28,401 nucleotides of DNA from a virus. A model generated the notes under the pieces. That model had not been told where the DNA came from. It searched no databases and worked only from the letters and a program-made list of their open reading frames with translations. The DNA lies in the IMG/VR virus record IMGVR_UViG_3300021960_000378, positions 1 through 28,401 of that record; one strand, 5' to 3'. The position numbers and the translations under genes are program-made. Each line of letters opens with the position of its first letter. The stretch's first letter is position 1. This document shows positions 1 to 28,401 of the stretch, one piece after another.

Positions 1-134
1 CTGCATTCTATGCTATCACCAATGGTGTAGATACTTTATATGCAACTGGTGATCTGACAACTTCACAGTCTGTAACTTCAGGTAACACATTCTCTCTAGG
101 GTCGTTCACTATCGGTATTCCTGACCCAGCATAA
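1..134 (+). CDS. 3' end of an upstream virion gene (partial)
   Basis: An open frame with codons beginning at base 3 runs in from the left edge and stops with TAA at 132-134, giving about 43 C-terminal residues. The tail is rich in Thr, Ser and Gly (it includes TSQSVTSGNTFSLGSF) and has no charged clusters, which fits a beta-rich virion protein. It ends 12 bases before the next start and is probably part of the same late operon. It lies upstream of the prohead protease, where portal-associated or head-decoration genes often sit. The family cannot be recognised from this fragment. Confidence 0.6.
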   Translation, partial: AFYAITNGVDTLYATGDLTTSQSVTSGNTFSLGSFTIGIPDPA

Positions 135-146
135 AAGGGTTAGGCC

Positions 147-1550
147 ATGTCCAGTAGGATATTACAGGAAAATACTGACCTACTTCTTACTGAAGCCAGT
201 GAACCAGTTATCAATGAGAACTTCATTGCCACTAACGGCATAACAACAAGTTCTCCAAGTCTTGACACAACAAGTATAAGTCAAGACCATAATTCTAGCC
301 CTGCTAATATAAATACTGGGCCATCTGTTCTAGCTACAACAGCTATTACACAAGACCACAACTTAAGCCCCTCTTCGGTAGTTACATCTTCCCCAGACTT
401 AGCTACAACGGCTGTAACACAAGATCACAACTTAACAGTTACAGCTATTGTATCAGGGCAAGTTGTCGTCTCTAATGCAGGTCTTGTACAAAACCATAGC
501 TTCCAAGCTAACAGCATTTCTACTGGCTCCCCTGTAGTTCCAAGTGTTTTAGCAACAGAAGCAGAAAACTTTGGTGCTACCTCAATAGTAACAGGTACAC
601 CATCACTTGGTCAGACCAGTTTAACACAGGCTCATAGCCTATCAGCATCAAACATACTGACACCTTTCCCTGATGTAGGAAGTGCAGATGATCCAAATGC
701 TATCATAGTTCAAGAGATACGGGAAATAGAGCAAATGTTCGGTGGTTGGCAAAGACGTACATATGAAGTACCTGATGGTCGTCTTGTACAAGCTGAACGT
801 GAGATACAAGCTCTTACTGGTGATGTAGTATCTATTGACCGTAAAGCTAAGTCTCTTATCAAGTTTGGTAAGTCAGCAGATTTAACTGCAAATACATTAG
901 AGACTGTATGGACTGTTGGCGGTAACGAGACTTACGTAACAGATAACACGATTGAGTATATCTCTAGCTCTTCTGCATTAGACAACCAAACTATTAAGCT
1001 AGAGTGTCATACGGTTTCTGGAACTGGTACTGATGCAAAGTTTACTTTCTTAGTACAGGAAGTGACACTTAACGGTCAGACACCCGTTGCCCTGACAACA
1101 CCTGTAGCTCGTGTATCTCATGCCTATAATGCCAATGGTACAGAACTTGTTGGTCGTGTAACTGTATACGAGAATACGACAGTGGTTGGTGGTGTACCAT
1201 CAGACCCAACAAAGATACACATTGACATTCCTCAAGGTCTCCAAGGTTCTTTCAAGGGTGCAACTACTTTCAGTGATAGTGACTACTATATTCTCACTGG
1301 TGGGTTTGGGTCAGTCAGTAAGAAACAAGAAGCTAACGTCGACTTCTACTTAGAGGTAAGAGAAGCTGGTGGTGTCTTTATTCAACGTGCTGCTGTAAGT
1401 GGCTCTACAGGTGGCCCTTGGGATATTGACTTAGACCCTGCTGTTATCGTCCCTAAGAATGCTGATGTAAGAATAAGAGCAGACTCTGCTACAAACAACG
1501 CCGTAGTATTTGGGGTCTTCAAAGGATATCTAGCGAAGGTTATTGGTTAA
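147..1550 (+). CDS. Virion structural protein with 23-residue repeats, possible head fibre or appendage
   Basis: 467 residues. Residues about 23-170 contain six copies of a Ser/Thr-rich unit of about 23 residues centred on TQDHNL and ending in a TGxP-like turn; the conserved His falls at 48, 71, 94 and 117. A short helical stretch (about 184-235) follows, with QEIREIEQMFGGWQRRTYEV at its start. The C-terminal 230 residues look beta-rich (VTLNGQTPVALTTPVARV, then VDFYLEVREAGG) and resemble the C-terminal domains of head-appendage-like proteins of other marine phages; that resemblance is from memory. There is no signal peptide. It sits directly before the prohead protease and overlaps it by one base, so a head-surface or neck role is likely. 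The start at 147 follows an AGG-containing ribosome site. Confidence 0.7.
   Translation: MSSRILQENTDLLLTEASEPVINENFIATNGITTSSPSLDTTSISQDHNSSPANINTGPSVLATTAITQDHNLSPSSVVTSSPDLATTAVTQDHNLTVTAIVSGQVVVSNAGLVQNHSFQANSISTGSPVVPSVLATEAENFGATSIVTGTPSLGQTSLTQAHSLSASNILTPFPDVGSADDPNAIIVQEIREIEQMFGGWQRRTYEVPDGRLVQAEREIQALTGDVVSIDRKAKSLIKFGKSADLTANTLETVWTVGGNETYVTDNTIEYISSSSALDNQTIKLECHTVSGTGTDAKFTFLVQEVTLNGQTPVALTTPVARVSHAYNANGTELVGRVTVYENTTVVGGVPSDPTKIHIDIPQGLQGSFKGATTFSDSDYYILTGGFGSVSKKQEANVDFYLEVREAGGVFIQRAAVSGSTGGPWDIDLDPAVIVPKNADVRIRADSATNNAVVFGVFKGYLAKVIG
213..656 (+). repeat. Six in-frame protein repeats, about 69 bases each
   Basis: Tandem coding repeats inside the virion protein gene. The period is 23 codons between the first four conserved His codons; the fifth copy has lost the His and is slightly longer, and the sixth has it again at residue 163. 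At the DNA level the second and third copies are most alike, with CTACAAC, then ACACAAGA, then CACAACTTA in the same order. The others have diverged, so this is an old duplication and not a recent slippage tract. Confidence 0.75.
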
Positions 1551-2770
1551 TGCCTAAGACTGCACTACAGAACAAAGTAAAAGAACACAACAAGAAATCC
1601 AAGCATAAAGTAACTATGCGGATGTTGGAGCAAGTATATGATCGTGGTGTTGGAGCCTATCGTACGAACCCTAGTTCTGTTCGCCCTAATGTTAAGTCCC
1701 CTGAACAATGGGCTATGGCTCGTGTTAATAGCTTTCTACGCATTGTCAGTGGTTCTAAGTCTGCAAACCATGATAAAGACCTACTACCCTCATCTCACCC
1801 TTCCTCAAGCAAGAAGAAGATGCTAAAAGCTCAGTACGCTAACGATATCTTCACGACAGAGATGGAAGCCCGTAGTCGTTCTATGGATATGGGATTAGGT
1901 GGTGCTATCCACGTACATGAGTATGATGGTCAGGCAGTCTATATGCCAGCTATCAACCACGACGAATACCTAGACTACTATGAGAGGCTTGCAGAGAGCC
2001 AAAGTGAGCTTCGTGGGGAAGAGTACCCAGAAGAGGAAGAAGGCCACTCAGTGGATCGCCTAGAGGCTCTCAGGGTAATAGTACAAGAGATTATGAAAGA
2101 AGAATTTGCCAAGGCTGAGTACCAAGGCGAGAAAGTAACTTTAAACAAGCCTCGTCGTATTCAAGGTGGTAATAAGAAGTTTGAAGTTTTCGTTATGGAT
2201 GGGGGCAAGGTTAAACGTGTGACCTTTGGTGACCCTAACATGGAAATCCGTAGAGACAATCCAAAGGCTCGTGCTAATTTCCGTAGTCGTCATTCATGTG
2301 ATACTGCAACAGATAAGACATCTGCTCGTTACTGGTCTTGTCGTATGTGGGAAGGAGGCACATCAGTGTCTGAACTAACGAAGAGTGTCGAAGGCCAAAT
2401 CTTAAAGGCTGATGACGAACAACGTATGGTCTATGGTTGGGCCTCTGTAGTAACCGAAAAGGGTGAACCAGTAGTTGACCGCCAAGGCGATGTAATTGAA
2501 CCTGACACACTAGTTCATGCCGTAAATAAGTTTATGGAGCATGTTCGTGTAGGTAAAGAGATGCACAAAGGGGATCAGATTGGGGCGGTTATCCACTCCA
2601 TGCCAGTCACTAAAGAGATCGGTGATTCCCTTGGCATTCAGAGTGACCGTGAAGGTTGGATCGTAGCGTTTAAAGTATATAACGATGACGTTTGGGCCAA
2701 GGTCAAATCTGGTGAGTTAGCGGCCTTCTCTATTGGGGGTCGTGCAATCAAGGAGGACTACAGTGCCTAA
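1550..2770 (+). CDS. Prohead maturation protease (XkdF-like) fused to two phage domains
   Basis: 406 residues. Residues 1-90 resemble the DUF5824 type (QVYDRGVGAYRTNP, EQWAMARVNSFLR). Residues 200-267 carry the phage module with KKFEVFV, VTFGDPNMEIRRDNPKARA and YWSCRMW, with Cys250 and Cys264 possibly pairing or binding metal. Residues about 285-403 look like an XkdF/S78-type prohead protease: VVDRQGDVIEPDTL, a His at 339 in MHKGDQ, and Ser394 in FSIGGRA as the likely catalytic pair. In tailed phages such proteases trim scaffold and capsid proteins in the procapsid. It starts in the stop codon of the preceding gene and overlaps the scaffold-like gene by 8 bases. The order protease, scaffold, decoration, capsid supports the call. 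Confidence 0.8.
   Translation: MPKTALQNKVKEHNKKSKHKVTMRMLEQVYDRGVGAYRTNPSSVRPNVKSPEQWAMARVNSFLRIVSGSKSANHDKDLLPSSHPSSSKKKMLKAQYANDIFTTEMEARSRSMDMGLGGAIHVHEYDGQAVYMPAINHDEYLDYYERLAESQSELRGEEYPEEEEGHSVDRLEALRVIVQEIMKEEFAKAEYQGEKVTLNKPRRIQGGNKKFEVFVMDGGKVKRVTFGDPNMEIRRDNPKARANFRSRHSCDTATDKTSARYWSCRMWEGGTSVSELTKSVEGQILKADDEQRMVYGWASVVTEKGEPVVDRQGDVIEPDTLVHAVNKFMEHVRVGKEMHKGDQIGAVIHSMPVTKEIGDSLGIQSDREGWIVAFKVYNDDVWAKVKSGELAAFSIGGRAIKEDYSA
2750..2756 (+). promoter_or_regulatory. Strong ribosome binding site that sets a GTG start
   Basis: AAGGAGG lies six bases before GTG at 2763-2765, inside the end of the protease gene. It supports initiation at this GTG and not at the in-frame ATG at 2733, which has no such site. 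Confidence 0.75.
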
Positions 2771-3560
2771 CTTATTGAAACAGCTTGAACTGGATGAATT
2801 GTCCCTAGTGGATCGTCCTGCCAATGCACAGGCAATGGTCTCCTTGTTCAAGCGTGATGATTCCAATGGAGATAACATGGAACAAGAAGTAGACAAAATG
2901 TCAGACGACCTAAAGGCAAAGCTAAAGCCTTACATGGACAAAGGCATGAATGAAGAAGAAGCTATGAAGGCTTATGAAGCAGAAATGAAGAAGTCTGAAG
3001 CGGTAGAAATCGACGAGCTTGATATTATCAAAGCAGAAAACGATGCCCTTAAAATTCAGAACGAAGACCTTCGTAAAGCTCTAATTGAGAACGGCTTTGT
3101 AATTAAAGCAGACTCAATCGAAAAGAAAGCAGAACCAGAGTACATTGAGTATGAAGGTGAGCAAATCAACAAAGCTGATGTACCAGCGGTTATTTTGAAA
3201 GCACTAGAAGAGGCTGAACTAGCTAAAGCTGATGCAGAACTAACCAAACGTGCAACAGAAGCTCTTCCACACTTTGCAGAAGACGTAGCAAAATCGCTTG
3301 TCGCAGAGTTTGGCGAAGTAGAAGCCGTAATGGAATCTCTAAAAGCTGCTGATGCGACCTTCGCAGAAAGCATGGAAGAAGTCGGAAAATCAGACGCAGA
3401 TGGCGAGTTTGCAACTGCTGCTGATAAAATGGAATCTCTTGTCAAAACCTACATGGAAGAGAACAAGATGAAAAAGGGTGAGTATGCTAAAGCATATGCT
3501 GCTGTAGCTAAAACCGACGAAGGTAAAGCCCTAATCAACAAAAGCTATAAAGGGGAATAA
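2763..3560 (+). CDS. Capsid assembly scaffold-like protein
   Basis: 265 residues from the GTG start. It opens with LELDELSLVDRPANAQAMVS, a motif that in many phages sits at the end of XkdF-type proteases. The rest is acidic, rich in Ala, Glu and Lys, strongly helical and probably coiled-coil around residues 75-110 (ELDIIKAENDALKIQNEDLR), which is the usual look of scaffolding proteins. It lies between the protease and the decoration and capsid genes, where scaffold genes belong. The protease-junction motif at its N-terminus suggests that protease and scaffold were one polypeptide in an ancestor and are now split by an 8-base overlap. It could also be an assembly cofactor; no enzyme motif is seen. 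Confidence 0.7.
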   Translation: MPNLLKQLELDELSLVDRPANAQAMVSLFKRDDSNGDNMEQEVDKMSDDLKAKLKPYMDKGMNEEEAMKAYEAEMKKSEAVEIDELDIIKAENDALKIQNEDLRKALIENGFVIKADSIEKKAEPEYIEYEGEQINKADVPAVILKALEEAELAKADAELTKRATEALPHFAEDVAKSLVAEFGEVEAVMESLKAADATFAESMEEVGKSDADGEFATAADKMESLVKTYMEENKMKKGEYAKAYAAVAKTDEGKALINKSYKGE

Positions 3561-3562
3561 TT

Positions 3563-3934
3563 ATGGCTGTAATGCAATCCCGTGACACACGGACATTCAT
3601 TGCTGGCGAAGACCTATCGTCGGCACAATTTAAATTCGTAACACTAGAGTCAGACGGTCAAGTTGATCTAGCTGATTCTGCTGGTGAAAACTGCGTTGGC
3701 GTTTTGATTAACGACCCAGCCGCTGCTGAAGCTGCAACTGTTGTTATGTCTGGTAAGGTAATGGTAACTGCTGGCGGTACAATCGCTGCTGGTGCTGCTG
3801 TTGCAACAGACGCTTCAGGTGATGCAGTAACTGCTTCCACAGGTAACATCGTAATGGGTTATGCTACAGAAGCAGGTGTAGACGGTCAGATTATCGCAAT
3901 CGAATTGATCCAAGGCGGCAACGCTGCGGCGTAA
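3563..3934 (+). CDS. Head decoration/stabilisation protein (DUF2190 family)
   Basis: 123 residues, small and beta-rich, with alternating Ala, Gly and Val and almost no aromatic core. The pattern GVLINDPAAAEAATVVMSG, then VTAGGTIAAGAAVATDASG, then IVMGYATEAG is typical of the DUF2190 family, which forms trimers on the capsid surface or stabilises it. It is two bases downstream of the scaffold-like gene, has an AAGGGGA ribosome site and immediately precedes the major capsid gene, the usual position for a cementing protein. Confidence 0.8.
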   Translation: MAVMQSRDTRTFIAGEDLSSAQFKFVTLESDGQVDLADSAGENCVGVLINDPAAAEAATVVMSGKVMVTAGGTIAAGAAVATDASGDAVTASTGNIVMGYATEAGVDGQIIAIELIQGGNAAA

Positions 3935-3959
3935 CCAGCAATAGGAAGGAAATAGAACA

Positions 3960-4940
3960 ATGCCATTGCTAACACCAAATTCGGTACATATCGATCAGCC
4001 GTTGACTAACCTCACAATCGCTTATGTACAAGACCAAGCTAACTTTGTCGCTGACAAGGTTTTCCCAACAGTAGGCGTAGACAAGCAGTCTGACAAATAC
4101 TACATCTATGACCGTGACAACATGAACCGTTCAGGTGATGTTAAGGCTCTTGCACCACGCACAGAAGTCAACCGCATCGGTATGTCACTATCAAACGCAT
4201 CATTCTATGCTGATGTCTATGGACTAGGTATGGACTTCGACCAGCAAACTCTTGCTAACGAAGATGCAGCACTAGACATTCGTGCAGCAGGTGCGCAGAC
4301 ACTGACAACTCGCTTGTTGATCCACCGTGAAGAGCAGTTTGCTTCAAACTTCTTCGCAGCATCAATCTGGGGTTCAGAGTCAACACCATCAAACTTGTGG
4401 TCAGACTACACAAATGGTACACCAATCGCAGATGTAACAACTGCTCGTCGTACTATGCAGCTTAAGTCTGGTGGCTTCAAGCCAAACACAATGGTTGTCG
4501 GTAAAGAAGTTCGTGACGTTCTTATCAACCACCCAGACATCCTAGCACGTCTAAACGGTGGTGCGACAGTAACAAATACTGCGCTTATCACAAACGCTAA
4601 GTTGGCTGAAATCTTTGAAGTAGAAAACTTCTACGTCATGGAAGCGGTTAAGAACACATCAGTTGAGGGTGTTGCAGAAAGCAACGCATTCATCGGTGGT
4701 AAACATGCTCTATTGGTACACACACCAGCATCAGCGGGTCTAATGACACCAGCAGCAGGTGTAACCTTCGCATGGAACAACCTACAAGGTGTAAACAACT
4801 TGGGTATCACTGTAGAATCATTCTCAGACGATGCTCTTAAGCGTCAGCAAGTTGCAGAACACATCCAAGTTAAGATGTCCTATGACATGAAAGTCACAGG
4901 TGCAGACTTGGGTTACTTCTTCGACACAGTTGTAGCTTAA
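3960..4940 (+). CDS. Major capsid protein
   Basis: 326 residues, a normal size for an HK97-fold shell protein. Features seen: an extended N-terminal arm (MPLLTPNSVHIDQPLTNL), a middle section with RLLIHREEQFASNFF that looks like the long spine helix, and a C-terminal beta-rich part with WNNLQGVNNLGITVESFSDD. The codon choice is strongly biased and even, as expected for a highly expressed gene. An AGGAAGGA ribosome site precedes the ATG. The order protease, scaffold, decoration, capsid makes the assignment firm, although the fold is inferred from context and not from a structural match. Confidence 0.85.
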   Translation: MPLLTPNSVHIDQPLTNLTIAYVQDQANFVADKVFPTVGVDKQSDKYYIYDRDNMNRSGDVKALAPRTEVNRIGMSLSNASFYADVYGLGMDFDQQTLANEDAALDIRAAGAQTLTTRLLIHREEQFASNFFAASIWGSESTPSNLWSDYTNGTPIADVTTARRTMQLKSGGFKPNTMVVGKEVRDVLINHPDILARLNGGATVTNTALITNAKLAEIFEVENFYVMEAVKNTSVEGVAESNAFIGGKHALLVHTPASAGLMTPAAGVTFAWNNLQGVNNLGITVESFSDDALKRQQVAEHIQVKMSYDMKVTGADLGYFFDTVVA

Positions 4941-4952
4941 TATATTTTTACT

Positions 4953-4974
4953 GGGGGCTGCTTCGGTGGCCCTC
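4953..4974 (+). terminator. Hairpin with a cUUCGg tetraloop after the capsid gene
   Basis: GGGGGCTGC, the loop TTCG and GTGGCCCTC can form a nine-pair stem (three G-U pairs) closed by the very stable C(UUCG)G loop. It starts 13 bases after the capsid stop codon. There is no clear T-run after it, so it may be a weak or leaky terminator or a 3' stabiliser of capsid mRNA. Confidence 0.5.
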
Positions 4975-4998
4975 ATATTCCCGACGAATAGGTGACAC

Positions 4999-5394
4999 AT
5001 GATCCGACCAGAGAATTTACCTTTTCAGTTTGACCGACCAGTATTCTTTCGCCTTCCTACTTTTGCAGCAGGTAAACAGTATGAAGCTGGTGACGAGTTT
5101 AAGTGGAAAGAGTTAGGTGTAAACGAAGACAATGTACTAATCATGTACAAAGAACGTAGACTACACCATAACAAAGAACTAGAAGTTAAACGTAAAGTTG
5201 GTGATGGACTAGAAGAGCTAGATGTAACTGGATTACACGCTGTTGTAGATAACATCAACAATAAGGTTAAAGCTAAGACTACATCACAAGCTGACTTTGA
5301 CCGTAAGAAATGTAAGAAGTCTAAGATTGCAGATAAGCAACGGGGACTGATTAGAAGCTGGCGTAGAACATACGGACATTATGAGGTAGACTGA
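4999..5394 (+). CDS. Unknown neck-region protein
   Basis: 131 residues. The first half has a compact beta-like look (FDRPVFFRLPTFAAGKQY, then FKWKELGVNEDNVLIMYK); the second half is very basic (KCKKSKIADKQRGLIRSWRR) and may contact DNA or a partner. There is no signal or membrane segment. It lies between the capsid gene and a head-tail connector gene, with an AGGTGAC ribosome site, and overlaps the next gene by one base. Position suggests a role in head completion, but no family is recognised. Confidence 0.6.
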   Translation: MIRPENLPFQFDRPVFFRLPTFAAGKQYEAGDEFKWKELGVNEDNVLIMYKERRLHHNKELEVKRKVGDGLEELDVTGLHAVVDNINNKVKAKTTSQADFDRKKCKKSKIADKQRGLIRSWRRTYGHYEVD

Positions 5395-5852
5395 TGGCTT
5401 GGAGTTATGATGCAACTGATTTAGATACGGCTACCTCGTCTGGTCGGCTAAATTCTGTTCGTTTGCTTATCGGTGATACTGATACAAATGACCAGCAGGT
5501 ACAAGACGAGGAAGTTACATTTGCTCTATCAGAGAATAGTAACAATGTCTATCTAGCTGCATCATGGCTTGCTCGTACAATCTCAAGTCAATATGCCCGT
5601 AAGGTTGATGTACAATTAGATGGTGCTTTATCAGCTAAGTACAGTCAGCTTTCACAACAATATTATAAACTGGCAGAACGTCTAGAGTATCAAGGTAAGA
5701 AAGCTAATGCTACTCTTGGTATTAAGGCTGGCGGTATCTCAATCGCCTCTGTAGAATCAGTACGACAGAACACTGATCGTATCCTGCCAGCATTTAGAGG
5801 TGACAGGTTCCGTAACCCGCCAAATTATCGTGATGAAGTAGACTACGATTAA
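5394..5852 (+). CDS. Head-tail connector (adaptor) protein
   Basis: 152 residues. The opening has the form seen in gp6/gp15-like adaptors (SVRLLIGDTDTNDQQVQDEE, then LAASWLARTISSQYARKVDV): a short lead, an acidic turn and a helical bundle. The C-terminus is polar and may be a flexible arm. It shares one base with the preceding stop codon and is followed by genes of the stopper and tail-completion type, the canonical neck order. Adaptors bind under the portal ring. The assignment is by pattern and order. Confidence 0.7.
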   Translation: MAWSYDATDLDTATSSGRLNSVRLLIGDTDTNDQQVQDEEVTFALSENSNNVYLAASWLARTISSQYARKVDVQLDGALSAKYSQLSQQYYKLAERLEYQGKKANATLGIKAGGISIASVESVRQNTDRILPAFRGDRFRNPPNYRDEVDYD

Positions 5853-5862
5853 GGGGTCTTAG

Positions 5863-6225
5863 ATGGCTAGTTTTAACAGCAATGACTTCTTAAGGTTGGT
5901 CAGAGATTTTGGTGAACCTCTAACCTTAACCAAAAAGACCACAGCAGGTACTTATGACCCTTCTTCGGGGAGTGTCACAGGTTCAGCTACCACTAATTAT
6001 AATTGTACAGGTTACTTCTATAATTATGAGTATGGTACTATTCCAACAGTAGATGAGATTGCTAGAGGTACTCGTCGTTGTGTTATCTCTGCGCTAGATT
6101 TACTTGTAGAGCCTGAAGATGGAGACTTAATTTCAGGTAGTGGTGATGATGTTAAGGTTCATAGAGTAACCACTATTTACTCAGCAGGGACTAAAATCTG
6201 CTATATCTGTCATGTGAGGGAGTGA
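5863..6225 (+). CDS. Head closure (stopper) protein
   Basis: 120 residues, beta-rich. Features seen: LRLVRDFGEPLTLTKKT at the start, then a middle strand with CTGYFYNYEYGTIPTVDEIARG, and a C-terminal half with PEDGDLISGSGDDVKVHRV. The phrase about a value needing to be above or within a threshold of position along the gene suits the small beta-barrel of gpFII/gp16-like stoppers, which close the connector channel until the tail attaches. The ribosome site is AAGGGGT. It overlaps the next gene through a shared stop/start. Confidence 0.6.
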   Translation: MASFNSNDFLRLVRDFGEPLTLTKKTTAGTYDPSSGSVTGSATTNYNCTGYFYNYEYGTIPTVDEIARGTRRCVISALDLLVEPEDGDLISGSGDDVKVHRVTTIYSAGTKICYICHVRE

Positions 6226-6623
6226 TGCTTAAGACTACACTTAAGATTAACCCATCTCTCCGCAAGAAGTTTGATGCATTAGAGCAAAGAGCAGAAGACG
6301 CTGTAAGGGATAAACTCACTGATATAGCTCAGACTGCTGTTACTGCCTCTCCTGTAGACACAGGTGCTTATGTAACCTCATTTTCCTACACTGTAGGTGC
6401 TGGTCGCCCAAGAGGTAAATCTTCAGCTAACAGACCAACAGGTCAAAATGCTCAAGCTATGCGACAAGAAGGTTTCAGTAATCTTTTACAGGACATCAAT
6501 AAGATGCCAAACCTTCTTAACACGACAGCTATCACATTAAGAAATGGCTCACCTCACGCTACTGCTGTAGAATACAAACATGGGTATCATGTATTTGCTA
6601 AAGTAAGGAATATTCATGGTTAA
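6225..6623 (+). CDS. Tail completion / neck protein (HK97 gp10-like)
   Basis: 132 residues from the ATG at 6225; the GTG just upstream at 6222 would add one residue. The N-terminal helix (FDALEQRAEDAVRDKLTDIA) followed by SPVDTGAYVTSFSY and, near the end, SPHATAVEYKHGYHVFA are the marks of the gp10/neck family that joins tails to heads. Such proteins often end shortly after the VEY motif, so it seems intact. The downstream HNH gene begins inside its last eight bases. Confidence 0.7.
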   Translation: MLKTTLKINPSLRKKFDALEQRAEDAVRDKLTDIAQTAVTASPVDTGAYVTSFSYTVGAGRPRGKSSANRPTGQNAQAMRQEGFSNLLQDINKMPNLLNTTAITLRNGSPHATAVEYKHGYHVFAKVRNIHG

Positions 6624-7074
6624 GGTTTGTACAAAATGTGGTGAAACAAAACCTTTACAGAGCTTCCATAAAAACAGCCAACAAAAATCTGGGTTGAGTC
6701 CTAGTTGTAAAAGTTGTAAGTTGTCTGTAAACAATGCTTGGATTGAAAACAACAGACAGCGTAAAAGAGATTATGACCGTGAATATATAAAGGGATGGTC
6801 TAACCTTAACAAAAATAAAAGGGCATCTTCTGAAGCTAAACGAAGAGCTACAAAACTTAATGCTACGCCAAACTGGTTGACTAAAAAACAACTTTTGGAA
6901 ATATCCAATTTATATTGGTTAGCAAAAGACTTAAGAGCAGTTACTGGTAATGATTATCATGTAGACCATATTATACCATTAAGAGGTAAGAATGTATGTG
7001 GTCTTCATGTACCTTGGAACTTACAAGTTTTACCAGCAGATATAAATATCAGGAAAGGTAACCGTCTTGCCTAG
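6616..7074 (+). CDS. Free-standing HNH homing endonuclease, copy 1
   Basis: 152 residues. An N-terminal CxxC pair of motifs (Cys5/Cys8 and Cys31/Cys34) looks like a zinc ribbon. A basic, Asn- and Lys-rich linker follows, and the C-terminal HNH nuclease core has H115-V-D-H118-I-I-P-L, WNLQV with Asn135, and a final Asn149. HNH enzymes of this type nick or cut DNA and spread by gene conversion. It overlaps both neighbours by eight bases and separates two neck genes that are normally adjacent, so it looks like an insertion that disturbs neither. Its A/T-rich codons differ from those of the structural genes around it. A second related copy lies at 11494-12012. Confidence 0.9.
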   Translation: MVKVCTKCGETKPLQSFHKNSQQKSGLSPSCKSCKLSVNNAWIENNRQRKRDYDREYIKGWSNLNKNKRASSEAKRRATKLNATPNWLTKKQLLEISNLYWLAKDLRAVTGNDYHVDHIIPLRGKNVCGLHVPWNLQVLPADINIRKGNRLA

Positions 7075-7489
7075 TATACATAACGATATTCGTGCTGCTT
7101 TAGAGACAAAACTGTCAAATGTTTCTGGTTTGCCTAGCATAGCATATGAGAATGTTACATTCGATCCGACAACAGGTACAAGTTATGTCAAGTGCCAGTA
7201 CGTCCCGACACTCCGTAGACCTGCTGTAAGAGGCTTAAATCCACAACAGAGATACCAAGGTGTATTTACTGTTCTTGTTTATGTCCCAGAGGGTAACGGC
7301 CCCGCTACTGCTGATGACTTAGCTAATAAAGTTATAGAAGACTTTGAAGCTACCACAGACATTAGCTTTACTAACTCGTCCGATGAGACAATCATAGTGT
7401 CCATAGATTATGCTGAGAGACAGCAAGGCTTCGTGGACAGTCCTTGGTACTATGTTCCGATTGATATCGGCTGGTACATATATAATTAA
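7067..7489 (+). CDS. Tail terminator protein (DUF4128-like)
   Basis: 140 residues from a TTG start, preceded by AGGAAAGG eight bases upstream within the HNH gene. The pattern RAALETKLSNVSGLPSIAYE, then YVKCQYVPTLRRPA and YQGVFTVLVYVPEGNG, matches DUF4128/tail-terminator proteins, which cap the growing tail tube and meet the connector. It comes immediately before the tail-tube gene, the normal place. The TTG start directly after an inserted gene is noteworthy, because most late genes here use ATG. Confidence 0.75.
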   Translation: MPSIHNDIRAALETKLSNVSGLPSIAYENVTFDPTTGTSYVKCQYVPTLRRPAVRGLNPQQRYQGVFTVLVYVPEGNGPATADDLANKVIEDFEATTDISFTNSSDETIIVSIDYAERQQGFVDSPWYYVPIDIGWYIYN

Positions 7490-7502
7490 TTAGGAGAATA
7501 AA

Positions 7503-8438
7503 ATGGCCTTTGCACAGGGTTCTCGTTCCAGCCTGTCATACATTGTCGAATCAACATTCGGCACGACACCTGCTGGTAACTTCACAAACTTACCGTTTAA
7601 CACACACTCACTTAACCTAACTCGTGACCGTGTTGCAGGTAATGAAATTCAAGCTGACCGTATGACACGAGTTGACCGTCATGGTAACACTCAAGTTGGT
7701 GGTGATATCGTTGTTGACCTACGTGATGGTGACTTTGACACCTTTCTAGAATCAGCTATGCTATCTACATGGGACACAAGCCCAGCATCAGCACCAGATG
7801 AACTAAAAGTTGGTACAACACCAAAGTTCTTCTCTATCGAAGACTATGCAGCAGATATCGACCAAGCTCGTTTGTTTACAGGTTGTACAGTATCTTCAAT
7901 GGCTGTTTCAATGGCTCCTAACCAGATGGTTACAACAACCTTTGGTATTGTTGGTTCTGATATGTCAATCTCAGCTACACAAAAGACACAAGATGCATCT
8001 TCATCAGCACAACCTTTTGATGCTTACTCAGGTGACTTGGCTATTGGTAACGTAGGTGCTTCATCGTCTGCTGCAATCATCACTGCGATTGACTTTACAC
8101 TAGACAACAGCTTCTCACCAACATTCGTTATCGGTAGTTCTTCTGCTCCATCTCTAGAATATGGTATGGCACAAGTTGAAGGTACATTCACTGCGTACTT
8201 TGAAGATGATGCACTAATCAACCGTTTCTTGAACGAAGTTGAAAGTGAATTGGTCATTACAGTTAATGATCCATCAGCAGCTAACCAGTATGAGTTTATG
8301 TTCCCACGTATTAAGGTGAACTCTGCTGATGTTGGTGTAGATGGCCCACTAAGCCGACTAATCACAATGTCTTTCGTTGGTCTATACGACAGCACAGAAG
8401 GCACTAACTTTAAGATCAGTCGCCCAGAGACTGCGTAA
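7503..8438 (+). CDS. Major tail tube protein
   Basis: 311 residues. SSLSYIVESTFGTTPAGNF at the start, then NEIQADRMTRVDRHGNTQV and a later LEYGMAQVEGTFTAYFED, is the standard layout of the siphovirus tail-tube family: a beta-sandwich with a long loop, with an insertion typical of 300-residue members. Biased, regular codon use fits very high expression. It has an AGGAGA ribosome site. A hairpin follows the stop codon, and the tail chaperone pair comes next. Confidence 0.85.
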   Translation: MAFAQGSRSSLSYIVESTFGTTPAGNFTNLPFNTHSLNLTRDRVAGNEIQADRMTRVDRHGNTQVGGDIVVDLRDGDFDTFLESAMLSTWDTSPASAPDELKVGTTPKFFSIEDYAADIDQARLFTGCTVSSMAVSMAPNQMVTTTFGIVGSDMSISATQKTQDASSSAQPFDAYSGDLAIGNVGASSSAAIITAIDFTLDNSFSPTFVIGSSSAPSLEYGMAQVEGTFTAYFEDDALINRFLNEVESELVITVNDPSAANQYEFMFPRIKVNSADVGVDGPLSRLITMSFVGLYDSTEGTNFKISRPETA

Positions 8439-8452
8439 TCCCTAGCTAGGGC

Positions 8453-8484
8453 GAGGGGTGCTGGTGTCGGGTCTGGCATCCCTC
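8453..8484 (+). terminator. Hairpin after the tail-tube gene
   Basis: GAGGGGTGC pairs with GCATCCCTC (nine pairs, one G-U) around a 14-base loop that may pair further inside. A perfect ten-base palindrome, CCTAGCTAGG, lies just before it at 8441-8450. No T-run follows, so this is either a partial terminator or an RNA-stabilising end. The 89-base gap in which it lies (8439-8527) contains no gene. Confidence 0.5.
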
Positions 8485-8527
8485 ACATTAACTAACCCGA
8501 TAACCCCGATAAACAAGGAAACTCGAC

Positions 8528-8926
8528 ATGGACTTAAAAGACTTAACTCCAAGCAGCGACACTGTAGAAGTTACTATTGTACACCCTGCTAATCTAGATG
8601 CACTTACCAATGATGATAAGTCTCCTATGACTATCACTCTACATGCACCACACTCTAAGGCTTACAAGGCTGCTGTACATGAGCAGACCAACAAACGTCT
8701 TAAGAAAGCACAAGGTAAGAAGGGACTAGATATTACAGCAGAGGAACTAGAGGACGCTGCGATGGAACTCTTAGCAAAGACAACTAAGGATTGGAACATC
8801 ACATTTGGTGGTGAACAGCCTAAGTTCTCTACAACAAAAGCTAAGGCCATCTACTCTGAGGTATTTTGGCTACGTGAACAAATCGAAGAGGCTCTAAATA
8901 ACTCTTTGGATTTTATGAAAGTGTAG
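8528..8926 (+). CDS. Tail assembly chaperone, short (gpG-like) product
   Basis: 132 residues, made when ribosomes stay in the first frame. It is charged, with SKAYKAAVHEQTNKRLKKAQ and an acidic DITAEELEDAAMELLAKTTK stretch. It lies between the tail-tube gene and the tape-measure gene, where siphoviruses encode gpG and gpGT, which coat the tape measure and recruit tube subunits. An AAGGAA ribosome site precedes the ATG. No sequence family is needed for the call, since position and the overlapping second frame are decisive. Confidence 0.8.
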   Translation: MDLKDLTPSSDTVEVTIVHPANLDALTNDDKSPMTITLHAPHSKAYKAAVHEQTNKRLKKAQGKKGLDITAEELEDAAMELLAKTTKDWNITFGGEQPKFSTTKAKAIYSEVFWLREQIEEALNNSLDFMKV

Positions 8927-9267
8927 TATCAGATTTATGTGAATGGGCTGAACACCAGTTTAGACTTAATAAGCCCACAGAATCAGGTACTACAGAACGT
9001 GAACACTTAGAAGAAGTAGAAAGGCAGACTGGACGTAAGATTGAAGCATTGGAACCCCCGACAGAATTTCCAATTGTTATATCTCATGTCTGGTCTGCCT
9101 TTATTACATTAAGCAACAGTAGGTCTGCTGGTTTCTCAGGCCCAAACCCGATAACATACGAACAAATAAAGGCGTGGAAAGAATTGACAGAGACACCACT
9201 TGCATCTTGGGAAGTAGAAGCAATCAAGCGTCTAGATGTCGTATACTTAGGGGTAGCTAATGGCTGA
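8528..9267 (+). CDS. Tail assembly chaperone, long (gpGT-like) product by -1 frameshift
   Basis: After the short product the -1 frame is open from 8902 to the TGA at 9265-9267 and encodes CEWAEHQFRLNKPTES, then HLEEVERQTGRKIEALEPP and AWKELTETPLASWEVEAIKR, as in the T part of G-T chaperones (Pro-rich linker, then small helical domain). The -1 frame has no usable start codon until a TTG at 9049, which lacks a ribosome site, so a frameshift between 8902 and 8926 is the reasonable explanation. The predicted fusion is about 246 residues. It overlaps the tape-measure start by eight bases. Confidence 0.8.
8908..8914 (+). promoter_or_regulatory. Likely -1 ribosomal slip site
   Basis: The allowed window (after the -1-frame stop at 8899-8901 and before the TAG at 8924) contains G GAT TTT in the zero frame. 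The Phe codon TTT at 8912-8914 can re-pair perfectly with TTT at 8911-8913; the neighbouring GAT would re-pair poorly. This is not a classic X XXY YYZ heptamer, so the exact base is uncertain. Confidence 0.45.
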
Positions 9268-11494
9268 TGATATCAGATTAACATTATCGGTAGACGATAG
9301 AGACCTTCTACGTGCTAGGAAGGAGCAAGAGAAGTATCAGTTCAGACTTGCTCAGATTGAAAAAGAATATCGCAAAGGTAATATTACTGCTGCACGTTAT
9401 AATAAAGAATTAGCAAGACAAGCAAAAGAATTAGCAGCACTTGGTGGTGGTTATAATAAAGCTAACTCTGAAATCCGTAGGTATGCTTATTCCCTAAGAG
9501 CTGCTACAGATGATCAGCTTAATTTAGCACAAGCTATGGCTAAGTCTGGCAAAGGTATGCGTAGGATGGAAATTCTTGCGCAGCAAGCTGGTTATCAGAT
9601 TGGTGACTTGGCTGTACAAATTCAGTCTGGTACTAATGCTGCTGTTGCTTTGGGTCAACAGGGTTCCCAGTTACTAGGTTTCTTTGGGCCAACTGGTGCG
9701 ATTGCTGGTGCTGCATTAGCTATTGGTACAGGTCTCATTGCGCCATTATTGAAATCAAAAGATACTGCAAGAGATTTAAGTGAAGAGTTAGAAGAGCTAG
9801 AGCAATCCCTCAACAAAGTAGCTACAGGTGCAGAAGCTAGTATTAGTGCAGGACTAACTGCACAATTGGTTGCTGCTCAAACAGAAGTTAATAGATTAAT
9901 AGCTCTTACACAAAGTGAAGACTTTCAGAGGGCTATGGGTTATGCAGCAGGTACTGCTGAAGGTACTGTAGCTGCGGGTGCAATTGAGCAAGCTGTCGAA
10001 GCGGCTGAAGAGTTAGTTGAGGTCAAAGATAAAGAAGTTGGTAAGGCTAACATCTTAGAAGCTCAAGAACGAGTTCGCAAGGCTCTTATTGGAGATCAAG
10101 TACAGGAAGCTCAAAACTTAGCAGATGCAAAACGAATTGTCCTTAGTTTTGAAGAGAAAAACAAAGTTGCCGCAGAGAAGCTAGAGAAATTAGAGCAAGG
10201 TCGTGCAGATGCTATAAAAGCTCAATTTAATGCTTTAATGGCTAGTATTGCAGCCAACGATAAATTAAATAAGCAAGCTGAAGAAAGACAGAAGTCTATA
10301 GATACTACAGCTAGAGGCCGTTTAATAGTTTTACAACAGCAAAATGCTATACTAGAAGAGCAATTAAAATATGGCATTGAAAGTGAGAGAGTAGAAACAC
10401 TTAGGAATGCTCACACAGTAGCTAATCTAAGAGCCTCTCTAGAGAAACAAGGTGTTGATCAATCTATTGTAGATGCGCTTGTTGACCAACAGAATGAGTT
10501 ATTAATCAACAAAGGTATACTTCAAGATCAGGTTGAAGAGGCTGAGAAGTTAGAGCAGAAACTTAAGGATGCTGGTAAAGCCTTTGCTGCATCTCAAGCT
10601 AAGACTTTTAAAGCTGATGTCTTTGACCCTCGTAGTGAAGAAGGTCTGACTGCAACTGAAGCTATGAGACGGGGTATTCAAGTCTTTGACTACGGTAAAG
10701 GTGAAGATGCGCCCACTAAAGGAACTAAGCCTAGTACTATAGAAGACACCATCAAAGCCTTTCAAAGACAGATGGAGACAGAAAAAACTCTTATGACCCT
10801 CACAGGTCAACGCCGCCGTGAAGAAGAGTTGTTCTTAGACCTCAAGTATGCTAACCAAGATGCTGATATTAAGACCTCCGAAACTAGACTTCGTGGACTA
10901 GCTCAAGAGATGGCTGCTATGGAAGAACGTAGTCGTGTCATAGAAGAAGCTAGACAACAACAAGAAGATATAGCTGATATGATCGGCAGTAGCTTTGAGA
11001 ATGCTATGATGTCTATTGTAGATGGTACTAAGTCTGTAGAAGATGCCTTCCGCACAATGGCAGCAGAGATTGTTAAAGAGCTTTACCGTGTTCTTGTCGT
11101 TCAACAGATGGTTAATGCTGCTAAGAGTTACTTTGGTTTCGCTGATGGTGGTGTTATTAGTAAGGGTAATGTGGTTCCATATGCCAACGGTGGTGTCGTA
11201 GGATCACCCACATACTTCCCAATGTCTGGTGGTCGCACAGGACTTATGGGTGAAGCTGGGCCAGAGGCTATCATGCCACTTAAGCGTGGTAAGAACGGTA
11301 AACTAGGTGTACAAGCTGAAGGTGGTCAACAACAGTCTGTCGTTGTAAACCAGAGCTTTAACTTCCAAGCTAATGGTGACGATAGTGTCAAGCGTATCAT
11401 TGCACAACAGGCACCTAAGATTGCACAGATGACACAACAGCAGATTATGGACTCTCGTCGTAGAGGTGGTCAGATGAAGGCGGTATTCGGATAA
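9260..11494 (+). CDS. Tail tape measure protein
   Basis: 744 residues, the second longest protein here. Long helical and coiled-coil stretches (residues about 15-130 and 165-430) surround a hydrophobic segment at about 138-164 (FFGPTGAIAGAALAIGTG) that could act in membrane passage of DNA. Near residues 560-620 is the lambda-gpH-like region (MAAEIVKELYRVLVVQQMV), and 625-674 holds the usual FADGGVISKGNVV, GLMGEAGPEAIMPL motif. Tape measures set tail length: at about 1.5 angstrom per residue this predicts a tail near 110 nm. It follows the chaperone pair with an eight-base overlap. Confidence 0.9.
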   Translation: MADDIRLTLSVDDRDLLRARKEQEKYQFRLAQIEKEYRKGNITAARYNKELARQAKELAALGGGYNKANSEIRRYAYSLRAATDDQLNLAQAMAKSGKGMRRMEILAQQAGYQIGDLAVQIQSGTNAAVALGQQGSQLLGFFGPTGAIAGAALAIGTGLIAPLLKSKDTARDLSEELEELEQSLNKVATGAEASISAGLTAQLVAAQTEVNRLIALTQSEDFQRAMGYAAGTAEGTVAAGAIEQAVEAAEELVEVKDKEVGKANILEAQERVRKALIGDQVQEAQNLADAKRIVLSFEEKNKVAAEKLEKLEQGRADAIKAQFNALMASIAANDKLNKQAEERQKSIDTTARGRLIVLQQQNAILEEQLKYGIESERVETLRNAHTVANLRASLEKQGVDQSIVDALVDQQNELLINKGILQDQVEEAEKLEQKLKDAGKAFAASQAKTFKADVFDPRSEEGLTATEAMRRGIQVFDYGKGEDAPTKGTKPSTIEDTIKAFQRQMETEKTLMTLTGQRRREEELFLDLKYANQDADIKTSETRLRGLAQEMAAMEERSRVIEEARQQQEDIADMIGSSFENAMMSIVDGTKSVEDAFRTMAAEIVKELYRVLVVQQMVNAAKSYFGFADGGVISKGNVVPYANGGVVGSPTYFPMSGGRTGLMGEAGPEAIMPLKRGKNGKLGVQAEGGQQQSVVVNQSFNFQANGDDSVKRIIAQQAPKIAQMTQQQIMDSRRRGGQMKAVFG

Positions 11495-12012
11495 TGGATA
11501 CCAAGATTTGTAACAAGTGTGGTGAGACTAAGTTGCTTTCCGAGTTTCATAAAGATTCTCATAAAAAGGGTGGACTCTGTACTCTATGTAAGTGTTGCAA
11601 AAGAGATAATACAAATACTTGGAGAGCCTTAAATCCAGAGAAAGATAAGGCTAACTCTGCAGAGTGGTATCATAAAAATAAGCATGATCCTGAACTAAAG
11701 GAACGTATGGCTTTCAATAACAGGAAATGGCGAAAAGATAATCCGCACCTAAATGCAGCTAAAGAGGCTAGAAGAAGGGCATCAAAATTAAAAGCCACCC
11801 CTACTTGGTTGATGCCTGAACACCATGCTCACATTAAACGTACTTATAAGTTGGCTAAAACCATGGAAGATATAACTGGCGATAAATATCACGTAGACCA
11901 CATCATACCCTTACAGGGGAACGAGGTTTGTGGTTTACACGTTCCTTGGAATTTGCAAGTGGTTTCTGCAAGTTTAAATCTCTCAAAGAGCAATAAGTAT
12001 CAAGGAGACTAA
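11494..12012 (+). CDS. Free-standing HNH homing endonuclease, copy 2
   Basis: 172 residues, clearly related to copy 1: Cys6/Cys9 and Cys32/Cys35 in the N-terminal ribbon, then H133-V-D-H136-I-I-P-L, VCGLHVPWNLQV, and Asn162/Asn167 at the end. Its linker is about 20 residues longer. It starts in the stop codon of the tape-measure gene and ends two bases before the next start, so it too is inserted neatly between late genes. Its codons are A/T-rich. The two copies are diverged in sequence, which argues against a very recent duplication within this genome. Confidence 0.9.
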   Translation: MDTKICNKCGETKLLSEFHKDSHKKGGLCTLCKCCKRDNTNTWRALNPEKDKANSAEWYHKNKHDPELKERMAFNNRKWRKDNPHLNAAKEARRRASKLKATPTWLMPEHHAHIKRTYKLAKTMEDITGDKYHVDHIIPLQGNEVCGLHVPWNLQVVSASLNLSKSNKYQGD

Positions 12013-12014
12013 TT

Positions 12015-12605
12015 TTGGCACTTACGTATCCTTTAAGTATGCCTACCACTATCGGTATTGAGCAGATAGAACTACGAGCAGTAAATGCTGTAGCTACTTC
12101 TCAGTCTCCATTTACCTATAAGCAGCAGATTGTAAATCATGGTGGACAACGGTGGGAAGCCTCTGTTACAATCCCGTCAGTGCGTAGAGATTTAGCAGCA
12201 CCGTGGAAAGCTATGCTTACGGGCCTTAGAGGGCCAACAGGTACATTCCTACTGGGAGACCCCGACTATGCCACTCCCAGAGGCACTGTAAGCTCTTGTA
12301 CACTGACTGGAAGTGTAGGGAATGACTTTGCTAATGTTACTATGACAGGCACTCTACTGGCAGGAGACTATATCCAACTAGGAGCAGATTCAACTGCTAA
12401 ACTGCACCAAGTTTTAGAAGATCAAGATGGTGACGGTGTACTTCAACTCTGGCCTAACTTAAGGGCGGATTACACTGCTGCTACAGTAACCTTTAACAAT
12501 CCTAAAGGTGTCTTCAGACTTAAAGAGAATGTGACCTCATGGTCAATTAACAATTCGAGCTTCTATGGTATTTCATTTGAAGCTATAGAAGCTATTACGG
12601 GGTAA
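12015..12605 (+). CDS. Minor tail protein, distal-tail-like
   Basis: 196 residues from a TTG start preceded by AAGGAG (12002-12007). Early residues TYKQQIVNHGGQRWEASVTI, then LAAPWKAMLTGLRGPTGTFL, resemble distal tail or gp12-like proteins that attach the tail tip to the tube. The position after the tape measure fits. As with the gene after the other HNH copy, the start is TTG. There is no enzymatic motif. A DUF2460-like relationship is possible but not shown. Confidence 0.6.
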   Translation: MALTYPLSMPTTIGIEQIELRAVNAVATSQSPFTYKQQIVNHGGQRWEASVTIPSVRRDLAAPWKAMLTGLRGPTGTFLLGDPDYATPRGTVSSCTLTGSVGNDFANVTMTGTLLAGDYIQLGADSTAKLHQVLEDQDGDGVLQLWPNLRADYTAATVTFNNPKGVFRLKENVTSWSINNSSFYGISFEAIEAITG

Positions 12606-12608
12606 TAA

Positions 12609-14723
12609 ATGGCTGATCAAAAGATATCCGAATTAACCAACATCCTTGGTGCTGATGTAGGGGCTGGCGATGAGTTTGTCGTAGTTGATAGCTCCGCAAA
12701 CGAAACCAAAGCTATCACTACATTAGAACTGCGTACAGCAATCGGGAATGGCGACTTTACAGTCACAGGTGACCTAACAGTACAAGGTACTACGATTACT
12801 GTGGACAGTGCTACTGCCCAGAATATCGTCCTTGGTGATAACGACAAGATGACCTTCGGCGCTGGGTCTGACTTACAGATTTACTCTAATGGCACAAATA
12901 GCTTTATTAGTGAAAGCAATGCTACAGGCAGTTTGTTTATCAATGCTAGTAATCTTGTTTTAAGGAACACTAGTGGAGAATATTACTTTTATGGCAATTC
13001 TGATGGGGCTGTTAATTTATATTACGACAACGCATCTAAACTCGCCACCACCTCCACAGGTATTGACGTAACTGGCACTGTCACGGCTGATGGGCTGACT
13101 GTAAACGGTGGATATCTAACAGTAGATAATGGATACGGCATTTCAACTGTTGGTGGTCTAAAGTACATTGCAGACAGTGATAACAATGCTCCTGCTGCTG
13201 GATTAATCCATCAATTTTTCACTGATAACGGCACAACAAAAGCTATATCTATTGCTAAAGGCGGCGACATCAGCTTCTACGAGGACACAGGCACTACGCC
13301 AAAGTTCTTCTGGGATGCGAGTGCGGAAAAGCTAGGTTTAAACACAACATCGCCAGCAGCTTTACTTGATCTAAAGCATAACAGCGCAAGCACCCACCTC
13401 AGACTTACGGAAAATACATCTGGTAATTGGTCTGCTTTTGGCGTTGATACATCTGACAATTTACGTGTTTATGTAAATAACACAGAACGCATGCGCATCG
13501 ACAGCAGCGGTAACGTCGGGATTGGGACGAGTTCTCCTAGCGATAAGCTGCATATTGGAGGCAGTGTCGGTGACTTAAAGCTCAAATCATCTGGTGCTGA
13601 AATTGAATTTACTCGTAATGGACCAAGTGTATTAACCGCAAGTAATGCGAACGGATATTTAATCTTCCAAACTGGTGGATTAAACGAACGCATGCGCATC
13701 GACAACTCTGGTCAGGTCGGGATTGGCACGAGTTCGCCATCTTCACTTATACATGCAGTAGCACCAACTGGTGCAACAGCAATTATTGAAGCTGCAAATG
13801 GTTACAATTCAAGAGTAAGAATTTCAAGTAATGTCGAAAGTTTTCTTGAGTTCGGAGATTCAGCGGACTCTGATGTAGGTGAGATTGTTTACAATCACTC
13901 AAGTAACTATATGCGTTTTAACACTAATGCCTCAGAACGCATGCGCATCGACAGCAGCGGTAATCTGTTGGTGGGTAGAACTACGTTAAGTGGAACAGAT
14001 AATACGTCGGGTGCATACATTTTTAACGAAGGTGCGCTTGTTGCACAAAGAAGTTCAAACCCATCATTATATCTTAACCGTTATGGCACAGATGGCGACA
14101 TTGCATTGTTCCGCAAAGACGGCTCCACGGTGGGGAGTATTGGGGTATTATCATCAAGATTGACTATTGGTCGAGGTGGCGTTGGCTTGTTCTTTGACAA
14201 TATTTCATCTGATGCCATTGAGCCACACAGCATGTCTGCCAACGCAGTTAGAACAGATGCTATTAGCCTTGGTGCAGTAGGCTCCCGCTTCAAAGACCTC
14301 TACCTCTCTGGCGGTGTTTACCTTGGCGGCACTGGTAGTGCGAACAAGCTGGATGACTATGAGGAGGGGACTTGGACGCCAAGCCTTGGCGGTACTGCTA
14401 CATATAATTTTCAATCTGGGTTCTACACTAAGGTAGGCCGTCAAGTAACTCTCGTATTTTATATGGATGTATCATCTATAGGTACTGGATCAACTAGTAC
14501 CATTACTGGAGTGCCTTTTTCTTCAACAACTTTTGCCCCTGCTTCTGGTGCTATATCAAGATTTACAGGTACGGCTGCCAGCTATGTATCTGCTTTTGGG
14601 CAAATAGATAGTTCAAGCATTACTATTGTTGGTAAAACTTCAGCTAGTACCAGTACAGCTAGTCTTAGTCCATTTCAAAACGGAACATCAATATATATGA
14701 CAATTACATACTTTACATCATAA
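12609..14723 (+). CDS. Tail fibre protein with repeated fibre motifs
   Basis: 704 residues. The N-terminus (DQKISELTNILGADVGAGDE) is of the widespread type that attaches fibres to virions. A shaft of short beta repeats follows, with VTGDLTVQGTTITVDSA and VTGTVTADGLTVNGGYLTV. Three copies of ERMRIDSSGNVGIGTSSP-like units lie around residues 293-455. The C-terminus, DDYEEGTWTPSLGG onward, is a terminal domain found on many marine phage fibres and is probably the receptor-facing or trimerising tip. The unit copies contain near-identical DNA, and the base composition is richer in G and C, with more CGC codons, than in the tail genes on either side. It is likely an exchangeable host-range module. 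Confidence 0.8.
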   Translation: MADQKISELTNILGADVGAGDEFVVVDSSANETKAITTLELRTAIGNGDFTVTGDLTVQGTTITVDSATAQNIVLGDNDKMTFGAGSDLQIYSNGTNSFISESNATGSLFINASNLVLRNTSGEYYFYGNSDGAVNLYYDNASKLATTSTGIDVTGTVTADGLTVNGGYLTVDNGYGISTVGGLKYIADSDNNAPAAGLIHQFFTDNGTTKAISIAKGGDISFYEDTGTTPKFFWDASAEKLGLNTTSPAALLDLKHNSASTHLRLTENTSGNWSAFGVDTSDNLRVYVNNTERMRIDSSGNVGIGTSSPSDKLHIGGSVGDLKLKSSGAEIEFTRNGPSVLTASNANGYLIFQTGGLNERMRIDNSGQVGIGTSSPSSLIHAVAPTGATAIIEAANGYNSRVRISSNVESFLEFGDSADSDVGEIVYNHSSNYMRFNTNASERMRIDSSGNLLVGRTTLSGTDNTSGAYIFNEGALVAQRSSNPSLYLNRYGTDGDIALFRKDGSTVGSIGVLSSRLTIGRGGVGLFFDNISSDAIEPHSMSANAVRTDAISLGAVGSRFKDLYLSGGVYLGGTGSANKLDDYEEGTWTPSLGGTATYNFQSGFYTKVGRQVTLVFYMDVSSIGTGSTSTITGVPFSSTTFAPASGAISRFTGTAASYVSAFGQIDSSSITIVGKTSASTSTASLSPFQNGTSIYMTITYFTS
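13483..13513 (+). repeat. Fibre DNA repeat, copy 1 (31 bases)
   Basis: Begins CAGAACGCATGCGCATCGAC and is identical over 31 bases to copy 3, exactly 450 bases (150 codons) downstream. It contains the palindrome GCATGC and encodes ERMRIDSSG. Confidence 0.85.
13686..13704 (+). repeat. Fibre DNA repeat, copy 2 (19 bases shared)
   Basis: GAACGCATGCGCATCGACA matches copy 1 at an offset of 201 bases (67 codons); beyond this it diverges, then becomes similar again over the codons for GIGTSSP. Confidence 0.8.
13933..13963 (+). repeat. Fibre DNA repeat, copy 3 (31 bases)
   Basis: Identical over 31 bases to copy 1. The coding phase is the same in all three copies, so recombination between any two would keep the frame open. 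Confidence 0.85.
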
Positions 14724-14726
14724 CAC

Positions 14727-14744
14727 CCCTGTTGGATCACAGGG
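14727..14744 (+). other. Small hairpin after the tail fibre gene
   Basis: CCCTGT and ACAGGG form a six-pair stem around TGGATC within the 52-base gap between the fibre and the next small gene. No T-run follows. It may merely punctuate the transcript. Confidence 0.3.
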
Positions 14745-14775
14745 TAGTCAGTCCAAGCCATAAAGGAGATAAACG

Positions 14776-15033
14776 ATGGCACTAACGAAAACAGTAAAGA
14801 ACGACAAGATTGAGGTGCTGAACCAAGGCGACTGGTCTTGCGTTCAAGTCCGCACAGCAACAATCGTGTCAGAAGATGGCGCAGAGTTAAGCAAGTCATA
14901 CCACCGCCATGTGGTAATGCCTGACGCTGATCTGACAGCAGAGGATGCAGACGTATCTGCGATCTGCACAACCGTATTTACCCAAGCGGTCAAGGATGCC
15001 TACGCCGCACACTTAGCAGCACAGGAGGTATAA
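14776..15033 (+). CDS. Small fibre-cassette protein, unknown
   Basis: 85 residues, preceded by AAGGAGAT. It has a beta-like first half (TVKNDKIEVLNQGDWSCVQV) and a helical acidic end. Proteins of this look often follow fibre genes in marine phages, which hints at a fibre-assembly or tail-tip role, but no function is known to me. The G+C content is visibly higher than that of the tail genes on either side, matching the fibre gene before it. Confidence 0.6.
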   Translation: MALTKTVKNDKIEVLNQGDWSCVQVRTATIVSEDGAELSKSYHRHVVMPDADLTAEDADVSAICTTVFTQAVKDAYAAHLAAQEV

Positions 15034-15035
15034 TT

Positions 15036-15347
15036 ATGGCTGTAACTTACACTTGGTCAGCGTTAAACACTGAGTACGACACCGCAACGGGGGGAATAAC
15101 CGTTATACATTGGTCGTGCGTTGGCGTAGACGGAGATCACTCTGCGTCTAGCTATGGCACAACGTCACACGAATACGATGCATCAGATGCAGGATTTATT
15201 GCATACGATAGCGTCACAGAGGCAAACGCAATCGAGTGGGCTAAGGCTCAACTGGATGCGGATGCAGTAGAGCAAGCTATTGCGGATAAGATTGCCGCAG
15301 AGCAAAACCCAACCAGCGCAGCGGGAGTACCGTGGGCTGCTGAATAA
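15036..15347 (+). CDS. Small fibre-cassette protein, DUF7936-like
   Basis: 103 residues, two bases after its neighbour and preceded by AGGAGGT. VTYTWSALNTEYDTATGGIT, then WSCVGVDGDHSASSYGTTS, and a helical end with EANAIEWAKAQLDADAVEQA resemble small marine phage proteins that accompany fibres. The family name is from memory and not certain. It shares the raised G+C content of its upstream neighbour, so the two probably moved together. Confidence 0.55.
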   Translation: MAVTYTWSALNTEYDTATGGITVIHWSCVGVDGDHSASSYGTTSHEYDASDAGFIAYDSVTEANAIEWAKAQLDADAVEQAIADKIAAEQNPTSAAGVPWAAE

Positions 15348-15364
15348 CATAAAAGGAGATCACT

Positions 15365-15577
15365 ATGACTACTGAAGAGAAAAAGGTCGTTATTGATGAT
15401 GTTGAATACAAAGAGAGTGAACTATCGGATGAAGCTAAGGCTTGTATTAACCACTTAGGTTCACTCGACAATAAGATTGCATCAGCAGAGTTTAACTTAA
15501 CTCAACTACGTGTTGGTCGAGAAGCATTCATGAAGATGCTTAAGGATGCCTTAGAGCAAAAACCTGAAGAGGCTTAA
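15365..15577 (+). CDS. Small helical protein, DUF6447-like
   Basis: 70 residues, preceded by AAGGAGAT. KVVIDDVEYKESELSDEAKA, then LGSLDNKIASAEFNLTQLRV and a helical end, match the short DUF6447-type proteins: a beta hairpin followed by two helices. No function is established for that family as far as I know. Its codons (for example CGT and GGT) return to the style of the surrounding tail genes. Confidence 0.6.
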   Translation: MTTEEKKVVIDDVEYKESELSDEAKACINHLGSLDNKIASAEFNLTQLRVGREAFMKMLKDALEQKPEEA

Positions 15578-15582
15578 GAGTC

Positions 15583-16245
15583 ATGTCAAGAACCCTGTCT
15601 GCTGGCGTAACGGAAAACCTAGAAGAAGATGTAATTTACCCCTTCTTTGCAGTTGAACTGTTGTTTGATGTAGGTGATTTCACAGCAGTCGATGGTACAG
15701 TAAACAACCGTATCCTACGTCTGTGGACAGGGTTTGGCACTCTTGTATTTGAAGAAAACACATACTATGGTACTGGTAATCTACTAGAGGTTTCTACTGT
15801 TGAAGAGTCAGCAGAAATGGCTGCTAAAGGGGCTACCTTAACCTTAAGTGGTGTACCTAGTGATGTTATCTCTTTAGCTCTCAGTGAGCCTTATCAAGGT
15901 CGTCAGGCTAGGTTACACTTTGGTCTATTACAGAAGGGTAAGTTGCAGCTTGAAAGCTCTAACTACATCCTACTACAAGATGGTGGTAAGATATTCCTTG
16001 AGGATAATAAGACAAGTTTAACTGAAGTATTCGTTGGTTACATGGATCAGATGAGTATCAATGAAGCCCCAGATACAGCTTCTATACAACTTACCTTAGA
16101 GAATAGATTGATAGACTTAGAACGTGCAAGAGTTGGTCGTTTTACTTCAGAGTATCAGAAGTCTTTATACCCTACAGACAAGGGCTTTGATTTCGTAGAG
16201 AGTATGCAAGACCTTAAATTAAACTGGGGGCGTACTGTTGATTAA
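15583..16245 (+). CDS. Tail tip/hub-associated protein (DUF2163-like)
   Basis: 220 residues. An N-terminal part with EEDVIYPFFAVELLFDV and LRLWTGFGTLVFEENTYYGT, a middle ATLTLSGVPSDVISLAL, and a C-terminus with SEYQKSLYPTDKGFDFVESM and NWGR is the layout of the proteins before the hub in gene-transfer-agent-like tails (DUF2163) and lambda gpL-type proteins. The C-terminal Cys residues that bind an Fe-S cluster in gpL are absent. It overlaps the following GNAT gene by eight bases. Confidence 0.6.
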   Translation: MSRTLSAGVTENLEEDVIYPFFAVELLFDVGDFTAVDGTVNNRILRLWTGFGTLVFEENTYYGTGNLLEVSTVEESAEMAAKGATLTLSGVPSDVISLALSEPYQGRQARLHFGLLQKGKLQLESSNYILLQDGGKIFLEDNKTSLTEVFVGYMDQMSINEAPDTASIQLTLENRLIDLERARVGRFTSEYQKSLYPTDKGFDFVESMQDLKLNWGRTVD

Positions 16246-16687
16246 GTACCAACAAGAGTTTATTGACTCTGTTAAATCCGACATCCTACCCCTGTTACAT
16301 TTAGATTGGCTAGAGATTGAACACCAGAAAGACATCAGAGAGTTTGACCCTGATTGGGAGGCTTATGAAGCTCTTGAACAAGCAGGTATCCTCAAGGTCT
16401 TTACAGTACGATCTGAGAGTAAGTTGGTTGGCTATTATTCCTGTGTCGTTTCCCCTAGTCTACATTCTAGAGGTCTTCTACAAGCTGCTGTAGATGCTAT
16501 CTACTTGCATCCAGACTACAGAAAAGGTTTAACAGGCTACAAGCTCATTAAGTTCGCAGAGAAGTGCCTTAAGGAAGATAACGTAAAGATAATCCTCTTA
16601 GGTACAACAGAAGTAAACCCCATTGACCCTCTCTTATTGAAGCTAGGGTATAGTAAGACAGAAGTTAAATTCGAGAAGGTTTTGTAA
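16238..16687 (+). CDS. GNAT-family N-acetyltransferase in the tail operon
   Basis: 149 residues. The acetyl-CoA-binding motif is seen as IYLHPDYRKGLTGYKLIKFA (R95-K-G-L-T-G100), with an earlier strand SKLVGYYSCVV and a later strand KIILLGTTEV. This is the GNAT fold; the substrate is unknown. The start is TTG, overlapping the preceding gene, with GGGGG as a weak ribosome site. In gene-transfer-agent-like or lambda-like tails this slot holds a peptidoglycan peptidase (NlpC/P60), so the acetyltransferase is unusual here; it may modify a tail protein or a host target. Confidence 0.8.
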   Translation: MIKYQQEFIDSVKSDILPLLHLDWLEIEHQKDIREFDPDWEAYEALEQAGILKVFTVRSESKLVGYYSCVVSPSLHSRGLLQAAVDAIYLHPDYRKGLTGYKLIKFAEKCLKEDNVKIILLGTTEVNPIDPLLLKLGYSKTEVKFEKVL

Positions 16688-16688
16688 G

Positions 16689-19406
16689 ATGGTCGCAACC
16701 GTTGGTGCTTTTCTATTAACTGGTGGTACAGCAGCGGCGGCTACAGCCACTGGTCTTACGCTGGCTTCCTATTATGTAGTTGGTTACCTTGCAACTACTG
16801 CCCTTACAAGTGTAGTTCTTCAAGGTCTTATACCTAAGCCCAGAAGCCCAAGAGGTGCGGGGGGTGGCTCTAATACTGCTAATAGGGGTTATCAAGTTTC
16901 CACTAGAGGGGCTAGACAAGACCATCAGATTATCTACGGTGAAACTCGTGTTGGTGGTGCTATTGTCTTTGATGCAGTATCAGGTGAAAACAACAAGATA
17001 CTTCATCGTATAATTGCTTTTGCTGGACATGAGATTGAGCAATTCTCTACATTCTATTTTGATGATGAAGCTCTTACCCTAACTACAGATGTAGATAGTA
17101 ATGGTGCGACTTATTATAAACCTACAGGGTCAACCAATAAACGTGGGATTACTAGTAGTCGTTATAATAACAATGTTCGTATATACTTAAAGCATGGTGG
17201 GTCAGAGAATACTACAGCTATTCAGTCTCTTATTCAGGCTGGTGTAGATTGGAACTCTGATTACAAACTTCAAGGTGTAGCTTATGCTTACTTTAGACTA
17301 GAGTTTGATGCTGATGTATTCCCTAATAACGTACCAAGTATAACCTGTAAGATTAAAGGTAAGAAAGTTTACGACCCTCGTACAGAGACTACTGCTTGGT
17401 CAGATAACCCTGCCTTATGTGTACGTGATTACCTTACGACAGACAACTATGGTTTAGGAGAAGTTAGCTCCACTATAGATGACGACAAGATTACTATAGC
17501 CGCTGATGTATGTGACTACAAAGACTATGATGTAAACGATCCTGACCCCGCCTCTACTAAAACAGGTGGTACTCGCTTTACCTGCAATGGGGCATTTACT
17601 ACTGGCATGACTCCCCACGACACTCTTACAGAAATTCTTACCTCTATGGGTGGTACTCTGTGGTATGGTCAAGGTAAGTGGAGACTAAAGGCAGCACATT
17701 ATGTTGCACCTACTGTCACATTTACCACAGATGATCTACGGTCTGCTGTTCAAGTGTCTACTCGTCATAGTCGTCGGGATAACTTCAATACAGTTAAAGG
17801 CACATTCCGTGGCCCTGAGACTGACTACCAGCCAACAGACTATGCAGAGGTTACTAATAGTGCCTTCCGTGATGCAGACAATGGTCAAATAAGTGTCTAT
17901 GACTTAGACTTACCTTTCACCGATGACTTTGATATTGCTCGTCGTCTAGCCCTTATTACTTTAGAACGTAATCGACAACAGCTTACTGTTAGAGCTTCTT
18001 TCGGTATGAGAGCTTTCCAAGTGCAAGTTGGTGATGTTATACAGCTTACTCTAGACCGTTTTGGTTGGACTAATAAAGAGTTTGAGGTTATGCAGTGGAC
18101 ATTTGGTCTACAGGAAGAGGGTGACTTACAAGTAGAGTTGACCCTACGTGAGATTTCTGAGAGTGTCTTTGATGATATCGCTGATGGTCAGGTCTACGAG
18201 AGGGATAATACAACACTCCTAAGCCCGTTTGAAGTCCCCACTGTTGCTATTACTCCTGCTAACCAGTATGGTGGTATCTTTAAGGTTGTTAGTGAGAAGC
18301 TACTACGTGAGCTACAACTTGATGTAACTAGCTCAGATATTAGTCGTCTAAACTATGTAGAGGTTCAGTATAGGGTATCAGGAGTGGGTAATTACTTACC
18401 GATTGGTCAAGGGGATGTTGGTCGATACTCAGTCCTTGACTTGGACGAAGGCAACTACGATGCTAGGGTACGTGGTGTTAATACCTTTGGTGTTAAAGGT
18501 GAGTGGTCTTATGTGACTGACTTCACACTAGCTCCACTGGATACTCCCCCAGCAGATATTGATCCTAATGATATGACCTTTGAGATTTCTCAAGGTACTA
18601 TCTTTGTCAACTGGGAACCTATCTCTGATCTTGATTTGTCGTACTACCAACTTAAGTACTCCTCAGACACTTCCACAGCCTCTGTGAGTGATGCTAATGA
18701 TCTTTGGGGTGGTAACTCTAACATTGTGGTTAAACGTGTTGCTAGACCCGCTACAAGTGTTGCTCTACCCGCTAAGTCTGGTACATTCTTGATTAAAGCT
18801 GTTGATAAAGCAGGTAACTACTCTGACAACACAGGTTATGTTGTAGTCCCTGCATCAGCACTTCCAACGCTAGGTGTTGCTGTCACCCAAACTGAGACAA
18901 ACGACTACAACACCAACAGCAATACTAACATCACTGTAGATACAACTACCACTCCAGACGAGATTACAATCACTGATACAAGTGCAGCTACTCCAACTGG
19001 TACATATACCTTTGGTGGAGACTTATCTGGTAGTCAGACTTTGAGTAATCAGACTTATATTGATTTGGGTTCAGCAAGGACAGCTACAGTGTCTTCTACA
19101 CTTACACAAGAACGTCATATCGACTATGCACAAACATGGGACAACATCCCTCAGACTTGGGATACTTGGCCTGATGAATGGAATACATGGACAGACGAAG
19201 ATGCCAACTTCGGTGACTTCTCTAGCGTAGTTGAGGTAAGAGCAACACCCGATGATCCGTCAGGTTCACCTACTTGGGGAGCTTGGGGGCCAGCAGACGG
19301 TTCACAGTTTGTGGGTCGAGGCTTCCAGTTTAGAGTAAGACTAAACGCAAGCAATACAGGGGTATCTCCAGCGGTCACAGCATTAACAGGAACAGTAGGT
19401 TACTAA
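16689..19406 (+). CDS. Tail tip hub / host-specificity protein (J-like)
   Basis: 905 residues, the longest protein. The N-terminus is hydrophobic (LASYYVVGYLATTALTSVVL), then a hub region has DHQIIYGETRVGGAIVFDAV and, near residues 370-470, NFNTVKGTFRGPETDYQPTD and GDVIQLTLDRFGW, features of J-type central hubs. Two fibronectin-III-like segments (about residues 540-610 and 625-720) follow. The C-terminal 96 residues have a tryptophan-rich stretch (815-834, QTWDNIPQTWDTWPDEWNTW) and a small beta domain. The hub closes the tail and contacts the host surface. It overlaps the next gene by one base. Confidence 0.8.
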   Translation: MVATVGAFLLTGGTAAAATATGLTLASYYVVGYLATTALTSVVLQGLIPKPRSPRGAGGGSNTANRGYQVSTRGARQDHQIIYGETRVGGAIVFDAVSGENNKILHRIIAFAGHEIEQFSTFYFDDEALTLTTDVDSNGATYYKPTGSTNKRGITSSRYNNNVRIYLKHGGSENTTAIQSLIQAGVDWNSDYKLQGVAYAYFRLEFDADVFPNNVPSITCKIKGKKVYDPRTETTAWSDNPALCVRDYLTTDNYGLGEVSSTIDDDKITIAADVCDYKDYDVNDPDPASTKTGGTRFTCNGAFTTGMTPHDTLTEILTSMGGTLWYGQGKWRLKAAHYVAPTVTFTTDDLRSAVQVSTRHSRRDNFNTVKGTFRGPETDYQPTDYAEVTNSAFRDADNGQISVYDLDLPFTDDFDIARRLALITLERNRQQLTVRASFGMRAFQVQVGDVIQLTLDRFGWTNKEFEVMQWTFGLQEEGDLQVELTLREISESVFDDIADGQVYERDNTTLLSPFEVPTVAITPANQYGGIFKVVSEKLLRELQLDVTSSDISRLNYVEVQYRVSGVGNYLPIGQGDVGRYSVLDLDEGNYDARVRGVNTFGVKGEWSYVTDFTLAPLDTPPADIDPNDMTFEISQGTIFVNWEPISDLDLSYYQLKYSSDTSTASVSDANDLWGGNSNIVVKRVARPATSVALPAKSGTFLIKAVDKAGNYSDNTGYVVVPASALPTLGVAVTQTETNDYNTNSNTNITVDTTTTPDEITITDTSAATPTGTYTFGGDLSGSQTLSNQTYIDLGSARTATVSSTLTQERHIDYAQTWDNIPQTWDTWPDEWNTWTDEDANFGDFSSVVEVRATPDDPSGSPTWGAWGPADGSQFVGRGFQFRVRLNASNTGVSPAVTALTGTVGY

Positions 19407-19771
19407 TGACACAAAAAAGTTTAACAATCGGAAATGTATCAGCAGCATCAGCCCGTACAGCAATCAACGAAGCATTTGATACTATCAATACACTACATAG
19501 TGGAACTAGTGCGCCTAGTAGTCCAAGTACTTATCAGCTTTGGTTTGATACTACAAATAGCCTACTAAAGATTTATGACGGTGCTGCATGGATTACGATA
19601 GGTAAGCTAGACGCAGCAAATGATGACTTCCATCCCGTCATTGGTAATTGGGAAATCACACACTCTGGTAATGACCTAATCTTTGCCTACAGTGGCTCAA
19701 ACAAGATGAAATTAACTTCTACAGGGAATCTTACTGTAACTGGTGATGTAACTGCATACGGGACTATCTAA
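19406..19771 (+). CDS. Short tail-fibre-like protein
   Basis: 121 residues. It begins SLTIGNVSAASARTAINEAF and has SAPSSPSTYQLWFDTTNSLL, then ends with the beta-repeat motif TSTGNLTVTGDVTAYGTI, the same kind of unit as the shaft of the long fibre at 12609-14723. It may be an adaptor that joins the hub to the adhesin encoded next, or a remnant of a longer fibre. It is joined to both neighbours by single-base overlaps. Confidence 0.65.
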   Translation: MTQKSLTIGNVSAASARTAINEAFDTINTLHSGTSAPSSPSTYQLWFDTTNSLLKIYDGAAWITIGKLDAANDDFHPVIGNWEITHSGNDLIFAYSGSNKMKLTSTGNLTVTGDVTAYGTI

Positions 19772-20745
19772 TGGCTCTGCAAGGTAACAACAACCCTATA
19801 TCCCTGTCAGATATTCAAACTGAGTTTGGTGGGGTCAACCCTATTGGCATGTCTGAATATTACCGTGATGGGCTTTACACCACGTATAATAATACAGGTG
19901 TACCCACGAGTGGTGAGATTGCCATGAGTGACTTCTATAGTACTGTAAAAGCCTTTGAATATGTTGTGTCGTCCAGTACTCAAGAACTTAACTTGTACAG
20001 TGCTGCAACAAGTGCTGGTTGGGATGGACTTATTCCAATACGAGTAACTATCAACTCTGGTGTTTATGTTTGGTCTGATAATACTTCCACTGGTGGCCTA
20101 ACGATCTCTAGTGCATTTAATGGATTACTTCGCATTATTAATAACGGTTATGTTATTGGTCGTGGTGGTAACGGCGGTGGCGGCAATGGTGGCCCTGCTA
20201 TAGTCAACAGTGCAACTGGCGTATTACTAACTAACGCTGTTGGAGCCTTTATCGCAGGTGGCGGTGGAGGCGGCGGAGGTGCTGGCGGTGGCGGTGGTGC
20301 TGGTGGCGGTACAGGTGGAACTTTCGCTACTGCTGGTGGCGCAGGTGGTGCTATTGGTCAATCTGGTTCTGATGGTGGTGTTGTATATGCTGGCGCACTT
20401 GCCTCTCGTGGTGGTGACGGTGGAGGCGCAGGTGGCGGCGGGGGTAACTACGAAGATAGTGGCTCAAGTTTCATCTCTTATGGTGCAGGTGGCGGCGGTG
20501 GTCGTATTCTTCCTGGAGTCGGTGGTTCAGCGCAGTGTAATCCTGGGGCTTATGGCTACGGTGGTGGTGCAGGTGGTTCAGGGAGTAGTGCAGGTACTAC
20601 AGGCTGTAACAACGGCTTCGGCGGTGGTGGAGGCTGGGGTGCTAGAGGTGGGGGTGCTTCTGGTTATGGTCTAGGTGGAGCAGCTATCTCTGGTACAGCA
20701 ATCACTGTTACTAACAATGGTACAATTTATGGAGCTATATCATAG
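19771..20745 (+). CDS. Glycine-rich receptor-binding adhesin candidate
   Basis: 324 residues. The N-terminal part has ISLSDIQTEFG and VPTSGEIAMSDFY, common in phage tail-tip proteins, then a beta domain (to about 130). Residues 131-302 are dominated by Gly tracts (131-141, 163-183, 189-193, 214-225, 238-244, 263-270, 282-290, 293-302) separated by short variable loops; two Cys lie at 256 and 279. It ends VTNNGTIYGAIS. Alternating Gly tracts and loops are known from the polyglycine sandwich of gp38 adhesins of T-even-like phages, where the loops bind receptors; that analogy is inference. It lies last before the lysis genes. Confidence 0.7.
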   Translation: MALQGNNNPISLSDIQTEFGGVNPIGMSEYYRDGLYTTYNNTGVPTSGEIAMSDFYSTVKAFEYVVSSSTQELNLYSAATSAGWDGLIPIRVTINSGVYVWSDNTSTGGLTISSAFNGLLRIINNGYVIGRGGNGGGGNGGPAIVNSATGVLLTNAVGAFIAGGGGGGGGAGGGGGAGGGTGGTFATAGGAGGAIGQSGSDGGVVYAGALASRGGDGGGAGGGGGNYEDSGSSFISYGAGGGGGRILPGVGGSAQCNPGAYGYGGGAGGSGSSAGTTGCNNGFGGGGGWGARGGGASGYGLGGAAISGTAITVTNNGTIYGAIS

Positions 20746-20753
20746 GGTGAATT

Positions 20754-21200
20754 ATGGGATACGTATTAGGTAAAAGAAGTAAAGAAAGATTAGAAGGTGT
20801 AAACCCAGACCTAGTGGCAGTAGTTTGTCGTGCTATTGAGTTATCTGAACAGGACTTTTCTGTGATCTGTGGTCTACGTACCATCCAAGAGCAGGAAGCC
20901 TTGGTAGCTAAAGGTGCTTCACAAACCATGAAGTCTAAACACCTTGAAGGTAATGCTGTAGACCTTATGGCTTGGGTTGATGGTGGCAGATGGGAACTAA
21001 ACCTTTATGATGAAATTGCAGATGCAATGCTTAAAGCTGCTAAAGAGCTAGGGGTGACTATCCGTTGGGGTGCTGCATGGCATAAGAACTTAAATGACTG
21101 GGATGGTACAGCAGAAGACTTAATGAATGAGTACATTGATCTTCGTCGTTCTGAGGGTCGTAGACCCTTCATAGATGCCCCACATTTTGAATTGGCCTAA
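20754..21200 (+). CDS. Endolysin, M15-type peptidase
   Basis: 148 residues. The zinc-peptidase motif SKHLEGNAVDL supplies His63 and Asp70, and the second motif DAPHFEL supplies His144, with Asp141 as probable catalytic acid. These fit the M15C L-alanyl-D-glutamate (T5 endolysin-like) or VanY-like family that cuts peptide stems of peptidoglycan. GLRTIQEQEALVAKGASQT is also typical. There is no signal peptide, so release needs a holin. AGGGTGA precedes the ATG. It opens the lysis gene group. Confidence 0.85.
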   Translation: MGYVLGKRSKERLEGVNPDLVAVVCRAIELSEQDFSVICGLRTIQEQEALVAKGASQTMKSKHLEGNAVDLMAWVDGGRWELNLYDEIADAMLKAAKELGVTIRWGAAWHKNLNDWDGTAEDLMNEYIDLRRSEGRRPFIDAPHFELA

Positions 21201-21202
21201 TC

Positions 21203-21433
21203 ATGTACGAGATGGTAGACTTAGTAATGCAATGGCTGGTAGCTCCTGTCATAGTCGTCGTATGGCACCTGTTTTCCCGATGTAATAAACACGAAACAGA
21301 AATAGCTGTACTTAAATCTCAATTAGAATCATCTAAAGTCTCATATGATCGTGAGATGAAAGAGATGAAAGAAACAATAAAAGCAATATTCCTAAAACTC
21401 GACAGTATAGAACAATCACTGCGGGATAGGTAA
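21203..21433 (+). CDS. Small membrane-anchored coiled-coil protein, lysis region
   Basis: 76 residues. One membrane segment (about 5-24, LVMQWLVAPVIVVVWHLF) is followed by a charged helix with heptad-like spacing (30-76, ETEIAVLKSQLESSKV). An N-terminal anchor plus coiled coil is the form of inner-membrane spanins and of XhlA-type accessory lysis proteins. It follows the endolysin by two bases and abuts the next gene. The exact role cannot be settled from sequence. Confidence 0.65.
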   Translation: MYEMVDLVMQWLVAPVIVVVWHLFSRCNKHETEIAVLKSQLESSKVSYDREMKEMKETIKAIFLKLDSIEQSLRDR

Positions 21434-21898
21434 ATGTTAGACCCAGTTACGATCATTGGTGGTGCCACAGTGGCCTTCAATGCTATCAAGAAAGGCATTG
21501 CCGTAGGAAAAGACTTGCAAGATATGCACGGTCAATTATCCCAATGGGCAGGTGCTATGTCAGACTTAGGTCAAGCAGAAAAACAAACCAATAACCCACC
21601 TTGGTGGAAATCTTTAGGTGGGTCTGTAGAAGCTGAAGCTCTAGAAGTTTGGAATGCCAAGCGTAAGGCAGAAGCCATGAGAGAAGAGCTAAGGCAACAT
21701 ATATCTTTTGTATATGGGCCATCGGCATGGGACGAACTGGTACGTACAGAAGCTAAGATACGTAAACAAAAGAAAGAGCAAGAGTATCGTAAGGCTGAGA
21801 TACAAGAAGCTATTATTACTTGGACAATCTCAGGTTTACTACTGTTGTCTGGTATTGGGGCTATTATATTCTTTGCATGGTTCTTCGCAAACAAATAA
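21434..21898 (+). CDS. Membrane protein of unknown role, lysis region
   Basis: 154 residues. The N-terminus is weakly hydrophobic (DPVTIIGGATVAFNAIKKGI), the middle is charged and helical with YGPSAWDELVRTEAKIRKQK, and a C-terminal membrane segment (127-150) ends near the stop. Similar proteins are common in marine phages, but I know of no tested function. Tail-anchored topology is likely. It is adjacent to the coiled-coil protein and overlapped by a tiny candidate gene, so it probably belongs to the lysis or late membrane group. Confidence 0.65.
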   Translation: MLDPVTIIGGATVAFNAIKKGIAVGKDLQDMHGQLSQWAGAMSDLGQAEKQTNNPPWWKSLGGSVEAEALEVWNAKRKAEAMREELRQHISFVYGPSAWDELVRTEAKIRKQKKEQEYRKAEIQEAIITWTISGLLLLSGIGAIIFFAWFFANK

Positions 21899-22008
21899 TA
21901 AGGTTTAACGATAAGTATCACGTCTATGATAAGGACGGTAAGTTGCTTATTATTACTAGAAGTAAAAGGATAGCTGAGAATGTCTATAACACCAGAGTGG
22001 CTAGATAA
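21877..22008 (+). CDS. Candidate tiny gene, 43 residues
   Basis: ATG at 21877 opens a frame with KYHVYDKDGKLLIITRSKRI, a well-formed beta hairpin and basic helix, ending TAA. It overlaps the preceding gene by 22 bases and the holin candidate by 29. It fills what would otherwise be an 81-base gap in a very compact genome, and the protein looks real, but no strong ribosome site precedes the ATG. Coupled translation from the upstream gene is possible. A non-coding gap remains the alternative. Confidence 0.45.
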   Translation: MVLRKQIIRFNDKYHVYDKDGKLLIITRSKRIAENVYNTRVAR

Positions 22009-22213
22009 GTGGCGTATATGGCCTCGTATGATTATTACACTGTATGGTGTAGCCTTTTATCAGACGACAAACTGGTTTATGAATTTACCTGATCCAACTA
22101 ACGCTCAAGCAGGTTTTGTATCTGTTATTGTTGGTGCAGGTGCAGGTTTCTTTGGGATATATGTAAATGGTAAGAGTTCTCCTAGCAGTAGTGCTGCTCC
22201 TAAGTCTAAGTAG
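21980..22213 (+). CDS. Holin candidate with two membrane segments
   Basis: 77 residues. ITPEWLDKWRIWPRMIITLY leads into a first membrane segment (about 14-33), then LPDPTNAQAGFVSV leads into a second (about 43-62), and the tail is short, polar and ends KSK. Small size, two segments and a charged C-terminus are holin traits. The neighbours (endolysin and spanin candidate) support a hole-forming role. The spanin candidate starts inside its last 47 bases in another frame. Confidence 0.65.
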   Translation: MSITPEWLDKWRIWPRMIITLYGVAFYQTTNWFMNLPDPTNAQAGFVSVIVGAGAGFFGIYVNGKSSPSSSAAPKSK

Positions 22214-22496
22214 TTGTGGGTTAACATCCTTAATTCCTACTGGTGGGACTAACGTAGCAGCTAACACACAAGTCGGTAAAGAGAATAACCAAGGTGTTAA
22301 CACAAGCATTGACCGTAGTGTTAGACCAGTACTACGACCAGAAGGCCCAGTAGAAAATATACAACAAGATAATAGTACGACAAATAATACTGAGATAGAC
22401 CCACTCCTGCTTATACTATTAGTATTGGGGTGGTTAGCCCCATCACCGTCTGAAATTGGAAGAGGCTTACTAAAGCTGTTCAGACGTAAAGAATAA
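22167..22496 (+). CDS. Spanin candidate: lipoprotein with a C-terminal membrane segment
   Basis: 109 residues. A lipoprotein signal (VRVLLAVVLLLSLSSCG, Cys17 as the lipidated residue) is followed by a polar, Asn/Thr-rich linker (GGTNVAANTQVGKENNQGVN) and a C-terminal hydrophobic segment (about 79-91) ending in a basic tail, FRRKE. An outer-membrane lipid anchor plus an inner-membrane segment in one chain is the unimolecular spanin design, which fuses the two membranes at lysis. It starts within the holin candidate, a nested layout often seen in Rz/Rz1 regions. It is the last late gene before the terminator. Confidence 0.75.
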   Translation: MVRVLLAVVLLLSLSSCGLTSLIPTGGTNVAANTQVGKENNQGVNTSIDRSVRPVLRPEGPVENIQQDNSTTNNTEIDPLLLILLVLGWLAPSPSEIGRGLLKLFRRKE

Positions 22497-22522
22497 AATA
22501 TCCATACTCTGCATAAAACTAA

Positions 22523-22558
22523 ACCCCTGAATCCTTAGTTGGACTCAGGGGTCTTTTT
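22523..22558 (+). terminator. Strong, probably bidirectional transcription terminator
   Basis: ACCCCTGAATCC and GGACTCAGGGGT form a 12-position stem with one mismatch around TTAGTT, followed by CTTTTT. On the other strand the same stem is followed by TTTAGTTTTA. It lies between the converging late genes (ending 22496) and the minus-strand operon (ending 22563), so it can serve both. Confidence 0.85.
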
Positions 22559-22562
22559 GTAT

Positions 22563-22709
22563 CTACTCTTCTGATAGACCTAATTTGTTCATACACATAG
22601 CCGTACCTTCATACAGCATTTCTATATCAGCTTCTGCTTTTGTGATCTTACGTAGACAATATGCATTGGCTAGTAGACTGATTAGCAGGATACCTTCTAT
22701 TACACTCAT
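22563..22709 (-). CDS. Tiny membrane protein, 48 residues
   Basis: It starts at 22709 in the ATGA overlap with the DUF3310 gene; AGGA lies upstream. One membrane segment is seen near the N-terminus (VIEGILLISLLANAYCL), then a short charged helix with KAEADIEMLYEG. The frame runs further upstream to a start at 22790, but the overlapping start is better placed. It is the last gene of the minus-strand operon, ending 11 bases from the terminator stem. Function is unknown. Confidence 0.6.
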   Translation of the reverse strand: MSVIEGILLISLLANAYCLRKITKAEADIEMLYEGTAMCMNKLGLSEE

Positions 22710-22924
22710 TTGCGTTCCTGTTGTTGTATTAATGCTTCTAGATACCATCGGGCTTTCTTGAGGTCTTCTACTCCATTCTTGTATCGCCATCGGTGTAGAT
22801 ACTTGGCTACATTCCCACGGTAGTACCCTGTTAGTTCGTCATCGTTAAGGAAGTCTTTGATGTATTCAATACATTCGATAGACCCTTGACCATAGTGTGG
22901 TGGTTGGTTGACGTTATCTGTCAT
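22706..22924 (-). CDS. DUF3310 protein (T7 gp1.7-like)
   Basis: 72 residues. QPPHYGQGSIECIEYI, then GYYRGNVAKYLHRWRYKNG (34-51) and EDLKKARWYLEALI, are the full DUF3310 signature. The T7 relative gp1.7 is a nucleotide kinase, which suggests a nucleotide-related role here, consistent with the reductase and MazG in the same operon; the short form may have only part of that activity. AGGAAGG precedes the start, which overlaps the end of the upstream tiny gene. Confidence 0.85.
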   Translation of the reverse strand: MTDNVNQPPHYGQGSIECIEYIKDFLNDDELTGYYRGNVAKYLHRWRYKNGVEDLKKARWYLEALIQQQERK

Positions 22925-23063
22925 CTTGTCCTTCCTGTTCTACCCATAAGAACTCAGTTAAATACCTTTTTCTAGCCTTATAGAACTCTTTCCAAGAGGG
23001 GAAAGGCCAATAAGTAGGGCGGTTGCCATATTCCTCTGCGTCCCTTTGCCAAATGTCACTCAT
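22914..23063 (-). CDS. Tiny aromatic-rich protein, 49 residues
   Basis: The start at 23063 shares a base with the preceding stop, with AAGGA upstream, and the frame stops at 22914-22916 inside the DUF3310 gene. The sequence is rich in Trp, Tyr and Phe (GNRPTYWPFPSWKEFYKARK), soluble and basic in the middle, with an acidic end. Translational coupling and full use of the space make it a credible gene. No family is recognised. Confidence 0.65.
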   Translation of the reverse strand: MSDIWQRDAEEYGNRPTYWPFPSWKEFYKARKRYLTEFLWVEQEGQDDR

Positions 23064-23194
23064 TAGTAGTCCTTAATCTTATAAACTTCTTTGTAGATTT
23101 TCTCCATGTCGTCGTGACCTTTTCCGTACCCTACAATGTGGCCCATCACAAAACCACAAATAGCTATACAAGTTCCATAGAATATCATTTCCAT
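23063..23194 (-). CDS. Tiny membrane protein, 43 residues
   Basis: ATG overlaps the PhoH stop (TAATG at 23192-23196), and AAGGAG lies eight bases upstream. There is one N-terminal membrane segment (MIFYGTCIAICGFVMGHIVG) followed by a charged tail with KGHDDMEKIYKEVYK. It could insert in the inner membrane with a cytoplasmic tail. Overlaps at both ends support translation. Function is unknown. Confidence 0.65.
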   Translation of the reverse strand: MEMIFYGTCIAICGFVMGHIVGYGKGHDDMEKIYKEVYKIKDY

Positions 23195-23898
23195 TACAGG
23201 TTCTCCTTCATAAAGACTTTCACCCACTGTGCGCAGATGTCGGATCGTATAATGTCGTCTACACCAAACTCTATGATTGGTACAGGCAACATATGCTTCT
23301 TTGCTAGGTGAATAACTTTAGACAAACCATCAGCTTCTTTCAGGTCTGACTGTTGTACATCACCATTAAGTACTATAGTGGTGTCTTCACCCACTCGTGT
23401 CAAGAGCATCTTAAGCTCATGCGTAGTTATATTTTGTGTTTCATCGACAATTATAAAGGCATTATCGAAGCTACGCCCACGCATAAGTGCAAGAGGTGCC
23501 ATTTCAATGTTACCATTCTTGATCCCTGTTTCTACTGCACCCTTCCCTAAGTGTTTCTCTAGGACATCTAACACAGGTAATGCCCAAGGCATTGTCTTCT
23601 CCTGTAGATCACCTTTGAGATACCCTAGCTCTTTCCCTACGGCAACGTGAGGTCTTGTGATGACGATTTTATCAATCTCTTTCGTCGTGTAGAGGTCGGC
23701 AGCATAAGTCGCAGTAACATACGTTTTCCCAGTACCTGCAGGGCCAAGGATAAAGACCTGAGATGATGCTTTAAGCGCATCTAGTAACTCCTTTTGTTTA
23801 TCTGTTTTAGGTACTATGCCAGAAACTTTCTTAGCTGTAGCACCTTTGTACGTTGTTTTTCGTCGGGTACGTTTTTGTTTTTCGGGAAAGTCATCCAT
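23194..23898 (-). CDS. phoH: PhoH-like ATPase
   Basis: 234 residues from the ATG at 23898; a TTG directly upstream would add one residue. The nucleotide-binding loop GPAGTGKT is at 52-59, KIVITRPHVAVGKELGYLKG is at 77-96, and the Walker B motif IIVDETQN is at 149-156. This is the short PhoH form common in marine phages. PhoH proteins are P-loop ATPases linked to phosphate stress and RNA metabolism in bacteria; the phage role is not settled. The N-terminus is basic and disordered. It overlaps the nuclease-like gene upstream and the tiny membrane gene downstream. Confidence 0.92.
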   Translation of the reverse strand: MDDFPEKQKRTRRKTTYKGATAKKVSGIVPKTDKQKELLDALKASSQVFILGPAGTGKTYVTATYAADLYTTKEIDKIVITRPHVAVGKELGYLKGDLQEKTMPWALPVLDVLEKHLGKGAVETGIKNGNIEMAPLALMRGRSFDNAFIIVDETQNITTHELKMLLTRVGEDTTIVLNGDVQQSDLKEADGLSKVIHLAKKHMLPVPIIEFGVDDIIRSDICAQWVKVFMKENL

Positions 23899-24343
23899 CA
23901 ATACTTACCAATTCAGCCTCTGTAAAAGGTATATGAAAGAATAGTTCACCCTTACGTATATTCCTACCCCTAGCCTCTTTGAGGCTTTCTTTGGTCAGTA
24001 AGGTATCCTTAATTCTCCATGCCTTCTTTAGGTCTTTACGAAACACATAAAAGTTAAGAACACCATTCTGCCCCTCATACTTGTCTAGGAGCCTCTGTTT
24101 ACGTTCAGGAATGCGTATTTCTGTCCAATGTGGGGGCCAGTCCCCATCCCATGCTACCTTAACCTCTGCCTCGTTAAAATAAGTGTAACCACCCTTTTGA
24201 GATATAACATCTACAAAGTAGTTTTCCTCAGTGTTTACGATCTCATGTTTCTTCTGAGTTAGAAACGACACAAGAGCTTGTTTAGCCTTCTCGTCGTATG
24301 CTTCATACAAAGCCCTATTAAAACTCTTGCGTACCTTTGTCAT
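23891..24343 (-). CDS. Possible PD-(D/E)XK nuclease-like protein
   Basis: 150 residues. A helical start (VRKSFNRALYEAYDEKAKQA) is followed by NYFVDVIS with Asp45, then YFNEAEVKVAW with Glu60 and Lys62, and later RIPERKQRLLDK and LNFYVFRKDLKKAW. The order Asp, then Glu-x-Lys on neighbouring strands is that of PD-(D/E)XK nucleases; the assignment is inferred from motif order only. It overlaps glutaredoxin by 26 bases and PhoH by eight. Proteins like this occur in other marine phages as unknowns. It might act in host DNA breakdown or in resolving recombination intermediates. Confidence 0.6.
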   Translation of the reverse strand: MTKVRKSFNRALYEAYDEKAKQALVSFLTQKKHEIVNTEENYFVDVISQKGGYTYFNEAEVKVAWDGDWPPHWTEIRIPERKQRLLDKYEGQNGVLNFYVFRKDLKKAWRIKDTLLTKESLKEARGRNIRKGELFFHIPFTEAELVSIDG

Positions 24344-24563
24344 TCAACCACTCTTTCAGTTCTGTGTAGCCACCAATATGTGTGCCTTTTGTATCAAAGA
24401 TTTGAGGAACAGTAGTAATACTAGACCTCTTTAACAAATGTAACAACCACTTACTACTAGCTGTCTGTATGTTGTATTCTGTATATGGTAATCCATTTCC
24501 TTTTAACAAGGCTTTAGCATCATCACAAAAGTTACATTGGTCACGAGTTATGATCACGTACAT
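24318..24563 (-). CDS. Glutaredoxin
   Basis: 81 residues, the normal size. The active site CNFC is at residues 10-13, the cis-proline motif TVPQIF at 51-56, and the glutathione-site GGYTEL at 64-69. It reduces disulfides with glutathione. Encoded close to the ribonucleotide reductase, it is a likely electron donor to the reductase C-terminal cysteines. GTGGAG precedes the start. Confidence 0.9.
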   Translation of the reverse strand: MYVIITRDQCNFCDDAKALLKGNGLPYTEYNIQTASSKWLLHLLKRSSITTVPQIFDTKGTHIGGYTELKEWLNDKGTQEF

Positions 24564-24738
24564 CTTTTCTCCACTTGAGTTCGTGTAAGAGTTTCTTCTG
24601 TTCGTATTCGGACATTATTATCCAATCTCTAATTTCGTCTATTGTCCTTAGACACCCTGCACAGTAGCCCTCTTCTATACGACAGACTAATATGCAGGGT
24701 GAAGGTGTAGACCCTATGTTAGGTCTACGATTTCGCAT
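24541..24738 (-). CDS. DUF1289 small cysteine protein
   Basis: 65 residues. The motif TPSPCILVCRIEEGYCAGCL gives Cys15, Cys19, Cys26 and Cys29, followed by RTIDEIRDWIIMSEYEQK, as in DUF1289. The four cysteines probably bind a metal or Fe-S centre; the role is unknown. It overlaps both the reductase (25 bases) and glutaredoxin (23 bases). Members occur in proteobacterial chromosomes, so the phage copy was probably acquired from a host. Confidence 0.85.
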   Translation of the reverse strand: MRNRRPNIGSTPSPCILVCRIEEGYCAGCLRTIDEIRDWIIMSEYEQKKLLHELKWRKDVRDHNS

Positions 24739-26612
24739 GAGTCACCAGAACAAGCTAGTGTTTGCATAGATGCTGTGTTGTCCTCTTTCTCGTAGTCTGT
24801 CAGTTTAGACCAGTCAATAGTTTCTGGCATAAGTGACAACAACTCTTGATAATCAGACTTATCACAATCTTGATAAGGTGCCTGTTGATATGTGTGATCC
24901 GAATGAGGTAGGAACGACACACCTGACATCTCGTCAAAGTATTTGAACACAAATGCACCCACTTCTACCCACTCGTCGTCACGGACTGAGATAGTCACCG
25001 AGGGTTTATGTTCGCACCAGTGACGTTGATACAGCAACCATGTCTCTAACTGTTCAATAGCTGTCATATCATTACGTGTAATTGCACCAGCAGGTGACTT
25101 GACTGGGAAGCTGAACACTGTTGTGTTGTCTGGCTTCATTACGTCAGGTTCATTAGGTACACCTTGGTCAATCATAAACCGTGTAAGTGGGTCTTTATTG
25201 TCGCCACGCACCGTGCGGATGTAATAAGGGCTGTGACGAGCATGTATCCCACTAGCAGAATCAACAAGTTGGGAGACAGTGCCACTAGGTTTGACACAAG
25301 TGATAGCAGCAGAAACAGGGACACCAAGACGTTCAGCCCATTCAGCATTAGTAGAGATAGCGACATTTTTCAAATGCTCCAAAGTTTTAGCTAATCCAGC
25401 ATTTTTACTTGTCATTAGCGTATTATCCATAATACCCGTCAAGCTCACTCCTAACAGGCGTTCTTCTTCCGTATTTGTTTTCCATATTTTACGAAGATAC
25501 GGGAACTTCGTCATAGTGGACTGGATAGTCCCTAAGATTGTTGCAATACGAACTTTGCGTTCTAGGTCTTCTATTGTGTCGGTAGCACGTACCACACACT
25601 CTGTTAAATTACAAAATTCGTACGGGCGCAAAATTATTTCGCTGCAAGGATTCGTGCCAAAGTTGTAATCTGGATCACGCCTACCATTTTTAGCTGCTTG
25701 CTTCTGTGATGCTACACGATTGAAGATACCACGTTCACCTGACTTACTTTCCACTAGAGCTTGCCACTCACGCATGAAGGTCTCTGCATCAGGTTTATCT
25801 GTGTAGGCTACAGAGTTGTTAGCCAAAGCACGATGTCCATAGTTCTCCCACCACTGACCTGACTTAGCATGACGCATACGATCATCCGACAAGTTAGACA
25901 AGCTAATCATAGCACTACGGCGTACACCACCTACAACCACAATCTCCCCGATCTTACACATGATGTCGTGACATTCGATAGACGACAACTTACGACCTTG
26001 TGCATTTAGGAACTTGTCGATAGTAAAGTTAAACAAGTCTACCAGAGGCGCAGGGCCAGAGGCACGACCACCGAATGTCTTTAGTCTAGCACCAGCAGGA
26101 CGGACTAGACCAATGTCCCACTGAGGGATTTCACCAGACCACAACAAAGCTAATAGTTGACGGTATGCTTTAGCCCAACCCTCTTTGCTGTCCTTAACTA
26201 CGATTGTAGTCTCAGACTTAAACATCTTCTCTGGGACTTCTGGTAGCTTCTGAACATACTGTCGTTCAACACTGAAGCCAACACCTGTACCACACAACAA
26301 GATAAACATAGCCTCGTCAAAAGACTTTGGATCATCTACAGGTAGATACGAGCAATTATACCCAGCAGTGTTATCACGTTCTAGAGCAGGGCCAGCAGTC
26401 ATCATAGCCCTCATAGATGGCATAACCTCTAGGTTTAGGATAGCTTCACGAATGTCATTGATGTAGCTGTCGTCACCTGCTTTAGGTTTTACCACATTGT
26501 TGATGTAACGAGAAACAGTCTCTGACCATGCCTCACGTTTGTCTCCAGTCCAACGAGCATAACGTGATAGCGCAATAAAGTTCTGGTAGGGGGTAGGGAG
26601 CATATTATTCAT
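24714..26612 (-). CDS. nrdJ: Class II (B12-dependent) ribonucleotide reductase
   Basis: 632 residues. The residues of the class II triphosphate type are in place: Cys87 (GYNCSYL), Cys323 and Glu325 in NPCSEI, Cys334 in FCNLTE, and the C-terminal pair Cys621/Cys626 in ACSGDSCEI. The spacing of Cys323 to Cys334 and of the C-terminal pair equals that in the Lactobacillus enzyme as I recall it. It makes deoxynucleotides from ribonucleoside triphosphates using adenosylcobalamin and no oxygen, so the phage depends on host B12. No intein or frameshift is seen. It is shorter than the 739-residue Lactobacillus enzyme, mostly before the first Cys and in the C-terminal half. The start overlaps the DUF1127 stop. 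Confidence 0.93.
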   Translation of the reverse strand: MNNMLPTPYQNFIALSRYARWTGDKREAWSETVSRYINNVVKPKAGDDSYINDIREAILNLEVMPSMRAMMTAGPALERDNTAGYNCSYLPVDDPKSFDEAMFILLCGTGVGFSVERQYVQKLPEVPEKMFKSETTIVVKDSKEGWAKAYRQLLALLWSGEIPQWDIGLVRPAGARLKTFGGRASGPAPLVDLFNFTIDKFLNAQGRKLSSIECHDIMCKIGEIVVVGGVRRSAMISLSNLSDDRMRHAKSGQWWENYGHRALANNSVAYTDKPDAETFMREWQALVESKSGERGIFNRVASQKQAAKNGRRDPDYNFGTNPCSEIILRPYEFCNLTECVVRATDTIEDLERKVRIATILGTIQSTMTKFPYLRKIWKTNTEEERLLGVSLTGIMDNTLMTSKNAGLAKTLEHLKNVAISTNAEWAERLGVPVSAAITCVKPSGTVSQLVDSASGIHARHSPYYIRTVRGDNKDPLTRFMIDQGVPNEPDVMKPDNTTVFSFPVKSPAGAITRNDMTAIEQLETWLLYQRHWCEHKPSVTISVRDDEWVEVGAFVFKYFDEMSGVSFLPHSDHTYQQAPYQDCDKSDYQELLSLMPETIDWSKLTDYEKEDNTASMQTLACSGDSCEIVDLT

Positions 26613-26818
26613 TATTCTTCTTTTCCTCGTCCACGCATTGTCTTATCTTCACCTAGCCATACAAGACGGTCAATGTCTGCACGACTAATTCCTATATCTG
26701 CTAGTTCTTTGTCGCTTAACGCATTAAGCTGTTTGATGGTATTACGATGTTCTCGCCATGTTGCTATATAGTTTAGAAACCGCCAGAACCAAGTCATACC
26801 TGTTTTCTTCTTACTCAT
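26612..26818 (-). CDS. DUF1127 small basic protein
   Basis: 68 residues from the ATG at 26818, which overlaps the upstream gene. WREHRNTIKQLNALSDKELA, then DIGISRADIDRL (41-52), is the DUF1127 signature. Some bacterial DUF1127 proteins act in RNA turnover and in carbon or phosphate metabolism. A phage copy might adjust host RNA or metabolism; this is inference. A frame continuing to 26887 exists, but that start is poorly placed. Confidence 0.85.
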   Translation of the reverse strand: MSKKKTGMTWFWRFLNYIATWREHRNTIKQLNALSDKELADIGISRADIDRLVWLGEDKTMRGRGKEE

Positions 26819-27101
26819 TCTTATCTCCGTAAGTTTCGTAGAGTTTAAGCCCTGTATTATCCGCATGAACAAGGCCATAGTCGTCATGCTCTACCTGTAT
26901 CATTTCGTGCTTGCCTAAATCATTCATCACATTGACGATAAGCCACTGTATATCCTTTAGGCTTTCACCCCATAATGCTACAGGGCTAAGTGTCCATGCT
27001 TCCCCTACTTCCTCTGTGGCAGGATAGTACTCATGTACAGCATAGTGGACTTCACCTTTGGGATAGATGTGTTTAATTAACTGATAATGCCACGTACTCA
27101 C
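26811..27101 (-). CDS. Conserved-looking phage protein, unknown
   Basis: 96 residues from a GTG start within the MazG end, with GGAG upstream. STWHYQLIKHIYPKGEVHYA, then VHEYYPATEEV, EAWTLSPVALWGESLKDIQW and VNVMNDLGKHEMIQVEH, suggest a small alpha/beta fold with many His, Tyr and Glu. Similar short proteins occur in other phages without known function. Overlaps at both ends support expression in the operon. Confidence 0.65.
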   Translation of the reverse strand: MSTWHYQLIKHIYPKGEVHYAVHEYYPATEEVGEAWTLSPVALWGESLKDIQWLIVNVMNDLGKHEMIQVEHDDYGLVHADNTGLKLYETYGDKNE

Positions 27102-27460
27102 CTTTTGTCTCCATTTCCACTGAGGACCCCACGTTGTTTGCGATCCTGTAGCTTCTTTAAGTTAGCAGCAGCAAGGTCTGACATACTTACGTTCAGATCA
27201 CGACACAATGCAGCAATGTACCACAGACAATCACCTACTTCATCTGCGATAGCCTCACGGTCAAACTTACCATCACGTAGTATCTTCTTAACCTTGTTGG
27301 CTACCTCACCAGCTTCTGCTGCTAGACCCAATGCAGGGTAGATAACCTGATGTTCATGCTTATAGATAGCTGTCTGTGCTGCTGCTGCCTGATATACGTT
27401 CATTTCCATCTCTGTCTGACTAAAGTACTCAAACGCTTCTATATCTTCTCTACTAATCAA
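27098..27460 (-). CDS. mazG: MazG-like nucleotide pyrophosphohydrolase
   Basis: 120 residues from a TTG with GGAAGG nine bases upstream; an internal ATG is possible. The metal-binding motif is seen as Glu49-x-x-Glu52 (AEAGEVANKVKK) and Glu74-x-x-Asp77 (ADEVGDCLWYIA), with a closing NLKKLQDRKQRG. MazG-type enzymes hydrolyse nucleoside triphosphates to monophosphates and can lower (p)ppGpp or clear modified nucleotides. With the reductase and DUF3310 it belongs to the nucleotide-management group. Confidence 0.9.
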   Translation of the reverse strand: MISREDIEAFEYFSQTEMEMNVYQAAAAQTAIYKHEHQVIYPALGLAAEAGEVANKVKKILRDGKFDREAIADEVGDCLWYIAALCRDLNVSMSDLAAANLKKLQDRKQRGVLSGNGDKR

Positions 27461-27651
27461 TGTATCGTACCTTCCGCTGTTCCTAGGTTTATAGCTGCAT
27501 ACTCCGCAAAGGCCATAAACTCTTCCTCACTTACTTTGTCGTCTTCTGCGCATCTAGACATCAAAAGATACACAGACTTCTTCCTTAAGCTCTCTATGTC
27601 ATCGTCATTCTTTATAAGCTCATAAAGCTCCATATAATCTCTAAGTGGCAC
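27457..27651 (-). CDS. Small helical acidic protein, unknown
   Basis: 64 residues from a GTG overlapping the methyltransferase stop by one base, with GGAAGG eight bases upstream. LYELIKNDDDIESLRKKSVY, then LMSRCAEDDKVSEEEFMAFA, gives two or three helices with an acidic turn reminiscent of TerB-like or EF-hand-like loops, but no family can be claimed. It ends inside the MazG start. Confidence 0.6.
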   Translation of the reverse strand: MPLRDYMELYELIKNDDDIESLRKKSVYLLMSRCAEDDKVSEEEFMAFAEYAAINLGTAEGTIH

Positions 27652-28193
27652 TACATCAACCTTCCATAAAACTGTGTCGGGTTTTTGTCGTCCTGATCAA
27701 ACAAGTACCAAGCGCAATTATCTTTACCTGTGTGCTTAGAGCCTTCGATCCATTTCACTCTGCCTACACTAACGATCTTTGAACAGTATGTCATAAGAGT
27801 GGCGGACTGTTTAGTGTGCATCCAATCAGCATCAAACAACAACCAAGTAGGACATATGTCGATCCAATTCTCTATGAACTGATGTAAGAAGCTACGTTCC
27901 CACGGTGGGTTAGTGATACAGAAATCCATCACCTCATAGCCACCAAAGTCAAGATCAAGAGCATCATGCTGAACAATGTCTGGATGTCGTGGTTCAATAT
28001 CGCAAGCATAAATACAAGTCCCATGTCCATCCGTAAGATCGTGGATATGTTGGATTAACCGACCATCACCTGCACAAGGCTCTACAAAGTCAAAAGTCTC
28101 TTGAGGTAGATGGTCGATCAAAGGGGCAACGGCCTCTATTGGTGTCGGGTAGTAGTCTCTTTCAACACGTTCAAAGTTAGACCGTTTGCCCAT
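27651..28193 (-). CDS. DNA adenine-type methyltransferase-like protein
   Basis: 180 residues from the ATG at 28193, which shares the stop of the upstream gene and follows GGAG; a start at 28205 is possible but less well placed. RDYYPTPIEAVAPL (12-25) leads to the SAM-binding motif FVEPCAGDG (36-44) and the catalytic motif TNPPWERS (94-101), as in N6-adenine methyltransferases. No target-recognition domain or restriction partner is visible. It may protect phage DNA or alter host regulation; it could also be a degenerate, non-catalytic member. Confidence 0.8.
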   Translation of the reverse strand: MGKRSNFERVERDYYPTPIEAVAPLIDHLPQETFDFVEPCAGDGRLIQHIHDLTDGHGTCIYACDIEPRHPDIVQHDALDLDFGGYEVMDFCITNPPWERSFLHQFIENWIDICPTWLLFDADWMHTKQSATLMTYCSKIVSVGRVKWIEGSKHTGKDNCAWYLFDQDDKNPTQFYGRLM

Positions 28194-28401
28194 TACTTTC
28201 TCCACTTACTTACTAGTTCCATATAGTGATCTAAACCGATCATAACAACCCAGTCCTTACGATCACCCCTAAAGAAAACGACAGGTTCATATTGACCACC
28301 TTGTTTAGCTTGCTCTACCCAATCATAGACTGTCGCTAAACTCTTTCGTCGCTTAACTTCAATAGATAGGGGAAGTATCTCTCTTGCCTTTGGTGACAGT
28401 T
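28193..28401 (-). CDS. Nuclease-like protein, 5' end outside the window (partial)
   Basis: The C-terminal 68 residues are present, running off the right edge. PLSIEVKRRKSLATVYDWVE, then PVVFFRGDRKDWVVMIGL, match the end of phage PD-(D/E)XK or Holliday-junction-resolvase-like nucleases, where Glu-x-Lys in IEVK is part of the active site. The start and the first acidic residues lie outside the window, so the function is only likely. The stop overlaps the methyltransferase start. Confidence 0.65.
   Translation of the reverse strand, partial: LSPKAREILPLSIEVKRRKSLATVYDWVEQAKQGGQYEPVVFFRGDRKDWVVMIGLDHYMELVSKWRK

Follow-up and report, generated by a model that had tools for sequence, protein, structure and literature searches.

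A predicted gp38-like polyglycine adhesin beside a lambda J-like tail tip in a marine phage

According to PMC6851490, the gp38 adhesin of Salmonella phage S16 has ten glycine-rich motifs; its beta-helix bears two extensions, with two polyglycine-II (PGII) helices in the first and eight in the second, and the adhesin is attached through three helices, each with a Trp, that enter three pockets of the gp37 trimer. The gp24 protein of the myocyanophage Pam3 is reported to have a lattice of four layers, with 12 glycine-rich motifs, a conserved GGGGxGG and a tip that is hypervariable, and to resemble S16 gp38 (PMC9608196). In the open-access literature, no account was found of polyglycine adhesins of the gp38 type in siphoviruses or roseophages, nor of gp38s made of two chains; the closest statement in print comes from a 2014 study, which counts 3 of 390 genes from marine metaviromic islands as 'Phage tail fiber adhesin Gp38' (PMC3909814). 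The available text of PMC8651126, PMC6631126 and PMC8954984 uses gp38 terms only in its bibliographies, for an unrelated gene number or for an adhesin reference, that of PMC7289586 deals with a chaperone, and that of PMC10276861 does not mention a glycine-rich adhesin.

The window analysed here, which is the whole stretch of 28,401 nucleotides of a viral record from IMG/VR, encodes a glycine-rich protein of 324 aa that is very probably a tail-tip receptor-binding adhesin, with a receptor-binding domain homologous to that of gp38 and a three-helix plug on the short fibre encoded upstream. The features of this locus are the following:

16689..19406, plus strand: lambda J-like central tail fibre or tail tip protein of 905 aa, presumed carrier of the fibre (Pfam Phage-tail_3, E 9.8e-10; phrog_5616, 2.4e-77; phrog_31, 'central tail fiber J', 5.7e-70)
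19406..19771, plus strand: short fibre protein of 121 aa ending LTVTGDVTAYGTI (VTAYGTI), the presumed docking tip (weak phrog hits)
19771-20745, plus strand: adhesin ORF of 324 aa (ATG at 19771, stop at 20743-20745)
19771..19950, plus strand: N-terminal module, residues 1-60, three short helices in an AF2 model of the module alone, presumed plug onto the fibre tip
19951..20154, plus strand: predicted beta-helix scaffold, residues 61-128 (AF2 pLDDT about 94-98; strands 62-66, 90-94, 99-101, 110-112, 120-124 and 127-129)
20137-20169, plus strand: first end motif, INNGYVIGRGG, placed by motif position
20155..20196, plus strand: glycine-rich motifs 1-2 and loop A, residues 129-142 (35 of 37 relatives have insertions behind residue 136, of up to 24 aa)
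20197..20253, plus strand: predicted beta-helix rung separating the two glycine-rich extensions, residues 143-161 (model strands 144-146, 152-155 and 160-162)
20254..20670, plus strand: predicted main polyglycine lattice, residues 162-300, with about eight glycine-rich motifs and variable loops (gp38 fold match)
Within the main lattice, after residues 170, 187, 232, 258, 263, 277 and 297: insertion hot spots, from insertion counts
20671..20742, plus strand: predicted closing beta-helix rungs, residues 301-324 (strands 306-308, 312-315 and 318-320)
20710-20736, plus strand: second end motif, TNNGTIYGA, placed by motif position
20754-21200: M15-peptidase endolysin, downstream of the adhesin

Other genes of the window encode a major head protein, head closure protein Hc1, a minor tail protein, a tape measure protein and a distal tail protein, with PhoH and ribonucleotide reductase on the other strand. 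The best phage relatives of the J-like protein are in Roseobacter phages CRP-406, CRP-811, CRP-6, CRP-831 and CRP-823 (35-38% identity over >90%), and CRP-6 has the same gene order, with one protein between J and an M15 peptidase and with PhoH and ribonucleotide reductase further along. No tail sheath was found among the scanned ORFs of the window, so a non-contractile tail is likely; the host of this marine phage is probably a bacterium of the roseobacter group. The authors who described CRP-6 report that all seven phages in their study are short-tailed (PMC6918029), and for this reason the siphovirus morphology assumed in the original prediction is treated here as presumptive and the tail type as uncertain. 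Between the distal tail protein and J lies a protein of 704 aa (12609-14723) with repeated tail-fibre-type units and several fibre-family matches, another candidate for contact with the host. Two endonuclease VII / HNH ORFs (6616-7074 and 11494-12012; phrog_1035), perhaps homing endonucleases, interrupt the head-tail operon, and a GNAT acetyltransferase gene (16238-16687) is inserted in the tail-tip operon where the Roseobacter phage relatives have another small protein, e.g. DUF6950.

The fold of the window adhesin was predicted by AF2 with an alignment of 38 rows (A3) and no templates. Relatives were collected from IMG/VR as 17 loci and then 28 more; A3 comprises the window and 36 of these 45 candidates, one of which (L012) is entered as two halves, and the nine left out were duplicate, broken, truncated or distant. 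The model (mean pLDDT 86, pTM 0.81; by ten-residue blocks, pLDDT of about 94-98 for residues 61-200, about 76-94 for 201-270, about 93-98 for 271-324, and 52-61 for the N-terminal 60 residues) is a small predicted beta-helix with glycine stretches spanning residues 129-143 and 163-305, the second of which contains two short strands (227-229 and 235-238). The two end motifs that had been described as flanking the glycine tracts were located from residues 123 and 314, and in the model both are rungs of the supporting beta-helix. Foldseek against PDB found PP01 gp38 (3.0e-7 and 3.3e-6) and S16 gp38 (1.2e-4), with no others below 1e-3 and the fourth match at 2.5. The VIA comparison gave 6f45_D (S16 gp38; Z 18.8, 217 residues, rmsd 5.2) and 9v85_A (PP01 gp38; Z 18.2, 187 residues, rmsd 2.5), the next best being pertactin (1dab; Z 8.1, 106 residues), with about 110 aligned residues for other beta-helices; because matches to the beta-helix alone end near 110 residues, the gp38 matches must include part of the lattice too. 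Structure 6F45 was released in PDB on 2018-08-01, which is later than the cut-off date for training the original AlphaFold2 models. Among the viral predicted structures of BFVD, the top match was a Gp38-domain protein of a Rhizobium phage (1.4e-12), and below it came proteins from uncultured marine phages and from cyanophages, P-SSM2 among them. The original prediction of a gp38-type polyglycine sandwich is upheld by these searches, in which the two solved gp38s stand far above all else, and by a profile match to S16 gp38; the structure prediction that it had proposed as a check returned a gp38-like fold with a polyglycine core in the model, in which the glycine tracts would adopt PGII geometry.

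Profile searches of PDB retrieved S16 gp38 as well, in first place both with a 12-row family profile (1.2e-4; second match 0.26) and with the 38 rows of A3 (6f45_D, 7.4e-6; second match the glycine-rich decoy 7vqo_A, 0.0017). The score of S16 gp38 against the A3 profile, 29.0 bits, was reached by none of 1000 full shuffles of its sequence (maximum 5.5) and by none of 1000 shuffles with glycines fixed (maximum 22.7); with a smaller profile (A2), its 24.8 bits exceed the glycine-fixed maximum of 23.6 by a narrow margin. The hhalign match of A3 to S16 gp38 (probability 94%, E 1.3e-7) covers 119 columns and starts upstream of the glycine region. Pfam GP38 is the sole family in members of A3 (12 of 38 at E 1e-3); the window adhesin by itself is matched by no Pfam family, not even at E 10, and by none of NCBIfam. 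Its residues 25-178 match phrog_10745 (6.4e-22), its only PHROG, which is annotated 'unknown function' and is also matched by all ten relatives given. The fold match, the profile match and the presence of Pfam GP38 in 12 of 38 relatives together indicate homology between the putative receptor-binding domain and that of gp38. Searches of the phage collection with tblastn, the low-complexity filter of which masks the glycine region, returned two matches only, in Vibrio phage F86 and Burkholderia phage JC1, both to the N-terminal module, and no adhesin of this family is present in the five annotated regions analysed (L019-L023, of which four are from Roseobacter phages and one is from a Pelagibacter phage), where other proteins sit at the adhesin position.

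Loop, tract and scaffold regions were set from the window sequence and its model alone, independently of the relatives. Across the 37 relatives, identity to the window is 0.32 in the N-terminal module, 0.45 in the scaffold, 0.60 in the tracts and 0.18 in the loops, with entropies of 1.72, 1.66, 1.31 and 2.62, respectively; for non-glycine residues only, identity is 0.33 in the tracts and 0.15 in the loops. Comparison among relatives, another check that had been proposed, thus found variable loops (18% identity) and conserved tracts (60%) rather than the reverse. The tract-minus-loop contrast of 0.410 beats all 138 circular shifts (best 0.397), a margin that is narrow because neighbouring shifts overlap. 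Differences between lineages in the loops are mainly by insertion and replacement: insertions occur after residue 136 in 35 of the 37 relatives (up to 24 aa), after 170 in 29 (up to 20 aa), after 187 in 32 (up to 12 aa), after 258 in 25, after 263 in 28, after 277 in 23, and after 297 in 33 (up to 40 aa). The window adhesin almost lacks loops A (136) and B (170). The loops had been predicted to be quickly evolving; they do vary between lineages, but fast evolution is not borne out, loop pN/pS being 0.26 against L002 and 0.20 against L004, the nearest distinct relatives, in a rough count of two pairs only. By that count the loops are under purifying selection relative to these two, and positive selection was not found, there being no excess of non-synonymous change. 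A diversity-generating retroelement was rejected as the source of loop variation, there being no reverse transcriptase among the scanned ORFs of the window, which included part of the small ORFs. Contig L001 encodes an adhesin protein identical to that of the window, and in L003 (4555-5470) the adhesin gene has a 61-base gap relative to L002 that shifts the frame inside the glycine region, either naturally or by assembly error.

Purifying selection in the loops would suit an alternative explanation, namely that the protein is a structural tail-tip cap that retains the gp38 fold and has lost receptor binding, for example through its very short loops A and B, the host being recognized by the 704-aa protein or by J. 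The near absence of loops A and B, where insertions in relatives reach 24 and 20 aa, and the presence of another fibre-type gene at 12609-14723 also favour a cap, which we nevertheless consider unlikely: loops are present at residues 204-212, 228-236 and 254-260, and the loops are the least conserved part of the protein across the family.

In the preferred interpretation as a receptor-binding adhesin, the N-terminal module would be the means of attachment. Modelled alone from 78 sequences (pLDDT 82), it has helices at residues 12-19, 27-30 and 52-55, each of which lies in a pseudo-repeat (ISLSDI, IGMSEYY and IAMSDFY); the pattern of this pseudo-repeat, picked post hoc and counted in related rows, occurs 58 times in 38 rows versus 13.4+-3.4 times in shuffles. 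There is no Trp in residues 1-60, the probability of an hhalign match between the module and S16 gp38 is 0.1%, the profile of the module found nothing below 0.66 in PDB, and Foldseek of the module matched no chain. The lack of Trp and the hhalign result agree, at the level of sequence, with the earlier claim of a different N-terminal attachment domain, and the prediction of three short helices suggests that the docking principle may be common to gp38.

The 121-aa fibre-like ORF has no gp37 match, and its stop codon overlaps the adhesin ATG by one base (TAATG). A C-terminal motif, 'GNLTV.G[ND]VTA.G', stands directly before most adhesins that have the N-terminal module. Removal of L018 and of repeats of the same 90-residue stretch reduced 140 adhesin ORFs to 107 distinct ones, 89 of which have the module. 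Classified by pattern, the upstream ORFs of these 89 end in a VTAYGT-type tip (56), an S74-like end (12) or another end (16), or are unusable (5); those of the 18 ORFs without the module include no VTAYGT-type tip and no S74-like end, 11 others and 7 unusable, the 'other' class containing, by eye, four tip-like and five S74-like ends missed by the patterns. Pfam Peptidase_S74 was found in 7 of the 7 S74-like upstream fibres given, and it is also C-terminal in S16 gp37, which is encoded upstream of S16 gp38. Five ORFs have the module without a match to the scaffold profile and with a different glycine-rich C-terminus. The module alignments contain the window and 77 of 83 modules (A6), 18 of 32 modules (A4) and 29 of 38 rows (A5). 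We read the N-terminal module as a portable plug that would fit a fibre tip with three-fold symmetry; this tip would be exposed from the outset in the window type and once the chaperone has been cleaved off in the S16 type.

Another possible interpretation is that the window encodes a protein of the Pam3 gp24 type, i.e., a trimeric tail fibre with a glycine-rich lattice on a TNF-like domain that needs a TFA chaperone, for the gp24 lattice of glycine-rich motifs with a hypervariable tip is likened to S16 gp38 (PMC9608196). This is very unlikely: among the VIA matches listed, the non-glycine part of the model matches beta-helices and not TNF folds; the N-terminus is without a long trimerising helix; and the downstream gene encodes the M15 endolysin, not a TFA chaperone.

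The window adhesin contains 99 glycines in total, of which 83 fall in the 178 residues of the glycine domain (126-303). Eight glycine tracts had been counted in the original prediction; the tracts are real and the number is approximate, as there are ten runs of at least three glycines (six of at least four), the longest being eight. Compared with 2000 composition shuffles, ten runs are a modest excess (mean 6.3, maximum 12), and the corresponding figures for the longest run are a mean of 4.5 and a maximum of 10; what is distinctive is the glycine composition, its restriction to one domain and the conservation of the pattern in relatives, not the run count. A low-complexity glycine-rich linker or spacer, with no ordered fold or receptor role and a match to gp38 by composition only, would accord with the near-compositional number of runs and with the scores of glycine-rich decoys in profile searches, but is dismissed as extremely improbable on account of the high-confidence model across most tracts, the rank of two gp38 structures far above all others in the fold search, the failure of every glycine-fixed shuffle of gp38 to reach the gp38 score, and the start of the hhalign match in non-glycine scaffold.

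The mechanism proposed for the receptor-binding adhesin is that the N-terminal 60 residues, as a three-helix plug, would seat a single adhesin on the 121-aa fibre, at its three-fold VTAYGTI tip, and this fibre would be carried in turn by the J-like tail tip. The small beta-helix would project two glycine-rich extensions, packing as a PGII lattice that would leave and return at the rungs formed by the two end motifs, and the variable loops at the far end of the lattice would touch the host receptor.

A scan of the species-genome collection identified 12 adhesin loci, of which 9 are in six genomes (Loktanella, Sulfitobacter, Salibaculum, Marivita, Ruegeria and Defluviimonas). The order Rhodobacterales was checked for two of these six genera, and the remaining four are presumably Rhodobacterales. 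Of these nine loci, four have a J-like ORF and all have a short fibre. The adhesin is split into two ORFs in all nine (L053-L061) and in two viral contigs (L037 and L123): ORF1, about 260 aa, stops near window residues 227-237, and ORF2, about 160 aa, extends from before a GGGRILPG motif to the closing YGAIG strand. In 10 of the 11 loci, for example that of Ruegeria intermedia (L059; ORF1 7836-8612, ORF2 8627-9112), ORF2 starts 11-24 bases past the stop of ORF1, most with a GGAGG- or GAGG-like ribosome site; in the eleventh (L056, Loktanella), an IS110-family transposase gene (2669-3973) separates the two ORFs and leaves both open. Recurrence of the split in 11 loci makes sequencing error unlikely, and both chains may complete one lattice.

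Other relatives depart from the window arrangement in different ways. One ORF (L012:5977-7770) has two gp38-like domains and four loci (L005, L011, L014 and L043) have two adhesin-like genes each, so that some phages may have two receptor heads; in another (L007:1630-3735), four Ig-like (He_PIG) domains replace the N-terminal module ahead of the gp38-like domain. Three bacterial sequences (L062-L064, from Gracilibacteria, Oligoflexia and another bacterial MAG) encode gp38-like domains, one of them in a 1093-aa protein, with no J-like ORF in the stretch analysed, and these are possibly cell-surface adhesins rather than phage proteins.

A tentative generalization, to which we assign slightly less than an even chance, is that, among marine phages and prophages of Rhodobacterales, the receptor-binding domain of gp38 moves freely as a head, which a portable three-helix plug clips onto any fibre whose three-fold tip matches, and that in one lineage two separately translated chains (about 260 and 160 aa) jointly build a single polyglycine sandwich and a single beta-helix, in which case one half of the receptor face could be exchanged alone. 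With the two-chain versions, it could be tested whether separate polypeptides assemble into a polyglycine lattice. More broadly, a likely function is suggested for the large nameless marine phage family phrog_10745, the members of which are probably gp38-like host-recognition heads; among 362 pattern hits in IMG/VR, 293 encode a scaffold relative. A host-recognition fold known mainly from T-even phages would be extended to a marine phage with a different plug, and a modular rule is suggested in which fibre tip, plug and lattice head are legible from gene order.

Among known systems, phrog_10745 resembles the window adhesin over residues 25-178 of the latter and differs in being without functional annotation. 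The tail-fibre adhesins of haloarchaeal viruses (hafunaviruses) have conserved glycine-rich motifs and hypervariable segments, and their authors compare them to gp38 (PMC9229481); these are archaeal myoviruses, and their likeness to the window adhesin is by description only. Pam3 gp24 shares a lattice of glycine-rich motifs with a variable distal tip (PMC9608196) and differs in its TNF-like scaffold, its trimeric single-protein fibre and the TFA chaperone encoded downstream. From gp38 of Salmonella phage S16 (6F45) and E. coli phage PP01 (9V85), which forms the tip of T2-type long tail fibres, the window adhesin differs in having an N-terminal plug that is unrelated by sequence and without Trp, a carrier that is a 121-aa fibre without an S74 chaperone beside a lambda J-like tail tip rather than a T4-type long tail fibre, and a sequence below the detection of Pfam GP38; without the Trp attachment domain, it does not count as a canonical gp38. 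In other respects these are its closest counterparts: the gene stands directly after that of a presumed distal fibre, glycine-rich motifs alternate with variable segments, about ten such motifs with short variable segments are present as in the receptor-binding domain of gp38, and the same beta-helix, two glycine-rich extensions and loops are predicted.
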